Shown: positions 1 to 64,000 of the stretch, one piece after another
Numbering within the stretch: position 1 is the stretch's first letter
Layout: the number at the start of each line of letters is the position of its first letter
NCBI RefSeq assembly: GCF_009826935.1
Contig: NZ_WUMN01000005.1
Coordinates: 124,001 to 188,000 of the forward strand
Reading direction: 5' to 3'
Length of the DNA stretch: 64,000 nt
Origin: Flavobacterium sp. Sd200
GTDB lineage: Bacteria > Bacteroidota > Bacteroidia > Flavobacteriales > Flavobacteriaceae
Notes under the pieces: generated by a model
The model's database searches: none
What the model was told of the DNA's origin: nothing
The model's input: only the letters and a program-made list of their open reading frames with translations
Translations under genes and position numbers: made by a program

Positions 1-692
1 GCAGTAAAGCTATTGGTTGTAACAGCAGTAGCCAAAGCAGCCACAGGAGCAGTTAAAACAGTTGGAGCGCCCCATGACAGCGATACGTTATCAAGTGCAA
101 TACCGTCACGGCTGCCGGAACCGCCAAGCTCTGTATAGCTCCAACGTATCCATACTGTGCCTGCTGTATTATCTACCGAAGAAAGATCTATGTTTACATA
201 AGGCGTAACCGTACCTTCTGCAATTGTACCCGATGCATAGGCTCCACCCACTACAGCTGTATAGCCCGTAGTAGCCGATGTAGTACTAACTTCAAGGTTA
301 AAAGAGTTGCTTCTGCCCTGCTCTCTAATTTTAATAACATCATAAGACAGAGACAATCCTGCTTTACCTGTGGTGTTTGAAATAGCAAGAACGATAGATG
401 ATGTAGAAAAAGCACTGCCTGAGCCAAGAATACCTATTTTTGATCCATAATTGTAGTTAGCCCCGGCTGTAGATGTACCCGTACCTACGGTCATGGCATT
501 ATCTGCCGTAGTACCGTTGTAAGATACCCAACCTGCCGGATATGTTGTGCCTGCAGCACCCGGAGTGGTATCAAAATTTTCTGAAAAAGGAGAAGTTGCA
601 GGTAACGAAACCTGTCCCCATGACGCTGTTGCAGCCATAAATAATGACATCGAAAAGGCATTACGTAACGCCTTGCGTAAGAATGTTTTCAT
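1..692 (-). CDS. Secreted protein, N-terminal part only (runs off the left edge)
   Basis: The minus-strand frame is open from an ATG at 690-692 to the window edge, giving about 230 visible residues. It begins MKTFLRKALRNAF, then a hydrophobic stretch ending in ATASWGQ, which looks like a Sec signal peptide. The mature part starts with a Ser/Thr/Gly-rich module containing SENFD and GIALDNVSLSW. This resembles the jelly-roll modules found at the start of many flavobacterial secreted proteins. Near the window edge the frame reads APVAALATAVTTNSFT, which looks like the first strand of a fibronectin type III-like domain. That architecture is usual in type IX secretion substrates, but the C-terminal sorting signal would lie outside the window. 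The enzymatic function, if any, cannot be seen. Confidence 0.8.
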   Translation of the reverse strand, partial: MKTFLRKALRNAFSMSLFMAATASWGQVSLPATSPFSENFDTTPGAAGTTYPAGWVSYNGTTADNAMTVGTGTSTAGANYNYGSKIGILGSGSAFSTSSIVLAISNTTGKAGLSLSYDVIKIREQGRSNSFNLEVSTTSATTGYTAVVGGAYASGTIAEGTVTPYVNIDLSSVDNTAGTVWIRWSYTELGGSGSRDGIALDNVSLSWGAPTVLTAPVAALATAVTTNSFT

Positions 693-1011
693 AAGTAATA
701 ATTTGTTGGAATTTATTGTTATGCAATTGCTTAACAAACTTAGCCAACAAATTTTCCCCCTACACTTAAACAAGGTTGTGTTAATGTAAGTGTATAATTA
801 TACTTTCTTAAGCTAAAAGTTATGAATTTAAAACCTTCGTAAATTTACAGACAACAATCTGTAAATTAACCAAATACTAATTTTTATTAAGTATATAATA
901 ACTTATTTATTCAAATAAGGCATACTAATGTTAACAAAACTTTTTACAGTAAGGATTGGCACCGAAGACTTTTCTTTTAATTCTATATAGTTATAATAAA
1001 TTGCTGTTCAA
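693..1011. other. Intergenic region with a probable promoter for the secreted protein
   Basis: There is no convincing gene in these 319 bases. The plus-strand word CAAACTTA at 735-742 reads TAAGTTTG on the minus strand and fits the Bacteroidota -7 element TAnnTTTG. It lies about 43 bases upstream of the secreted protein's ATG. I did not find a TTG -33 element at the usual distance. The rest is AT-rich and featureless to the eye. Confidence 0.4.
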
Positions 1012-1896
1012 TTATTTAAAATCATTGACATTATAGTTTTCCTTTAAAAAGCTCAATACGTCTTTAGGATTTCGAACCAAAAGGGCTTCCAGGTTTGTAC
1101 TTTCCCCATTTAATTCTCCCTGAGCAACTGCGGCTGCAAAACCTGCAAGCATTAAAACCATTTTTCTTGGAGTACCATTGCCTACAGCACCATCAATATA
1201 TCTGTCGTAATTGGCATTGGTATATTTTATTTCCCTATCTATAATTTTTGATAGAAAACCAGCTATTTCTGCAAATGTTACTCCATTGGCACACAAATCA
1301 TAAGTTTTGTTTTTATGGCTGTCAGAAACCAGTATGGCAGCAGCGGCTTCGGCCAGGTCATTTCTTAATGTAAACGCTACCCTCCCCTCTCCGGCAGGTA
1401 AAAATATTCCTTTTGTAAGCACGTCAGTTCCTAAAAAGGTGGGTAACAGATCCATATACAAACCATTCCTTAAAATGGTATATCGCATTCCGCTCTTTTT
1501 AATAGCATTCTCAGTTTCCAAGTGCGAATTCACCACAAACTTAATAGGAGAATCCGGCCTGTCGGTTTTGTGCAACTGGCTTGTATATACAATATGGTTT
1601 ACCCCTGCCTTTTTTGCCGCTTTTACCACCTGCTTATGTTGCCTTCCTCTGTTAGTGGTTGTAGTACCCGAAACAAACAGAAGTTTCTCTATTCCATCAA
1701 AAGCCGTAAAAAGCGAATCATAATCATCATAGTCTCCATAAACAGTTGTTATGCCAAGCCTTTCCAAATGATTAATTTTTGTGGTATCTCTTGCCATTGC
1801 ACATATAAGGTTGGTTTTTACCCCCATTTTAATCATAGTATCAATAACTGCTTTGCCATATTCTCCGGTCGCGCCTGTAATAAGTATTTTTTCCAT
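1012..1896 (-). CDS. NmrA-like NAD(P)-binding oxidoreductase
   Basis: This 294-residue protein starts MEKILITGATGEYG, a Rossmann-fold dinucleotide-binding motif of the GxxGxxG type at residues 8-14. The following pattern is typical of atypical short-chain dehydrogenases of the NmrA/QorB group: a second strand ending in a basic region (CAMARDTTKI), a YGDYDDYDSL segment, and YTSQLHKTDRPDSP in the substrate region. These proteins bind NAD(P)(H) and act as quinone reductases or redox sensors; which applies here is not visible. No classical YxxxK catalytic pair is evident, as in other NmrA members. It is a single gene, separated from the upstream DUF4249 gene by a strong terminator. Confidence 0.82.
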   Translation of the reverse strand: MEKILITGATGEYGKAVIDTMIKMGVKTNLICAMARDTTKINHLERLGITTVYGDYDDYDSLFTAFDGIEKLLFVSGTTTTNRGRQHKQVVKAAKKAGVNHIVYTSQLHKTDRPDSPIKFVVNSHLETENAIKKSGMRYTILRNGLYMDLLPTFLGTDVLTKGIFLPAGEGRVAFTLRNDLAEAAAAILVSDSHKNKTYDLCANGVTFAEIAGFLSKIIDREIKYTNANYDRYIDGAVGNGTPRKMVLMLAGFAAAVAQGELNGESTNLEALLVRNPKDVLSFLKENYNVNDFK

Positions 1897-1924
1897 TTTA
1901 AATTAAAACAATTTGATAATTAAA

Positions 1925-1957
1925 AATGCCGACATGCTGATTGCACATGCCGGCATT
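1925..1957 (-). terminator. Rho-independent terminator after the TonB receptor/DUF4249 unit
   Basis: The arms AATGCCGACATG (1925-1936) and CATGCCGGCATT (1946-1957) pair over 12 bp with one G-U pair and a 9-base loop. Read on the minus strand the hairpin is followed by a T run. It lies 30 bases past the DUF4249 stop codon. Confidence 0.8.
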
Positions 1958-1987
1958 CAACCCAAAAACAAATTATGAAACCCCTAT

Positions 1988-2809
1988 TTATTGTATAACA
2001 TAATCTCTTGTATCTACCTCGGCAAGCCTGAAATAGCCAAAAGCAAAATTGTTAAAGTTTGACTGGTTTACAATATTGCCACGAACTACTGAAGGTGTTG
2101 GAGGCCATGGCCCGGTATCTCCGCCCGAAGCAATAATAAGCTTGTTCATGTATTGATAATAACGTTCTGATATTCCGTAGAGCCTGATGTTTACAAGATC
2201 GCCGGGTTTCAAATCTTCGTGCGAATAGTATTCAGGAGTCATGTTGCCCTGGCTGTTCTCGTCATCTTCAATAGAAAGTTCCGGAAATGCCGAACGTGGC
2301 GAACTTATATTAAAAAGGTAATAGTTTGTGGCAGCCGGATCGTCCTGATAATAAAATGTAATTTCTATTTCATCGCCTCCCATACCACCTTCATTGTCCT
2401 GCTCAATAGTTTCTTCAATGTTTGGAGTGGCTGTTAGGGTTTCGGTTGCAGTGTATGTTTCTCCGTTTAAAATAATAACCATTTGATAGGTTTCACCAAC
2501 TACCGGTATAAAGTTGGTACAAATATATTCTCCTGTTTCAGGGGTTTCAGTAAAAGTAAACACATTACCTGCACTGTTGGTTACGGTTATATTTGCACCC
2601 GATACTGTTGGAAAATCGGGGCTATAATAACCTGTAGTGGTTGACAGCACTATTTTTTGTTCGTTGCCTGGTGTGCCTTTAACCCAGTCTATAGAAGCAT
2701 CTATAACCAGTCTTGGCGCGGCAGTATCCAGGTCTACGGTAATTACATCTTCGCACGAAATCATTGAAGATCCTATTATCAGCAGCAATATCATTTTATA
2801 TATTTTCAT
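1988..2809 (-). CDS. DUF4249 surface lipoprotein, partner of the adjacent TonB receptor
   Basis: This 273-residue protein has a lipoprotein signal peptide ending in SSMISC, with Cys19 as the acylated residue, followed by EDVITVDLDTAAPRLVI, the usual start of the DUF4249 family. An immunoglobulin-like N-terminal part (TVSGANITVTNSAGNVFTF) and the motif GETYTATETLTATP follow, which are also family-typical. DUF4249 proteins are outer-membrane lipoproteins found almost only in Bacteroidota, beside TonB-dependent receptors. They are presumed to capture a ligand for the receptor, in the manner of SusD. The gene starts 32 bases after the receptor gene and is very likely in the same transcript. The ligand is unknown. 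Confidence 0.85.
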   Translation of the reverse strand: MKIYKMILLLIIGSSMISCEDVITVDLDTAAPRLVIDASIDWVKGTPGNEQKIVLSTTTGYYSPDFPTVSGANITVTNSAGNVFTFTETPETGEYICTNFIPVVGETYQMVIILNGETYTATETLTATPNIEETIEQDNEGGMGGDEIEITFYYQDDPAATNYYLFNISSPRSAFPELSIEDDENSQGNMTPEYYSHEDLKPGDLVNIRLYGISERYYQYMNKLIIASGGDTGPWPPTPSVVRGNIVNQSNFNNFAFGYFRLAEVDTRDYVIQ

Positions 2810-2841
2810 ATTTGATCTTTTTAATTTAAACAGTGGTTCTT

Positions 2842-5217
2842 TTAAAATTTAAAGTTGTAGGTTACGCTTGGCATAATGCCGAATATAGACATCCTCCTCG
2901 CCTCGTTTGCTCCGGTATCCTGATTTTGCCCAAAGGTGTATGAAGCGGCGTTGTTTCGTGCATAAGCATTGTAAATACTAAACACCCACTCTCCCTGCCA
3001 GCCTTTATCTTTGTCAGGCTTTGGAATGTATGTAGCCGAAAGGTCTAAATGGTGATAGGCCGAAAGGTTGTCGGCATTTCTGGTACCATAATTGGCAACC
3101 GTTATGCCCTGATACCTGTATTTTCCGTCAGGAAAGGTTGCTGCTTTGCCACTCTGGAATGTAAAAATGCCTCCGAAAGACCATTTTTTGTTGAACTGGT
3201 AAGCCCCTGTAACTGAAAGGTTGTGGGTTTTGTCGTAATTGGCACGATACCAATCTCCGTTATTAATTCCCGGGCCACCGGCTATACCTCCCGGTGTGCG
3301 CTGTTCTGCCCTCGATAACGTATAAGAAACCCATCCGGTAAGTTTGCCTGTGTTCTTTTTAAGCATTAGTTCAAGCCCGTAAGCACGCCCCTCTCCATTT
3401 AGCATTACCCTTTCAATAGCTTTATTGGCAATAAGATCGGCACCATCAATATAATCAGATTTATTTTTTAACTTCTTATAAAATACTTCCGCTTCAAGCG
3501 AATATTTGTCATCTTTAAAGTTCCTGAAATAACCTGCCGCCACCTGATCCAGTATTTGTGGTTTTAAATACTGGTCGCTTGGTGCCCATACATCGAGCGG
3601 TGTTGCCGATGCTGTATTCGATATAAGGTGTATGTACTGGCTCATACGGTTATAGCTTGCCTTTATCGATTGGTTATCGTCAAGGGCATACGAAACTCCA
3701 AATCTTGGTTCGAAGTTGTCGAATCCTACAATCTTTTTATTGGAACCGTATTTTTTCGTACCAATAATATCTGCCTCTTCATATACCTGGAACTCCTGAT
3801 TAAAAACCACCGGCTGATTGTTGGCATATATATTTCTGGTTTCTTCACCAAGCCTTAAAAAATTGCTGTAACGCAGTCCATAGGTCATCGAAAGCTTATC
3901 GGTAAACTTATGTTCTGCACTTATATAAGCAGCATTTTCCCATGCATATTTTTTTTCAAGCTGCTCAGGGTTTACACTCGACGTTCCGGCAAATGGTGTA
4001 ATGGTTCCGGGGTTAAAGTTGTAGTAAATGGAATTGATACCGTAGTTAAGCACAAAATTGTTAGATACATAGTGCTTAAAATCATATTTAAAGTTATAGT
4101 TTTTAATTTCGGTTATGCCGTTAAGCCCGGCAAACTTTATCCTGATGCCATAATCGTAATCGCTGTAAATGGCAGATGCATTAGAAAAAAGCTTATCTGA
4201 AAAAATATGGTTCCAACGCACATTTATAAACGTGTTGCTGTAATCGTTTATAAGCGCATCGTTAAAATTCATATAGTCATAACCATAATAACCGGAAATA
4301 AAGAGGCTATTATTTTGGTTGAGCTTATAGTTTAGCTTAGCATTAAAGTCGTAGAAGTAAACCGAGTTTGGTTCATCGGCCAGTTTCAGGAAAAGATGCA
4401 TGTAAGAGCCGCGGCCTGCTACCACAAAAGAGCTTTTTTCTTTTTGTATAGGTCCCTCTACCAAAAGACGGCTCGATACAAGCCCAAGCCCTCCTGTAAC
4501 ATGATATTCTTTATTGTTACCCTCTTTTTGGTAAATATCCAGTACAGACGATACCCTTCCTCCAAAATTAGCAGGGATGCCGCCCTTATAGAGTTTAAGA
4601 TCTTTTATAACATCTGAATTGAAAACAGAGAAAAACCCAAACAGGTGCGATGTGTTGTACACAACAGCCTCATCTAAAAGCACAAGGTTACCATCTACAG
4701 AGCCACCCCTAACGTTAAAACCCGATGCACCTTCCTGGGCTGTAGTTACTCCCGGCAGTTGCAATATCGATTTTAAAACATCTACTTCGCCCAAAACAGC
4801 CGGCATTTTTTTTATGGTGGCAATAGAGAGTTTGTTTACGCTCATTTCGGGCTTGCGAATGTTAGCTTTAGTAGCGTTAGATGTAATTACTACCTCTTCT
4901 AACTGCTTGCTGTTCTCGGCCATTGCAAAATCCCGCTTTGTATTTGCCTGTAAAGAGACCATTTCCTGCACATCAGTAAATCCCATATAGCTTATGATAA
5001 TAGTATAATCACCTTTTGGAAGCGTAACCGAATAAAAACCATAAGAGTTGGTTGTGAGCGACACATTAGCCTCAGGAATATAAATGCTTACCCCAATAAG
5101 CGTTTCGTTGTTAGACTTGTCTGCAATGGTTCCGCTCAATGTAGCCTTTTCCTGAGAGAGGGCACTGAGGACTGCGCCAAAGACCATTAGTAATGCAAAA
5201 ACGATTTTCTTCTCCAT
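2842..5217 (-). CDS. TonB-dependent receptor with carboxypeptidase-like leader domain
   Basis: The 791-residue protein has a signal peptide (cleavage near ALSQEKAT) and a carboxypeptidase-regulatory-like beta domain at about residues 24-110 (GTIADKSNNETLIGVSIYI). A plug domain follows at about 120-230 (LKSILQLPGVTTAQEGASGF, NVRGGSVDGNLVLLDEAVVY). The rest is a 22-strand-type outer-membrane barrel ending in an aromatic residue (SVTYNFKF). Such receptors import ligands too large for porins, using TonB energy. The family is usually around 750-900 residues, so this is full length. The DUF4249 gene follows directly. A LytS/LytTR pair is divergent 289 bases away and is the obvious candidate regulator, by context only. 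The substrate is not identifiable. Confidence 0.92.
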   Translation of the reverse strand: MEKKIVFALLMVFGAVLSALSQEKATLSGTIADKSNNETLIGVSIYIPEANVSLTTNSYGFYSVTLPKGDYTIIISYMGFTDVQEMVSLQANTKRDFAMAENSKQLEEVVITSNATKANIRKPEMSVNKLSIATIKKMPAVLGEVDVLKSILQLPGVTTAQEGASGFNVRGGSVDGNLVLLDEAVVYNTSHLFGFFSVFNSDVIKDLKLYKGGIPANFGGRVSSVLDIYQKEGNNKEYHVTGGLGLVSSRLLVEGPIQKEKSSFVVAGRGSYMHLFLKLADEPNSVYFYDFNAKLNYKLNQNNSLFISGYYGYDYMNFNDALINDYSNTFINVRWNHIFSDKLFSNASAIYSDYDYGIRIKFAGLNGITEIKNYNFKYDFKHYVSNNFVLNYGINSIYYNFNPGTITPFAGTSSVNPEQLEKKYAWENAAYISAEHKFTDKLSMTYGLRYSNFLRLGEETRNIYANNQPVVFNQEFQVYEEADIIGTKKYGSNKKIVGFDNFEPRFGVSYALDDNQSIKASYNRMSQYIHLISNTASATPLDVWAPSDQYLKPQILDQVAAGYFRNFKDDKYSLEAEVFYKKLKNKSDYIDGADLIANKAIERVMLNGEGRAYGLELMLKKNTGKLTGWVSYTLSRAEQRTPGGIAGGPGINNGDWYRANYDKTHNLSVTGAYQFNKKWSFGGIFTFQSGKAATFPDGKYRYQGITVANYGTRNADNLSAYHHLDLSATYIPKPDKDKGWQGEWVFSIYNAYARNNAASYTFGQNQDTGANEARRMSIFGIMPSVTYNFKF

Positions 5218-5478
5218 ATTTAATAATTTGCGTTAAAAGTTAAATCCGGAGCTAAACTAAATTTTTACAAAAGCCTTATTTTATATAATATACCAAACAG
5301 ACTATTTACTATATTAAAATGCATATTGTCACTACTAAATAAATTTGCTGCTTTGGTTTAGTCATAAACAATACAGGACTTAAATCACAGACTTTTATAA
5401 TGTACATTTAGCAGCTAATTTGGTATATGCCATTGTGTGTTTGGTATAATATAAACTTACGTGCCTGTTTTTTTAAAA

Positions 5479-5486
5479 TACATTTG
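5479..5486 (+). promoter_or_regulatory. Candidate -7 element for the LytS-type kinase gene
   Basis: TACATTTG matches the Bacteroidota TAnnTTTG element and lies 20 bases before the ATG at 5507. No TTG at the usual 17-23 base distance was found, so only half of the promoter is supported. Confidence 0.4.
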
Positions 5487-5506
5487 TATTATATATTTAT
5501 ATACTT

Positions 5507-6559
5507 ATGAGTGAAACTTTACACACCCAAACAGTAGACACCAACTGGATGCTTTTGGTAATCATTTCTAAAAAATACAGGCTGTACAGGCACCTAATAC
5601 TTATTGTATTTAGCATTATAGTTTTATACTACAGTCCGCCGGAATATGCCGAACCCTATGAAACCTACAGCCGGGCGGTTACTTTTTTTCAGATACTGTT
5701 GCTTGCCTACAGCAATATGTATTTTTTTGTACCTAAATTTTTATTCAGGAAAAAGTATCTGAGCTATGGATTATCAGTAGTTGCGGGTATGGTTGTTTCG
5801 GGTTTTATACATCGATCAGCTTCATGCTACCTGAAACCTCATTTACTGCCTAATGAAGAAGACACTGTTAATTTTATTACCTTTTCCTTCATGGTATTGG
5901 TTCTTACGGTTGCATCTGCATCGGTAAAATTATTCCAGCAATGGGTAGCAGATGCGCAGCTGATACACAGCCTGGAGCAGGCAAAAACCAATGCCGAACT
6001 CGAACAGCTTAAAAACCAGATCAACCCGCATTTTTTGTTCAACATGCTCAATAATGCCAATGTACTTACTAAAAAAGACCCGGAAAAAGCCTCTGAAGTA
6101 CTGGTAAAATTGAGTGACCTTTTGCGCTATCAGCTTTATGACAGCTCGAGGGATAAAGTACTGCTAACGTCCGATATTCATTTCCTGGAAGATTTCTTAA
6201 ATTTGGAAAAAGTAAGAAGAGATAATTTTGATTTCATCATATCTAAAGAAGGCGGCCTCAGTGGCGTACAAATACCGCCCTTATTGTTTATTTCATTTGT
6301 AGAAAATGCTGTAAAACATAATAACGATGCTTCAAGGCAATCGTATGTTCACTTATTTTTTGATATAATAGATAATGAACTGTATTTTAAATGTGTAAAT
6401 TCTAAACCTGTTATAAAAGCTGTAAAAAAATCGGGAGGGCTTGGCTTAGCTAATATAAAACGCAGGTTGGAACTGCTTTTCCCGTCGTCTCATATGCTCA
6501 GAATAGAAGACGAGCAGGAAAGCTATACCGTTACCTTAATTATAAAATTGCAACAATGA
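5507..6559 (+). CDS. LytS/YehU-family sensor histidine kinase
   Basis: The 350-residue membrane kinase has hydrophobic segments in its first about 140 residues, with four TM helices likely (for example LILIVFSIIVLYY and YGLSVVAGMVV). A coiled linker follows, then the His_kinase motif NQINPHFLFNMLNNANVL. His175 in NPHF is the expected phosphorylation site. The C-terminal ATPase carries PPLLFISFVENAVKHN and GLGLANIKRRL, the N and G boxes of the family. It overlaps the response regulator gene by 4 bases (ATGA), so the two are translationally coupled. Kinases of this type with LytTR regulators often control nearby membrane or transport genes. Here the divergent TonB receptor/DUF4249 operon is the likely target, by inference. 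Confidence 0.9.
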   Translation: MSETLHTQTVDTNWMLLVIISKKYRLYRHLILIVFSIIVLYYSPPEYAEPYETYSRAVTFFQILLLAYSNMYFFVPKFLFRKKYLSYGLSVVAGMVVSGFIHRSASCYLKPHLLPNEEDTVNFITFSFMVLVLTVASASVKLFQQWVADAQLIHSLEQAKTNAELEQLKNQINPHFLFNMLNNANVLTKKDPEKASEVLVKLSDLLRYQLYDSSRDKVLLTSDIHFLEDFLNLEKVRRDNFDFIISKEGGLSGVQIPPLLFISFVENAVKHNNDASRQSYVHLFFDIIDNELYFKCVNSKPVIKAVKKSGGLGLANIKRRLELLFPSSHMLRIEDEQESYTVTLIIKLQQ

Positions 6560-7278
6560 CCTGTATTATTGTAGATGACGAACCACTGGCGCGTGAAGCC
6601 ATACAAATGCTGACTGAGCAATTTAGCCAGTTAGAACTTATTGGTTCTTTTAATGGGCCGGAAGCTGCCGGAATTTTTCTCGCTGAAAATAAAACCGACC
6701 TTATTTTTCTTGATATACAAATGCCGGGGGTTAGTGGTATTGAATTTGCGCGTACTATACCTAAAAATACATTGGTGATCTTTACCACTGCTTTCTCTGA
6801 ATTTGCCACAGAAAGTTATGAAGTAGATGCTATAGATTATCTTATAAAACCTGTAAAGACGGAACGTTTTGCCAAAGCTGTAGAAAAGGCACAATCGTAT
6901 CTAAAATTGCTTAACGCAGATAATAGCGAAAACAATATTGAGAGCGTTACCGATGATTATTTTTTTGTGAAAGCCGACCGCAGGATGTTTAAAGTGTACT
7001 TTAAAAACATACAATATGTTGAGGGACTCAAAGATTATGTGGTTATGCACACCGAAGGTCAAAAAGTTATTACGGGTATGAATATTAAAACTATTTTCGA
7101 CCAGTTGCCTAAGAGCATGTTTGTAAGAGTTAGTAAATCATACATTATTAATATTAATCATGTCGATTCTGTAGACAACAATACAGTATATATTGGCCGG
7201 GCCGAAATTCCTATCGGTAACATTTACCGTGATTTTTTTTTTAATGAGTATGTTACTAAAAAGCTGCTTAGCAAGTAA
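6556..7278 (+). CDS. LytTR-family response regulator
   Basis: The 240-residue protein has an N-terminal receiver domain (MTCIIVDDEPLAREA; the phospho-acceptor is Asp53 in FLDIQMPG; the switch Lys is in YLIKPVKTERF). The C-terminal LytTR DNA-binding domain is at about residues 135-238 (FFVKADRRMFKV, VSKSYIININHVDSV, IPIGNIYRDFF). LytTR domains bind direct repeats in the major groove and activate transcription. The gene is coupled to the kinase gene through a 4-base overlap. It has no other cotranscribed partner, since the next gene is convergent. Confidence 0.93.
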   Translation: MTCIIVDDEPLAREAIQMLTEQFSQLELIGSFNGPEAAGIFLAENKTDLIFLDIQMPGVSGIEFARTIPKNTLVIFTTAFSEFATESYEVDAIDYLIKPVKTERFAKAVEKAQSYLKLLNADNSENNIESVTDDYFFVKADRRMFKVYFKNIQYVEGLKDYVVMHTEGQKVITGMNIKTIFDQLPKSMFVRVSKSYIININHVDSVDNNTVYIGRAEIPIGNIYRDFFFNEYVTKKLLSK

Positions 7279-7504
7279 TTTTTTTAATTGTTTAAAAAAG
7301 ACACCTTATGCTTTAGTATATGGTTCACAGTATGAAAGGATATAGTAAAATAAATTATTTGAAGAAATAGGTACAGCTTTCAGGAGAAGAAAACGAATAA
7401 ATAGTGGGCAGAAATATTAAAAAATATTTTAGGCTAAAAGTTGCAAAACCAAATATGGTCTACATTTTTTAGTATAATAACAACACAAAAATATAATAAT
7501 AAAA

Positions 7505-7550
7505 ACTGAGTCCGACTATTTTCATTCAGAGAAAATTGATCGGACTCAGT
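7505..7550 (-). terminator. Strong hairpin terminator after the giant secreted protein
   Basis: Perfect 11-bp arms ACTGAGTCCGA (7505-7515) and TCGGACTCAGT (7540-7550) surround an inner ATTTTC/GAAAAT pairing. On the minus strand the hairpin ends in a T run. It sits just past the stop of the 2046-residue gene and faces the end of the LytTR gene, so it may serve both strands. Confidence 0.8.
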
Positions 7551-7563
7551 ATTGTATAATAAC

Positions 7564-10500
7564 TTAAAAAATTACTTTTTTGCTTACAGTTCCTTTATTG
7601 GTATTAATTTCAACAAGTATCATTTGCTGTTGTATTTGAAGCCCATTTAAAACTGTTTCAGTAGAATTGATTCCTTCTTTTGTGTAAAGTTTCCTACCTC
7701 GTGTATCATATATAGTCACATCATTAATCAGTGCAGTAGCTGTTTTTATAGAAATAGTATTACCATCTTTAAATACTATTACACTATCGGGTTCAAATTT
7801 AGTATTGTTGTTACCTAATACATTTGCTGCATATACTATTTCAAACCTGTCATTAAAAACACCAGCACCGCTTGTAAAAACATAAGCATTTTCAAGACTG
7901 GTCACCGTACCCAAAACATTATCTTTTATATAAATATCCTGCCCCTGCAAAAATAGGCCGCTTGAATGGTCTATAGCTATGCTAAACGTTCCCGAAATAT
8001 TTGTCCTAAAACCTAATGGCGCAACATCATTAACCTGAAACTGAGACCTTGCCTGAATGGAAAGATTTGTTTCCTCGGCAATTGAATATATTGAAATACT
8101 GCTGTCATCATTAAACTGTTGCCCATCATAACCATAATCTAAACCTAAAGTAGTATTATCCATATACACAATGGCTGTTTGGCTAAAACCATCCTGTCCA
8201 TTCGTTAGATTTAACCACACGCCCGATGCATTATTTTGAGCCGTCCTGAAAAATGGCTGGTTGCCAGTTGCTGCAGCCTGCCTGCGCATGTCGTTTTTAA
8301 ATTTAATGTATACACCACTGGTGTCTATTCTTGTTCTTATAATAAAGCCCTGTCCCTGCACTATATGCCAGTTCTCGTTATTCCCTGTATAATAATCTCC
8401 CTGCCCCAGGTCTCCTCCACCTGCAACATTAGCAATATAACCTGCAAGCGTTAAAGCCGCATAAGAAGGTGCATCGGCATTATTGCGCTTTCTCCAAAAA
8501 TAAAGAGCTGACGTAGGGTTTATCATACTGACATTTTCATTAAAAAAATCAACTACACTAATTGGCGAAGGGTAAGGATTACCTACTGCAACATATCTGT
8601 TTCCATAATAAAAAGGGTAGTTTACATCGCCATTATTTGGTACACCGTTAAAAGTCCCCGTAAAGGTTATAGGGGTTGTGCCTGCATTATAACCCGGTGT
8701 AGCATTTCCGTTTGGCATTCGAATAAGGTAGCCCGTTGCAGGTTCAAAATTTGTAGCAGCAGCATCTACCGTCCAGTATTGTTCTAAAAATGCACCAGCC
8801 TCTGCATCGTAATCATAGCCGTACCTATAAAAACGTCCAATAGTGGTTTGTGGAGAAAAAGCCAATAGGTTTTGTCCTGCTACAGGCGATGACCACATGG
8901 TATAATCTAGTCTGTAAAGCGAATTGCTGTCTTTATGAACCGTAATGCTACCCGTATTGGTCACATTATCTAACTGCACCAAGGCCGCATTGTTATTTAC
9001 GGTTAACGATGAGCCTTCAAAAACATCGACTGCTCCTTTTATAGTAAATGTATGCCCGGTATTAATAACTGTATTACCGGCAATTACCTCTAAAGAGCAG
9101 GCAGTAATGTTTTGAGAAGAGTTTAAATCTCCTTCAATAATGGCTCTGTATGCGACAGATTGCGGTACACCATTGTCCCAATTGCTGCCGTTCCAAACCG
9201 TGGTTACTGTACATTCTGTATTTCCCTGATATTCAAAAGCTCCTAAATCGATGACTTGGTTGTTATAAATACGTGAGTTGACGGAAAGGTCGGTAATTAC
9301 AGAACTTAAATCCGGTGTTAGCCCTGCAGCATAATATTCGTTGTTTCCTGCATTTATGGCCGGGCTTACAACTTGCAGATTATAGTTACCGTAGGCAACA
9401 TCTGCAAACATTGGATTGATATCTAAAATATTGTCAGCAGTATTGGGTCCTGCAATATCATTAGTCCCTTGTTCGATTATACAATTTTGTATGTTTACTG
9501 ATCCCCCTACAGATGAATATATTTGTGATCCTGTATCATAAGGCACCGTGTTGCCCCACAGTATGCAATTATAAAGTGAAGGTGCAGCATTTTGATAAGT
9601 ATGTAAAGCGCCGCCATTGCCACCTGTATTATTGGCAAGAGTGCAGTTATAGAACTTTATGGACGAACCGACATCGGCAAATACAGCCCCACCACTACCC
9701 GAATTGCCTGAAAAAAGACAATTTATTACTAACGTGGGCTCTCCGGCACCTGCATCATACATACCACCTCCCCATTCATAAGAAACATTATTCCTAAAAA
9801 TACAGTTTTTTATTACAGGATGAGCATTTGCATTATAAATGCCGGCTCCCTGCCCCACGTTTGCACCCCCCGTAATTGTAAAGCCGTCAAGCACTGAGGC
9901 GTTTGTTAAACCATTGTTGTAGTTAGTAATTACTCTCCACGAATTACCATATAATACAGTTGGATTAGATGCCCAATTCCTTTCGCCTATCGACGGATTT
10001 CCTGTGGCAGGAAAACCACCATATATCTTTACACCTTCTTTCATAGAGAACGCCTGGTCAACCGCAGGCAGATAGGTTCCTGCGGCAACCCAAACTTCGT
10101 TACCGACAACAGAGGCATTTATCATGGCCTGTAAATTTCCTGAGGCATTTTGCCAGGTGTAGCCGTTACCCATTCCCCCCTCTTTTACATACCTAATGTT
10201 TACCACAGGCGTTTCCTGCAATTCGTATGCTCCCATATCTATGGTACCATTATTATAAAATCGTGCATTACCGGAAATATCTGTAGTAACAGCATTTAGA
10301 TCAGGGGTTAGTCCGGCAGCATAATAGTCATTACTTCCTGTATTAGCGGCAGGGCTGTATGGATGCAGGGCATAGTTGCCATTAGCAGCATCAGCAAACA
10401 TCGGATCGAGGCTGCCATCAAGGTTGTGGTTATTAGCATCGGCAGATACGCCCTGCACAATGCTGTAAAATATACCGGCACTGGAACCACTAATATTATA

Positions 10501-13500
10501 AATCCCTGTATCGTTGCCGGAAATGATTGTATTACGAATTTGTGGTACTGAATTATTGTAATTATATATTGCCCTTCCAACATTATTAGAAAAAGTACAA
10601 TTTGTGATATAAGGTGATGAGTTTCCGTTCAAAATCCCTCCCCCATTATATGTAGATGAATGATTACCAACTATACTTAGATTTGTAAAAACAAGAGAAG
10701 TACAATCATAGCTTACTATAGCTCCGCCATCACCAGCTGTATTTCCTGTCAGGACAGTGTTTCTTATAAATACAGAAACACAGCTATGATTCATTATACC
10801 TCCTCCGGCACCACCCGAATTATTACTTATTAATGCATTTGCAATTATTAAAGATTCGCTGCCTATATTATAAATTCCTCCTGCCGCTGTTGTTGCAACA
10901 TTATTGCTGATATTGATATTATACATATGTGGAGAGGAAGAATAATTACATACACCTCCTCCATATACACCATTGTTGCTGTGTATGTAAAGATTATTTA
11001 AAGTAGGCGATACCTCCCAGTTAAATATTCCCCCTCCATGATACCCGTTACCTCCGGTAATTGTAAAGCCATCCAGTACAGAAGTTAAAGTTAGACCATT
11101 TCGTGAATTTGAGATAACAGGGCCTTCATTACCCAGCAAAGTCGATATATTATTGCTCCAATTTCTATCTCCCATAGACGGGCTTCCTGTATTTGGAAAA
11201 CCACCGTATATCTTTACCCCTTCTTTCATTGAAAAAGACTGACCCGATGCAGGCTGATAGTTTCCTGATGCAACCCAAACTTCGTTACCTGATGCCGAAG
11301 CATTGATCATAGCCTGCAAATCGCCCGAAGGGTTTTCCCAACTGAATCCGCTACCTGTAGCGCCCTCTTTAACGTAACGAATATTAATCTCTGCCGGATC
11401 CATATATTCATAGGCGCCTATTTCAATATTATTTGCAATTAGCCTTGGGTTTAACGCAGCATCGCTAATGATGTGAGAAAGATCAGGAGATTGTCCGGCT
11501 AAAAAATAATTATTCCCGGCATTTATTAGTGGACTACCTGATTGCAGATTGTAATTACCCTCTTCACTCAAACCGGGTGATAAAGAATTTATAAACATAG
11601 GATTAGTAGTACCTGCAAAATTATTATTAGCAGTATTTTCTTCCATCTCCTGGATTAAACTGTATGATATTTCGGGTACCGAATTATTATTTTGTATGCC
11701 ACTGGAATTATTATAAATGACCGAATTCCGAATTTTTGGCGAAGAATTTGTAAACATCAATATATTTTCCCGATCACCTCCAAGGTTTCCACTAATTGTG
11801 ACGTTAGTTAATACAGGCGAATTATTTGAATAAGTTAAGGCCGAATAACCTGTTAAAGAACTATTTCCGGTAACTGCAGTATTTGTTACTGTATGTGTAC
11901 CTGCATAATTATTAATAGCACTGACACCGTTGGCACTATTTCCTTTAATTGTAACATTTGTTAAAATGGTAGAGGTACTTATGTTATATAAGCCGCCTCC
12001 TGAACTCTCTGCAAAATTTCCTGAGATTTTGCTATTAGTCAAAGTAATAAATGATGATTGATTATCCATTGCACCGCCAAATGTTGCAACATTGTTGGTA
12101 ATGCTAAGATTGTTCATTACCGGCGATGAATTTTGATTAAATATGCCTCCTCCGTAGTTGGCACTATTTTGAGTTATAATAAGGTTATTTAATATCGGCG
12201 AGGTATTATTGTTATAAATAGCACCTCCACGATGCGCACCACCCAAGTTTCCTCCTCCTGTCAATGTAAATCCATCCAATACAGCGGTATTAGTAACAAA
12301 ATTGTTATCGTTTCGTATAATTGAGTTATTATTACCCCTTAATGTTGTAACATTATTTTGCCAGTTACGCTCTGCCATAGTAGGATTTCCCGAATCTGGA
12401 AATCCTCCATAAATTTTTACTCCGTCTTTCATAGTATAAAAACTTCCCGATGCAAGTTGGTAAGTTCCAGCTGCAACCCACACCTCCCTGCCATATCCCG
12501 CATCATTTATAATACGCTGCAAATCGCCCGAGGCATTTTGCCAACTGGTACCATTCCCTGTTCCTCCCTGTTTTACAAAACGCATTATTTTATCGGGATT
12601 AAATTCGTAGGCTCCCATGTCTATAAAACTTCCTGCAATCCTGCTGTTCCCTAAATAATCAGTAGTTATATAAGAAAGGTTCGGCGTTTGCGACTCATTA
12701 TAAAAACTACTGTTACCCATATTTATAACCGGACTTACAGATGATACGCCATAATTCCCTGGCAATTCTCCAACCAAATTTGGATTAATAAATAATGGAT
12801 CAATACTTCCGTCCAGGTTATTATTTGCCGGATCTGCTGCCATACCCTGCACAAGACTATAGCTTATTGACGGTTGTGAATTTTCGTTAACAATCCTCGA
12901 AGGGTTATTATAAATTATGCTGTTCCTAATTTCGGGATATGAATTTAAATTATAAATTAATGCCCCATTAGCATTTGGACTTCTATTTGCTGTAATAGTA
13001 ATATTTGTTAAAATGGGGGATGAAGAGTTATTATATAAAGCATCACCTAATCCTGTGCTGTAATTAAATGTTATTATAGCATTGGTTAAATGAACATTTG
13101 AATTGGAGTTATATATTGCCGAACCATTTTGGCTTGCAATACTACCTATTATTAAAACATTATAAATAGAAGCTGTAGAATTCAAATTATAAATACCTCC
13201 TCCATAAGTAGCACTATTCCTGTCAAAAAGAATGTTAGTAATTACAGGAGATGAATTATTATTATATATACCCCCTCCATAAGTAGCTGAGCCAAATGCT
13301 ATTTTAAACCCATCCAGTAGTGCTGTATTATTAAGATTATAATTTATTACAACACTTGCCTGATTACCCCGAAGAACAGTCATATTATTTTGCCAGTCCC
13401 GTTCTTCAAAACCAGGGGTACCTACAGCAGGAAATCCTCCGTATATTTTAACCCCGTTTCTCATAGAAAAAGATTGTCCGGAACTACGCTGGTAAGTACC

Positions 13501-13704
13501 CGCAGCCACCCAGACCTCACTCCCGGCTGAGGATTCATTTATCATAGCCTGTAAATCGCCCGAGGCATTAGCCCAACTGCTGCCACTGCCTGTTGCTCCT
13601 TGTTTTACATAGCGTATGGTTTGTGCAAAAAGTGTTGTACTAAATAGCAGAAAAACGTAAAGCAGTATGCTTTGCCGTTTTATAATAGTAAAGTTTACAT
13701 CCAT
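7564..13704 (-). CDS. Giant type IX-secreted protein with four tandem parallel beta-helix domains
   Basis: The 2046-residue protein has an N-terminal signal peptide (LLYVFLLFSTTLFAQ). Four repeated modules start near residues 30, 373, 773 and 1170. Each opens with a form of IRYVKQGATGSGSSW, then NASGDLQAMIN, VWVAAGTYQ and VKIYGGFP. Each continues as short Asn/Gly-rich beta-helix turns (GGGIYN, ITGNSA, SPVITN) and ends in a form of TDxxGNxRxxxxxIDMGAYE. This is the right-handed beta-helix/choice-of-anchor Q pattern of adhesins and polysaccharide-active proteins. A beta-rich region at about 1495-1950 follows. The last about 75 residues (VTIYDTRGRKLYTKEG ... VSKKVIF) are a type A sorting domain for type IX secretion. 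It probably acts at or outside the cell surface, in adhesion or glycan binding; no catalytic motif is assigned. It follows a hybrid regulator in the same orientation. Confidence 0.9.
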   Translation of the reverse strand: MDVNFTIIKRQSILLYVFLLFSTTLFAQTIRYVKQGATGSGSSWANASGDLQAMINESSAGSEVWVAAGTYQRSSGQSFSMRNGVKIYGGFPAVGTPGFEERDWQNNMTVLRGNQASVVINYNLNNTALLDGFKIAFGSATYGGGIYNNNSSPVITNILFDRNSATYGGGIYNLNSTASIYNVLIIGSIASQNGSAIYNSNSNVHLTNAIITFNYSTGLGDALYNNSSSPILTNITITANRSPNANGALIYNLNSYPEIRNSIIYNNPSRIVNENSQPSISYSLVQGMAADPANNNLDGSIDPLFINPNLVGELPGNYGVSSVSPVINMGNSSFYNESQTPNLSYITTDYLGNSRIAGSFIDMGAYEFNPDKIMRFVKQGGTGNGTSWQNASGDLQRIINDAGYGREVWVAAGTYQLASGSFYTMKDGVKIYGGFPDSGNPTMAERNWQNNVTTLRGNNNSIIRNDNNFVTNTAVLDGFTLTGGGNLGGAHRGGAIYNNNTSPILNNLIITQNSANYGGGIFNQNSSPVMNNLSITNNVATFGGAMDNQSSFITLTNSKISGNFAESSGGGLYNISTSTILTNVTIKGNSANGVSAINNYAGTHTVTNTAVTGNSSLTGYSALTYSNNSPVLTNVTISGNLGGDRENILMFTNSSPKIRNSVIYNNSSGIQNNNSVPEISYSLIQEMEENTANNNFAGTTNPMFINSLSPGLSEEGNYNLQSGSPLINAGNNYFLAGQSPDLSHIISDAALNPRLIANNIEIGAYEYMDPAEINIRYVKEGATGSGFSWENPSGDLQAMINASASGNEVWVASGNYQPASGQSFSMKEGVKIYGGFPNTGSPSMGDRNWSNNISTLLGNEGPVISNSRNGLTLTSVLDGFTITGGNGYHGGGIFNWEVSPTLNNLYIHSNNGVYGGGVCNYSSSPHMYNINISNNVATTAAGGIYNIGSESLIIANALISNNSGGAGGGIMNHSCVSVFIRNTVLTGNTAGDGGAIVSYDCTSLVFTNLSIVGNHSSTYNGGGILNGNSSPYITNCTFSNNVGRAIYNYNNSVPQIRNTIISGNDTGIYNISGSSAGIFYSIVQGVSADANNHNLDGSLDPMFADAANGNYALHPYSPAANTGSNDYYAAGLTPDLNAVTTDISGNARFYNNGTIDMGAYELQETPVVNIRYVKEGGMGNGYTWQNASGNLQAMINASVVGNEVWVAAGTYLPAVDQAFSMKEGVKIYGGFPATGNPSIGERNWASNPTVLYGNSWRVITNYNNGLTNASVLDGFTITGGANVGQGAGIYNANAHPVIKNCIFRNNVSYEWGGGMYDAGAGEPTLVINCLFSGNSGSGGAVFADVGSSIKFYNCTLANNTGGNGGALHTYQNAAPSLYNCILWGNTVPYDTGSQIYSSVGGSVNIQNCIIEQGTNDIAGPNTADNILDINPMFADVAYGNYNLQVVSPAINAGNNEYYAAGLTPDLSSVITDLSVNSRIYNNQVIDLGAFEYQGNTECTVTTVWNGSNWDNGVPQSVAYRAIIEGDLNSSQNITACSLEVIAGNTVINTGHTFTIKGAVDVFEGSSLTVNNNAALVQLDNVTNTGSITVHKDSNSLYRLDYTMWSSPVAGQNLLAFSPQTTIGRFYRYGYDYDAEAGAFLEQYWTVDAAATNFEPATGYLIRMPNGNATPGYNAGTTPITFTGTFNGVPNNGDVNYPFYYGNRYVAVGNPYPSPISVVDFFNENVSMINPTSALYFWRKRNNADAPSYAALTLAGYIANVAGGGDLGQGDYYTGNNENWHIVQGQGFIIRTRIDTSGVYIKFKNDMRRQAAATGNQPFFRTAQNNASGVWLNLTNGQDGFSQTAIVYMDNTTLGLDYGYDGQQFNDDSSISIYSIAEETNLSIQARSQFQVNDVAPLGFRTNISGTFSIAIDHSSGLFLQGQDIYIKDNVLGTVTSLENAYVFTSGAGVFNDRFEIVYAANVLGNNNTKFEPDSVIVFKDGNTISIKTATALINDVTIYDTRGRKLYTKEGINSTETVLNGLQIQQQMILVEINTNKGTVSKKVIF

Positions 13705-13827
13705 AAAAGTATTGTTTAGTTGTGTATATGTATTTGATAGTTATGCAGCAAAAAGTTTGCGCAAGCTATCAATCACTATCTAAACAGGCTATAACAGATG
13801 TTTCAAATACTATAAAAATCGTTTCAG

Positions 13828-16800
13828 CTAACCATTGGGTGTATTTATAAACTCCTTAGGTGTAAGGTTATAGTACTCTCTGAACGATTTTGTAAAATAA
13901 GAAGGGCTACTAAAACCACTTTTATATGCTGCCTCGGTGCTACTGTAGTTTTCCCTTAAAAACTGTGCTGCCCTTTTTAGTCGGTACACTTTAATAAGCT
14001 CTCCGGTACTCATACCTGTAATAGTTTTTATTTTGCGGTGCAGACTGGTGCGGCTCATATTAACCAGTGGCAATATCTCTTCAACACCCAACAATGCATT
14101 GTCAAGATTATCTTCTAAAATTTTGTAGAATTCCTGTAAAAAAATGTCGCCAGAACTTTCTTCCTGTGGCAGTGGTGCAGCGTTAAGATGCTTTAGTTTT
14201 TGCTGTATAAACTCCCTTTGTTTTTTCTGACGGTTTAAATGATTTTTTATTCGCAAAAGCAGTTCAGTAACACTAAATGGCTTTGTAAGATAATCGTCTG
14301 CTCCATAAGTTAAGCCTTCGATCTTACTCTCAAAATCGGCCTTCGCTGTAAGCAACATTATCGGTATGTGTGCCGTTCGAATATCTGTTTTTAATTCCTG
14401 CACCAATGTAAAACCATCCATAATAGGCATAAGCACATCGCTTATTATAAAATCGGGCATTAATTGTAAGGCTGTTTCCAATCCTTTTTTCCCATTTAAT
14501 GCAACATAGGTTTTATAAAAAGGTTCAAGATTTTGTATCATAAAATCGCTTATCTGTTGATTGTCCTCAACAAGTAATACCAATGGCCTGTTTGTAGTAA
14601 ATTCTTCTTCAAAATCGTCAGCAGTTAATAGTTTTTCAGTTTCTTTTTGAGCAGGTAACATCTCTATAATTTCCTCATAGGGCAGGGTAATCGTAAAAAT
14701 AGTTCCTGTTGCATTATTTTCCTCATAATTTGCAGCCGTAACTGTTCCTCCCTGTACCTCTGTAAATTCTTTTACCAATGCTAAACCAATACCTGTGCCT
14801 GTATTATTGTCCTGATAACTATTATCAATATCAGCCTGATAAAAACGATTAAAAATATTTTGCAACTGACTTTGCTGAATACCCATACCCGTATCTTTTA
14901 CAGTTATAGTAACAGTCCGGCCGTTCGTTACAAGAACTACCTTTACCCTGCCCTGTTGGGGTGTAAATTTAATGGCATTACCCACAAGGTTGTGCACTAT
15001 CCTTTCGAGCATGTAGTGTGCAAATACATAATTAAAGTTTTTACCGTCCTTTATAAAAATCAGATCTATATTTTTTTTGTTAGCTTCTTCTCTAAAAAGG
15101 TCAATTACATTTTGTAAAGTCTCTGCAATATTCCCCTTCTTTAACTGCGGTTTCATAGCCCCGGCTTCCAGTTTGGCAAGATCTAAAAGCTGGTTGGTTA
15201 GCCCCAGTAATTGTTCGCCATTTTTATAAATAGTAGTAGCCATAGCAAGACTTTGAGGTAATGTGAGGGTTTGTTTAAGTTTTTCGGCAGGACCCAAAAT
15301 TAAAGTCAAAGGTGTGCGCAGCTCGTGGGTAATGTTGCTAAAAAAACGGGTTTTCATTTCATCAAGCTCTCTTAACTGGGCTGATTCTTTTTCTTTAAGC
15401 AACATATTTTGCCTTACCATCACCTGCCTTATACGGTACTGAATGTATAGCCAGATCAAAAGTACCGCGAGGGCGGCATAAAAAACATATGCCCACCAGG
15501 TGGCCCACCATGGCGGATTTATTATTACCTGCAAGGTTTTTATATGACGGCTCCATTTTCTGCTGGTATTACTTGCATTTACCTTGAGCATGTAAGAACC
15601 GGGCGGAATTTTTGTGTAGAACGCCTCGTTATTGTTACCTGCAACAATCCAGTCTTTATCAAAACCTTCAAGCTGGTACCTGTACAGAATATCTTCCGGA
15701 TGATTATACTGCAATCCGGCAAACTCAAAAGACAGCGTATTATCGTTATATGTTAGCGTTACATTTTGCAGAGTATTTATTGTGGCCGTATTATTAGAAT
15801 ATTTGGCTGCATTAAAAGCTTTGTTGTTTACTTTTAATCCTGTTAGTGCCACAGGCGTATTAAACATATCCTGCTGTACAGACTTAGGATCGAATAATGA
15901 CCACCCTTCTAACCCTCCAAATATAAGTTTACCATTCGGGAGTTTGAGATGATGAAAACGGTTAAACTCATTGCCTTGCAAGCCATATTCAAATGTATAA
16001 TTAAGGGTTTTAAAAGTGGTAGGATCAAACCTACAAAGTCCTTTATTAGTGGTTATCCATAAATATCCGTAATCATCTGAAAGTATAGAATAAATAGTAT
16101 TATCGGGCAAACTTTCAGAAACTGAGAATACACGACTCCTAAAAGTTTTTTTATTAAAGCATATCAGCCCATGGTAACTGCCAATCCATAGCAGGTTTTT
16201 ATCTACGCTGTGCTCAATTCCTAAAAGATGTGTTGTGGGCAGCCCTTTTTTTAGCTGATGTACTTTTTTAGTATCAAGATCTACATACAGTAATCCGTCT
16301 GCTTGAGTAGTCATCCAAAGCCTGTTGCCTTCTGCATAAATATCTTCTGTTAAAACAGGGCGATCATAAAGATCTCTTATGTAAAAAGCAGGTAATAATA
16401 AATCCCATTTATCTGAATTAGCATTATATTTAAAAATATTGCTATTATAATCAGCAACAATTGGAACGTCTCCTTTTATAAATGTTATACCCTTAATCAG
16501 CGGGCGGAATTTTTCAAGATCTTTACCATAGGCGGGCAACGGTGGCAAAACCTTTTTTTGTTTACTTTCAGGGTTATAACAAAAAACAGTTTGCTTAAGG
16601 GCTAACCAAAGTCTTCCTTTACTGTCATAATCAGAGCGTATGTGATATCCGGAAGACGATAAGCTTTCATTACCTTCCTGCCAGGAAAAATCATTTTGTG
16701 CCGATAAATCAAACTGGCTTTTCCATACATCTTCGGCAAAATTTTCTTTGTATGGATGGGTTTCAAAATATGCGGAAAAATCTAAAACATATATACCTGA

Positions 16801-17811
16801 AGCATTGGTTCCTATCCATAACAAACCCGAACGGTCTACTAAAAAACAGCCGGCAAAAGATTTGTCTTTGGCCTTAAGGGTAGTTATATAAGTTATGCCC
16901 TTTTTATTATAGTTATATATACTGCCATTAGCTTCAAAAAAGACATCTCCTTTGGGAGATAATGCCAACCATTTAACACCTATTGGAGAATTGGATGTTA
17001 GCCTAACCTTTTTAAGCAACATACTATCAGCATCTAACAAATAAAGATACCTTCGGTCTCCCCAAATAATAGTTCCGTCGGGTTGTTCAAGCATACCCAA
17101 AACTTCACTTGGAGTGGTTGTATCTTCAAGATCCAGATCCAGATTAAGCAATTTTTCAAATCGGTTTTTCCTGGCATTAAACCTGTAAAGGCTGTGCTGT
17201 GCTAAAACCCATATCTTTTTTTTACTGTCTTCAAAAATACTACGTATTATATCGCCTTCTAAACCACTGCTTTGAGTATAGCGTATAATCTTTTGGTTAC
17301 TGTCTATTTTAGTAACCCCATTCTTTAAAGATATGCTCCAAAAATCTTTATTTTTTGTAACAATCCATCCCCTGCGCAAAAACCTGAATGAAGCATCTTT
17401 ATAAATAGAAGGGGTAATAAAATGAGTGATCTCTTCGGTAGCAAGGTTCATTACATCTACCTCATTACTTTCATATTCTATCCATAAGTCGTTATCATGT
17501 CTTTTTATACCAATAACAATGTTAGATGCCAGTGATGTAGTGTCGTTAAATTTATTTTGAAAAAGTTTGAATTCCCTTCCGTCATAACGCGAAAGTCCAT
17601 TACGGGTGCCTATCCAGATAAAACCATCTTGATCCTGAACTAATCCGGATACAAAAGATTGCGGCAAACCGTCGGCACTGGTAATTGTGCGTATGTTTTG
17701 TGCATACAGAGAACTGAAAAACACAGAAAGTATTACTATTAAGCAACCAATACTTCCATTTATTACAATGCAATTGAGAAAAGTACAAATCCTTATTACT
17801 TCTCTTTTCAT
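13828..17811 (-). CDS. Hybrid two-component system (sensor kinase + receiver + AraC domain)
   Basis: The 1327-residue one-protein signalling system has several parts. An N-terminal hydrophobic segment at about 20-38 precedes a periplasmic two-blade propeller sensor with Reg_prop repeats (GLVQDQDGFIWIGTRNGLSR, ILSDDYGYLWITTNKGLCRF). A Y_Y_Y domain at about 690-760 (YRYQLEGFDKDWIVAGN) and a TM helix near 780 follow. Next come HisKA with His829 in ITHELRTPLTL, a HATPase domain (GTGIGLALVKEF), a receiver with Asp1125 in ISDVLMPIMDGF, and a C-terminal AraC-type HTH (SRTSLHRKIKTITGMS ... YFTKSFREYYNLTPKEF). Family members mostly sense oligosaccharides and activate polysaccharide-utilisation genes. 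No SusC/SusD pair is adjacent; the only co-directional neighbour is the secreted beta-helix gene 123 bases downstream, which is the likely target. Confidence 0.93.
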   Translation of the reverse strand: MKREVIRICTFLNCIVINGSIGCLIVILSVFFSSLYAQNIRTITSADGLPQSFVSGLVQDQDGFIWIGTRNGLSRYDGREFKLFQNKFNDTTSLASNIVIGIKRHDNDLWIEYESNEVDVMNLATEEITHFITPSIYKDASFRFLRRGWIVTKNKDFWSISLKNGVTKIDSNQKIIRYTQSSGLEGDIIRSIFEDSKKKIWVLAQHSLYRFNARKNRFEKLLNLDLDLEDTTTPSEVLGMLEQPDGTIIWGDRRYLYLLDADSMLLKKVRLTSNSPIGVKWLALSPKGDVFFEANGSIYNYNKKGITYITTLKAKDKSFAGCFLVDRSGLLWIGTNASGIYVLDFSAYFETHPYKENFAEDVWKSQFDLSAQNDFSWQEGNESLSSSGYHIRSDYDSKGRLWLALKQTVFCYNPESKQKKVLPPLPAYGKDLEKFRPLIKGITFIKGDVPIVADYNSNIFKYNANSDKWDLLLPAFYIRDLYDRPVLTEDIYAEGNRLWMTTQADGLLYVDLDTKKVHQLKKGLPTTHLLGIEHSVDKNLLWIGSYHGLICFNKKTFRSRVFSVSESLPDNTIYSILSDDYGYLWITTNKGLCRFDPTTFKTLNYTFEYGLQGNEFNRFHHLKLPNGKLIFGGLEGWSLFDPKSVQQDMFNTPVALTGLKVNNKAFNAAKYSNNTATINTLQNVTLTYNDNTLSFEFAGLQYNHPEDILYRYQLEGFDKDWIVAGNNNEAFYTKIPPGSYMLKVNASNTSRKWSRHIKTLQVIINPPWWATWWAYVFYAALAVLLIWLYIQYRIRQVMVRQNMLLKEKESAQLRELDEMKTRFFSNITHELRTPLTLILGPAEKLKQTLTLPQSLAMATTIYKNGEQLLGLTNQLLDLAKLEAGAMKPQLKKGNIAETLQNVIDLFREEANKKNIDLIFIKDGKNFNYVFAHYMLERIVHNLVGNAIKFTPQQGRVKVVLVTNGRTVTITVKDTGMGIQQSQLQNIFNRFYQADIDNSYQDNNTGTGIGLALVKEFTEVQGGTVTAANYEENNATGTIFTITLPYEEIIEMLPAQKETEKLLTADDFEEEFTTNRPLVLLVEDNQQISDFMIQNLEPFYKTYVALNGKKGLETALQLMPDFIISDVLMPIMDGFTLVQELKTDIRTAHIPIMLLTAKADFESKIEGLTYGADDYLTKPFSVTELLLRIKNHLNRQKKQREFIQQKLKHLNAAPLPQEESSGDIFLQEFYKILEDNLDNALLGVEEILPLVNMSRTSLHRKIKTITGMSTGELIKVYRLKRAAQFLRENYSSTEAAYKSGFSSPSYFTKSFREYYNLTPKEFINTPNG

Positions 17812-18276
17812 TTAAGGGTTTTATTCAAAAATTTATTATTGATGGTATTCAACCACGTAAAAATAAGCAATTTGAAAGTTTTAGGGTAATTTTAATACAC
17901 TTGTTTATGGTATAATATGTCAAAATGTGTTCAATATTTGAGCCCTATAATGCCATTCAATATTTCTATTTTACAACATACTTATCTACAATATATGGGG
18001 TTACTTTTTTTAATGTTTCCCCGGCTACAGGATGCAGCTTTGATATTTCAGGGTTTCATCATTTAAATGAACAATGGTGTTGCTCATAACTGCTACTGTT
18101 GACAGTACATATAGCAGAGTTTGAATTTACAGTCAGTAATACCATAAAATAAAAACATATCTGTCATAACAGGCATTCCCTGAACCGATAGTATAGTAAT
18201 TAATGATAACAAAATACTTCTACCAAAATTTATATAATTCAGATTTGCTTCAAAATCTATTTGCTAAATTGCAGTT
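17812..18276. other. Divergent intergenic region, no gene seen
   Basis: These 465 bases separate two divergent regulatory genes, and both strands are broken by stops. At 18090-18117 a small dyad is visible (CTGCT ... ACTGT/ACAGT ... AGCAG), possibly an operator or the remains of a terminator. The last 40 bases contain the spaced TTC boxes described separately. Confidence 0.5.
18238..18270 (+). promoter_or_regulatory. Candidate response-regulator operator, site 1 (before the OmpR-type regulator)
   Basis: TTCAGATTTGC (18238-18248) is followed directly by TTCAAAATCTA (18249-18259), so two TTC boxes are exactly 11 bp apart, with a weaker TTTGC unit next. The spacing of one DNA turn is that of OmpR-family tandem half-sites. 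The same element occurs before each of the next three transcription units of this cluster, suggesting autoregulation. Confidence 0.55.
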
Positions 18277-18954
18277 ATGAAAGTGCTGATAATAGAAGAT
18301 GAACCTGCAATAAGCCAAAGCATTAAAGAATACTTTAAGCCAAATGGCGTTCAGTGTGAAAGCGCAGCCACAACCCGTGATTCGCTTGATAAAATAAGCA
18401 TGTATGAGTACGACTGCATACTGCTGGACCTGATGTTGCCCGATGGGGATGGCTTTGATATACTTAAAGAGCTAAAACTTCAAAACAAAACAGAAGGTGT
18501 TATTATTATCTCAGCAAAGGAAACGCTTGAAACACGGATTGAGGGCTTTAATTTAGGGGCTGACGATTATCTTACCAAACCTTTTCACTTGTCTGAATTG
18601 CTGGTTCGTATGCAGGCACTAATACGCCGTAAGAACTTTAATGGCAGTAACATTATTACTTTTAACGAAATTTCGGTCGATTTACTTGGTAAGAGCGTAA
18701 CGGTAAATGACATTAAGCTGGACATAACCAAAAAAGAAATAGATTTGCTGCTGTATCTTATAGGCAATCAAAACAAGGTACTGAGTAAAAGCGCTATCGC
18801 CGAACACCTGAGTGGAGATATGGCCGATATGCTCGATAATCATGATTTTGTATATGCTCATATAAAAAACCTTAAAAAGAAACTTACCTCAGCAGGAGCC
18901 GGAGATTATATAAAAACCGTTTACGGCTTGGGGTACAAATGGCAGGATGAGTAA
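18277..18954 (+). CDS. OmpR/PhoB-family response regulator
   Basis: The 225-residue regulator has an N-terminal receiver (MKVLIIEDEPAISQSI; phospho-acceptor Asp51 in ILLDLMLPDGDGF; Lys in DDYLTKPFHLSELL). A C-terminal winged helix lies at about 128-223 (LDITKKEIDLLLYLIGNQNK, VYAHIKNLKKKL, IKTVYGLGYKW). It overlaps the kinase gene by 8 bases. The downstream genes encode a TonB-type receptor, an LtaS-like transferase and a PAP2 phosphatase. Each is preceded by the same direct-repeat element as this gene, which is why I infer that this protein controls the whole group, including itself. Confidence 0.93.
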   Translation: MKVLIIEDEPAISQSIKEYFKPNGVQCESAATTRDSLDKISMYEYDCILLDLMLPDGDGFDILKELKLQNKTEGVIIISAKETLETRIEGFNLGADDYLTKPFHLSELLVRMQALIRRKNFNGSNIITFNEISVDLLGKSVTVNDIKLDITKKEIDLLLYLIGNQNKVLSKSAIAEHLSGDMADMLDNHDFVYAHIKNLKKKLTSAGAGDYIKTVYGLGYKWQDE

Positions 18955-20215
18955 AACAAAGCTATTAAACAAAACCACACGCAGTTTCCTGCTCTATGCC
19001 ATAATTATTTTACTGGCATCGGCACCTGTATTCTATTATATATGTCAATGGCTGTATGTGTACGAAACAGATGAGGTTTTACTTTTTCATAAAGGGGCAT
19101 TTGAACAAAATGATAATAACCTAAGCCAAACAGACATTGCTAACTGGAACAAATACAACCGCAATGTAGAAATTGTTCCGGACAGAGGGGTTATAAAAGA
19201 TTCTATTTTTGGCACTATGGAGCTTGACCCCGTTTCTAAAGAAATGGAGCCTTACAGGGTGTTGTGGGGACCAGTAAATATTAATGGGCAACGATATACG
19301 TATATAGAAAAAAGTAACCTTGTTGTTATGGAAGGCATGGTAGTTAGCATTGCGGCTATGTTCCTATTTATTATTGCAATACTGCTTACCGGCATTATTT
19401 ATATATCCCGAGCTTCTGCCAGTAAAATATGGAAACCTTTTTATGATACCCTACGCAAAATACAGGATTTTGAAATTGACAAAAACCATCCTCCTCTTTT
19501 TACTTCAACAGATATTTCTGAATTTGATTCACTAAACAAGAGTATTGACAGGCTTATCGAAAAAAATACTGCGATATACAAAAGTCAGCGCGAATTTGTA
19601 GAAAATGCAGCGCACGAACTGCAAACTCCTTTAGCTCTCTTTCAAACTAAAGTAGATATATTGGCTCAATATGAGGGACTTTCACAACAACAATCTGAAC
19701 TTATTGATTCGCTCAATGATGATATTTCAAGGCTTAACAGGCTGAATAAAAATTTGCTGCTGCTTTCTAAAATTGACAACGACACCTATCTGGACAAACA
19801 GCCGGTAATAATAAATGATATTGCAGAAAAACATCTTGATTTCTTTAAGGAACAAGGCGCGCCAAAAAATATTTCTTTTGAACTGGATACAAGTATTACG
19901 TTAAAAATAAATACAAACCCAGCCTTATCTGAAATATTAATAAACAACCTGTTCCTCAATGCTATAAGACATAATATTCAGGATGGGAAAATAATTATCA
20001 GAACAGCTGCCAACAAATTGTTTTTTTCTAATACAGGAACTGCAACTGCCTTAAATACAGATAAGTTATTTAACCGCTTTTCTAAAACAGATCCATCAGC
20101 ACAGGGCAACGGGCTTGGCCTTGCCATCATCAAAAAAATTGCAGAACTAAACGGATGGGAAATAGACTATAGCTTTACTCAAAATATGCACAATTTTACA
20201 GTAAGATTCCCTTAA
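18947..20215 (+). CDS. Membrane sensor histidine kinase paired with the OmpR-type regulator
   Basis: The 422-residue kinase has two TM helices (about 15-35, LLYAIIILLASAPVFYYI; and about 127-153, VSIAAMFLFIIAILLTGIIY) around a periplasmic domain of about 90 residues. The HisKA domain carries His223 in NAAHELQTPLALF. The ATPase domain (LINNLFLNAIRHN, GNGLGLAIIKKI) closes the protein. The short periplasmic sensor and the linked envelope genes recall kinases that sense cationic peptides or envelope state, but nothing in the sequence identifies the signal. The 8-base overlap with the regulator gene indicates coupled translation. Confidence 0.92.
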   Translation: MSKTKLLNKTTRSFLLYAIIILLASAPVFYYICQWLYVYETDEVLLFHKGAFEQNDNNLSQTDIANWNKYNRNVEIVPDRGVIKDSIFGTMELDPVSKEMEPYRVLWGPVNINGQRYTYIEKSNLVVMEGMVVSIAAMFLFIIAILLTGIIYISRASASKIWKPFYDTLRKIQDFEIDKNHPPLFTSTDISEFDSLNKSIDRLIEKNTAIYKSQREFVENAAHELQTPLALFQTKVDILAQYEGLSQQQSELIDSLNDDISRLNRLNKNLLLLSKIDNDTYLDKQPVIINDIAEKHLDFFKEQGAPKNISFELDTSITLKINTNPALSEILINNLFLNAIRHNIQDGKIIIRTAANKLFFSNTGTATALNTDKLFNRFSKTDPSAQGNGLGLAIIKKIAELNGWEIDYSFTQNMHNFTVRFP

Positions 20216-20248
20216 TTCAGATTTGCTTCTAAATCAGTTCGCAACTTC
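20216..20248 (+). promoter_or_regulatory. Candidate response-regulator operator, site 2 (before the TonB-type receptor)
   Basis: TTCAGATTTGC, TTCTAAATCAG and TTCGCAACTTC follow one another without gaps from 20216, giving three TTC boxes at an exact 11-bp period immediately after the kinase stop codon. The first 20 bases differ from site 1 at only one position. Confidence 0.55.
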
Positions 20249-20271
20249 GCCATATCAAAAAACGAAGTACC

Positions 20272-22683
20272 ATGAAAAGAAGCATCATTATTTATTTAGC
20301 ACTGTTAATGCTGTGTTTTTATCAAACAGCAACAGCACAGGTAAAGGCGGTAACTATTTCCGGCACAGTAACTGAAACAGATAGCTCAATACCTGTAGGT
20401 TATGCCAATGCTGTTATAAAATCGAAAACCAATACAGTTATAACAACTGCTATCACTAACGAAGAAGGAAGCTTTACACTGTCTCCTATTCCGCCCGGCA
20501 ACTACCTGCTCGAAATAAGTTTTATGGGTTATAAAACATTTACAAAAGAGCTGTTTGTGGGTTCGCTTTCGGAATTTCTTAATATAGGTAAACTACAGCT
20601 TACAACAGATAGCCAACAGCTTGACGAAGTAGTTATAACGTCCCGGCAGGATGAAATAGGCAATAAACTGGACAAAAAAACATTTACACTTGCCGATAAC
20701 ATTGCCCAAAGCGGCGGTTCTGTATTACAAGCCATGCAAAACCTGCCGGGCGTTACCACCCAAGATGGTAAAGTACAGCTTCGAGGCAACGATAAGGTAA
20801 TGGTGCTTATAGACGGAAAACAAACTGCATTAACAGGGTTTAACGGGCAGTCGGGACTGGAGAACCTGCCTGCATCGGCCATAGAAAAAATTGAGATTAT
20901 TAATAACCCTTCTTCTAAATACGATGCCAATGGTAATGCGGGTATTATAAACATCATCCTGAAGAAAAATAAAGATGAGGGGTTAAACGGCAAAGTGGGA
21001 TTAGCATCAGGCTTAGGGGCGCTATGGCAACGTAAAGGTAACCTCCCAACCATTCGTCCGCAATACCAGCTCACTCCAAAAATAAATCCTTCATTGTCGC
21101 TTAACTATCGTAAAGAAAAGGTCAACATCTACTTTCAGGGTGATTACCTGTATACCGAAACGCTGAATAAAAATGAATTTGTAACCCGTACTTATGATGA
21201 CGGCACTATAATAAATCAGCAAACCAAACGCAACCGTAACACTCATTTTACCAACCTTAAAACGGGTATTGACTGGAATTATAATGATAACAACACTCTG
21301 GCTTTTTCGGCACTTTTTGGTAGTGAAAAGATAATTGATAATGGAGATGAACCCTTTTTTAATGCTGATTATTCCGAGCGCCTGAGGTTATGGCAATTTC
21401 TTGAAGATGAGTTGAAAACTAACTTAATGGCATCTGCTTCCTACCAACATAAATTTAAAGAGGCAGGGCATGTGCTCAATGCAGGTGTCAACTACACTTT
21501 CCATAGGGAAGATGAAAAATATTTTTTTGATAATATGCTCCCCGCATCTACAGGAAGGGATGCCTTTAAGCTATTGTCAGATGAAAACGTGCTCGATGTA
21601 AATCTCGACTACATAAAGCCTTTAGCTTCGGGCAGGTTTGAAACCGGATTTAAATTTCGCAATCGTGTAATTCCTACCAATATGCAATTCTTTCCCGGTC
21701 AAAACTCAGTAATAGATGCCAATGCAGGGGGAAAGGCAACCTATGAAGAATCGATACCAGCTGTCTATGGCAATTATATTTATGAAACTAACCGCATTGA
21801 AGCCGAAGCAGGTGTACGTGTAGAGTATCTTGATCTTGAATATGAAGTGAATCCTAATCACCCTGTTTACCGTACAGACGGCTACCATTATCTGGAGCCA
21901 TTTCCATCACTGCGCTTCTCTTATAAATTAAACGATAGTCACAAGCTGTCATTATTTTATAACCGCAGGGTAGACCGCCCGAACGAGGTAGATATTCGCA
22001 TATTTCCCAAGTATGATGATGCCGAGATTATAAAAGTGGGTAATCCCGGCCTGCGCCCTCAATTTACCAATACTGCCGAATTGGGTTACAAAGCCAATTT
22101 TGAAAAAGGATATTTCTTTGCCTCGGCATACTACAAACAGGTAGAGGGCACCATTACACGTATTGCCACAACCACTCCGGGCAGTACACTTATTTATAAT
22201 GTTTTTGAAAATGCAGGTAAAAGCAACATGATAGGGTCTGAAGTTATGTTCTCTCACAAACCTGCGTCTTGGTATTCTTTTAACCTCAACGCAACACTAT
22301 ACCGCAACACCATTGATGCTTTTAGTGTCGAGATACTGTATCCTGAACCCACAAATTATTCGGCCACAAAACAACAAATAACATCAGGCAATGTTAAGTG
22401 GAACAATACTTTTACCTTCTCTCCTACCCTTACTGGACAACTTATGGCGGCATGGCTTGCACCGGATATTATTCCGCAGGGAAAAACTTTGGGGCGTTTT
22501 TCTACCGATATTGGCCTGAAGAAAATTATACAAAAAGGTAAAGGCGAATTGTTTTTAAATGCTACCGATTTGTTCAACACACTCGTTATCCGTAAAGAAG
22601 TCCAGGGCAATGGCTTTAGCTATACGAGCAAAGATTATTATGAAACGCAGGTAATACGTTTTGGTTACAGTTACAAATTTTAG
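20272..22683 (+). CDS. TonB-dependent receptor-like outer-membrane barrel protein
   Basis: The 803-residue protein has a signal peptide (LLMLCFYQTATAQ) and a carboxypeptidase-regulatory-like domain at about 28-112 (SGTVTETDSSIPVGYANAVI ... LEISFMGYKTF). A plug at about 130-235 follows (VLQAMQNLPGVTTQDGKVQL, RGNDKVMVLIDGKQTAL, IEIINNPSSKYDANGNAGII). The C-terminal barrel ends VIRFGYSYKF and matches the outer-membrane beta-barrel family seen in many Bacteroidota (the group with VEYLDLEYEV and PSLRFSYKL segments). It lies 56 bases after the kinase gene with an operator-like element in the gap. Its association with lipid- and envelope-modifying genes suggests a role in envelope homeostasis or metal/peptide handling; the substrate is not identifiable. 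Confidence 0.88.
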   Translation: MKRSIIIYLALLMLCFYQTATAQVKAVTISGTVTETDSSIPVGYANAVIKSKTNTVITTAITNEEGSFTLSPIPPGNYLLEISFMGYKTFTKELFVGSLSEFLNIGKLQLTTDSQQLDEVVITSRQDEIGNKLDKKTFTLADNIAQSGGSVLQAMQNLPGVTTQDGKVQLRGNDKVMVLIDGKQTALTGFNGQSGLENLPASAIEKIEIINNPSSKYDANGNAGIINIILKKNKDEGLNGKVGLASGLGALWQRKGNLPTIRPQYQLTPKINPSLSLNYRKEKVNIYFQGDYLYTETLNKNEFVTRTYDDGTIINQQTKRNRNTHFTNLKTGIDWNYNDNNTLAFSALFGSEKIIDNGDEPFFNADYSERLRLWQFLEDELKTNLMASASYQHKFKEAGHVLNAGVNYTFHREDEKYFFDNMLPASTGRDAFKLLSDENVLDVNLDYIKPLASGRFETGFKFRNRVIPTNMQFFPGQNSVIDANAGGKATYEESIPAVYGNYIYETNRIEAEAGVRVEYLDLEYEVNPNHPVYRTDGYHYLEPFPSLRFSYKLNDSHKLSLFYNRRVDRPNEVDIRIFPKYDDAEIIKVGNPGLRPQFTNTAELGYKANFEKGYFFASAYYKQVEGTITRIATTTPGSTLIYNVFENAGKSNMIGSEVMFSHKPASWYSFNLNATLYRNTIDAFSVEILYPEPTNYSATKQQITSGNVKWNNTFTFSPTLTGQLMAAWLAPDIIPQGKTLGRFSTDIGLKKIIQKGKGELFLNATDLFNTLVIRKEVQGNGFSYTSKDYYETQVIRFGYSYKF

Positions 22684-22696
22684 GCAACATTAGAAA

Positions 22697-22718
22697 TTCT
22701 AATTTAATTCAAAATTGG
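22697..22718 (+). promoter_or_regulatory. Candidate response-regulator operator, site 3 (before the LtaS-like gene)
   Basis: TTCTAATTTAA followed by TTCAAAATTGG gives two TTC boxes 11 bp apart, 33 bases before the ATG at 22751. It shares the second half-site TTCAAAAT with sites 1 and 4. Confidence 0.45.
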
Positions 22719-22750
22719 GTTAGAAACTTGCATCATAAATTTAGTCTGCA

Positions 22751-24709
22751 ATGTTTCAGAAATTAAATAAATCGGGTAGATTTTCGGTTTTAGTGCATTT
22801 TGTTGGTTGGTTCCTTGTCGTTTGCCAGTTGCTGAGGGTTTGCTTCTTCATCTGGCAATATGATGAGGTTTCGTGGAATATATTAAATGTATTACAAACG
22901 TTGCTTACCGGCCTTTTTTTTGACTTAGGCACAGTAGCCTTTGTATGCATACCTGCGGTTATTTACTACACGCTAACGCCAAACCGTTTTGCAGGCAGTT
23001 GGGCAGATAAAACGTTGATCTGGTTCTTTACTTCACTTACTGTAATCATTATTGTATTTACTTTTTTTGCCGAGATTACTTTTTGGGATGAATTTAAAAC
23101 ACGTTTTAACTTTATAGCCGTTGATTATCTCATTTATACCCATGAGGTGGTTGCAAACATTAACCAATCCTATCCGTTGCCTTTACTTATAGGCGGAGTT
23201 TTATTAATAAGTGGTGGCATATTGTTTTTATTTTATAAAAGTGGTGCTTTTACTATTTCTTTTACAATAAAGGCGGCATTAAAGCAGCGTCTGTACACAC
23301 TGGGATTAACTCTGGTTACAGCATTTATTTTCGGCTTTTTTATAAACAACAGCATGGCCGAATGGAGCAGCAACCGCTATAATTCTGAAATATCTAAATC
23401 CGGCATCTATTCATTTTTTGCTGCTTTCCGCAATAATCAAATGAAATATACCGAGTTTTATACACAAATAGACAACAATAAAGCATTCAGCTTTATACGT
23501 AAAAAACTTGGAGGAGATAATGCTATTTATATCAAGAAAAATTATTCAATACACCGCACAATAACAGACAACTTCCCCTCTGAAGAAAAGAAAAATATCG
23601 TGTTCATATTGGTTGAAAGCCTAAGCGGCAGTTTTATGAAAGAATTTGGCAATACCGAAAATATTACCCCATTTCTGGACAGCCTTGCGCAAAAAAGTTT
23701 TTTTTTCAATAACCTGTATGCCACCGGTACGCGAACTGTTCGAGGCATGGAAGCCGTAACTCTTTGTATTCCGCCTACACCGGGGCAAAGCATTGTAAAA
23801 CGCCCGGATAACGCAAACCTTTATACTGTAAACAGCGTGTTTAAAGCTAAAGGATATGACAGCAACTTTTTTTATGGAGGAGATGGTTACTTTGATAATA
23901 TGAACGCCTATTTTGGAGGTAACGGTTTTACTATTTACGACCGCGGGCACGGCAGCGTGCTTAGCGATAAAAATCAGGCCGTGCGCAATCACATTGAAGA
24001 CAACGAGGTAACCTTTGAAAACGCATGGGGCATTTGCGACCAAGATATTTTTAATAAAATGCTTAAAGTGGCAGATAAACAATATGCTACGGGGCAACCG
24101 TTTTTCAATTTTGTAATGACCACCTCTAACCACAGACCCTATACTTATCCGTCCGGAAAAATTGATATTCCATCGGGCACAGGGCGTTCGGGCGCAGTTA
24201 AATATACTGATTTTGCATTGCGTGAGCTTTTCGCTAAAGCCAAAACAAAGCCCTGGTTTAAAAATACGGTATTTGTAATTATTGCAGACCACTGCGCCAG
24301 TAGTGCCGGTAAAGACGAAATAGATGTGGCTAACTATCACATACCAGCCCTCATTGTGAACCTGCCCGAAAGTGACAATCAAAAAGTTAATAAGCTTTGC
24401 TCACAGATAGACCTCTTTCCAACACTGTTTGGTTTACTGCACTGGAATTATGAGTCGGATTTCTTTGGAAAGAATGTGCTTAGAAATGAATTCGAGGAAC
24501 GTTCGCTCATGGGTACATACCGTAAGCTGACATTAATGAAACAGAATAAAGTAATGATTTTGTCTGACCAGCGCAGGCAGGCTTTTTATTCCTGGAACAA
24601 AAATGACAACAGCCTGAACGCTTTGCCTATGGAACAATCATTTTTAGAGGAAACCATTGCCTGGTACCAAACAGCCGACTATCTTTTCAACCACAAGCTC
24701 CTGAAATAA
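22751..24709 (+). CDS. LtaS/sulfatase-superfamily membrane phosphotransferase
   Basis: The 652-residue protein has five likely N-terminal TM helices (about 10-190) and a C-terminal sulfatase-fold domain. The active-site signatures are FILVESLSGSF (metal-binding Glu), the nucleophile region ATGTRTVRGMEAV (Thr327/Thr329), FVMTTSNHRPYTYP and VFVIIADHCASS. It is annotated as LTA synthase-like in many Gram-negatives, although these bacteria lack lipoteichoic acid. Related enzymes transfer phosphoglycerol or phosphoethanolamine to periplasmic glycans or lipids. Together with the following PAP2 gene and the two-component pair, this suggests envelope lipid or LPS head-group modification. The exact donor and acceptor are unknown. 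Confidence 0.86.
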   Translation: MFQKLNKSGRFSVLVHFVGWFLVVCQLLRVCFFIWQYDEVSWNILNVLQTLLTGLFFDLGTVAFVCIPAVIYYTLTPNRFAGSWADKTLIWFFTSLTVIIIVFTFFAEITFWDEFKTRFNFIAVDYLIYTHEVVANINQSYPLPLLIGGVLLISGGILFLFYKSGAFTISFTIKAALKQRLYTLGLTLVTAFIFGFFINNSMAEWSSNRYNSEISKSGIYSFFAAFRNNQMKYTEFYTQIDNNKAFSFIRKKLGGDNAIYIKKNYSIHRTITDNFPSEEKKNIVFILVESLSGSFMKEFGNTENITPFLDSLAQKSFFFNNLYATGTRTVRGMEAVTLCIPPTPGQSIVKRPDNANLYTVNSVFKAKGYDSNFFYGGDGYFDNMNAYFGGNGFTIYDRGHGSVLSDKNQAVRNHIEDNEVTFENAWGICDQDIFNKMLKVADKQYATGQPFFNFVMTTSNHRPYTYPSGKIDIPSGTGRSGAVKYTDFALRELFAKAKTKPWFKNTVFVIIADHCASSAGKDEIDVANYHIPALIVNLPESDNQKVNKLCSQIDLFPTLFGLLHWNYESDFFGKNVLRNEFEERSLMGTYRKLTLMKQNKVMILSDQRRQAFYSWNKNDNSLNALPMEQSFLEETIAWYQTADYLFNHKLLK

Positions 24710-24717
24710 TATCACTG

Positions 24718-24739
24718 TTCAGGAAAAATTCAAAATCAG
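24718..24739 (+). promoter_or_regulatory. Candidate response-regulator operator, site 4 (before the PAP2 gene)
   Basis: TTCAGGAAAAA followed by TTCAAAATCAG repeats the 11-bp-spaced TTC pair. The second half is identical to that of site 1 over TTCAAAATC. It lies 72 bases before the PAP2 ATG. Confidence 0.45.
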
Positions 24740-24810
24740 TACAGACTTTAGCTAAAAAACAACGCCACATTATGAAATAAAATTACGCTAACTCTTTAAA
24801 TTCCCTTACC

Positions 24811-25590
24811 ATGAGAAATGCCGTAATTTTATTCGCCTGCCTTCTAACCGCACAACTTTGCAATGCACAGGCTGACACTGTAAAAACTTATGCTGTACAA
24901 GACAGCGTAAAAGTTGATACCATACAAAAACTTAAGTTTAATTACAAACAGCTTATTATACCCTCTATACTTATAGGCTATGGCGTTATAGGCATAGAAA
25001 GTGATCAACTGAAAAGTTTTAACACACAGATAAGGGAAGAAGTAAAAGAAGACATAGATCAAAAAACGTCTATAGACGATTTTAGCCAGTGGGCACCTGC
25101 TGCATCAGTATTTGCCCTCGATGCTTTTGGCGTAAAGGCAAAGCACAGCCTTCGAGACAGAGGTGTTATGCTCGCCACCTCTTATGTTATTATGAGCAGT
25201 ACTGTTTTTGCTTTAAAATCAATATCGCATATAGAACGCCCCGATGGTACATCTAAAAACTCTTTCCCTTCCGGGCATACTGCAACCGCCTTTGCCGGAG
25301 CAGAATTTTTATGGCAGGAATATAAAGATAAATCGGTTTGGTATGGTATTACCGGATATGCGGTTGCAACAGGCACAGGAATATTCAGGATATACAATAA
25401 CCGCCACTGGCTTACCGATGTAGCAGCTGGAGCAGGTATTGGTATATTAAGCACTAAGATTGCCTATTGGGTAAATCCTTTCATCAGTAAAACTTTATTC
25501 GGCAAAAAAGAAGAAACACACCCCACATCCTTTATTATGCCATTTTATGATGGTAAAAATGCAGGAATAGGTTTTGTAAAAACATTTTAA
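24811..25590 (+). CDS. PAP2-family membrane phosphatase
   Basis: The 259-residue protein has a signal peptide (FACLLTAQLCNAQ) and the three PAP2 phosphatase motifs. These are KSISHIERP (C1), FPSGHTATAF (C2, with the catalytic His) and RIYNNRHWLTDV (C3; nucleophile His and its Asp partner). Hydrophobic helices lie between the motifs. Enzymes of this family remove phosphate from lipids such as undecaprenyl diphosphate, phosphatidylglycerol phosphate or lipid A. The neighbouring LtaS-like transferase and the shared operator element make an envelope-lipid substrate likely. The pairing would fit phosphate removal followed or accompanied by head-group addition, but this is inference. Confidence 0.88.
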   Translation: MRNAVILFACLLTAQLCNAQADTVKTYAVQDSVKVDTIQKLKFNYKQLIIPSILIGYGVIGIESDQLKSFNTQIREEVKEDIDQKTSIDDFSQWAPAASVFALDAFGVKAKHSLRDRGVMLATSYVIMSSTVFALKSISHIERPDGTSKNSFPSGHTATAFAGAEFLWQEYKDKSVWYGITGYAVATGTGIFRIYNNRHWLTDVAAGAGIGILSTKIAYWVNPFISKTLFGKKEETHPTSFIMPFYDGKNAGIGFVKTF

Positions 25591-25688
25591 CAAGAAAAGC
25601 CATAGATTTTACATGGATTTTTTTAAGGTTGTCGGTTAGATTCCAATTTCAAATAAAACACATCTAAAAAGTGGTAAAAGAGTAAAAT

Positions 25689-25704
25689 CCCTGTCGCAAC
25701 AGGG
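25689..25704 (-). terminator. Terminator hairpin beside the tRNA fragment
   Basis: CCCTGT (25689-25694), loop CGCA, ACAGGG (25699-25704). A T run follows on both strands. It occupies the position that the tRNA terminator has at the intact tRNA-Met (44.5 kb), but its stem sequence differs. Confidence 0.6.
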
Positions 25705-25720
25705 GTTTTGTATCTTCCTG

Positions 25721-25763
25721 TAGCGAAGACGGGAGTCGAACCCGTAATCTAAGAGGTTGAATT
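25721..25763 (-). pseudogene. tRNA 3'-end remnant (T arm and acceptor strand only)
   Basis: On the minus strand this reads a complete T arm (ACGGG-TTCGACT-CCCGT) followed by CTTCGCT and the discriminator A. That segment is 24/25 identical to the 3' end of the intact tRNA-Met at 44557-44630. Weaker similarity continues into a variable-loop and anticodon-arm-like stretch (ATTCAACC). No 5' half, D arm or partner acceptor strand is present upstream. The remnant lies 8 bases past the HEPN gene stop codon, as expected of an attachment site left by an integrated element. Confidence 0.65.
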
Positions 25764-25764
25764 A

Positions 25765-26448
25765 TTACATACCCCAATTATTTTGAAATTCGTCAAATGT
25801 TGTTAAAGATCCTTCATACAGAGTTGCAACCTCTTTGCTTCTCACTGTTTCCTCAAAACCGATTGCCGAAGTTCCTGCTTGTATATGAATTGAGAATGCG
25901 AAACCTGGTGTCTCCATAAACTCTTTTTTATCCAATTTATTTAGAAGGTAGTTATTCATGTAAAGATTTGGTTCATTTTGTTCGACCGCTCGCCAATAAT
26001 TCGAAAATTTATTATTCCCGTTTTGTGTCTTCGCAATGAATATCTCTAAATCGTGAATTGTAGCATCCAATTCTCCAATGAATTGATTTACATATATTCC
26101 GATTAGGATTTGATTGTTTAATCTATCGTAATATCTAATCTTATAAGCCTTTTCGAGTATGGATAAGAAACCCGGATCGAATCTCTCTGTGATGTCATAG
26201 ATGTTTGCCAAAGCATTCTTTAGTTTTTGAAGATTGTCAAAATGATAATGATAATTTTTGTCCTCTATAGAATGAAATACTATTATAGATTTTAGATACT
26301 TTTCTACAGCTGTACTCGCTAGAGTAAGTCCTTGAACTACAAATTCATTATTTAGAAGAAACCGCGCTGCTATATAATCGCGATAAGCTAAATCATTGAG
26401 AGATGCGCTAACAGAGCATTTCTCGAAAAATGTAAGGGAATTTTTCAT
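25765..26448 (-). CDS. HEPN domain protein, solitary
   Basis: This 227-residue protein has, in its first about 140 residues, the pattern of a HEPN domain. DYIAARFLLNN is followed by ASTAVEKYLKSIIV, then KNYHYHFDNLQKLKNAL, and KAYKIRYYDRLNN at the last helix, where family members often read RYP. The C-terminal about 85 residues (YWRAVEQNEPNLYMNNYLL ... FDEFQNNWGM) are not recognised. Many HEPN domains are RNases in toxin-antitoxin, abortive-infection or CRISPR systems, but this one lacks an obvious RxxxxH active-site motif. It also has no nucleotidyltransferase antitoxin beside it. Its place between a tRNA remnant and a broken gene suggests horizontal acquisition. The function is not established. 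Confidence 0.6.
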   Translation of the reverse strand: MKNSLTFFEKCSVSASLNDLAYRDYIAARFLLNNEFVVQGLTLASTAVEKYLKSIIVFHSIEDKNYHYHFDNLQKLKNALANIYDITERFDPGFLSILEKAYKIRYYDRLNNQILIGIYVNQFIGELDATIHDLEIFIAKTQNGNNKFSNYWRAVEQNEPNLYMNNYLLNKLDKKEFMETPGFAFSIHIQAGTSAIGFEETVRSKEVATLYEGSLTTFDEFQNNWGM

Positions 26449-26817
26449 GATGTCAGAATGATGTTGGTATTAGTTAATACAGTGTTATGCTTGGTCAACT
26501 AATGTTCTACAATACTACACAAAAATAGAACTACGGTTGAATATTGTTGTAAAAAAAATTATTGTTGAACTTTTAAAATTAAGTTAATGAATAAATTAGC
26601 AGCTAAAAAAGTAAGTATTGGTGATTATCGCTGAGATTACGCATATCACAAAATGTTTTAGCATTGTTTTAGCAAGAAATACAAAGAGCTTTCAGATTTC
26701 TATGAAAGCCCTTATTTTACTCGTAACGATGCCCAAAAAATATCTAACTATTTTGAAAAGGATTTAAAAAAATTACTCAGGATAAAAGATTTTAGCAACT
26801 AAGATTTTGCATCTAAA
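26449..26817. other. Degenerate region between the HEPN gene and pdeM
   Basis: These 369 bases hold no intact gene. CAAAAATA at 26520-26527 reads TATTTTTG on the minus strand and could be the -7 element of the HEPN gene. The right half contains the gene fragment listed separately. The region looks like decayed mobile DNA. Confidence 0.45.
26662..26802 (+). pseudogene. 3' fragment of an unidentified gene
   Basis: After an in-frame TAG at 26659 the plus strand reads open for about 46 codons to a TAA at 26800. It contains a helical, charged sequence: KKYKELSDFYESPYF, then NDAQKISNYFEKDLKK. There is no start codon and no upstream coding frame. The composition looks like protein rather than random AT-rich DNA. 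I cannot name the family. It is probably the tail of a gene destroyed when the neighbouring islet was rearranged. Confidence 0.4.
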
Positions 26818-27453
26818 TTATAGTTTAACCACCCCATCATTAACAATTACATAGACCATATTATCCTCAGTAGGTTGCATCACATGAGTCCCTGTAAATT
26901 CTCCAAAAGCAGGTAATATCATTTGATTTTCGCTCATAAAAAAACAAGGCAGTTTGAGTACCTGCCTACCCATGCCCCGTAGCCTAACTGCCGGGTGAAT
27001 ATGCCCACAAAACGTGAAATAACCCTCGCGAGTTTCTGGGTGGTGGGTAAGCAGGAAACCGTCTTCGGTAGCCCATTCGCTAACGGTTTTAATGCCCAGT
27101 GCTTCATATTTTTTGGGATTAATGATGTCGTGGTTACCAGCAATCAGTACAATAGGCAGGTTGGTTTTGCTTACCCAATTGCTAAACAAATCCCATTCAA
27201 GGTTAAGCGAACTGTGAAAGAGGTCGCCTAAAAAGCAAATGCTCTCAGGATTAAAATAGGCTATTACTTCATCAAGCTTAAGAAAATTTTTATGAATAAC
27301 ACCACTTGGTATGGCCGCCCCGAACTTACGGAAATGGCTTACCTTGCCCAAATGTGCATCGCTGATAAGCAACAAACGCCGTTGTACCCAGTACACCGCA
27401 CCGGAGCAATGCAGGATAAAGTTTTGGTCTTTTATATTTATTTCAAATGTCAT
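26818..27453 (-). CDS. pdeM: Ligase-associated DNA damage response endonuclease PdeM (metallophosphoesterase)
   Basis: The 211-residue calcineurin-like phosphoesterase has all metal-binding blocks in order. They are LLISDAHLGK (Asp32, His34), CFLGDLFHS, LIAGNHDI, LLTHHP and FTFCGHIHP. Proteins of this length with the start FEINIKDQNFILHCSGAVYW are PdeM/Mpe, a manganese-dependent DNA endonuclease. It is normally encoded with an Lhr-like helicase, an ATP-dependent ligase and a beta-lactamase-fold nuclease. Those three genes follow upstream on the same strand, separated here by a small plus-strand yqaE-like gene. The role is repair of damaged DNA ends. Confidence 0.9.
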   Translation of the reverse strand: MTFEINIKDQNFILHCSGAVYWVQRRLLLISDAHLGKVSHFRKFGAAIPSGVIHKNFLKLDEVIAYFNPESICFLGDLFHSSLNLEWDLFSNWVSKTNLPIVLIAGNHDIINPKKYEALGIKTVSEWATEDGFLLTHHPETREGYFTFCGHIHPAVRLRGMGRQVLKLPCFFMSENQMILPAFGEFTGTHVMQPTEDNMVYVIVNDGVVKL

Positions 27454-27548
27454 TTAAATTATGATATCTATATTATTGCGAGAAATGATTATTACATTTT
27501 TGAATTACTTTATATTTTAGCGTAATAATATATTTAAGCCCAACCAAT

Positions 27549-27752
27549 ATGAGATATATAATTGCTTTCTTCTTCCCATGGTTATCATTATTTTTTCAGG
27601 GAAAAATAATAAGCGGTATTTGTTGCCTTATTCTGCAATTGACCCTTATAGGATGGATTCCGGCATTTATATGGGCTTTTACATCTCTTAACAGGATGTA
27701 TGCAGACAGGAGGACAAGTAAAATAATAAGAGCAATGAATAGAAACAGATAA
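27549..27752 (+). CDS. YqaE/Pmp3-family small membrane protein
   Basis: This 67-residue protein consists of two hydrophobic helices (IIAFFFPWLSLFFQGK and ICCLILQLTLIGWIPAFIWA) with a basic C-terminus (RRTSKIIRAMNRNR). The pattern, with a Pro in helix 1 and GWIPAFIWA in helix 2, is that of the Pmp3/YqaE family. These are small membrane proteins linked to salt stress and membrane potential in other organisms. Its stop codon lies one base from the stop of the convergent helicase gene. It splits the DNA-repair set on the opposite strand and is probably a later insertion or a passenger. Confidence 0.8.
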   Translation: MRYIIAFFFPWLSLFFQGKIISGICCLILQLTLIGWIPAFIWAFTSLNRMYADRRTSKIIRAMNRNR

Positions 27753-27753
27753 T

Positions 27754-30213
27754 TCATTTCATATAACTCGCCGTCATCTTTTTTATCCTTTCTGCCAGCG
27801 TTTCGCTTGACAAACGTTCCCGTAACCTGTCAGTAATAATCGGGAAGCTGAACGGTGTAGGCTTTTCACATTGTTTCCAAACCACTTCCTGGTGTTGTAT
27901 CCGTTCTAATGCAAGGAGCAAACGCCCTTCTTCAAGCTGGTGTTCAAAGGTTTCTCTATACGCCTGCTGAAACAAAAGGTTGTTTGGCTCATAGTCCCTA
28001 AATACCTCAAAAATAAGCTGGCTGCCACTTTGCAGGTGCTTGGCCTTAACCACCTTACCCGGATAGCCTGTAAAAACCAATCCTGCTATAACCGCAATAT
28101 CCCTAAACTTGCGCCGTGCCATTTCGGTAGCATTAAGGCTGTGCTGTAAATCAGTGTGCAGGTGTGTGGGTGTAAAAAGGTCGTTATCCAAAACCTGTTG
28201 CATGTCTATTTCCTTGTCGCTGAGCAGTTCAAAACCATAGTCGTTGTATGCTAAAGAAAACGTGATGGGTGTAAGCAAACTAATGCGATACGCCATTAAG
28301 CTCGCAAGGGCTTCATGCACATAGCGGCCTTCAAACGGATAAAAAATGGCATGGTAGCCCTCCCGGGTTTTGAAGGTTTCTATAAGAAACTGGCTGTCGT
28401 TAGGCACAATACTCTCTTTGCGCTGCCGCGTAAAAACGGGTAACAACGCTTTCAGTTCAGGTGTTTGTGTATCGGTATTGGCAGAATACAATTCTTCCCG
28501 AAGCAGTTCGCTCATTTGTGCCGAAAGGGTAAGTCGCCCGCCCATCCAGCTGGCGTGTTTTGCCTTAGCCCCGGGGCTGGCAAGGCGCACCAGTACTTCC
28601 ATATTTTTTACACGGTAAAGTTCCAGTTTTCGCCCGGCAAAAATAAACGTATCGCCGGGGTTCAGTTTTGATATAAACCATTCCTCTATAGAACCAATAT
28701 AACCGCCTCCCATAAACTTCACATTCAAAACCCCATCGCTTACAATGGTGCCTATCTGCATACGGTGGCGCAGCGCAATGCCGCGATTGTTGACTTTAAA
28801 CTTACCATCGGCCTCGATTTCAACTTTTTTATATTCATCATAGGCCTGCAGGCTCTGGCTACCGCGGGTTATAAAGTTCAGGCAAAACTGCCAGTCGGCA
28901 TCGGTCATGGCCTGATAGCAGAACGTACCCTGCACTTCTTTAAAAATATCTTTAGGGTAAAAGCCATCGCTCACAGCAAGCGTTACAAGGTACTGCACCA
29001 ACACATCCCAACTGTTAAGGTATGGCACGCGGTCTTCTACTACGGTATCTTTTACCGCACGCCGCAATGCCGAGGCTTCAACCAACTCAATAGCGTGCGT
29101 GGCTAAAAAGTGTACGTTGCTTTCCTGTCCCGGGCGGTGGCCGCTACGCCCGGCACGCTGTAAAAAACGTGCCACGCCTTTGGGGCCACCCACCTGTATA
29201 ACCGTTTCTACCGGAGCGAAATCTACTCCCAAATCCAGGCTGCTGGTACATACTACGGCTTTAAGGCGCTCATCGCGAATGGCCTGTTCTACCCAAAGGC
29301 GGGTTTCTTTAGCAATGCTGCCATGGTGCATGGCAATTTCGCCTGCAAATTCAGGGTGCTTTTCCAGTAGCGCCTGATACCAAATTTCGCACGCACCGCG
29401 CACATTGGTAAACACCAGTGTGGTTTTGCTTTTTTTAATAATGCCTGCCACTTCATCCACAAGGTGCAGCCCCATGTGCCCGCGCCAGGGGTAGGCATCC
29501 ATTTTTTCGGGGATGATGGAATGGACATTTATTTTTTTGTTGATGTGCGCCCGAATGAGCACACTGTTTTCCAATGCTTCCGATCGCGGTCCCAGCAGCA
29601 CTTCCATGGCCTGCTGCAAATTACCTATGGTTGCCGAAATGCCCCAAATGCGCATTTTTGGAGCAACGGTTTTCAGCCGACTCAAAGCCAGTTCTACCTG
29701 AACGCCGCGCTTGGTGCCCAGCAGTTCGTGCCACTCGTCTATAATAATCGCGCCACAGGTTTTAAATACACCAGCATAGTCTTTAGAAGCCAGCATAAGC
29801 TGCATACTTTCGGGAGTGGTAATAAGCAGGTCAGGGATTGTCTTTTTTTGTTTCGCCCTGTCTGCTGCCGTTGTATCGCCTGTACGGATACCCACGGTGA
29901 GTTGCGTGCCAAGTTCATCAGCAACACGTTGTGCGGCCTGTTTTATTTCTACCGATAATGCGCGCAGCGGCGTAATCCAAATGGCTTTCAGGCCGGGTTT
30001 GTGTTTGGTTTTATAGTCGGGATTGTTTTTAATGTAGTTCAGCACCACCGGAAACCACAGTGCATAGGTTTTACCACTCCCCGTAGGAGCGTTAAGCAGG
30101 CCATTTTTGCCCTGCAAAAAAGCCGTCCACGTTTGCTGCTGAAATGGGAAAGGCCTCCAGCCACGGGCCGTAAACCAATTTTGCGCTATGTTGAAAAGTT
30201 GTTCCCTGTTCAT
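27754..30213 (-). CDS. Ligase-associated DNA damage response DEXH-box helicase (Lhr-like)
   Basis: This 819-residue superfamily 2 helicase has Walker A NAPTGSGKT (Lys48), motif Ia WITPLRALS, DEXH box IIIDEWHELLGTKRG, motif III GISATIG, and RecA2 motifs LVFTNVRG, VCTSSLDLGVDF and VGGPKGVARFLQRAGRSGHR. These match the Lhr-core helicases, 3'-5' translocating ATPases. The C-terminal winged-helix and beta-barrel parts fit the 800-residue Lhr-core rather than full Lhr. In this gene set it acts with the ligase, PdeM and exonuclease in DNA end repair. The gap of 106 bases to the ligase gene holds a palindromic repeat, so cotranscription is likely but not certain. Confidence 0.92.
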   Translation of the reverse strand: MNREQLFNIAQNWFTARGWRPFPFQQQTWTAFLQGKNGLLNAPTGSGKTYALWFPVVLNYIKNNPDYKTKHKPGLKAIWITPLRALSVEIKQAAQRVADELGTQLTVGIRTGDTTAADRAKQKKTIPDLLITTPESMQLMLASKDYAGVFKTCGAIIIDEWHELLGTKRGVQVELALSRLKTVAPKMRIWGISATIGNLQQAMEVLLGPRSEALENSVLIRAHINKKINVHSIIPEKMDAYPWRGHMGLHLVDEVAGIIKKSKTTLVFTNVRGACEIWYQALLEKHPEFAGEIAMHHGSIAKETRLWVEQAIRDERLKAVVCTSSLDLGVDFAPVETVIQVGGPKGVARFLQRAGRSGHRPGQESNVHFLATHAIELVEASALRRAVKDTVVEDRVPYLNSWDVLVQYLVTLAVSDGFYPKDIFKEVQGTFCYQAMTDADWQFCLNFITRGSQSLQAYDEYKKVEIEADGKFKVNNRGIALRHRMQIGTIVSDGVLNVKFMGGGYIGSIEEWFISKLNPGDTFIFAGRKLELYRVKNMEVLVRLASPGAKAKHASWMGGRLTLSAQMSELLREELYSANTDTQTPELKALLPVFTRQRKESIVPNDSQFLIETFKTREGYHAIFYPFEGRYVHEALASLMAYRISLLTPITFSLAYNDYGFELLSDKEIDMQQVLDNDLFTPTHLHTDLQHSLNATEMARRKFRDIAVIAGLVFTGYPGKVVKAKHLQSGSQLIFEVFRDYEPNNLLFQQAYRETFEHQLEEGRLLLALERIQHQEVVWKQCEKPTPFSFPIITDRLRERLSSETLAERIKKMTASYMK

Positions 30214-30231
30214 TTTTTAGTTTAAGGTTTC

Positions 30232-30313
30232 AAGTTTGAAAGTTTCAGGTTTGTCAGGCCGCAAAAACTCAGTCGAGTGAAGCTAACTTTATAAACTTTC
30301 GACTTTCAAACTT
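30232..30313. repeat. Palindromic intergenic repeat between helicase and ligase genes
   Basis: Perfect 12-base inverted arms AAGTTTGAAAGT (30232-30243) and ACTTTCAAACTT (30302-30313) bound about 82 bp. Related imperfect copies of GTTTCA/GTTTGA occur inside the arms, and the core reads GGCCGCAAAAACTCAGTCGA. This looks like a dispersed REP- or MITE-type element. No second copy was found in the window. Confidence 0.5.
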
Positions 30314-30319
30314 TATGAC

Positions 30320-31924
30320 TTATTTCGGTATCATCTCTTTCAAATCCTCTATGCTGTTTGCTTCTTCAATGGTTTTGTCATGGCGCCAGCGGAGGATACG
30401 TGGAAACCGAGTAGCCACACCGCTTTTATGCCTTCCGGAAAATGCTATGCCTTCAAACCCGATTTCAAAAACCAGCTTAGGGGTAACGCTGCGCACGGGT
30501 CCGAAACGCTCCAGTGTATTTTTCTTAATGTAATCGTCTACCATGCGAAACTCAGCATCGGTTAAACCGGAATAGGCTTTTGCGAAAGTTACAAGCTCGC
30601 GGGTGCCGTCTTCTTTATCTTCCCAAAGAGCAAAGGTATAATCGGTAAACAGGTTAGCACGGCGACCGCTGCCCCTCATGGCGTATGTAAGCACGGCATC
30701 GATACTAAAAGGGTCGAGTTTCCATTTCCACCAGTCGCCTTTTTTACGGCCTACACCATAAACCGAATCGTTCCGTTTAAACATAAGCCCCTCGCTGCGC
30801 AGTTCGCGTGCCTTTGCTTTTTCGTGCAAGGCGTGTTCCCAGTTATCAAGTTGTATTCTTTCAGATAGTTGCAATGGTAAAGCATAATCTTTTACGCTGT
30901 GGTACAGCTCTTCCAACAGTTCCCTACGTTCAATATACGGCAGGTTTCGGATGTCTCTCCCCTCCCACTCCAACAAATCATACGCGCGGATTATAACTGG
31001 AGTTTTTTTGAGCAATGCAGGAGTTACGGTCTTACGTCCAATGCGGGTTTGCAGGTCGTTAAACGAACCTATAGCATTATTAATCCAGGGCAGTATTTCT
31101 CCATCCATCACAGTACCATTTGGGATAACATTTAGAAAAGTGTTAAATTCCGGATACTTGTCCGTAACAAGTTCTTCGCCACGGCTCCATATAAACATTT
31201 CACCGTTGCGTATAATCGTTTGACTACGGATACCGTCCCATTTATGTTCGGCACTCCATTCGGTAACGTTGCCTAAATCCTGCGGTTCGCCCTCAACGGC
31301 ATGTGCAAGATAAAACGGGTAAGGGCGGCTCAGATTATCCTCCTCTTTTTCATTGAGCACCAAATCTTCAAAGCTAACGGTTGAGGGATTCCATTCACCC
31401 ATGAGCTTGTAGGCGAGTATATCTTCATTTACACCAGTAGCTTTGCCCAGTGCGCGGGTCATTAGATTTTGGCTTACGCCAATGCGGAAACTTCCGGTAA
31501 TGAGCTTGGTAAATACAAAACGTTCGTAATAATTCAGGGTGAGCCAGTTAGTATGCAGGTAGGCTTTTTTCTCCTCATCGGTTTTCTTCTTCAGGGTAAT
31601 CATTTCCTGTACAAACTCGGTAAGGGTTTTATCAGAATGATTTTTAGACGCAGGGATGACCAGGGCAATGGTTTCGGCAAGGTCGCCCACTATGTGGTAA
31701 CTGTCTTCAAACAGCCATAACGGAATATGGGCGAGTTCGGCAGCCCAAAGCCGTAATAGGTTGGTATTAATCGGGCGCGGTGGCCTGCGGTGCGACAGTA
31801 TGGCAATAGTCCATACCTTATCACTATTGCTTGCTGTGCGAAAGTATTGCGTAAGGGCATCGACCTTTACGTTTGTCTTGTTACTACTGTCTAACGTTTT
31901 TATAAGTTCGGCAAAGAGCTTCAT
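30320..31924 (-). CDS. ATP-dependent DNA ligase (ligase-associated repair operon)
   Basis: The 534-residue ligase has the nucleotidyl-transferase motif I AEHKWDGIR, with Lys228 as the AMP-accepting residue. Motif III VMDGEILPW, motif IV EGLMFKR and motif V WWKWKLDP follow. An N-terminal DNA-binding domain (about 1-200, MKLFAELIKTLD ... GEWNPS) and a C-terminal OB domain complete the usual LigB-type architecture of about 510-560 residues. It overlaps the exonuclease gene by 4 bases. In Bacteroidota this ligase is an addition to the NAD-dependent LigA and serves in repair rather than replication. Confidence 0.93.
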   Translation of the reverse strand: MKLFAELIKTLDSSNKTNVKVDALTQYFRTASNSDKVWTIAILSHRRPPRPINTNLLRLWAAELAHIPLWLFEDSYHIVGDLAETIALVIPASKNHSDKTLTEFVQEMITLKKKTDEEKKAYLHTNWLTLNYYERFVFTKLITGSFRIGVSQNLMTRALGKATGVNEDILAYKLMGEWNPSTVSFEDLVLNEKEEDNLSRPYPFYLAHAVEGEPQDLGNVTEWSAEHKWDGIRSQTIIRNGEMFIWSRGEELVTDKYPEFNTFLNVIPNGTVMDGEILPWINNAIGSFNDLQTRIGRKTVTPALLKKTPVIIRAYDLLEWEGRDIRNLPYIERRELLEELYHSVKDYALPLQLSERIQLDNWEHALHEKAKARELRSEGLMFKRNDSVYGVGRKKGDWWKWKLDPFSIDAVLTYAMRGSGRRANLFTDYTFALWEDKEDGTRELVTFAKAYSGLTDAEFRMVDDYIKKNTLERFGPVRSVTPKLVFEIGFEGIAFSGRHKSGVATRFPRILRWRHDKTIEEANSIEDLKEMIPK

Positions 31925-32958
31925 ACCACATCCCCTTCCTCCGAAACGGTTTCGGCTTCTTTATCGCTTTCGCCCTCATCGCCTTCATATTGGGTATGTT
32001 CGGTACGGGCGTCATAACCCAGCTCACGCAAATATGTACTGAAGATATCGCTGTAGCCGTGGGTACATATAATTTTTTCGGCACCGGTGGCTTGTATGCT
32101 TTCCAGCAGTCCTGCCCAGTCGCAATGGTCGCTCAGCACAAACCCCCGGTCTATGGCACGCCTGCGCCTTGCTCCGCGAAATGCCATCCATCCGCTGGCC
32201 GCCCCTGTAACATAAGGTGTCATTTTTCGTATCCACGGAGTGCCGTGCGCGCTGGGTGGTGCCAGTACAATGTTGCCCAGCAGGTCTTCTTTTTTAGTTT
32301 CGCGGGTTATAAGGGTGGTTTCGGGAAAATCCACCATTTGGCGGAGTATTTGCGTCATGTTCTCTACCGCGCCGTGGGTATATATTTTGCCTATAGATGG
32401 GTCGAGGTATTTAAGCAACCGTTGCGCTTTACCAAGGGTATAGCCAAAGAGTACCGATGTTTGCCCATCGGCTTTGTTTTGTGCCCACCAGTTATTTATG
32501 TCGTTCATTACCTCTGCCTGTGGCGTCCATTTAAAACAGGGCAGGCCAAAAGTATTTTCGGTAATAAAGGTGTGGCATTTTACCACTTCATATGCGGTAG
32601 AAATTCCGTCGTCTTCGGTTTTGTAATCGCCTGTAAATACCCACACTTCGCCTTTATATTCTACCCGAATTTGTGCGCTCCCTATAATATGCCCGGCAGG
32701 ATGAAAACTGAACGTAACCCCATTTATGGTAAAAGTTTCGCCCCATGCCTTGCCGCTAACGTTAATGTTGCCCAAGCGGTGTAGTATAATGGGCACGTTC
32801 ATGTGGTGGGTTATATAACTGCCATGCCCATAACGGGAGTGGTCGCTGTGCCCGTGGGTAATAATGGCTTTAGGCACTGCACGCCATGGGTCGAGGTACA
32901 CATCGGCCTGTGCGCAGTAAATGCCTTTATCGTTAAATGCCAGCAGGGGCTGTTTCAT
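31921..32958 (-). CDS. Ligase-associated exonuclease of the metallo-beta-lactamase/beta-CASP type
   Basis: This 345-residue protein has the metallo-beta-lactamase zinc motif ITHGHSDHSRYG (HxHxDH at His35-His40), VFTGDYKTED and the C-terminal block LSDHCDWAGLLE. The last about 20 residues are acidic. It belongs to the SNM1/Artemis-like nucleases found in ligase-associated repair sets, which degrade 5' DNA ends. It is the first gene of the operon and its stop overlaps the ligase start. Only 173 bases separate its start from the CRISPR array. In those bases lies the tRNA-derived repeat that I take as the island boundary. Confidence 0.9.
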   Translation of the reverse strand: MKQPLLAFNDKGIYCAQADVYLDPWRAVPKAIITHGHSDHSRYGHGSYITHHMNVPIILHRLGNINVSGKAWGETFTINGVTFSFHPAGHIIGSAQIRVEYKGEVWVFTGDYKTEDDGISTAYEVVKCHTFITENTFGLPCFKWTPQAEVMNDINNWWAQNKADGQTSVLFGYTLGKAQRLLKYLDPSIGKIYTHGAVENMTQILRQMVDFPETTLITRETKKEDLLGNIVLAPPSAHGTPWIRKMTPYVTGAASGWMAFRGARRRRAIDRGFVLSDHCDWAGLLESIQATGAEKIICTHGYSDIFSTYLRELGYDARTEHTQYEGDEGESDKEAETVSEEGDVV

Positions 32959-33077
32959 AGCGTAGTTTTGAACTCTTAAAGTTACAAAGGGAGAATACTA
33001 TGATGCATGGCGGTTGTAGAAATTTTAACGGTTGTTTTCCTTTTTAAAGTGTAGGCTGTAATATATAAGTAAAAAAA

Positions 33078-33118
33078 CCTTTCAGTTTCCTGAAAGGGGT
33101 TTACTACATTTTGTAGCG
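33078..33118. repeat. Left direct repeat: copy of the tRNA-Met terminator plus tRNA tip (candidate att site)
   Basis: 41 bases match 44521-44561 at 40/41 positions. The segment contains the terminator hairpin CCTTTCAG-TTTC-CTGAAAGG, the spacer TTTACTACATTTTGTAGCG and the last five bases of the tRNA acceptor strand (CGCTA on the minus strand). No tRNA is attached here. With the copy at the intact tRNA-Met it brackets the whole CRISPR-Cas locus. Confidence 0.7.
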
Positions 33119-33131
33119 TTAGCTAAACTGT

Positions 33132-36100
33132 ATCGTAAATTGCTTTCAAAAATTGTACTTTAGTAGATGATTCACAGGTGAAAGCAGCTTACGATGTAAA
33201 GCTTACACCTGTGAATTGCTTTCAAAAATTGTACTTTAGTAGATGATTCACAGGGTTATGCAGGTGGTCAAAACATCGTTAATGTTGTGAATTGCTTTCA
33301 AAAATTGTACTTTAGTAGATGATTCACAGGTTCTGTTAGCCATTTTATTTTTTCCATTATGTTGTGAATTGCTTTCAAAAATTGTACTTTAGTAGATGAT
33401 TCACAGGAAGCGGCCTCCGATTCTAAAAAAGCAATAGGTTGTGAATTGCTTTCAAAAATTGTACTTTAGTAGATGATTCACAGGTTCATTTTAGCCTTTT
33501 GATATTTTATGTATGTTGTGAATTGCTTTCAAAAATTGTACTTTAGTAGATGATTCACAGGACAGCCCACAGGAGTAGTTTTTCAGATGTTGTTGTGAAT
33601 TGCTTTCAAAAATTGTACTTTAGTAGATGATTCACAGGATATATGTTTGTTTTAGTGTCATCAGCAGGGTTGTGAATTGCTTTCAAAAATTGTACTTTAG
33701 TAGATGATTCACAGGTGCTGCTAAAAACACAGCCTAACCATCGTTGTTGTGAATTGCTTTCAAAAATTGTACTTTAGTAGATGATTCACAGGACATTATA
33801 ACTGAGGTGTTCCATAGAACGGGTTGTGAATTGCTTTCAAAAATTGTACTTTAGTAGATGATTCACAGGTCCTTGGCGGCCAATCGCTCCTGTTCAGCGG
33901 TTGTGAATTGCTTTCAAAAATTGTACTTTAGTAGATGATTCACAGGGTCGGGCTAAAAAAAGGAGCAAATACCTAAGTTGTGAATTGCTTTCAAAAATTG
34001 TACTTTAGTAGATGATTCACAGGCACAAAAAATACAATAACAAAATAAAATAAGTTGTGAATTGCTTTCAAAAATTGTACTTTAGTAGATGATTCACAGG
34101 AACGTACGTCAAATGTAGAGTTATTTTTTCGTTGTGAATTGCTTTCAAAAATTGTACTTTAGTAGATGATTCACAGGAAAAATCTAATCCTCTATCCCTA
34201 AGCTGTTGTTGTGAATTGCTTTCAAAAATTGTACTTTAGTAGATGATTCACAGGAGAGCGGGCAAAAAAGGAGCAAATCCTTAGGTTGTGAATTGCTTTC
34301 AAAAATTGTACTTTAGTAGATGATTCACAGGTCATTAACTGCTGTTTCATCGATTGATTGCGTTGTGAATTGCTTTCAAAAATTGTACTTTAGTAGATGA
34401 TTCACAGGACATTTCACGACCCGTCCTGCGTTGAACTCGTTGTGAATTGCTTTCAAAAATTGTACTTTAGTAGATGATTCACAGGGTGCGGTGTTCTGTT
34501 TAAAATAAATACTAAGTTGTGAATTGCTTTCAAAAATTGTACTTTAGTAGATGATTCACAGGGATAAGTTTTACTCAACTCATGCGCTTAGTGTTGTGAA
34601 TTGCTTTCAAAAATTGTACTTTAGTAGATGATTCACAGGACCGCCACACTACAATAAAAAAGTTTTTTTGTTGTGAATTGCTTTCAAAAATTGTACTTTA
34701 GTAGATGATTCACAGGGTGCTATACAGAACGGTACAGATGGTATTAGTTGTGAATTGCTTTCAAAAATTGTACTTTAGTAGATGATTCACAGGGCGCCCA
34801 TGCGCGTCTTCTGCAAAATTTCGTTGTGAATTGCTTTCAAAAATTGTACTTTAGTAGATGATTCACAGGGACCGCCACACTACAATAAAAAAGTTTTTTG
34901 TTGTGAATTGCTTTCAAAAATTGTACTTTAGTAGATGATTCACAGGAGCATTCGACAATGCTCTGTATTCGTTGCTGTTGTGAATTGCTTTCAAAAATTG
35001 TACTTTAGTAGATGATTCACAGGAGGTATTATCTCAACCCCTTTAACTGTTATGTTGTGAATTGCTTTCAAAAATTGTACTTTAGTAGATGATTCACAGG
35101 CGGTGCCAACCGTTTGCAAAGCCTTTAACAGTTGTGAATTGCTTTCAAAAATTGTACTTTAGTAGATGATTCACAGGAGTTTAAAGGTTCGGTATAAACA
35201 TGCTCTGGTTGTGAATTGCTTTCAAAAATTGTACTTTAGTAGATGATTCACAGGCAGACCAAGGCAGGTGTATCATGAATTTTGGTTGTGAATTGCTTTC
35301 AAAAATTGTACTTTAGTAGATGATTCACAGGGATGGCACAGTTCCCTTTGACATTGAACCCGTTGTGAATTGCTTTCAAAAATTGTACTTTAGTAGATGA
35401 TTCACAGGAGTGCTATTCTGTCTCCGTTTCTAAGTCTGGTTGTGAATTGCTTTCAAAAATTGTACTTTAGTAGATGATTCACAGGGCATATTCCGTATTT
35501 CCATATATCTCTTAGTTGTGAATTGCTTTCAAAAATTGTACTTTAGTAGATGATTCACAGGGAGATATGATATTATAGGAAGCGAAGATGTGTTGTGAAT
35601 TGCTTTCAAAAATTGTACTTTAGTAGATGATTCACAGGTATTGCCGGGGCTTATCACAAACCATCCTGTTGTGAATTGCTTTCAAAAATTGTACTTTAGT
35701 AGATGATTCACAGGCTACAGGAATTTGTGTAAGAAGGATGTTCAGTTGTGAATTGCTTTCAAAAATTGTACTTTAGTAGATGATTCACAGGTTCACTTCC
35801 TGAAACATCGTCACTAACTGCGTTGTGAATTGCTTTCAAAAATTGTACTTTAGTAGATGATTCACAGGCCGCCACACCACAATAAAAAAGTTTTTTTTGT
35901 TGTGAATTGCTTTCAAAAATTGTACTTTAGTAGATGATTCACAGGGGGATAAATCTGCAACCTCTAAGGAGGTTGGTTGTGAATTGCTTTCAAAAATTGT
36001 ACTTTAGTAGATGATTCACAGGCTTTAATTTGGTCAATTTCAGTTGCTAGGTGTTGTGAATTGCTTTCAAAAATTGTACTTTAGTAGATGATTCACAGGA

Positions 36101-38482
36101 AGCGTTGACAGACGCTAACGGGGATATAGGTTGTGAATTGCTTTCAAAAATTGTACTTTAGTAGATGATTCACAGGTATTTTTTGCAACCCAATCAAATG
36201 ACTTTTGTTGTGAATTGCTTTCAAAAATTGTACTTTAGTAGATGATTCACAGGGCAGCCATTACCAAGCCCCGAAAACGCGATGTTGTGAATTGCTTTCA
36301 AAAATTGTACTTTAGTAGATGATTCACAGGAGTAAATCCTCTGTTTTTGTCCTTGTGTCTGTTGTGAATTGCTTTCAAAAATTGTACTTTAGTAGATGAT
36401 TCACAGGTTGATGCTGAGGCTAACGACGGAGAGACTAGTTGTGAATTGCTTTCAAAAATTGTACTTTAGTAGATGATTCACAGGCAAAGTACACCTCCTG
36501 TATTTTCAGCGCCAGTTGTGAATTGCTTTCAAAAATTGTACTTTAGTAGATGATTCACAGGATTCCTGATGGAAAAGAAAACGAGTTTGAGGTTGTGAAT
36601 TGCTTTCAAAAATTGTACTTTAGTAGATGATTCACAGGCAAGTGAATGTTTACTATATTTACCTGTCTGTTGTGAATTGCTTTCAAAAATTGTACTTTAG
36701 TAGATGATTCACAGGGCAGTTGCTCAAATGGGTAGAAGCGTAGGTGTTGTGAATTGCTTTCAAAAATTGTACTTTAGTAGATGATTCACAGGTACTGCTT
36801 AATAATTCTATTTTTGAGGCTAGTTGTGAATTGCTTTCAAAAATTGTACTTTAGTAGATGATTCACAGGTATCATACTTCAAAAAGGTTAATTTGACTGG
36901 TTGTGAATTGCTTTCAAAAATTGTACTTTAGTAGATGATTCACAGGGGACATGAGGTGTATGACTTTAAGAACCCTGTTGTGAATTGCTTTCAAAAATTG
37001 TACTTTAGTAGATGATTCACAGGCCGCCCGACCTGTCTTTTGACGCCCTTTGGGTTGTGAATTGCTTTCAAAAATTGTACTTTAGTAGATGATTCACAGG
37101 GAAAGCCTTTAAAACAATCTAAAGCACTGCGTTGTGAATTGCTTTCAAAAATTGTACTTTAGTAGATGATTCACAGGTAATGCCGGCTATAGCAATGGCC
37201 GCTACTTGTTGTGAATTGCTTTCAAAAATTGTACTTTAGTAGATGATTCACAGGCCTTGTAGAAAAAAGGAATTAAGTGTTTTCGTTGTGAATTGCTTTC
37301 AAAAATTGTACTTTAGTAGATGATTCACAGGTACAACTGATACAACCACAGTCAGTGCAGGTTGTGAATTGCTTTCAAAAATTGTACTTTAGTAGATGAT
37401 TCACAGGTGTCTTGTCGTCTAATATATTGAAATACAGTTGTGAATTGCTTTCAAAAATTGTACTTTAGTAGATGATTCACAGGTTTTTTCTTATCTCCAA
37501 CACAGTTTGCGCTGTTGTGAATTGCTTTCAAAAATTGTACTTTAGTAGATGATTCACAGGTGTTCCCACTAATCATTTCTTGACCACTAGGTTGTGAATT
37601 GCTTTCAAAAATTGTACTTTAGTAGATGATTCACAGGCAGCGTTTGAGCTATATTTTTAATGCTGGTGTTGTGAATTGCTTTCAAAAATTGTACTTTAGT
37701 AGATGATTCACAGGGTTTATGACTACGATGATAACATTGACCTTGTTGTGAATTGCTTTCAAAAATTGTACTTTAGTAGATGATTCACAGGTACAACCCT
37801 GAGCACCTTGATAACTATGTCCGTTGTGAATTGCTTTCAAAAATTGTACTTTAGTAGATGATTCACAGGGCGTGCTGTTAATCCATGCAATAACCTCGGG
37901 TTGTGAATTGCTTTCAAAAATTGTACTTTAGTAGATGATTCACAGGTGCCAAAGCAATTAATTGATAACCCTTTTGGTTGTGAATTGCTTTCAAAAATTG
38001 TACTTTAGTAGATGATTCACAGGCTTAAATTCTGGATAACGCTCTTGTGAATGTTGTGAATTGCTTTCAAAAATTGTACTTTAGTAGATGATTCACAGGT
38101 ATTTTAGCATTGTGTTTGCCGATTGCAATGTTGTGAATTGCTTTCAAAAATTGTACTTTAGTAGATGATTCACAGGTATCGCTGGTCGGCTGTCACTCAG
38201 CGGCAGTTGTGAATTGCTTTCAAAAATTGTACTTTAGTAGATGATTCACAGGGCCATGGTCTGAGGGATCAGGTACAGCAGAGTTGTGAATTGCTTTCAA
38301 AAATTGTACTTTAGTAGATGATTCACAGGTAACGCTTATCAAGAGCTTTGTAGGCTACTGTTGTGAATTGCTTTCAAAAATTGTACTTTAGTAGATGATT
38401 CACAGGTTTGTTTTTTTCGCAATTTCTAACCGGATGTTGTGAATTGCTTTCAAAAATTGTACTTTAGTAGATGATTCACAGG
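33132..38482 (+). CRISPR. Type II-C CRISPR array, 70 repeats and 69 spacers
   Basis: I counted repeats one by one: 70 copies of a 47-base repeat starting GTTGTGAATTGCTTTC and ending GATGATTCACAGG. The 69 spacers are 29-31 bases, mostly 30. I noted no mismatch in the repeats from the third onward; repeats 1 and 2 (left end) carry three and two changes at their outer end. The crRNA strand is taken as +: the repeat begins GTTGT as in other type II systems, and the tracrRNA anti-repeat near 44.36 kb is complementary to it. Inside each repeat, TTG (positions 2-4), 20 bases, then TACTTTAG (25-32) is one base from the Bacteroidota promoter consensus. Each unit could therefore start its own transcript, as known for other II-C arrays. 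Confidence 0.97.
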
Positions 38483-38589
38483 ATACCCGACATAAAAAAC
38501 TGGTATCCTGTCATTTACACTTTTAATTAGAATTAAAAAAAGCACTCTTTTTTGTTCTTCACTTTATATACAATCCCAAATTTTAAATC
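38483..38589. promoter_or_regulatory. AT-rich array-flanking region, candidate adaptation leader
   Basis: These 107 bases lie between the last, perfect repeat and the cas2 stop codon. GGATACC (38481-38487) and GGTATCC (38502-38508) form a 7-bp inverted repeat that begins inside the repeat end. The rest is AT-rich. Since the degenerate repeats are at the opposite end, new spacers are probably added here. The hairpin might alternatively end array transcription. Confidence 0.35.
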
Positions 38590-38943
<354 letters not shown>

Positions 38944-39852
38944 TCATACTGTAATTTCAAATACCGGATACAGTATTTTCCTGCTTATGCCTGCGTAACA
39001 TTCATACAGGCTGTTTGTAGTGCGGCTCATGGCCACCATAAGTGGGCTGCGCTTTCCTTCTAAAACCACGTCCATAGCAGGTATGGTTAACAGTTCGGCC
39101 TTTAGCTGTTGCGTCAACTCTTCATAGCCCCCACCTCTATGCGTAATATCATATACTAGAGCATCTACATAAATACGGTAGGGTTCCATAATATCATCTG
39201 CAAGGCAAAAGGAGTTGTATTTATTGCTGTGAAAAATCCCCACCGATGGTAACAAACCCGTACTTATCAGTGCACGGGCAGTTACGGCCCTCAATATGGC
39301 ATAACCATAATTTAGCAATCCGTTTGGGGCTATACCCTTTTGGTTACGGCTAAACCCTTCAACATGATTAAAAAGGCTCTGAAAATACAGCGCTGCAGCA
39401 ATAGCCTCGTGGTTTTCGGTATCTCCACTTTTTACCTCATCAGCCCAGCGCATTAGTTTTCTTGAATCTTTATTCCTTGCTGATAGATGGAATGCCTGAT
39501 TACTTATCTTCGCACTAATGGTTTGCTGCCAGAGGTTCTTTTTAAGCGGCACACTGGAGTTAAGCTGATGCCTGAATCGCTCGGTCTGTTCGCTATGCCC
39601 CGTTAAGGGTTGTAAGAGGGCATTAGGTAAATGTTGCTTATCACAAGTTATTATAGAGGTTTTATTTTCGATGAGCTTACAGATAAGCCCATTAGTAAGG
39701 GTAATCTGCGGATGTTCCAGCACAAGATAACCCAAATCTTCAATAGGGATCGTAACCGGTGGCTTATCTTCATCAGGAAAATTAACTACCAGTTGCTCAT
39801 TCTTAGTATTTAGATAAGCCGGGTTGGCAAAAAAGAGCGTACGTTTTACCAT
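38944..39852 (-). CDS. cas1: CRISPR adaptation integrase Cas1 (type II)
   Basis: The 302-residue Cas1 has its active-site residues in place: Glu149 in GDTENHEAIAAALYF, His208 in GIFHSNKYNSF and Glu223 in LADDIMEPYR. The motif GLLNYGYAILRAVTARAL is the conserved helix of the family. Spacing of the three residues is essentially that of other type II Cas1 proteins. It integrates new spacers with Cas2. The start lies 11 bases after the cas9 stop, so cas9-cas1-cas2 form one transcription unit. Confidence 0.97.
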   Translation of the reverse strand: MVKRTLFFANPAYLNTKNEQLVVNFPDEDKPPVTIPIEDLGYLVLEHPQITLTNGLICKLIENKTSIITCDKQHLPNALLQPLTGHSEQTERFRHQLNSSVPLKKNLWQQTISAKISNQAFHLSARNKDSRKLMRWADEVKSGDTENHEAIAAALYFQSLFNHVEGFSRNQKGIAPNGLLNYGYAILRAVTARALISTGLLPSVGIFHSNKYNSFCLADDIMEPYRIYVDALVYDITHRGGGYEELTQQLKAELLTIPAMDVVLEGKRSPLMVAMSRTTNSLYECYAGISRKILYPVFEITV

Positions 39853-39863
39853 AATTATCTTTA

Positions 39864-42800
39864 TTAATATTCACCAACTTGCACTATATCCCCTAAGTGA
39901 TTAATTCTGACTTTTACAATATCTTTAAACGGTGTAAGCCCCTTTATTGACTTGTAAGCAATACCTTGAAGTTCTTTAGTATCTATAACAGATGTTTCTA
40001 AATGATGCCTGAATACATATTCACGTACCACGGCGGTTCCATAAATTAATCTTGATAATTTCTGAACCCTAAAAAGATTAGGACTTATAAGATTTTTATT
40101 TTCATGACTTAGAAGATTCAATTCTGAAGGGTTAAAACCCGTTTCCTCATTTGGAAATACAAAATATTCATTCTGCTTCATTGTAAATAATAACCGCCAT
40201 CCTAAATGAGAGTTGTAATTTTTATCAACTACAGAAATCTTCTGTTTAGCCCTGGTTACAGCTTCAAAAAAAGAAACTATTCTGTCCTGAAGTTTACCTG
40301 ATTCATCAATATATATAGCCACATGGTGGTTACTGCCTGTGCTTATAAAATCTACAGGAATAGGATTGTTATTTTTGTCTAAAATATCAATACCCAAATG
40401 ATCTTTCTTAGTATGCAACGCCCCGGCGTTCTTTATACCGCTTATCTTTACCCGTTTTATAGAAATGCCTTTTTCTTTATTAAGCCATATCGGATTTTTC
40501 TCTATATCAGTAAAGGCCTTCTTTGGATCATTACCAAACTCCTCAAGCCTCTGTAGCATGATCCGTTTTATACCTTCATCAAGTATTTTTTCAATGCTTT
40601 TAAGGTCCTTGAAATTTTCCGGAGTAATGTCTTTCCTTATAGAATAATCCTCCTCAAGCCATATTAGTTTTACCTTTTCAGGAACTCCCAGCGTTTTTTC
40701 ACTACTAATATAAAGCGGGTTTTTAGACAAGGCATTTTTTCCGCCAAATGCTTTCTTAGGGTCGTTGTCGTTTTCTGCCAATCGTTGTAAAAGCAGTTTC
40801 TTATATTGGGGGTTACTTACCATTTTAATGGTTGCTTCATCAAACTTAGGGCCTATCTTCTCTTCCTTGCCGTTGTAATATCTATACTTTCCATATACAG
40901 TTTCATTATGCAACTGACCGCGTGGGGTAAGCTCCGGTTTTACCAGTTCACCTTTAGCGGTTTTTATATGGTTTCGGTTTATAGTTACCACTTTGTTCTT
41001 TGCCTTATGCGATATCAGTACGCTTTCAAGGTGCGCTTTAGCCTGTTCCCTGAATTTCGGCATGGGTAAGTTAAACACACGCTTACTGTTATCGCGGTCC
41101 TCTCTCACTCTGTGGGTTTCTTTTTGCTCAATGCCAATGATATGGGCATGGTCTTTATGTCCTTCACTCTTTGCATTAAGATGGTTAAGGTATTGTATAA
41201 AACTCTGTTTGGTAAAGGCTACAGTTAGGGCGTCCATGGCATGATGGCGGTGGTCGTTACGTTTAGTCCAGTCTTTAATTACTTCTTTAAGCGAACCGTC
41301 TTTCTTTTCTAAGAACTCCGTAAGGCCTTGGGCTTTGTACTTTTCAAAATTCAGTTCCTGCATTATGTTAATAAGCCCCCAGTCTTCGCGGAGCCTGTCG
41401 GTAATCTGGCCCGAAGTAGACACTACCACACGAGTGATATCATACAGCATATTCTTGGCCTTTTTGGCAATATACTGGCTTTCGCGCAGGTCACGGGCTA
41501 TAAACCCATCCCTTATTTCGCTTTCTTTTTTTAACAATTTCTGGTATTTAGCTTTAGAAATACCCTCCTCTTTTTCTTTCCCTTTTACCCCGAAGTCAAA
41601 AAGCATTTTTACCCTCGCTTCATATTCTGCGAGACCTTCAGCGCCGTATTTACTGTCTATATAATCGTGAGCTGTACGGTTACCTTTTTCAAGATTATCT
41701 TTCTTGAATACAAGCGTTTTATTAGAAAAACTATCATCAAACAACCTCGATTGCGGCAGGATATGGTCTACATCGGTAAGGGAACTAAAAATCATTTCGG
41801 GTCTTATATATGTGTTTGTATACAAATCTTTATAGCCATTGTTTTTAAGTTCGCTATAAAGCTTGTAGCGTACAATATCATTACGCACAGGGTTTTTAAT
41901 GCCAAATTTCGACTGCAGCACCTTAACTATCTTATCATGCTCTGCCTTGGCGCTGTTGATGTTGCTGCTAAGTTCTGCACGTTCCTTAGCATTCTTTTTC
42001 AGTTCGCGTGCCAGCTCTATACGCACCTCATCAAATTTAAAGTCGCGTGACTGCCCGGCGGATTCAAGCTTATCATTTTCGGTATCTATTAATGTATTTA
42101 CCACGTTAACCATTTGGTTCAAAATCTTTTCTACCACAGGGTTACGCAGGCTGTTTTTTTTGAGTAATTCAAGTTTCCCTTTCAGCGGGCGGTTTGCAAT
42201 CTCATCGCGCGTAAGCGAAGCCGCAGAATGATTGTAACCAGCATTGGCACATGCGGTGCTATAATTGTTATCTTTGATATATGGGTATATCTTCCGCATA
42301 GCCTTAGTACTCAGGCTGCCATAATCATCACTCAGCGGAATGTTTACCAATATCTTTGCGTGCTCCGGTTTAAAACCAAATTTTTCACACAATTGCTTTT
42401 TCAGGCCAATGTTATCGTTGCCGTAGGTAAAAATTTCGTCTTCAGAATACTTTTTGGTATCGTCTTCCGCCGAATACAATAAATGCCAAAGCCGGTACTG
42501 CGGTTGCTGCTCAAATGCCTTGCCGTCAAGCTCCGCATCAAAATTGAGGATACCTGTATCAATACCCAGTATTTCAAACATGGGTACTATGGCTTCCTTA
42601 ATTTGTGCGGGGGGTAACGGTATATCTTCAGGCTTTATAACATCGGCATCAGGTTGTTTAAAGGTGCCGCGCACATCATACCCCTCTATGTCGAGTATTT
42701 TCATATATGCTTCATAAAATGAACGCGCTGTCCTGTTACCTTCAAGCATATCGTAATTAGCCTCCCACTGCTTTGGCTTATAGCCTAAAAACGCAATGGC

Positions 42801-44168
42801 AGCGGCAGCCGAAAGATTGCCTTTAAGGTTGAGTTCGTCAAACAGCTGCTGCTTGGCCGCTTCATCAGGTATATACTTTTCTTTGGTTTCCTTATTACGG
42901 AACTCCAAGTTTTGTAACACCTGCCATATTTTGAATTCCTGGAATAGCGGCGACGATTTTGGCGCTACCTTAAGCCCTATGGTTTGTTTTACGGTTTTGC
43001 CATCTTTAATTCGCTCTACCTCTTTACTCTCAAACTCACAAAAACTTACCAGCCCTTTTTGTGATTTTAGCTTACGCTGGTAAAAAATAACAATATCCCT
43101 TACCTCATCTTTCAATGCCTCTGTAAGTTCGGGGTGGTATTGTGCCTGTGTTTGCCAAATGATTTCAAACTCATCAAGATAGTCTTGGCGGTAAAACACC
43201 TGCCCCTTAAGGCGCGTATGTGGGTTATCGGCTAGTTGCTTATACAGGTACTGCCCAACCGTTTGTTTATTAAAGTACAGCTCTTTACTGCGGTCGCTTA
43301 TAGCCCCAAGGTAACCGCTGGAACTGCTAAGGTTCGCATTTATTTCAGTCACCACATAAGCGGCCTCCTCTTTAGCCAGCTGCTTTTCTACTGCTTCGGC
43401 CCGCCATTTGTAGGCCTGCAGGCGCTTTTCTTCCCGGGTGCCTTTGTTTTCGGCTGTATTAAAATTATAGTTACCCCAAAACGCTGCCGATGTAACACGT
43501 TGCCCTTTGCCCTCTATATTTTTCCTGAAGGCATCGGTAAAAATCTCCGGGTAAAACTGCTTTTGGAATTCCCAAACCTTGTCAAACTCGGCCTGCAAAT
43601 CCGACCGATAAAAGTCAGGCACCTGTTTTTTACCTTCTTTAAGCAATATATAAGTAAGCTGACCCGGCGTAAGCCCCTCGTCATACAGGCGTTTGGCTAT
43701 TCCCATGCCGTCTACCAGTTGCCCTTCTTCTTCGTTTTTTGCACGGCGGCTGCTTTTATAACCACGCTTCTTGTTTATGGCAAGCAGCACACGGGCAAGT
43801 TCATCTTTTTCTACACGCTGTGTAGCAGCCTGGCTACGCAACATAAAGGTAGTATGTGTAGTATTCTTACCATCTTCGGCGAGCAAAGCATTATCATCTA
43901 TAATATTTGCTTTCTGCAAAACATTTATAAGGTTATTGCGGCGGTCTTTAAAACGGCTAAGGTTGCGGCGGGCAGAACGTTTTAAGGTCCTGTCGGCATT
44001 TACCGATACCGGTCTGCCTTTTTCAAAATTCGTCTGTTCATCGGTAGTAAGCGGGTTTACCCTTACTCCAAGCTTTTGTATAGACGATTGCTCCGGCGTT
44101 TCGCCCTCTACAATATATGCGAAACCGATAGAAGTTGTGCCGAGGTCCAGACCTAAAATATTTTTCAT
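39864..44168 (-). CDS. cas9: RNA-guided DNA endonuclease Cas9, subtype II-C
   Basis: The 1434-residue protein has all catalytic elements intact. RuvC-I is MKNILGLDLGTTSIGFAY (Asp8), followed by an Arg-rich bridge helix (RTLKRSARRNLSRFKDRRNN). RuvC-II has Glu718 in VRIELARELKKNAKE. The HNH nuclease carries DVDHILPQSRLFDDSFSNK (His802). RuvC-III is HRHHAMDALTVAF (His975/976, Asp979). The C-terminal part would hold the PAM-interacting domain. Its length is at the long end of II-C Cas9 but common in Bacteroidota. With crRNA and tracrRNA it cuts invading DNA. It heads the cas9-cas1-cas2 operon, and the tracrRNA gene is divergent in the upstream region. Nothing suggests inactivation. Confidence 0.98.
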   Translation of the reverse strand: MKNILGLDLGTTSIGFAYIVEGETPEQSSIQKLGVRVNPLTTDEQTNFEKGRPVSVNADRTLKRSARRNLSRFKDRRNNLINVLQKANIIDDNALLAEDGKNTTHTTFMLRSQAATQRVEKDELARVLLAINKKRGYKSSRRAKNEEEGQLVDGMGIAKRLYDEGLTPGQLTYILLKEGKKQVPDFYRSDLQAEFDKVWEFQKQFYPEIFTDAFRKNIEGKGQRVTSAAFWGNYNFNTAENKGTREEKRLQAYKWRAEAVEKQLAKEEAAYVVTEINANLSSSSGYLGAISDRSKELYFNKQTVGQYLYKQLADNPHTRLKGQVFYRQDYLDEFEIIWQTQAQYHPELTEALKDEVRDIVIFYQRKLKSQKGLVSFCEFESKEVERIKDGKTVKQTIGLKVAPKSSPLFQEFKIWQVLQNLEFRNKETKEKYIPDEAAKQQLFDELNLKGNLSAAAAIAFLGYKPKQWEANYDMLEGNRTARSFYEAYMKILDIEGYDVRGTFKQPDADVIKPEDIPLPPAQIKEAIVPMFEILGIDTGILNFDAELDGKAFEQQPQYRLWHLLYSAEDDTKKYSEDEIFTYGNDNIGLKKQLCEKFGFKPEHAKILVNIPLSDDYGSLSTKAMRKIYPYIKDNNYSTACANAGYNHSAASLTRDEIANRPLKGKLELLKKNSLRNPVVEKILNQMVNVVNTLIDTENDKLESAGQSRDFKFDEVRIELARELKKNAKERAELSSNINSAKAEHDKIVKVLQSKFGIKNPVRNDIVRYKLYSELKNNGYKDLYTNTYIRPEMIFSSLTDVDHILPQSRLFDDSFSNKTLVFKKDNLEKGNRTAHDYIDSKYGAEGLAEYEARVKMLFDFGVKGKEKEEGISKAKYQKLLKKESEIRDGFIARDLRESQYIAKKAKNMLYDITRVVVSTSGQITDRLREDWGLINIMQELNFEKYKAQGLTEFLEKKDGSLKEVIKDWTKRNDHRHHAMDALTVAFTKQSFIQYLNHLNAKSEGHKDHAHIIGIEQKETHRVREDRDNSKRVFNLPMPKFREQAKAHLESVLISHKAKNKVVTINRNHIKTAKGELVKPELTPRGQLHNETVYGKYRYYNGKEEKIGPKFDEATIKMVSNPQYKKLLLQRLAENDNDPKKAFGGKNALSKNPLYISSEKTLGVPEKVKLIWLEEDYSIRKDITPENFKDLKSIEKILDEGIKRIMLQRLEEFGNDPKKAFTDIEKNPIWLNKEKGISIKRVKISGIKNAGALHTKKDHLGIDILDKNNNPIPVDFISTGSNHHVAIYIDESGKLQDRIVSFFEAVTRAKQKISVVDKNYNSHLGWRLLFTMKQNEYFVFPNEETGFNPSELNLLSHENKNLISPNLFRVQKLSRLIYGTAVVREYVFRHHLETSVIDTKELQGIAYKSIKGLTPFKDIVKVRINHLGDIVQVGEY

Positions 44169-44354
44169 GTATAATTACTTTGTTTATCAATATTAAAATA
44201 AATCAAAAAAGAATTACAAAAAATAAGGAAATCCTCATATTAAGCATTTTATTTTTCTCCGAAAGTTAAAAATTAAATACTTCTTTAACATCCCTATTAA
44301 TGGGTATTTTACTACATGATTGTTGTATGTATAAAATATTTAATTACCTTGCAG

Positions 44355-44435
44355 TACAATTTGAAAGCAATTCACAATAAGGATTATTCCGTTGTGAGAA
44401 CATTTAGTGCCTCGACTACCTTCGGGGCTTTTTTT
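44355..44435 (+). ncRNA. tracrRNA
   Basis: The stretch TACAATTTGAAAGCAATTC plus ACAA (44355-44377) is the reverse complement of bases 2-26 of the CRISPR repeat, except that two bases of a T run are missing. It is followed by a small stem (GGA-TTAT-TCC, 44381-44390), then CGTTGTGAGAACATTTA, and a terminator hairpin with seven T. A possible promoter is TTG (44323), 19 bases, TACCTTG (44345), which would start the RNA at the beginning of the anti-repeat. The size would be about 80 bases. Start point uncertain; identity well supported. Confidence 0.88.
44409..44435 (+). terminator. tracrRNA terminator
   Basis: GCCTCGA (44409-44415) pairs with TCGGGGC (44422-44428) over 7 bp, with one T-G pair, followed by TTTTTTT. 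It fixes the tracrRNA strand as +. Confidence 0.85.
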
Positions 44436-44519
44436 ATGCCCTAAATTTAAGGATACCAACCATTGAAACACAATAAACTGTGTACCGTTAAATCAAAAAA
44501 ACATAATAAAAACAAAAAA

Positions 44520-44541
44520 CCCTTTCAGTTTCCTGAAAGGG
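44520..44541 (-). terminator. tRNA-Met terminator
   Basis: CCCTTTCAG (44520-44528), tetraloop (GAAA on the minus strand), CTGAAAGGG (44533-44541): a 9-bp perfect stem followed by a T run on the minus strand, 15 bases past the tRNA end. Confidence 0.88.
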
Positions 44542-44561
44542 TTTTACTACATTTTGTAGCG
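44521..44561. repeat. Right direct repeat at the intact tRNA-Met (candidate att site)
   Basis: This is the partner of 33078-33118 with one mismatch (T for G in the run after the hairpin). It includes the tRNA terminator and the final bases of the acceptor strand. The distance between the two copies, 11.4 kb, is filled by the complete CRISPR-Cas locus. Confidence 0.7.
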
Positions 44562-44630
44562 AAGACGGGAGTTGAACCCGTGACCTCAGGGTTATGAATC
44601 CTGCGCTCTAACCGACTGAGCTACCTCGCC
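44557..44630 (-). tRNA. tRNA-Met (anticodon CAT)
   Basis: 74 bases fold as a full cloverleaf on the minus strand. The acceptor is GGCGAGG/CTTCGCT, the D arm GCTC/GAGC and the anticodon arm CAGGA-TTCATAA-CCCTG with CAT. The variable loop is AGGTC, the T arm ACGGG-TTCAACT-CCCGT and the discriminator A. CCA is not encoded. CAT could also be an Ile tRNA with lysidine, but the acceptor and arms look like elongator Met of Bacteroidota. A promoter and terminator flank it. Its 3' end is the apparent insertion site of the CRISPR island. Confidence 0.93.
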
Positions 44631-44664
44631 ATTTTGTCAAGCATTCATTGCCTGAATGCGGGTG

Positions 44665-44694
44665 CAAATATAGAACTTTATTTAAAGGCTGCAA
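44665..44694 (-). promoter_or_regulatory. Consensus promoter of tRNA-Met
   Basis: On the minus strand TTG (44692-44694), 19 bases, then TATATTTG (44665-44672) is a perfect Bacteroidota -33/-7 pair. A dyad GCATTCA/TGAATGC (44641-44659) lies between it and the tRNA. Confidence 0.75.
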
Positions 44695-44778
44695 ACATTT
44701 TTTTACAAAAAAAATTATTTTACTAAATGCTTTTTTTTGAAAGGTAATTATTATATATTTCCAAAAATTTTTACACCA

Positions 44779-45171
44779 ATGGACGAAAAAATTAAATACG
44801 AACTTGAATTTCCGATAACTTCATCGCCACAACTTCTATATCAATATATTTCTACTCCATCGGGCTTATCTGAATGGTTTGCCGATAATGTTAATTCACG
44901 TGGAGAGTTCTTTACTTTTATATGGGATGATGCAGAGGAAAAAGCCAGGCTGTCTTCTAAAAAAAGTGGCGAAAAAGTTAAGTTCCGTTGGATTGATGAG
45001 CAGAACAATGATGGCGATTATTATTTTGAGTTACGTATCCTTGTAGACGAAATTACTAAAGACGTATCGTTAATGGTAGTTGATTTTGCTGAGGCAAAAG
45101 ATCTGAGCGAATCAAAACAGTTATGGGAAAACCAGATATCTGATCTAAAGCATGTTTTAGGTTCTGTTTAA
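44779..45171 (+). CDS. START-like domain protein
   Basis: This 130-residue protein has the SRPBCC/START-like pattern of a small helix-grip fold: MDEKIKYELEFPITSSPQLL, then STPSGLSEWFADNV, KVKFRWID and a long C-terminal helix. It is widespread in Bacteroidota as a single-domain protein of this size and is related to AHSA1-type domains. The ligand is unknown. I chose the ATG at 44779 because the family starts at MDEK and the upstream extension has only a TTG start in an AT-rich region. It stands alone, with a terminator directly after it. Confidence 0.85.
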   Translation: MDEKIKYELEFPITSSPQLLYQYISTPSGLSEWFADNVNSRGEFFTFIWDDAEEKARLSSKKSGEKVKFRWIDEQNNDGDYYFELRILVDEITKDVSLMVVDFAEAKDLSESKQLWENQISDLKHVLGSV

Positions 45172-45190
45172 AACATTAATTTAATTACAG

Positions 45191-45198
45191 TATATTTG
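45191..45198 (+). promoter_or_regulatory. Candidate -7 element of the aminotransferase gene, overlapping a terminator
   Basis: TATATTTG matches TAnnTTTG exactly and lies 24 bases before the ATG at 45223. Its last base is the first base of the terminator hairpin, so a transcript starting about 6 bases downstream would begin inside the hairpin. Confidence 0.45.
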
Positions 45199-45222
45199 CC
45201 CTGAATTTTCAGGGCTTTTTTT
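45198..45222 (+). terminator. Terminator after the START-like gene, ending at the next start codon
   Basis: GCCCTG-AATTTT-CAGGGC (45198-45215) followed by seven T and immediately ATG. It ends transcription of the START-like gene while occupying the whole leader of the aminotransferase gene. Confidence 0.8.
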
Positions 45223-46062
45223 ATGATCAATTATAACGGCAGCATCGTTGCCGAATCTAACATATCCATCCACCAAAACAGGGCATTCTTATATGGAGAT
45301 GCCATTTTTGAAACCTTAAAAGTTTTAGACAATAAGGTTCTTTTTCTTGAAGATCATTATTTTAGGTTAATGGCCTCGTTGCGCATTGTAAGGATGGAAA
45401 TACCTATGAACTTTACAATGGAGTACATGGAAGAACAAATTTTAAGTTTGATTAGCGCTCTTCCGTCAGCCGCTTCTTTCAGAGCCAGAATCACATTTTT
45501 CAGGGAAAACGGAGGGCGTTATTTGCCTGCAACTAATGACACCGAGTATATAATTACTGCCGAAAATCTCGAAAACCCTTTATATAGCTTTACAAACACT
45601 GCTTATGAGGTCGAATTATTTAAAGATTATCATGTAACCAAACAACTCTTAAGCACGCTTAAAAGCACCAATAAGATGGTACAGATAACCGGAAGCATAT
45701 TTGCCAGCGAAAATGGTTACAATAATTGTCTTATTATTAACGAAGACAAAAACGTGGTTGAAGCCCTGCAAGGCAATATATTTATGCTTACAGGTTCTAA
45801 ACTGGTTACTCCCCCCCTTTCTGACGGTTGCCTTAACGGAATTATGAGAAAGCAGATCCTGGCTATTGCAGCTAAAGTTGAAGGCCTGGAAGTTGCAGAG
45901 GCATCAATATCTCCTTTTGACCTGCAAAAGGCCGACGAGCTTTTTATAACGAATGTTATTACCGGGATACAGCCTATAACCAAATACCGTAAAAAAGAAT
46001 TTGGCAGCACCATTGCTACCGACTTATTAAAAAGACTTAATGCCAAAATAAGGTTTAGCTAA
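45223..46062 (+). CDS. Class IV aminotransferase (PLP-dependent, PabC/BCAT/D-amino-acid type)
   Basis: The 279-residue enzyme of PLP fold type IV has FLYGDAIFETLKV near the N-terminus (substrate/phosphate region). LLSTLKSTNKM holds the expected Schiff-base Lys147. VEALQGNIFMLTGSKLVTPP and GIMRKQILAIA belong to the cofactor site. The family includes aminodeoxychorismate lyase, D-amino-acid and branched-chain aminotransferases; which one cannot be decided from sequence alone. The start matches the usual MINYNGSI beginning. The leader is short and lies inside the previous gene's terminator. There is no ribosome-binding site of Shine-Dalgarno type, which is common in this phylum. Confidence 0.88.
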   Translation: MINYNGSIVAESNISIHQNRAFLYGDAIFETLKVLDNKVLFLEDHYFRLMASLRIVRMEIPMNFTMEYMEEQILSLISALPSAASFRARITFFRENGGRYLPATNDTEYIITAENLENPLYSFTNTAYEVELFKDYHVTKQLLSTLKSTNKMVQITGSIFASENGYNNCLIINEDKNVVEALQGNIFMLTGSKLVTPPLSDGCLNGIMRKQILAIAAKVEGLEVAEASISPFDLQKADELFITNVITGIQPITKYRKKEFGSTIATDLLKRLNAKIRFS

Positions 46063-46079
46063 GCTTTACATACATAAAA

Positions 46080-46116
46080 CACCAAACCCTGAATAATTGA
46101 TATTCAGGGTTTGGTG
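46080..46116. terminator. Bidirectional terminator between convergent genes
   Basis: CACCAAACCCTGAA (46080-46093) and TTCAGGGTTTGGTG (46103-46116) form a perfect 14-bp stem with a 9-base loop. TTTT follows on the + strand and an A run precedes it, so it can stop transcription from both the aminotransferase gene and the barrel gene. Confidence 0.88.
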
Positions 46117-46137
46117 TTTTAAAGAGCAATTACTTTA

Positions 46138-47895
46138 TTAGAAATTGAACTTATAAGAGGCTCCAAGTAAAAACTGGAAGCCCTGCACAGGATAATTTAA
46201 CCATTTTTGGTAGTCCTGACCGATAATATTGTTAAGCTTTAAAAAGCCCGTAAGACGATCGCTGTATTTATAGCCTGCATGTGCATTAAGATCAAAATAA
46301 TTGTCAAGGGTTACAGTTTGCAAAGTGTACAATGTTGGGTCTGTAACATCAGTAACACCTATCCTGTCTTTCCTGTCGCCCACAAAAAATACGTTGACAC
46401 CAGCATACCATTTTTGTGTAATATCTGCATCAAGGCTTGCGCCCACTTTTATTTCGGGCAGGTTCCACGCTTCTGCCTGATCTGTGCTGTAGCTGCTGTA
46501 GGTGCCGTTAATGCCAAAGGCTATTTTTTTAGACAGATTAGCTTTTAACTCTCCAAAAAAGCTAACTGTTTTTAGTTTATCATACACCAACCCGAAAGAG
46601 TTACCATAAGAATATCCTTTAAGATCCCTATCCGGCAGTATTTCCAAAGCGTTATTGTTTACAAAAAACGCCCTGTCATCTTCACTTTGGTAAGATCCGC
46701 GAATGTTGTAAGCTACACCCTCTGCTACTTTTCCTTTAAGACCCACATAAATATCATATTGCTGATTGGTAGGCATAACAGGCAGTGTTGGCGAAACAAA
46801 TGGGTTTTGCGATACAAAATCGGCATACGAATTTTGCTTTAAACCACCTTCTGCCCCTCCATAGGCAACCAATAAGTCGCCCACAAGCTTGTATGAAGCC
46901 TTAATTTGGGGATATATGAAAAACTTGTTGTCTTTATTATCGTTAATCTTGCCCATGCTGTAAAACACCCCGGCTCCTAACTGAACTGATACATCTCCCT
47001 GTTGAAACAAAATAGATGGTTGTACACCTAAATTAAAATTACTGTAGGTCAGGTCGTCGTTAGTGTAATAGTTCTTCTCAAAATCGCCCCCTGCATAATC
47101 GGCAATAATATCTACCTTCACTTTCTCGCTGGCAACATCCACATCAAAAGAAGGCTTTATAAAAAAGCGGTTCTCGGCAGAACCAAACGCATCCCAAAAA
47201 CGTTTGTACTGTGCACTTGCCTCATGAAAAAAGCTGTCTTTGGTAGTAACTTTTCCTCCTATATAAAAAGTATGATAAGTTTGCTGCTCATCTATACTGT
47301 TTACAGTAGCTTCATCAAACGTGCGGAACTCTAATGGCAGTCCGTACCAGTTGTACACCTGATGCTGATAACCAAGATCGGTATTCCAGTTGTAGTCCTG
47401 TTGCCTGCTGCCATAGGTAAGGTCTAAGCCGGTGTTATAATACTTGTCATCAAGCAAAACATCTTTTATGCCTCCCTGCGACGATAAATGACGTAGCATT
47501 CCGCCAACATATTGCCCATCATTAAGGTTTTGGGTAACAAAAAGCTCGGCGTTGATAGTACCGTAGTTTCCCAATCCTAAAGTCGCATAGTTATTAAACA
47601 GCTTTTCGCGTGCTTCTTTATCTACCGCGGCTGCCTTACCTTTTGCGGGCGCAAAGGTAGAAGCCACCGGAAACGAAAAAATATTATATTTTATCTCCTC
47701 TTTAGGGGCGTCTTTCTCATCCTCTATAACAGGGGTTTCCTTTATTTTAAATGCATCAGATATTGTTGGTGTGTAAGGTTTAACCACATTTACCACCTCT
47801 GTACCAATGTTCTCGTCTTTTTTTTGTGCATGTGCTCCCTGCAGGCCTGCAAATGCAACCAATACGGCTATTTTATACTGAAACTTTATCTTCAT
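46138..47895 (-). CDS. Plug-less outer-membrane beta-barrel protein
   Basis: The 585-residue protein has a signal peptide ending in GLQGAHAQ and a short periplasmic linker with VVNVVKPYTPTISDAFKIKE. The rest is a series of alternating amphipathic strands (for example YNWNTDLGYQHQVYNWYGL) and a C-terminal aromatic end (LLGASYKFNF). It resembles the barrel half of TonB-dependent receptors, and databases usually give it that name. No plug domain or carboxypeptidase-like leader is present. It starts 13 bases after the large TPR gene, so both are in one operon. Transport or scaffolding with the TPR protein is inferred only from this pairing. Confidence 0.82.
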   Translation of the reverse strand: MKIKFQYKIAVLVAFAGLQGAHAQKKDENIGTEVVNVVKPYTPTISDAFKIKETPVIEDEKDAPKEEIKYNIFSFPVASTFAPAKGKAAAVDKEAREKLFNNYATLGLGNYGTINAELFVTQNLNDGQYVGGMLRHLSSQGGIKDVLLDDKYYNTGLDLTYGSRQQDYNWNTDLGYQHQVYNWYGLPLEFRTFDEATVNSIDEQQTYHTFYIGGKVTTKDSFFHEASAQYKRFWDAFGSAENRFFIKPSFDVDVASEKVKVDIIADYAGGDFEKNYYTNDDLTYSNFNLGVQPSILFQQGDVSVQLGAGVFYSMGKINDNKDNKFFIYPQIKASYKLVGDLLVAYGGAEGGLKQNSYADFVSQNPFVSPTLPVMPTNQQYDIYVGLKGKVAEGVAYNIRGSYQSEDDRAFFVNNNALEILPDRDLKGYSYGNSFGLVYDKLKTVSFFGELKANLSKKIAFGINGTYSSYSTDQAEAWNLPEIKVGASLDADITQKWYAGVNVFFVGDRKDRIGVTDVTDPTLYTLQTVTLDNYFDLNAHAGYKYSDRLTGFLKLNNIIGQDYQKWLNYPVQGFQFLLGASYKFNF

Positions 47896-47908
47896 GGCTT
47901 TACTTAAA

Positions 47909-50900
47909 TTAATTTTGGACAGATGAGTTGCGTTTTCCTTCTTCTCCTTTAATCCTGCTCAGCTCGGCCTGGGCTTCTTCAACCACATCCGGGTAGGCAG
48001 TAAAATTCTTGATAACGCTTTCCAGTATATAAGTAGCCTGGAAACTATCTTTTAATCCGTAAAAGTTTTTAGCCATTATTACAAGGCCTTTAGCTCCAAA
48101 ATATTTGTAGCCGGAATAGTCTTTAGATAATTTTTGTACAACAGTGTTACTTGCATCAAATTTGCCTTCTTTATTTTTAAAATAAGCATCATAATACAAT
48201 GCCTCGGCAGCAAGTTCTCCTTTAGCAATGGTTAACAATTTGGCATAGGCCGCTTTTGCCTTAACCTCATCGTTAGTTTTTATGGCAGATCGCGCCACGA
48301 TGATCTGGGCATCGCTCTTCACACGGTCTTCGGTTTTATTGTTAGCCAAAACCTTATCGGCATACACCACTGCATTGGTATAATCTTTTTGTTCATAATA
48401 ACCTTTCATAAGGTTAGACTGGGCAAAGGTTACGTTTTGCGGATAGTCTGCTTCTGCCTCAAGGCGTTTAAGAACCGGGATAGCCTTAGTGTAGTCGTTA
48501 GCCTTTAAATGAATTTGCGCTAACCTTGCCAGTGCCTGCTCTGTATATTCACTACGTGGTTTAGACACTACAAACTCATAGTTAGGTACTGCATTACTCT
48601 CCAATCCATCGGCATAATATGACTGCGCCAGATAAAAGTTAGCTTTAAGCGACGATATTCCGTTAGGGAATTGCGCCACATAACTGCTTAACGATGCAAT
48701 GGCCTGCTTGGTGTTATTTTGCAGATATTGCTTTTCGGCAGCTTCAAATGCAGTGTTATCAAGGTCGGAATCGCTAACATCAACAAAATCGAGGGTTTTA
48801 ACCCATGCAGCATATTCTTCGGTACGGCCACTGTCAACATAAATAAGTCGGGAGGTTTCTACAGCCTCCATAGCCTCCGGTGTATTAGGAAACTTTTGCA
48901 CTACCTCTTTAAATTTGGCAAGCGCTTTGGCATCCTGTTCAGAGTTATAATATATAAGAGCCTGGCGCATTAGCGATTTACTTACATAAGAGCTCTCTTT
49001 ATAATTCGCAATAAGTTTGTCATAGGTTTGTATGGCAACACTGTTTTGCTTTTCTGTTACATACGTGTTACCCAGTTCATACAAGGCGTCATCGGCATAT
49101 TTAGACTTAGGGTAGTTTTGTATAAAGCGGTTAAGGTCGTCTATTTTCTTTTCATTACGGGCAACAAAACCGTAACTAATTGCCTTTTGGAACAATGCAT
49201 AATCGCCGTCTATACCATTCATTTCTATAGCTTTGTTATATGCCTCCATGGCTGGCCAGTATTTACCTGCAACAAACTGGCTGTCGCCCAAACGCAGGTA
49301 AGCATCGTTCAGCCTTTGCTTATCATCTTTAGAAGTTGTCGCGGCAACATAATTGCCAAAATAAACAGCAGCCTGGCCATACTCTTTCTGTTTAAAATAC
49401 GTGTAGGCAATATTATAATCTACATGCTTAAACTCCGGTGTTGTTTTAGCATCGGCATATCCGGCAAATTGCTTGTAACTAATAAGTGCTTCGCTGTATT
49501 GGTCCAGTATATACTCTGTTTCTGCTTTCCAAAATGTGGCGCGTGCGGTAATGCGCGGGTCTTTAGACTCGGCAACCGACTTTTTGAATAATGCCAGCGC
49601 CCCCTGAAAATCGCCATCGGTAAAAAGTTCCATACCACGGTAAAACGTTACCTTTTGATAGGCAGCCCTGTTTTCGGGACTTTTATTTTTATCTAAAAGC
49701 GTAAGTGCTTCTTTATAGTTCTTAGAGGTTATGTATGAATTGATAAGCAGTGTTTGTACCTCTGCCCTGAATGGCGAAGCAGGATATTTTTCTATAAATG
49801 CACCCAGCACTTCAGGCACACTTTGATAAGGGTTACCAATTTCATAGCTCAATTTAGCATAATTAAGGTAAGCATCTTCCTGAATTTTAGCCTCGAATGT
49901 CATTTCAGAGGCATTTTTAAAGGCATTGAGTGCCTGCTGCTTTTTATTGGTTTTAAGGTAGCTTTCGCCCAAATGATAGTAGGCATTTTGTGCAACAGCA
50001 TCGTTACCTCCAATTATTTTATTGAACTCTGCTATAGCACTCTCAAAATCACCCTGCTTGTAATAGGCATAACCCAATTGATAGAAATCGGTGTTATTCC
50101 ATTTGCCCTCTGTACCTTTATAATTTTTAAGGTATGGTATGGCTTTATCATACTGGCCAAGGTTAAAGTAGCTCTCCCCTATTATTTTGTTGAGCTGCGA
50201 TTTTTCGGCAGCATCGCTTTTGGGTAATTGTGGTAAGCCTGAATCTATTGCCTTTTGAAAGTTGCCTTCTTTAAAGGCCATATCGGCCTGAAAGTAGGAC
50301 ATTTTTTCGCTATACTTTTCTTTTTCGCTACCCTGCTTAACCTGCTCAAAATATTGCGTGGCTTTTTTATAGTCGTCGCCCTCATAGGCAAGAAAACCTA
50401 AATAGTATTTTGCCTGAGTGCCATAAGTCTTAGAGTCTTTAACCTTACTGAGATATTTATCTGCCTCCTTTTTATCGCCGGCAGTAAAATAGCTGTATCC
50501 CTTTTGAAAATTATACCGATCGGTATCATCAGCAGTTAGTGTTCTTTCGTCTACTTTTTCATACCATTCTAAAGCCTGTTTATAGCTTCCCTGGCTAAAA
50601 TGATAGCCTGCAACCTCGGCATAGGCCTGGTTGAGCCTTGTACTCGACGGATAATCTTCTACAAAATCCTGTACCAGCACATCGGCATTTTTCTGGTTTA
50701 GCTTTACTGCGCTAACGGCAATATAATAGGCACAGTCTGCCTGAACCTCTGTATCCTGGTTTCCTTCTTTTGTTTTTTCAAAAAGAATTTGGGCAGCCTG
50801 ATACTGCCTGTCGTTATAAAGCATTACTGCCTTGTCATAATCTTTAAGCTGATGGGTGTAAATAGCCGATTGCTGTGCCGAAAGGCTTAACCCCATAAAA

Positions 50901-50938
50901 GGTATGGAGCAGAGCAAAAGCCTGTTAAGTTTACGCAT
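47909..50938 (-). CDS. Large periplasmic tetratricopeptide-repeat protein
   Basis: The 1009-residue protein has a signal peptide (LLLCSIPFMGLSLSAQ) and then TPR units nearly throughout. Examples are AYYHLGESYLKTNKKQQALN, YALFQKAISYGFVARNEKK and DALYELGNTYVTEKQNSVAI, with the A..LG..Y pattern every 34-36 residues. I estimate more than 20 repeats. Similar long TPR proteins precede the same plug-less barrel in other Flavobacteriaceae and are thought to act in the periplasm. It probably serves as a docking partner for the barrel protein whose gene follows by 13 bases. No enzymatic domain is visible. Confidence 0.88.
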   Translation of the reverse strand: MRKLNRLLLCSIPFMGLSLSAQQSAIYTHQLKDYDKAVMLYNDRQYQAAQILFEKTKEGNQDTEVQADCAYYIAVSAVKLNQKNADVLVQDFVEDYPSSTRLNQAYAEVAGYHFSQGSYKQALEWYEKVDERTLTADDTDRYNFQKGYSYFTAGDKKEADKYLSKVKDSKTYGTQAKYYLGFLAYEGDDYKKATQYFEQVKQGSEKEKYSEKMSYFQADMAFKEGNFQKAIDSGLPQLPKSDAAEKSQLNKIIGESYFNLGQYDKAIPYLKNYKGTEGKWNNTDFYQLGYAYYKQGDFESAIAEFNKIIGGNDAVAQNAYYHLGESYLKTNKKQQALNAFKNASEMTFEAKIQEDAYLNYAKLSYEIGNPYQSVPEVLGAFIEKYPASPFRAEVQTLLINSYITSKNYKEALTLLDKNKSPENRAAYQKVTFYRGMELFTDGDFQGALALFKKSVAESKDPRITARATFWKAETEYILDQYSEALISYKQFAGYADAKTTPEFKHVDYNIAYTYFKQKEYGQAAVYFGNYVAATTSKDDKQRLNDAYLRLGDSQFVAGKYWPAMEAYNKAIEMNGIDGDYALFQKAISYGFVARNEKKIDDLNRFIQNYPKSKYADDALYELGNTYVTEKQNSVAIQTYDKLIANYKESSYVSKSLMRQALIYYNSEQDAKALAKFKEVVQKFPNTPEAMEAVETSRLIYVDSGRTEEYAAWVKTLDFVDVSDSDLDNTAFEAAEKQYLQNNTKQAIASLSSYVAQFPNGISSLKANFYLAQSYYADGLESNAVPNYEFVVSKPRSEYTEQALARLAQIHLKANDYTKAIPVLKRLEAEADYPQNVTFAQSNLMKGYYEQKDYTNAVVYADKVLANNKTEDRVKSDAQIIVARSAIKTNDEVKAKAAYAKLLTIAKGELAAEALYYDAYFKNKEGKFDASNTVVQKLSKDYSGYKYFGAKGLVIMAKNFYGLKDSFQATYILESVIKNFTAYPDVVEEAQAELSRIKGEEGKRNSSVQN

Positions 50939-51211
50939 AGGTTATAGTTGTTTTATGGTAAGCCAAATATAGCACTTCTTATTTTTATGAAACGGATGTT
51001 TTTGTGCTTTTAGTATTACTGCTCTAATGCAGTAAACAGCAACAAAACCTTATAAAACCTGACATATCATTAAATTAACATTAAAAAACAGCCCTAATTT
51101 TAACCAAAGATTAACCAATTTTAAAGTTATTTGGAACAATGCATCTTAAATAAAATTTTGATTACAGGCACATACTTACTACTTTTACCAAATACTAATA
51201 ATTTTAAATAT

Positions 51212-51895
51212 ATGTCTCATCCGGTATTATCATTAAAAAATGTTACAATATATCAGGAAAACAATGTTGTATTCTCAGACATTAACCTTGAGGTAAGCCA
51301 GGGAGAGTTTATATATATTATTGGTAAAACAGGCAGTGGAAAAAGCAGCCTGATGAAAACGCTGTATGCCGACCTTAAACTAAAAGAAGGCGAAGGTGAA
51401 TTTGTAGAATATAATCTTGCTACACTAAGAGAGCGCGACATACCTTACCTGCGCAGAAAAATTGGAATTGTATTTCAGGATTTTAAACTTCTGCCTGACA
51501 GAACGGTATATGAAAACCTTTTGTTTGTGCTAAAAGCCACAGGTTGGAGTGAAAAACGCGAAATGGATGTTAAAATAAACGAAGTTTTAGATAAAGTGGG
51601 TATGAAAAATGCCGCTCCTAAAATGCCGCATCAAATATCGGGTGGAGAGCAGCAGCGCATTGCAGTAGCCCGTGCACTGCTAAATGATCCCGAAGTGATA
51701 CTTGCCGATGAACCCACAGGAAACCTTGACCCGCAAACCAGTGTAGAGGTAATGCAACTGCTGCTCGAAATTAACCAAAACGGCAAAACCATTATTATGG
51801 CCACACACGATTATGCCCTGATAATGAAGTTTCCTGCCAAAACCCTAAAATGCGAGAATAAAACCCTGTTTGAAGTTGTGCAAAGAACAGTATAA
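51212..51895 (+). CDS. ftsE: Cell-division ABC ATPase FtsE
   Basis: The 227-residue ABC ATPase has Walker A IGKTGSGKSSLMKTLYAD, Q-loop FQDFKLLPDRTVYENL, signature ISGGEQQRIAVARAL, Walker B VILADEPTGNLDP and H-loop MATHDYALI. The Q-loop region, the size and the N-terminal strand order match FtsE, the partner of FtsX, which controls peptidoglycan hydrolases at the division site. I start at the ATG at 51212 (MSHPVLSLKNV), the family's normal start. No ftsX is adjacent, and the downstream gene is a glycosyltransferase overlapping by one base. LolD is the main alternative; the LLPDRTVYENL segment favours FtsE. Confidence 0.85.
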   Translation: MSHPVLSLKNVTIYQENNVVFSDINLEVSQGEFIYIIGKTGSGKSSLMKTLYADLKLKEGEGEFVEYNLATLRERDIPYLRRKIGIVFQDFKLLPDRTVYENLLFVLKATGWSEKREMDVKINEVLDKVGMKNAAPKMPHQISGGEQQRIAVARALLNDPEVILADEPTGNLDPQTSVEVMQLLLEINQNGKTIIMATHDYALIMKFPAKTLKCENKTLFEVVQRTV

Positions 51896-52782
51896 TGCTC
51901 TCTATACTTATACCTACATATAATTATAATGTTTTTCCGCTGGCTCAGGAACTGCAAACACAGGCTAAACGGGAGCATATAGATTTTGAGATCATTGTAA
52001 TAGACGATGCCTCTACAGATCAGGAAACTGTTAGCAAAAACCAAAATATTGCTCTTATTGATGATTGTACCTATATTTTACTGCAACAAAATATAGGCAG
52101 GAGTAAAATAAGAAACCTGTTGGCACAAAAAGCTAACTATCACTGGCTTCTTTTTCTTGATGCCGACACTCTCCCAATAAATAAACAACTTATAGCTAAC
52201 TACCTGCAATACCTTAACAGCGAAGAAAAAGTGGTTTATGGCGGAATAGAATACACGTCGCACGTGCCACCGCGCGAAAAACTTTTGCGCTGGGTGTATG
52301 GCCGTGAGCGTGAGGCATTGCATGTAGTGCCCCGCCAGGATATGCCCTATCTTTCTTTGCTTACCCTTAACTTTGCTATTACAAAAAGCATTTTTAGTAA
52401 AGTATCGTTTAATGAGACAATCCCTAATTTGCGGTATGAAGACGTGCTTTTTTCTTACAATTTGAGCGAAAAGCATGTAAAGATACATCATGTGCACAAC
52501 CCGGTATGCCATTTGGGACTGGATACCAGCGAAAAATTCATAAAAAAATCTGAAGAAGCCACCGTTGGATTCAAATACCTGATAGACAACCATCTGATAC
52601 CCGTAAATTATATCAGGCTGGGTGCAGCTTACGATAAAATTAAAAAAACAGGCCTGACCGGAACTGTGGTTTTTATTTTTAACCTCTTTAAAAATAGCTG
52701 GAAAAAGAACCTTTTAAGCAAACGTCCGTCATTATTTATATTTGATGTTTACCGTTTAGGTTATCTTTGCTCTTTAAAGTAA
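51895..52782 (+). CDS. Family 2 glycosyltransferase
   Basis: The 295-residue GT-A enzyme starts MLSILIPTYNYNVFPL. It has IIVIDDASTD for nucleotide-sugar binding, a DXD-like FLDADTLP, and YEDVLFSYNLSEKH in the acceptor part. Single-domain family 2 enzymes of this size build surface glycans. It overlaps the ftsE stop codon by one base (TAATG), so the two are translationally coupled. It is followed at 10 bases by a methyltransferase gene. The sugar donor cannot be told from the sequence. Confidence 0.88.
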   Translation: MLSILIPTYNYNVFPLAQELQTQAKREHIDFEIIVIDDASTDQETVSKNQNIALIDDCTYILLQQNIGRSKIRNLLAQKANYHWLLFLDADTLPINKQLIANYLQYLNSEEKVVYGGIEYTSHVPPREKLLRWVYGREREALHVVPRQDMPYLSLLTLNFAITKSIFSKVSFNETIPNLRYEDVLFSYNLSEKHVKIHHVHNPVCHLGLDTSEKFIKKSEEATVGFKYLIDNHLIPVNYIRLGAAYDKIKKTGLTGTVVFIFNLFKNSWKKNLLSKRPSLFIFDVYRLGYLCSLK

Positions 52783-52792
52783 CACATAACAG

Positions 52793-53527
52793 ATGTACGT
52801 ATCTGCAAAAAAAATCCTTTCCCGTATTGTAAGCCCTAAGCAGCTCATGAAGCATGAGGTGTTTTTAAGAAACATATACTCTTTATTATACAGTGGCAGC
52901 AAGCACCAGTGCAGTGTTTGCAATAAAAAACTTAGCCGCTTTTTACAATTGCCTAATAACGATTTGCTTTGTGCACGTTGTGGCAGCCTTAGCCGCGACA
53001 GGCGCTTATGGACATTATTAAACTCCGGTTTTCTCTACAACGGGATTACTGTTTTAGATTTTTCCCCGTCGAGGGCACTGGCAAGAAAAATGAAGTCAAT
53101 CGGGAATATTAACTATATAAGCACCGATCTGTCCGGTAATTTTATTGCCGATTTTCAGTATGATATTACCAGCCTTGATATTAAAGACAATACTGTAGAC
53201 CTTATTATTTGCTATCATATCTTAGAACATATCCCTGATGATGCCAAGGCAATGGCAGAACTATATCGTGTACTGAAACCAAATGGCAAAGCAATTATCC
53301 AGACCCCTTTTAAAGACGGAGATATTTATGAGGATTTCAGTATAACAAGCCCGGCAGAACGCGAAATTCACTTTGGGCAGGACGACCATGTAAGGATATA
53401 CTCTGTACAGGGACTGAAAGGCAGGTTAGAACAGGCCGGGTTTGTTGCAGATGCGCGCATTTTTGAAGGAGATGAATATCATGGACTAACGGCTAACGAA
53501 ACTGTTTTTGTACTAACCAAACCATAG
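52793..53527 (+). CDS. SAM-dependent methyltransferase with N-terminal zinc ribbon
   Basis: The 244-residue protein has a Cys pair motif at about residues 40-65 (CSVCNKKLSRF ... LLCARCGSLSRDRRLW), a probable zinc ribbon. A class I methyltransferase core follows: VLDFSPSRALARKM, ICYHILEHIPDDAKAM, LKPNGKAIIQTPFKDG. This combination is frequent in polysaccharide and surface-glycan clusters, where it may methylate sugars or a lipid-linked acceptor. The gene sits between two glycosyltransferase genes with gaps of 10 and 4 bases. Confidence 0.82.
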   Translation: MYVSAKKILSRIVSPKQLMKHEVFLRNIYSLLYSGSKHQCSVCNKKLSRFLQLPNNDLLCARCGSLSRDRRLWTLLNSGFLYNGITVLDFSPSRALARKMKSIGNINYISTDLSGNFIADFQYDITSLDIKDNTVDLIICYHILEHIPDDAKAMAELYRVLKPNGKAIIQTPFKDGDIYEDFSITSPAEREIHFGQDDHVRIYSVQGLKGRLEQAGFVADARIFEGDEYHGLTANETVFVLTKP

Positions 53528-53531
53528 CTTT

Positions 53532-54467
53532 ATGCCTTTTTTTTCGGTAGTAACACCATTATACAATAAGCAGGAATACATTAGCAACACTATAAAAAGT
53601 GCCCTTGCCCAAACGTTTACTGACTTTGAAATTATTATTGTAAACGATGGCAGTACCGATAGCAGCGAAGAGGTTGTAAAACAATTTACAGACAACCGTA
53701 TAAAATATATAAAAACAATTAACCAAGGGGTTTCGGCTGCGCGCAATACAGGTATAGAAAATGCTTCCGGAAAAATTATTGCATTTTTAGATGCCGATGA
53801 CATTTGGCTTCCGGAACATCTGGAGGTTATACATAAACTGCATACTGATTATCCTGATGCAGGAATGCTCGCCTCAAGATATACCATAAAAATTGCTAAG
53901 GGAAATATAATTACCCCACAGTTTATAGGGGTTGAAGAGAACTACAGGGGCATTGTGCCCGATCATTTTGGAGCCAGCCTTAACTACAGGCTTGCAGTAA
54001 CATCGGCAGTGGCTGTACCCAAAAATGTTTTTAGTAATGTTGGGGGGTTTAATATAAATGTTACACATCCCGAAGATACCGAAATGTGGATTCGCATTGG
54101 AATTAAATATCCCGTCGCAGTGAGCAATGCATATACAATGATATATACTTTCGATCTTCCGCACAGTTGGTCGCGCCAAAAAATGAAAGGGCGAAAAATA
54201 ATGGACTTCAATCAGTTTTTAAAAGAAGAAAAAAACAATCGAAGCCTTAAAAACTTTATAGACATTTACCGCTTAGAGTATGCTTTAAAATACAGGATTG
54301 AGGGCGACTATGAAAACTCGGATAAATTATACCGATCGGTATTGCCGCAAAATATAAATGCCAAAACAAAAATTCTTTTTAACGTTCCTCCGTTTATTCT
54401 AAGAAAGCTATTGCAATTTAAGCATTGGCTGCATGCACAGGGTATCGAGTTTAGTGTATATAATTAA
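53532..54467 (+). CDS. Family 2 glycosyltransferase
   Basis: The 311-residue GT-A glycosyltransferase starts MPFFSVVTPLYNKQEYI, with IIIVNDGSTDSS and IAFLDADDIWLPEHLE (DXD). VTHPEDTEMWIRIG is in the acceptor domain, which is characteristic of family 2 enzymes of glycan clusters. It starts 4 bases after the methyltransferase stop and is the last gene of the four-gene plus-strand unit. The next two genes face it on the other strand. The donor and acceptor are unknown. Confidence 0.88.
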   Translation: MPFFSVVTPLYNKQEYISNTIKSALAQTFTDFEIIIVNDGSTDSSEEVVKQFTDNRIKYIKTINQGVSAARNTGIENASGKIIAFLDADDIWLPEHLEVIHKLHTDYPDAGMLASRYTIKIAKGNIITPQFIGVEENYRGIVPDHFGASLNYRLAVTSAVAVPKNVFSNVGGFNINVTHPEDTEMWIRIGIKYPVAVSNAYTMIYTFDLPHSWSRQKMKGRKIMDFNQFLKEEKNNRSLKNFIDIYRLEYALKYRIEGDYENSDKLYRSVLPQNINAKTKILFNVPPFILRKLLQFKHWLHAQGIEFSVYN

Positions 54468-54475
54468 TACCTCCT

Positions 54476-54886
54476 TTAAACTTTCTTTGAAGATAAAAAA
54501 TCATCATACTCTCTGATATAATCTTCTTCATCAAAAACATCCTGTGCTATAACAAGGCACACCGCCCCCGATGAAAAATTTTGCAATTCGCGCCATATAC
54601 CGTCCGGTATATGTAGCCCCTTGCCCGGCCTGTTAAGCGTATACGTTTTCTTTTCGTTACCGTCGTCAAGAATAACATCAAAACTGCCGCTCAAGGCAAT
54701 CAGTATTTCGTGCTGCACTTTGTGGGCATGCCCTCCTCTCTCTGCCCCACCTGGAACATCAAAAAGATAATAAACCCTTTTAAAGGCATACGGAATTATT
54801 CCCTCCTGTATATATGCAAGATTACCCCTGGCATCTTCCACAACCGGAAGGCTAATTATATTTATATTGTTTAGTGTAGTAGTCAT
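54476..54886 (-). CDS. FdtA/WxcM-like cupin, probable dTDP-sugar 3,4-ketoisomerase
   Basis: The 136-residue single-domain cupin has DARGNLAYIQEGIIPYAFKR, RGGHAHKVQHEILIALSGSF and PGKGLHIPDGIWREL. This is the pattern of FdtA/QdtA and the WxcM-like C-terminal domain. FdtA isomerises dTDP-4-keto-6-deoxyglucose to the 3-keto sugar on the way to amino-deoxy sugars such as Fuc3NAc. The RxGHAHK block carries the active-site His pair. No aminotransferase or acyltransferase of that pathway is next to it in this window. It overlaps the upstream glycosyltransferase gene by 4 bases. Confidence 0.82.
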   Translation of the reverse strand: MTTTLNNINIISLPVVEDARGNLAYIQEGIIPYAFKRVYYLFDVPGGAERGGHAHKVQHEILIALSGSFDVILDDGNEKKTYTLNRPGKGLHIPDGIWRELQNFSSGAVCLVIAQDVFDEEDYIREYDDFLSSKKV

Positions 54887-55707
54887 TTTATGCTTTCAAG
54901 ATATTGTTTCCTGCCCTGGGCAGCAGTTTTAATACAATTTTTAATATCGCCAAATTTAATAACCCCGTGCTTAATATGAAAAAACAATTGTATGCCCAGC
55001 CACAAATTATAACGGGATTTAAAAATGCGTTGAAAAATGGCCCCTTTAATACGGTAAAGTTCAGATAGGTTGATGTTACCACTGTCCATTACAGGTTTAT
55101 GGGTTTCAATAACCTTTGGCACATATCCCATTTTATAGCCTTTATTATGCAGGTCGTTTACAAAAACAGGTTCTTCAGATAGCGGAAAAATACTGCCAAG
55201 TCCAAACCGTGTATCAAACAGCACTCCCGACTTCTTAATAAGCGCTGTGTTAACGGCTATCTCTATTGACATTATATTTAATCGGTCTATTGCATTGAGG
55301 CACTTTTTAATGCCTGATGCATATTTTTGAAAAGGCATGCCCTCAAAAGTTTCTGCTTTAAATTTTATAAGCGCTGCATCAGGCAAAATATTAAAAGCAT
55401 TTGCTATTGCAGTATCAAAACCTTCTGTAAAAATAACATCGTCATCGGCCAGCATTGCAAGCCTGCCCACAGCATTTTGCAACGCAACATTGCGGCTTTT
55501 GCCCAACCCTCTTTCAAAAGAGTTGATGACACGTACAGAAGGATAAGGCGATGTAATTATATTTTGCGCTGTTGTTTGGTTGATAACCAAAATATTGTAG
55601 CTGTAAAAAGGTGCATAAGGAAACATAGGCACTAAAAAATCAAGGGTGTTGCGATGCATGGTAGCTACCAAAATTTCAACATCCGATTGTTTAAACGCTT
55701 CTGCCAA
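54883..55707 (-). CDS. Glycosyltransferase of the GT-A fold
   Basis: The 274-residue protein has ILVATMHRNTLDFLVP at the N-terminus, SFERGLGKSRNVALQNAVGR and MLADDDVIFTEGFD with a DDD metal motif. GLGSIFPLSEEPVFVNDLHN lies in the acceptor domain. The N-terminal pattern differs from classical family 2 but the fold is the same. It forms a two-gene minus-strand unit with the FdtA-like gene through a 4-base overlap (ATGA). It is divergent from the next glycosyltransferase with only 47 bases between starts. It probably uses a sugar made with the help of FdtA, by inference. Confidence 0.82.
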   Translation of the reverse strand: MAEAFKQSDVEILVATMHRNTLDFLVPMFPYAPFYSYNILVINQTTAQNIITSPYPSVRVINSFERGLGKSRNVALQNAVGRLAMLADDDVIFTEGFDTAIANAFNILPDAALIKFKAETFEGMPFQKYASGIKKCLNAIDRLNIMSIEIAVNTALIKKSGVLFDTRFGLGSIFPLSEEPVFVNDLHNKGYKMGYVPKVIETHKPVMDSGNINLSELYRIKGAIFQRIFKSRYNLWLGIQLFFHIKHGVIKFGDIKNCIKTAAQGRKQYLESIK

Positions 55708-55754
55708 TTGTTATATATTTACAAACACAAATATAAAACTTTAAGGCTCCGGAA

Positions 55755-56894
55755 ATGAAAATACTTTTGGTTGGCGAATACAGCAGGTTGCACAACTCTT
55801 TAAAAGAGGGCCTTGAGGCACTTGGGCACATTGCTGTTATTGTTGGCACCGGAGACGACTTTAAAAACTACAGTACAGATTACAGCATTGCAGCAAAGCT
55901 TACAGAAAAGTATAAGCCTCTGTTAAAACTAACAAGGGCTTTAAAAAAAATTACAGGAATCGACCTGCAACGCACAGAAAAAGGTTTGCGTTTTTATGGT
56001 CTACTACCTAAACTTAAAGGTTTTGACCACATACAGCTCATTAACAGCGATGCCATAGAAACACATCCTGCTTTTGCAAAATGGCTTTTAAAAAAGTTGA
56101 TAAAACAAAATAAAACCATGAGCCTGCTGGTTTGCGGAGACGAAACTCCTGTTATTGATTATTGCATTTCGGGCAGGCCAAGATATTCTATACTTACACC
56201 CTACCTAAAAGACAAAAGCCTGAAGAGCTATTACTCCTACCCCTTAAAATACCTGCAAAACAATCACAGACAGCTTTTTAAATGGGTACAGGCCAATGCT
56301 AACTGCATCATTACATCTGACTTGGATTATCAGATACCTATGAGAAGCATGGGTTACAATACGCAACTAATCCCTAATCCTGTAAACACATCAAAAATTA
56401 GTTTTATTGATCTGCAAATACCCAATAAAGTGGTTATTTTTTTAGGTATTAACAGGCTGAGCTATATAAAAAAAGGTATTGTTTTTTTTGAAGATGCCTT
56501 ACAGCAAATACAGCAACAATATGCTGAAAAAGTTGAAATCATAGTCACAGAAAATGTACCTTATGCCCAATATATCGAAATGTATAACCGTGCGCATATA
56601 GTGCTCGACCAGGTTTATGCTTTCGACCAGGGATATAATGCCCTTGAAGCCATGGCTAAAGGCAAAGTTGTTTTTACCGGAGCAGAGGATGAATTTACTG
56701 ACCACTACGATCTTACGGAAAGAGTTGCCGTTAATGCTTTGCCGGATGCCGGTGCAATAGCTGCCGAACTTAGCTATTTAATAGAAAATCCGGACGAAAT
56801 AATTGCATTAGGCAAACGGGCAAGGGCATTTATAGAAAAAGAGCACGATTACATTAAGGTTGCCAACATATATTTGCAGGCATGGACTCAGTAA
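55755..56894 (+). CDS. GT-B (family 4-like) glycosyltransferase
   Basis: The 379-residue enzyme starts MKILLVGEYSRLHNSL, with LIPNPVNTSK and VVIFLGINRLSYIKKG. The C-terminal donor site is IVTENVPYAQYIEMYNRAHI, DQVYAFDQGYNALEAMAKGK, VFTGAEDEF. These are the landmarks of glycosyl transferases group 1/family 4, although the canonical EX7E is only approximate here. It ends the glycan cluster. The terminus (EKEHDYIKVANIYLQAW) is typical. Confidence 0.85.
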   Translation: MKILLVGEYSRLHNSLKEGLEALGHIAVIVGTGDDFKNYSTDYSIAAKLTEKYKPLLKLTRALKKITGIDLQRTEKGLRFYGLLPKLKGFDHIQLINSDAIETHPAFAKWLLKKLIKQNKTMSLLVCGDETPVIDYCISGRPRYSILTPYLKDKSLKSYYSYPLKYLQNNHRQLFKWVQANANCIITSDLDYQIPMRSMGYNTQLIPNPVNTSKISFIDLQIPNKVVIFLGINRLSYIKKGIVFFEDALQQIQQQYAEKVEIIVTENVPYAQYIEMYNRAHIVLDQVYAFDQGYNALEAMAKGKVVFTGAEDEFTDHYDLTERVAVNALPDAGAIAAELSYLIENPDEIIALGKRARAFIEKEHDYIKVANIYLQAWTQ

Positions 56895-56947
56895 TTTGTT
56901 ATCTTTATGATTGAAAACAATCAGCTTAATCATAAAAAAATAAAATT

Positions 56948-57319
56948 ATGGCTATACCGCAAAACTATCTGCCCATAATGCCGTACCTGATATTAGACAA
57001 GTCGGCAGATTTTTTAGAATATTCCAAGAAAGTTTTTGGAGCCACCGAGCAAATGATAGTACCCTCTGAAAATGGCACTGCTATTATGCATGGCGAAATA
57101 AAAATTGGCGATGCAGTAATTATGTTTGCAAACAGCACCGACGCCTGGAAAGAAAAACCGGCAGGAATGTTCCTGTATGTAACCGATGTTAACAGGGTTT
57201 ATAATGCCGGTGTAGAACAGGGAGGCACTGCTTTACAAAAACCGGAACAAAAAGAATACGGATTCTCGGCAGGGTTTGAAGATCCATTTGGAAACCAATG
57301 GTGGATAACCCAGCTATAA
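56948..57319 (+). CDS. VOC-family protein, PhnB-like
   Basis: The 123-residue single-domain vicinal-oxygen-chelate protein starts MAIPQNYLPIMPYLILDKS. It has FLEYSKKVFGATEQMIVP, IMHGEIKIGDAVIMFANS, and FGFEDPFGNQWW-like FEDPFGNQWWITQL. These are the PhnB/YdcE-type signatures. The function (glyoxalase-like or antibiotic resistance) is unassigned. The next VOC gene follows by 10 bases, so both are probably cotranscribed. Confidence 0.85.
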   Translation: MAIPQNYLPIMPYLILDKSADFLEYSKKVFGATEQMIVPSENGTAIMHGEIKIGDAVIMFANSTDAWKEKPAGMFLYVTDVNRVYNAGVEQGGTALQKPEQKEYGFSAGFEDPFGNQWWITQL

Positions 57320-57329
57320 AAAACAATAA

Positions 57330-57725
57330 ATGATCAACATAACAAACATTCATCACACTGCTATTATTTGCACTGATTATGCAGTGTCTAAACATTTTTA
57401 TACGCATATATTAGGTTGCACCATAATTGCGGAAAACTACCGCGAAGCACGCGATTCTTATAAACTCGACCTTGCGATAAACGGCACTTATGCCATAGAA
57501 TTATTCTCTTTCCCTGCTCCGGCAAAACGCCCTTCTCGCCCTGAAGCTGCCGGACTGCGCCATCTTGCTTTTCAGGTTCCGGATATAGATGCAACCATAG
57601 CGTGGCTCACAAAAAACGGCATTGAAGCAGAGCCCGTGCGCACAGACGAATTTACCGGAAGCCGTTTTACATTTATTGCCGATCCTGATGACCTGCCCAT
57701 TGAGTTTTATGAGATAAAACCCTGA
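57330..57725 (+). CDS. VOC-family protein, glyoxalase/YaeR type
   Basis: The 131-residue protein has INITNIHHTAIICTDYAVSK, LAINGTYAIELFSFP, GLRHLAFQVPDIDA and FIADPDDLPIEFYEI. The His, Glu, His and Glu positions of the VOC metal site are all visible. This pattern is that of the SMU1112c/YaeR group, related to lactoylglutathione lyase. The substrate is not established. It lies 10 bases after the PhnB-like gene. Confidence 0.85.
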   Translation: MINITNIHHTAIICTDYAVSKHFYTHILGCTIIAENYREARDSYKLDLAINGTYAIELFSFPAPAKRPSRPEAAGLRHLAFQVPDIDATIAWLTKNGIEAEPVRTDEFTGSRFTFIADPDDLPIEFYEIKP

Positions 57726-57752
57726 TATAATTTCCTGAAAACATGTTTAGAG

Positions 57753-58313
57753 ATGGAAATAAAAACAGCAAACCAATATATAGCTTCTTTTCCTGAAAAT
57801 GTGCAGCAAATGCTACAACAGCTTAGGGAAGCCATACTCCAAACTGCACCAAATGCCACGGAGGGTATTAGTTATGCCATGCCTGCCTACAAACTAAACG
57901 GCAAACCATTGGTATATTTTGCAGGTTACAAAAGCCATATTGGTTTTTATGCCACGCCAACAGGGCACGAAGCCTTTGCTCCTGAATTGGCGCAATACAA
58001 ACAGGGAAAAGGTTCTGTGCAATTCCCTGTTAATGAGCCATTACCTTTAGATCTTATAAAACGCATTGTGTTGTTTAGGGTAAAAGAAAACGAAGCCAAC
58101 ACATCTAAAAGTAAAAAAGCAAAAGAAGAACATATTTTTGACGAACTGTCGGCTCCTGCACAACGTGCATTGGCAGAACATAATATTGTGGGAGTTACAC
58201 AACTAAGCACGTTTACCGAAAAAGAAATACTCAGCATGCATGGCATAGGCAAGAGCAGCATACCAAAAATAATGGCTTTGCTAAACAGCCATGGTCTTAA
58301 ATTTAAAGGCTAA
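57753..58313 (+). CDS. DUF1801-domain protein with C-terminal helix-hairpin-helix
   Basis: This 186-residue protein has an N-terminal DUF1801 (YdhG-like) domain: SFPENVQQMLQQLREAIL, SYAMPAYKLNGKPLVYFAGY, HIGFYATPTGHEAF, KGSVQFPVNEPLP. After a basic linker (SKSKKAKEEH), a helix-hairpin-helix tail follows (LAEHNIVGVTQLSTFTEKEI, MHGIGKSSIPKIM), similar to the C-terminal domain of the RNA polymerase alpha subunit. The tail probably binds DNA or protein. The role is unknown. Confidence 0.8.
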   Translation: MEIKTANQYIASFPENVQQMLQQLREAILQTAPNATEGISYAMPAYKLNGKPLVYFAGYKSHIGFYATPTGHEAFAPELAQYKQGKGSVQFPVNEPLPLDLIKRIVLFRVKENEANTSKSKKAKEEHIFDELSAPAQRALAEHNIVGVTQLSTFTEKEILSMHGIGKSSIPKIMALLNSHGLKFKG

Positions 58314-58398
58314 ACGGTAAAACAATACCATTTTTAAACTTTATATTTTTATAATGCAATTAGCATTAATAAATTTTCCGAATTTAATCTGATTGCAA

Positions 58399-58406
58399 TA
58401 TATTTG
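58399..58406 (+). promoter_or_regulatory. Candidate -7 element for dnaN
   Basis: TATATTTG matches TAnnTTTG and lies 41 bases before the dnaN ATG. No TTG at the usual distance was found, so the promoter is only partly supported. Confidence 0.45.
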
Positions 58407-58447
58407 CTTTCTGCTAAAATTAGGCAGTTAAAAAACAAAGACCAACT

Positions 58448-59566
58448 ATGAAATTTATAGTATCAAGTTCATATCTATTAAAGCAGCTGCAGGTGCTAAG
58501 CGGTGTTATAAACAGCAACAATACCCTGCCTATTTTAGACAACTTTTTATTTGAATTAAATAATACAGAACTTAAAGTTTCGGCCTCTGACCTGGAAACT
58601 ACAATGTCTGCCGTACTTGAGATCGATTCTGAGAGCCAGGGCAGCGTAGCAGTTCCTGCAAAGCTGTTGCTTGAAACTTTAAAAACTTTCCCGGAGCAGC
58701 CGCTTACCTTTACTGTAGAAGATAATAATACTATAGAGATAAGCTCAAACTCGGGTAAATATGCACTGGCTTATGCCGCAGGAGACGAGTTTCCTAAAGC
58801 TGTGAGCCTTGAAGACCCGTCAGTAACGTTAGTTCCTGCCGAAGTACTTGCAACTGCTGTGAGCAAAACCATATTTGCAGCAGGTAACGACGATTTAAGG
58901 CCTGTAATGTCGGGTGTATTTTTCCAGTTCTCTCCGCAGGGGCTTACTTTTGTAGCTACCGATGCGCACAAGCTGGTAAAATATCAACGAACAGACGTTA
59001 CAGCTTCTCAGGTAGCTGATTTTATCATGCCTAAAAAGCCGCTTAATATACTTAAAGGTATCCTTGGATCGAGCGATGCAGAAGTTAAAATAGAATATAA
59101 CGATGCCAATGCAACGTTCTCTTTTGACAACTATGTGCTTACCTGTCGCCTTATAGACGGAAAATATCCTAACTATGAAGCAGTTATACCAAAAGAAAAC
59201 CCTAATAAACTATTAATAAGCCGCACACAGTTTTTTAGTTCTGTGCGCCGTGTGGCAATCTTCTCTAACAAGACCACACACCAGATACGTCTTAAAATAG
59301 CGGGTACAGAATTAAACATTTCTGCCGAAGATATAGACTACAGCAACAAAGCAGAAGAGCGTTTAACCTGCGATTATCAGGGAGACGATATGCAAATAGG
59401 CTTTAATTCGCGTTTTCTTACAGAGATGCTGACCAACCTGCAAAGCGATGAAATAATGCTCGAAATGTCGTTACCTAACCGTGCGGGTATCCTTACTCCG
59501 GTAGACGGTCTTGACGAAGGCGAAACAGTAACTATGCTGGTAATGCCTGTAATGTTGAACAGCTAA
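58448..59566 (+). CDS. dnaN: DNA polymerase III sliding clamp, beta subunit
   Basis: The 372-residue protein has the beta-clamp order: MKFIVSSSYLLKQLQVLSGV, VPAKLLLETLKTFPEQPL, FVATDAHKLVKYQRTD, LIDGKYPNYEAVIPKENPNK, and the C-terminal VMPVMLN, which corresponds to the VMPMRL-type hydrophobic pocket tail. Length matches the family (about 370). It tethers DNA polymerase III to the template. It stands alone, with a terminator after it, rather than beside dnaA as in many phyla, which is common in Bacteroidota. Confidence 0.97.
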   Translation: MKFIVSSSYLLKQLQVLSGVINSNNTLPILDNFLFELNNTELKVSASDLETTMSAVLEIDSESQGSVAVPAKLLLETLKTFPEQPLTFTVEDNNTIEISSNSGKYALAYAAGDEFPKAVSLEDPSVTLVPAEVLATAVSKTIFAAGNDDLRPVMSGVFFQFSPQGLTFVATDAHKLVKYQRTDVTASQVADFIMPKKPLNILKGILGSSDAEVKIEYNDANATFSFDNYVLTCRLIDGKYPNYEAVIPKENPNKLLISRTQFFSSVRRVAIFSNKTTHQIRLKIAGTELNISAEDIDYSNKAEERLTCDYQGDDMQIGFNSRFLTEMLTNLQSDEIMLEMSLPNRAGILTPVDGLDEGETVTMLVMPVMLNS

Positions 59567-59604
59567 AAGATTACTATAACCACAGCCAAAAGCTGTACTG
59601 AGAA

Positions 59605-59641
59605 AGTCCATTTTACAATTGTAAAGTGGACTTTTCTTTTT
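59605..59641 (+). terminator. Terminator after dnaN
   Basis: AGTCCATTTTAC (59605-59616) pairs with GTAAAGTGGACT (59621-59632) over 12 bp with one T-G pair and a 4-base loop, then TTTCTTTTTG. Confidence 0.85.
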
Positions 59642-59788
59642 GTTCCAACTCAGTTGTTTAGTAAGATAAGAATTTACTGCTTAAAAATGTAAACTCCTAA
59701 ATTACTGCATAATAAATATTTTGTTAATTTTATATGTAACATTTTAACAAGTTATTCTACTTATATAAAAACAATCACAATCACTTAT

Positions 59789-60661
59789 ATGGATTTAGTA
59801 ATAAAAAACTTAGACAAGAAGTACAGCAACGGTGTACATGCCTTACACGATGTATCGTTAACCATTAACAAAGGAATGTTTGGCCTGCTTGGCCCTAACG
59901 GTGCCGGAAAATCATCGCTAATGCGCACGCTTGCAACCTTGCAGGATGCCGACAGCGGCAGTGTGACATTAGGCGATATAGACGTTTTAAACAACAAAGA
60001 CGCTGTACGTAAAGTGTTAGGCTATTTACCGCAGGAGTTTGGCGTGTACCCACGCACATCGGCAGTAGACCTGTTAGACCACCTTGCACTGCTTAAAGGC
60101 TTTGACAATAAAACCGACCGTAAAGAAATTGTGGAGCAACTGCTTACTAAGGTAAACCTTTGGGACATGCGCAAAAAGGCTGTTAGCGGTTACAGTGGTG
60201 GTATGCGCCAGCGTTTTGGCATTGCTCAGTCGCTTATTGGTAATCCTAAATTGGTAATTGTAGATGAGCCTACGGCAGGTCTTGACCCGGGCGAGCGTAA
60301 CCGCTTTTACAACATTCTTAGCGAAATTGGCGAGAATATAATTGTAATACTTTCTACCCACATAGTTCAGGATGTGCGCGAACTGTGTACGCAAATGGCC
60401 GTGATGAACAAAGGCCGTGTGCTTTTTAGCGGTAATACAGATGACGCACTTTTATTGGTAAAAGACAGGGTTTGGGAAAAAAGAGTACCAAAACCCGAAT
60501 TATCAGACTATCAGGCTAAATATCAGGTAATATCGAACAAGCTTGTTGGCGGCCAGCCCATGATACATATTTTCTCTGACGATGAACCGCAAAACGGTTT
60601 CGTTAAGGCTGAGGAAAATCTTGAAGATGTGTTTTTTGCTAAGATTAACGAACTAATTTAA
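59789..60661 (+). CDS. ABC transporter ATP-binding protein
   Basis: The 290-residue ABC ATPase has Walker A LLGPNGAGKSSLMRTLATL, Q-loop YLPQEFGVYPRTSAVDLL, signature VSGYSGGMRQRFGIAQSL, Walker B LVIVDEPTAGLDP and H-loop ILSTHIVQDVREL. The C-terminal about 70 residues are an additional domain ending FFAKINELI. It lies 12 bases before a permease fused to an M1 peptidase and is almost certainly the ATPase of that complex. Confidence 0.92.
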   Translation: MDLVIKNLDKKYSNGVHALHDVSLTINKGMFGLLGPNGAGKSSLMRTLATLQDADSGSVTLGDIDVLNNKDAVRKVLGYLPQEFGVYPRTSAVDLLDHLALLKGFDNKTDRKEIVEQLLTKVNLWDMRKKAVSGYSGGMRQRFGIAQSLIGNPKLVIVDEPTAGLDPGERNRFYNILSEIGENIIVILSTHIVQDVRELCTQMAVMNKGRVLFSGNTDDALLLVKDRVWEKRVPKPELSDYQAKYQVISNKLVGGQPMIHIFSDDEPQNGFVKAEENLEDVFFAKINELI

Positions 60662-60673
60662 TCAATATATACC

Positions 60674-63600
60674 ATGTGGAAATTTATACGATATGAGTTA
60701 AGGTATTGGTTAAAAACACCAATGTTATGGATATTTTTATTTATCATAACGCTGATCACTTTTTTAAATATAGCATTTGATAACGGTAATTTTGGCGGTG
60801 CTATGGGAAGCATTAAAAAAAATGCGCCTTACATTCTTCAGGAATTTTACGCCCAGTTCTCTATTATAGCCCTATTAATGACCACAGCATTTATGAATGC
60901 CACGGCAAGTAGGGATTTTCAGCACGGCATGTACCAATTTGTGTTTTCGTCGCCTATAAAAAAGAGGGATTACTATTTTGGCAAATTTATTGGTGCGGCA
61001 ATTATTTCATTAATTCCACTGCTTGGGGTGTCATTAGGCTTTCTCATTGCCCCAATACTTGCGCCTATATGGCCGGATAGTTTCGAAATGGCAGCACCAG
61101 ACCGTTTTGGCAATGTAATATGGATGGCGCACCTGCAAAGCCTTATAGTATTTGGTATACCAAATATTATAATCACCGGTGTGTTAATGTATGGGCTTGC
61201 CATCATCTTCAGGAACAATATTGTGTCTTTTATTGGCGCCATGGTTATCATTGTATTTTATGCTGTATCTAATAGTTTTATAAGAGATGTACAAAAAGAG
61301 TGGATAGCTAACCTACTGGATCCTTTTGGCCTGAACCCGTTTGAGATTATTACCAAATACATGACGGTGGCAGAGAAAAACACACAGGCAATAGGGCTGC
61401 ACGGTTATTTGTTAACAAACAGGATAATATGGGTTGCTGTAGGTATAGCACTACTTATAGGCATCTATTTTGTATTTTCATTCAATACTAAAAAAGAGAA
61501 GGTTAGTAAAAAGAAAAAAAGTGACGAAGCTGTATCTTCTAAAATTGTTATCACAGATAAAGTTTATGAACCAACAAGGGCAAACCGTTTTGCTATAGGT
61601 ACTTTTTTAAACCTTGTAATTTTTGAAGCTAAGGCTATTATAAAGAACCCTACTTTTATAATTATCATTTCTATAGGGATGATAATACTTATTACCAACC
61701 TTACCAGCAGTACCGGTGGTTATGGTGTAGCACAGTACCCTGTTACTTATGAGGTTATAGGCACAATACAGGGCTCACTATCTATTTTTATGATAGCTTT
61801 TATTACTTTTTATACCGGTGTACTGGTATGGAAAGAGCGTGATGCAAAACTTAACGAGATACAGGATGCTACCCCTGTTAAAACAGGTGTAATCGTGGCA
61901 TCTAAAATTGCGGCAATGATAATAGCAAGTGCTGCCGTGTTATGTATAGCAATACTTATAGGTATAATTGCACAAACTGCTTATGGCTACCACAGGTATG
62001 AACTGTTGTTATATATTAAATTCCTGCTGTTGTTAAGGCTTTCAGGCTTTGCATTTTTAATAGTACTTTCGCTGTTCCTGCACTACCTGTTTAACAACAG
62101 GTATATAGGCTATTTTGCTTTTGTAGCATTTGTAATTGTAGACCCTATTTTATGGAGCACGCTGGAAATAAGCAGTAGTATGGTATCTTTTGGCAGCAGG
62201 CCAAAAATTATATATTCAGATATGAATGGCTTTGGGCCGTACATACCATCTACATTATGGTTTACAGCCTATTGGATATTATTCTGTACAATACTATGCT
62301 TTATTATTACAGCACTCTATGTTCGTGGTAAAGAACCACAGTTTAAATACCGCTTAATAAGTGCAAAGCGCAGGCTCCGTAACAATGCTTTGGCATTAAT
62401 CGTAAGCGTTATTGCCTTTATAACCTGTGCTGGTTTTGTGTACTACAATACGCAGGTGTTAAACAAGTACGACTCGGCAGATGATGTAGAGAAAATGCAG
62501 GTGGATTATGAAAAGAAATACAAAAAATATGAAAACATTGCTCAGCCACGATATACTGCATTTAACTATAACATAGATATTTATCCTGAAGACAGAAGCC
62601 TTACGGCAAAAATTGAAGCATGGGTCAAAAACAAAACGGATCAACCAATGAGCGAAATTCATTTCACATTGCCACAACTGACCGACAGCCTTAAAATTAA
62701 TGTTCCGGGCGCAAAACTAAAAACAAACGACAAACGTCTTCATTACCGTATTTATAGGTTGTCCAGTCCCCTAGCCCCAAATGATTCTATTAAAATAAAT
62801 ATAGATCAATGGAGTATTACTAAAGGTTTTGAAAATGCCGTGAGCTTTACACAACTTACACAAAACGGTACATTTTTCAACAATATGGACTTATTGCCAA
62901 TTATAGGTTATAACAGCAATTTTGAAATTGGCGATAAGAACAGACGTAAAAGGCTAAAATTGCCTAAACGCGACAGGATGCCTAAGCTTGATGAAAATAA
63001 TCTGGTGGCGAGAGGCAATACATATTTGGGTAGTGATTCTGACTGGGTTACTGTAAACACAACAATAAGTACATCAGCAGATCAGACTGCTATAGCTCCG
63101 GGTTCTCTAGTAAAAAAATGGACAAAAGACGACAGGAATTATTTCAACTATAAACTGGACCAAAAAGCACTTAACTTTTATTCGTTTATCTCAGCACGCT
63201 ATGAGGTAGCACGCCAAAAATGGAACGGTATAGACCTGGAAGTGTATTACGATAAAAATCATGCGTATAATGTACCCAACATGCTTAAAAGTATGGAAAA
63301 ATCGTTGGAATATTATACTGCGAACTTTGGCCCGTATTACCAAAAGCAATGCCGTATAATTGAATTTCCGCGTTATCGAACATTTGCACAGGCTTTCCCG
63401 GGAACCATGCCGTTTAGCGAAGGCATCGGATTTATAATAGACCTTAGGGATGTTACTAAAGACGACATTGATCAGGTGTACTACGTAGTAGCACACGAAA
63501 TGGCACACCAATACTGGGCGCACCAGGTATGTGGTGCCAATATGCAGGGCAGCGAAATGATGAGTGAGGGCTTTGCACAGTACTCGGCACTTATGGTAAT

Positions 63601-64000
63601 GGAAAAAGAATACGGTAAGGACAAAATGAAAAAGTTCCTTAAGTATGAAATGGATGATTATCTTAATGGCAGAAGCAGTGAGAGTGAAGCCGAACAGCCG
63701 CTAATGAAAACCGAAAGCCAGCAGTATATACACTATAATAAAGCCAGTGTGGTTATGTATTACCTGAAAGAAATGATAGGTGAAAAGAATGTAAACCTTG
63801 CTCTTAAAAACCTTATAGACAAATATGCCTATAAAGAGCCTCCTTATCCTACTTCTATAGCTGCGGTTAATGAGTTTAAAAAAGTTACACCACCGGACAT
63901 GCAGTATTTAATAGAAGATATGTTCGAGAACATTACCCTATTCTCAAACAGGATGCTGAGCGCCAAATATAAAAAGGTAGGTAACGAGTATGAGGTTACG
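60674..64000 (+). CDS. ABC permease fused to an M1-family metallopeptidase, partial
   Basis: The frame is open from the ATG at 60674 to the end of the window (1109 codons, C-terminus missing). The N-terminal about 590 residues hold two sets of ABC-2-type TM helices (LWIFLFIITLITFLNIAF, IIVFYAVSNSFI, FLNLVIFEAKAIIKNPTFII, IVLSLFLHYLFNNRYIG). A last TM helix (ALALIVSVIAFITC) leads to a periplasmic M1 peptidase. VVAHEMAHQYWAHQ carries His941, Glu942 and His945 of the zinc site, and Glu965 in MMSEGFAQY is the likely third ligand. An aminopeptidase N-like N-domain precedes it (FNYNIDIYPEDRSLTAKIEA). The spacing from the second His to Glu965 is 19 residues, one more than classical M1. This fusion is known in Bacteroidota. 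Peptide processing coupled to transport is inferred. Confidence 0.9.
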   Translation, partial: MWKFIRYELRYWLKTPMLWIFLFIITLITFLNIAFDNGNFGGAMGSIKKNAPYILQEFYAQFSIIALLMTTAFMNATASRDFQHGMYQFVFSSPIKKRDYYFGKFIGAAIISLIPLLGVSLGFLIAPILAPIWPDSFEMAAPDRFGNVIWMAHLQSLIVFGIPNIIITGVLMYGLAIIFRNNIVSFIGAMVIIVFYAVSNSFIRDVQKEWIANLLDPFGLNPFEIITKYMTVAEKNTQAIGLHGYLLTNRIIWVAVGIALLIGIYFVFSFNTKKEKVSKKKKSDEAVSSKIVITDKVYEPTRANRFAIGTFLNLVIFEAKAIIKNPTFIIIISIGMIILITNLTSSTGGYGVAQYPVTYEVIGTIQGSLSIFMIAFITFYTGVLVWKERDAKLNEIQDATPVKTGVIVASKIAAMIIASAAVLCIAILIGIIAQTAYGYHRYELLLYIKFLLLLRLSGFAFLIVLSLFLHYLFNNRYIGYFAFVAFVIVDPILWSTLEISSSMVSFGSRPKIIYSDMNGFGPYIPSTLWFTAYWILFCTILCFIITALYVRGKEPQFKYRLISAKRRLRNNALALIVSVIAFITCAGFVYYNTQVLNKYDSADDVEKMQVDYEKKYKKYENIAQPRYTAFNYNIDIYPEDRSLTAKIEAWVKNKTDQPMSEIHFTLPQLTDSLKINVPGAKLKTNDKRLHYRIYRLSSPLAPNDSIKINIDQWSITKGFENAVSFTQLTQNGTFFNNMDLLPIIGYNSNFEIGDKNRRKRLKLPKRDRMPKLDENNLVARGNTYLGSDSDWVTVNTTISTSADQTAIAPGSLVKKWTKDDRNYFNYKLDQKALNFYSFISARYEVARQKWNGIDLEVYYDKNHAYNVPNMLKSMEKSLEYYTANFGPYYQKQCRIIEFPRYRTFAQAFPGTMPFSEGIGFIIDLRDVTKDDIDQVYYVVAHEMAHQYWAHQVCGANMQGSEMMSEGFAQYSALMVMEKEYGKDKMKKFLKYEMDDYLNGRSSESEAEQPLMKTESQQYIHYNKASVVMYYLKEMIGEKNVNLALKNLIDKYAYKEPPYPTSIAAVNEFKKVTPPDMQYLIEDMFENITLFSNRMLSAKYKKVGNEYEVT

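Follow-up and report, generated by a model that had tools for sequence, protein, structure and literature searches.

CRISPR islands beside tRNA-Met are already known in Vibrio, where a type II-B system of V. natriegens lies in a 30-kb region beside tRNA-Met and a type I-F system of V. vulnificus lies in an island that also adjoins tRNA-Met (PMC6360697). The Flavobacterium locus described here belongs to another phylum and is of another subtype, and the Vibrio II-B region is described with three integrases. For Chryseobacterium, the 3′ end of tRNA-Met has been published as an attachment site of ICEs, and ICECleSHZ29 and the Type I ICEs of Weeksellaceae, which use tRNA-Met-CAT, occupy the same tRNA gene end as our island; unlike it, ICECleSHZ29 is a 75-kb conjugative element with an integrase and a circular form, and the word CRISPR is absent from the main text of that report (PMC12561888). 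Islander tDNA islands (PMC4383910) are similar to ours in combining an intact tRNA with a displaced same-strand 3′ fragment at the far end, and in forming tandem arrays at one tRNA. In contrast to those islands, an inner copy of the tRNA end here has six tRNA nucleotides only and no integrase gene was found inside, so that the Islander filter, as its published description gives it, would reject our island. CampyICE1 (PMC8743540) likewise carries a type II-C Cas9 on an integrative element, but is a 70-129 kb ICE with a degenerate system in which Cas9 is the sole Cas protein. The 10K island of Riemerella anatipestifer (PMC6764341), a small island at a tRNA gene in a relative, has a 53-bp att and was shown to integrate and excise, but it uses tRNA-Arg and its own integrase. 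Among the matches listed in the open-access literature there was no report of the tRNA-Met site in Flavobacterium, and the sections available of PMC8694125 (a tRNA-Glu ICE) and PMC5395568 (F. columnare) contain nothing on tRNA-Met.

The tRNA-Met repeat pair and the CRISPR-Cas locus between its copies

The window, a stretch of 64,000 nucleotides from Flavobacterium sp. Sd200, contains a complete CRISPR-Cas locus between two copies (M and R) of a short repeat derived from tRNA-Met:

44737..45171, plus strand: START-domain gene (PF19569), conserved chromosomal neighbour of tRNA-Met; anchor, outside the island
44556..44630, minus strand: intact tRNA-Met(CAT), the integration target (ARAGORN)
44521..44561, minus strand: R, right copy, tRNA-Met tip (CGCTAC) and intrinsic terminator (repeat comparison, fold)
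44362..44448, plus strand: tracrRNA region, anti-repeat from about 44360, hairpin and T-run at about 44409-44438
39864..44168, minus strand: cas9, 1434 aa (TIGR01865)
38944..39852, minus strand: cas1, type II (TIGR03639)
38590..38937, minus strand: cas2 (TIGR01573)
33132..38482, plus strand (assigned by its pairing with the anti-repeat): CRISPR array with 70 repeats, each 47 nt long (68 exact), its degenerate end 13 bp from M
33078..33118, minus strand: M, left copy, tip and terminator, with a sharp break 5′ of CGCTAC (repeat comparison)

Each copy consists of the final 6 nt of tRNA-Met and its terminator, and the two are identical at 40 of 41 positions, as the original prediction had it; from tRNA position 70 to 42 nt beyond the tRNA they agree at 46/48, and with flanks at 91% over 56 nt. 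They are the sole matches at three or fewer mismatches in the whole genome (4,528,530 bases, 4.53 Mb), the next best 48-mer on the 346-kb contig reaches only 30/48, and dinucleotide shuffles of the window gave zero expected chance occurrences; a chance repeat was rejected on these grounds. Both copies fold as intrinsic terminators (R, dG -18.9 kcal/mol, z -5.2; M, dG -14.2, z -3.3). An independent terminator or chance match at M, unrelated to tRNA-Met, could draw on the AAACCCTT...AAGGGTTTTTT style common to many relatives' tRNA-Met terminators, but it is scarcely credible given near-identity that takes in six tRNA nucleotides, two copies in the genome and the distance to the next best match. 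An unrelated terminator at the left copy, which the original prediction had named as the case against it, is excluded by the identity of the pair, tRNA tip included.

ARAGORN found one tRNA in the window, the tRNA-Met(CAT) that overlaps R, confirming that the right copy belongs to an intact gene; given its position, the tRNA part common to M and R is CGCTAC only. Further 5′ in M no similarity to tRNA-Met was found, and the match stops abruptly at six bases from the tRNA end. We rejected the view that M is what remains of a full-length tRNA half after decay: its 5′ flank retains no residual similarity, and 16964 of 20000 random 30-mers reach an equal score.

The M-R interval of 11.4 kb encloses only tracrRNA, cas9, cas1, cas2 and the array, with no leftover ORF of at least 80 aa except antisense to cas9. 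The CRISPR-Cas unit comes within 13 bp of the repeat on the left and about 72 bp on the right (57 bp from the 56-nt repeat end), and its tracrRNA region is 94% identical over 87 nt to that of L189 (G174). This gene set, with neither csn2 nor cas4, is that of type II-C, an assignment made by gene content only. Gene content and a PF00589 search agree with the predicted make-up of the interval, integrase-free as it was said to be. No PF00589 recombinase was found on the window's contig (C28); the eight in the genome are all on other contigs. An integrase, expected of an active self-integrating tDNA island, was not found among the island genes.

A third tRNA-Met fragment and the outer island

A third piece of tRNA-Met (L), overlooked by the original prediction, lies 7.3 kb further out than M, so that the exonuclease-ligase-helicase-PdeM operon is enclosed as well:

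31921..32958, minus strand: ligase-associated DNA damage response exonuclease (TIGR04122)
30320..31924, minus strand: ATP-dependent DNA ligase, same operon as the exonuclease (TIGR04120)
27754..30213, minus strand: ligase-associated DEXH helicase (TIGR04121)
26821..27453, minus strand: PdeM endonuclease (TIGR04123)
25765..26448, minus strand: ORF adjoining L with weak HEPN similarity (Pfam HEPN E 0.0037, 17.8 bits, below the cut-off of 22); no NCBIfam match
25719..25745, minus strand: L, outer edge of the island, a copy of the T-arm and 3′ acceptor strand of tRNA-Met (26/27 identical) that extends more weakly in the direction of the anticodon loop
25676..25718, minus strand: hairpin/terminator-like stretch after L, unlike that of R and M (-12 kcal/mol, z -3.1; 2/200 shuffles as good)

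Besides that of the intact tRNA, L is the sole T-arm/acceptor copy that the genome contains. The outer island, bounded by the intact tRNA (44630) and L (25719), measures 18.9 kb, has M inside it and shows the signature of a tDNA island, with an intact tRNA and a displaced 3′ fragment on the same strand. Its cargo beyond CRISPR-Cas is the ligase-associated DNA-repair operon and the HEPN-like ORF. L is more tRNA-like than M and more decayed than the R/M pair, and its extension towards the anticodon loop is weak (equalled by 58/20000 random 30-mers of the contig). The 17-bp ICECleSHZ29 core is present exactly at 44554-44570, the tRNA-Met end, and 16 of its 17 nt recur in L at 25718-25734. The 41-bp pair had been taken for the exact edges of the moved unit, which the more tRNA-like L further out does not support; the unit that moved may have included the DNA-repair operon as well as CRISPR. 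A PAP2 gene forms the left flank of L.

The tRNA-Met locus in relatives

Relatives free of CRISPR at this site had been expected to show the exonuclease gene joined directly to tRNA-Met. The CRISPR-Cas locus was absent beside tRNA-Met in 20/20 near relatives (the nearest by START protein, with G304 taken in place of G066, which has a short contig), yet the exonuclease was 3′ of tRNA-Met in none of them over 7-15 kb, nor was tRNA-Met in the flank of any of 80 exonuclease loci (11 of them with less than 10 kb of upstream sequence); on these counts the exonuclease gene was rejected as the ancestral neighbour. The START gene adjoins tRNA-Met in all 20. The repair operon sits elsewhere in relatives, and its neighbour in 6/18 is an ammonium transporter, here found on another contig. 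That II-C CRISPR usually lies at tRNA-Met was rejected on the basis of 20 other cas loci, none with a tRNA-Met gene within the 15-19.9 kb available; one has tRNA-Phe. The tip-plus-terminator pattern across 398 genus genomes, and the short terminator stem across 60 genomes, matched the window's own genome only.

In the roughly 115 kb that follow the tRNA on its 3′ side, G238 and G024 had only START-side genes of the window's contig, G238 also its own cas genes, and the near relatives G312 and G213 had no gene of the contig at 50% identity or more. A chromosomal rearrangement is therefore possible too, one that brought the repair operon and its left flank up to the tRNA-Met region, with M and L as relics of a former duplicate tRNA-Met gene; the different position of the operon in relatives would fit. 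We consider it very unlikely: M and L are on the tRNA strand, as displaced fragments are, L and R are followed by different hairpins, a feature also of the G024 and G238 islands, and a single tRNA-Met gene was found in 28/28 loci scanned with ARAGORN.

A wider comparison took in 61 tRNA-Met loci (60 relatives and the window), of which a pattern missed nine and ARAGORN recovered eight; L310 (G284), in which no tRNA was found, was dropped, leaving 60. Copies of the 3′ half of tRNA-Met, of its terminator or of both were present on the tRNA strand within the first 18.9 kb 3′ of tRNA-Met, or less where the available sequence was shorter, in 7/59 relatives (8/60 with the window, whose L falls at the very end of this stretch and was counted from a separate repeat search), and at 0/60 loci in each of three controls. 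The 59 relatives are not a random sample because, beyond the 20 near loci, the other 40 (39 from the same START listing, plus G284) were hand-picked with a preference for long contigs, and some are close kin (L303, L304). G024, G304 and G238, the last with two tandem copies, combine att-like repeats of 44-88 bp with an integrase-like gene close to the tRNA on its 3′ side, and in several cases relatives' repeats take in the terminator. One integrase family lies just 3′ of tRNA-Met in 5/59 relatives, with a fragment in a sixth (tblastn); in L178, part of an integrase close to the tRNA (E 1.7e-7) was under the scan cut and not counted. Among the integrase-like proteins of three relatives, two score just under the Pfam cut-off (24.4 and 27.0 versus 27.1).

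Most of the relatives' copies carry the tRNA 3′ half, which M does not. M could have formed by homology-facilitated illegitimate recombination, with no integrase involved: incoming tRNA-Met-terminator-CRISPR DNA would have aligned with the resident tRNA, and a non-homologous junction immediately 5′ of CGCTAC would have left tip and terminator in duplicate. The sharp 5′ break of M and a comparable terminator-only duplicate (45/45) in L302 suggest such a route; however, both sharp breaks lie no more than 6 nt from the 3′ end of the tRNA, a place at which site-specific recombination acts too, and att-like copies recur at this site, and we hold this origin to be distinctly unlikely.

At the same hotspot, two relatives carry phage-defence genes (AbiH, AbiJ, AbiEii and HerA-type). 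PADLOC was run on a selection of cargo ORFs from relatives (four from L292, six each from L307 and G304, and three from G238, with G024, L275, L276, L300 and L302 left out); none of the G238 ORFs matched, and those of L307 gave one weak match, to a sensor-kinase-like protein.

Cas9 ancestry and the origin of the island

The Cas9 tree of 21 carriers groups the window with G174, G228, G215 and G284 (support 1.000), whereas the START and aminotransferase tree groups it with G238 (support 0.991), and identities to the window in the two sets are anticorrelated (rho -0.54, 20 comparisons). The conflict is one between 21 Cas9 carriers, G292, G171, G304 and G196 (broken or more distant) being left out, and two linked chromosomal genes rather than a genome tree; because of it, Cas9 was probably acquired horizontally. 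The predicted island at tRNA-Met is supported in part, in that its attachment site is reused in the genus, its Cas9 departs from the neighbouring chromosomal gene pair and CRISPR-Cas fills the interval; its exact edges are not supported.

G238 has a different II-C locus (Cas9 55% identical) that starts about 280 bp past its second tRNA-Met fragment. Of the 22 carriers whose Cas9 is at least 50% identical, window included, the II-C loci of the window and of G238 lie within about 41 kb 3′ of tRNA-Met, a weak, post hoc count not to be leaned on because many drafts split the two between contigs.

The 11.4 kb from M to R could be one discrete element mobilised in trans, with L an unrelated older scar. 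Nothing except CRISPR-Cas was found between M and R, the R/M pair is closely alike where L is more decayed, and a relative of the tRNA-Met integrases is encoded elsewhere in this genome, beside another tRNA-Met(CAT). Even so, this cassette with these ends was seen in none of the relatives examined, the other 20 cas loci lack a tRNA-Met gene alongside, no recombinase was found inside and M has only six nucleotides of the tRNA; we see this as possible but unlikely.

The most likely origin, and in our judgement a probable one, is a two-layer accretion at the tRNA-Met hotspot. An older element ending at L would have brought or enclosed the repair operon; the CRISPR-Cas cassette would later have entered at the tRNA tip, which would account for the duplicate tip and terminator (R and M) and would have moved the older cargo further out. 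A tyrosine recombinase may have recombined the element with the tRNA 3′ end, so that the element provided a fresh end and terminator for the tRNA and displaced the previous one; the integrase would since have been lost, or have acted in trans. We infer this order of events, the recombinase and M as a true att scar. In favour of accretion we count L, the hotspot copies, the relatives' integrases, the Cas9 conflict, the tracrRNA and array ends near the repeats and the displaced repair operon; against it, the missing tRNA 3′ half and sharp break in M, the lack of an integrase and of an empty site, the absence of matches to the contig in G312 and G213, the 0/20 cas loci, the weak extension of L and the two integrase-like proteins under the Pfam cut-off.

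More tentatively, and in a reading that we hold to be unlikely, the II-C locus may be a passive, integrase-less mobile unit whose att is the tRNA-Met tip and terminator and which uses the integrases of other tRNA-Met elements in trans, so that Flavobacterium would swap whole CRISPR systems there.

In conclusion, the edges of the island have been corrected: its extent and layering go beyond what was first assumed, and the repeats at its edges resemble landing scars. A complete II-C CRISPR-Cas locus with mapped tRNA-derived scars is thereby placed in a hotspot that also hosts phage-defence genes in two relatives, and the turnover of whole immune systems at one Flavobacterium site therefore becomes testable by strain comparison.

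The 41-bp repeats and their CRISPR-Cas content

The tRNA-Met locus described here lies on contig C28 (346,053 bases); the whole Flavobacterium assembly comprises 4.53 Mb in 32 contigs. The following features mark the layout of the locus:

25719-25745, minus strand: outer tRNA-Met fragment (L)
33078-33118, minus strand: left copy of the 41-bp repeat (M)
44521-44561, minus strand: right copy of the 41-bp repeat (R)
44556-44630, minus strand: tRNA-Met(CAT)
44737-45171, plus strand: START-domain gene, chromosomal neighbour of tRNA-Met

M and R are identical at 40 of 41 positions on the same strand (0 such pairs expected by chance), and a genome-wide search allowing 3 mismatches found no third site. 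Because tRNA-Met(CAT), the sole tRNA of the window, spans 44556-44630, the tRNA portion common to both copies is only CGCTAC, six nucleotides long; the rest of the repeat is the intrinsic terminator of tRNA-Met, as the original prediction had described. On the 5′ side of CGCTAC the likeness breaks off sharply; beyond the 3′ end of the terminator it fades.

Only CRISPR-Cas was found in the 11.4 kb from M to R: cas9, cas1, cas2, an array of 70 repeats of 47 nt (68 of them exact), and a tracrRNA region that matches locus L189 of genome G174 at 94% over 87 nt. The degenerate end of the array is 13 bp from M; on the other side, a gap of about 72 bp separates the conserved tracrRNA block from 44521 (57 bp if counted to the end of the 56-nt repeat). 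The original observation of no integrase in this interval held up, with PF00589 proteins absent from contig C28 and eight found on other contigs of the genome.

The closest Cas9 proteins (62-68%) are those of G174, G228, G284 and G215; of the 20 genomes compared by their START-domain and aminotransferase genes, the last three lie farthest from the window's genome. Among Cas9 carriers, with the species tree represented by these two linked chromosomal genes only, the Cas9 and chromosomal trees conflict at supports of 1.000 against 0.991, and the identities give a rho of -0.54 over 20 comparisons. This conflict makes a horizontal origin of Cas9 probable.

A third tRNA-Met fragment and the outer island

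A scan of 168 kb 3′ of the tRNA revealed a further same-strand fragment, L, which matches tRNA positions 50-76 at 26 of 27 nucleotides, and thus consists of the T-arm and the 3′ strand of the acceptor; no other such copy exists in the genome beyond tRNA-Met itself. A weaker likeness runs on from L towards the anticodon loop, at a level equalled by 58 of 20,000 random 30-mers, and L is followed by a hairpin unlike that of the tRNA-Met terminator; a PAP2 gene lies in its left flank. L looks like the displaced tRNA fragments that typically mark the distal boundary of an island. The original prediction placed the edges of an island at tRNA-Met in the 41-bp repeats; the repeats are real, but L, which it had missed, encloses 18.9 kb. 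This stretch contains the CRISPR locus, a four-gene ligase-associated DNA damage response operon (exonuclease, ligase, DEXH helicase and PdeM) and an ORF whose HEPN similarity is weak and below cut-off. The repair genes (26821-32958) have a GC content of 42-50%, against 38.8% for the window.

The proposed empty site, with the exonuclease gene joined directly to tRNA-Met in a relative without CRISPR, was seen at none of 80 exonuclease loci (11 of them with less than 10 kb of upstream sequence covered) and at none of 20 tRNA-Met loci. Among the relatives compared, the highest exonuclease identity was 87%. The repair operon is kept together, with PdeM present at 67 of the 80 loci, in variable surroundings. 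An ammonium-transporter gene adjoins it in 6 of 18 relatives compared; since that gene is on a different contig in the Sd200 genome, the operon is probably at a derived place there, which fits inclusion in the island and fits rearrangement too.

The tRNA-Met site in relatives

The START-domain gene to the right of tRNA-Met is a good anchor, adjoining it in all 20 near relatives, and gene content on the 3′ side differs among most of them. Within 18.9 kb 3′ of the tRNA, or less where the available stretch was shorter, same-strand copies of its 3′ half and/or terminator occur in 7 of 59 relatives as well as in the window; the same scan on three controls (opposite strand, reversed, complemented) gave 0/60 each. 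Longer stretches showed two tandem copies in G238 (at 12.9 and 33.5 kb) and one each in G024 (23.4 kb) and G304 (24.5 kb). These copies are 44-88 bp long, and in each genome an integrase-like gene adjoins the tRNA, one of the three proteins scoring above the Pfam Phage_integrase cut-off and two just below. Displaced copies in relatives occur at every stage of decay, several with the terminator within the repeat. At locus L302, a terminator-only repeat (45/45, 6096-6140 3′ of tRNA-Met) begins exactly after the tRNA end; it resembles M. The genes between the L302 terminator copies look to us, from their sequences, like enzymes.

By tblastn, one integrase family lies 3′ of tRNA-Met in five relatives, and a sixth has a fragment of it. 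The Sd200 genome carries an integrase 54% identical to that of G024 at about 622.5-623.7 kb of contig C1 (locus L318, about 622.4-623.7 kb), some 55 bp beyond the 3′ end of another tRNA-Met(CAT), which we read as the initiator tRNA. The hairpin between the two is much like those beside the related integrases in G024, L303 and L304.

Part of the relatives' ORFs were scanned for cargo. Locus L292 (G077) is a small defence island, with two displaced tRNA-Met fragments around a resolvase fragment, AbiH and AbiJ-type genes in the first 10.8 kb 3′ of tRNA-Met. G304 carries HerA-type, PDC-M62A/PtuA-like, LmuA-like and AbiEii proteins, and L307 has non-defence cargo, a pfkB kinase and a sensor hybrid. 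A further II-C CRISPR-Cas locus, distinct from the window's (its Cas9 is 55% identical), lies in G238 (L201, L238, L239) within 33.5-40.9 kb 3′ of tRNA-Met; it starts about 280 bp past the second tandem fragment, which its degenerate array end faces. Genes about 90-115 kb 3′ of tRNA-Met in G238 and G024 match genes 51-63 kb away on the START side of the tRNA in the window's contig, a hint of an inversion around tRNA-Met.

A proposed two-layer island at tRNA-Met

The most likely reading is that tRNA-Met is a hotspot at which elements recombine into the tRNA 3′ end, supplying a new end and terminator and pushing the old end outward, a principle described for islands in the Islander paper (PMC4383910). 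L would then be the older, outer scar, and R and M, which are more alike, would mark the later arrival of the CRISPR cassette. The sharp start of M would follow from a crossover within the final bases of the tRNA, but equally from illegitimate recombination with the tRNA as its anchor. In this reading the sequence of events is inferred, as are the recombinase and the donor.

Related cases are known. In Weeksellaceae, ICECleSHZ29 and five related ICEs have this tRNA-Met-CAT 3′ end as their attB, with a repeat of 17 bp (PMC12561888); this core is exact at 44554-44570 of the window, matches 25718-25734 at 16/17, and is exact in 15 of 60 tRNA-Met loci surveyed. Two further papers describe CRISPR-Cas on Vibrio islands, two of these beside tRNA-Met (PMC6360697), and a II-C Cas9 carried by an ICE in Campylobacter (PMC8743540). 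Among the matches listed in open-access papers, none dealt with this tRNA-Met site in Flavobacterium. The island is real, now better mapped and ordinary in kind; its interest lies in its two-layer structure and in a CRISPR layer that carries no integrase.
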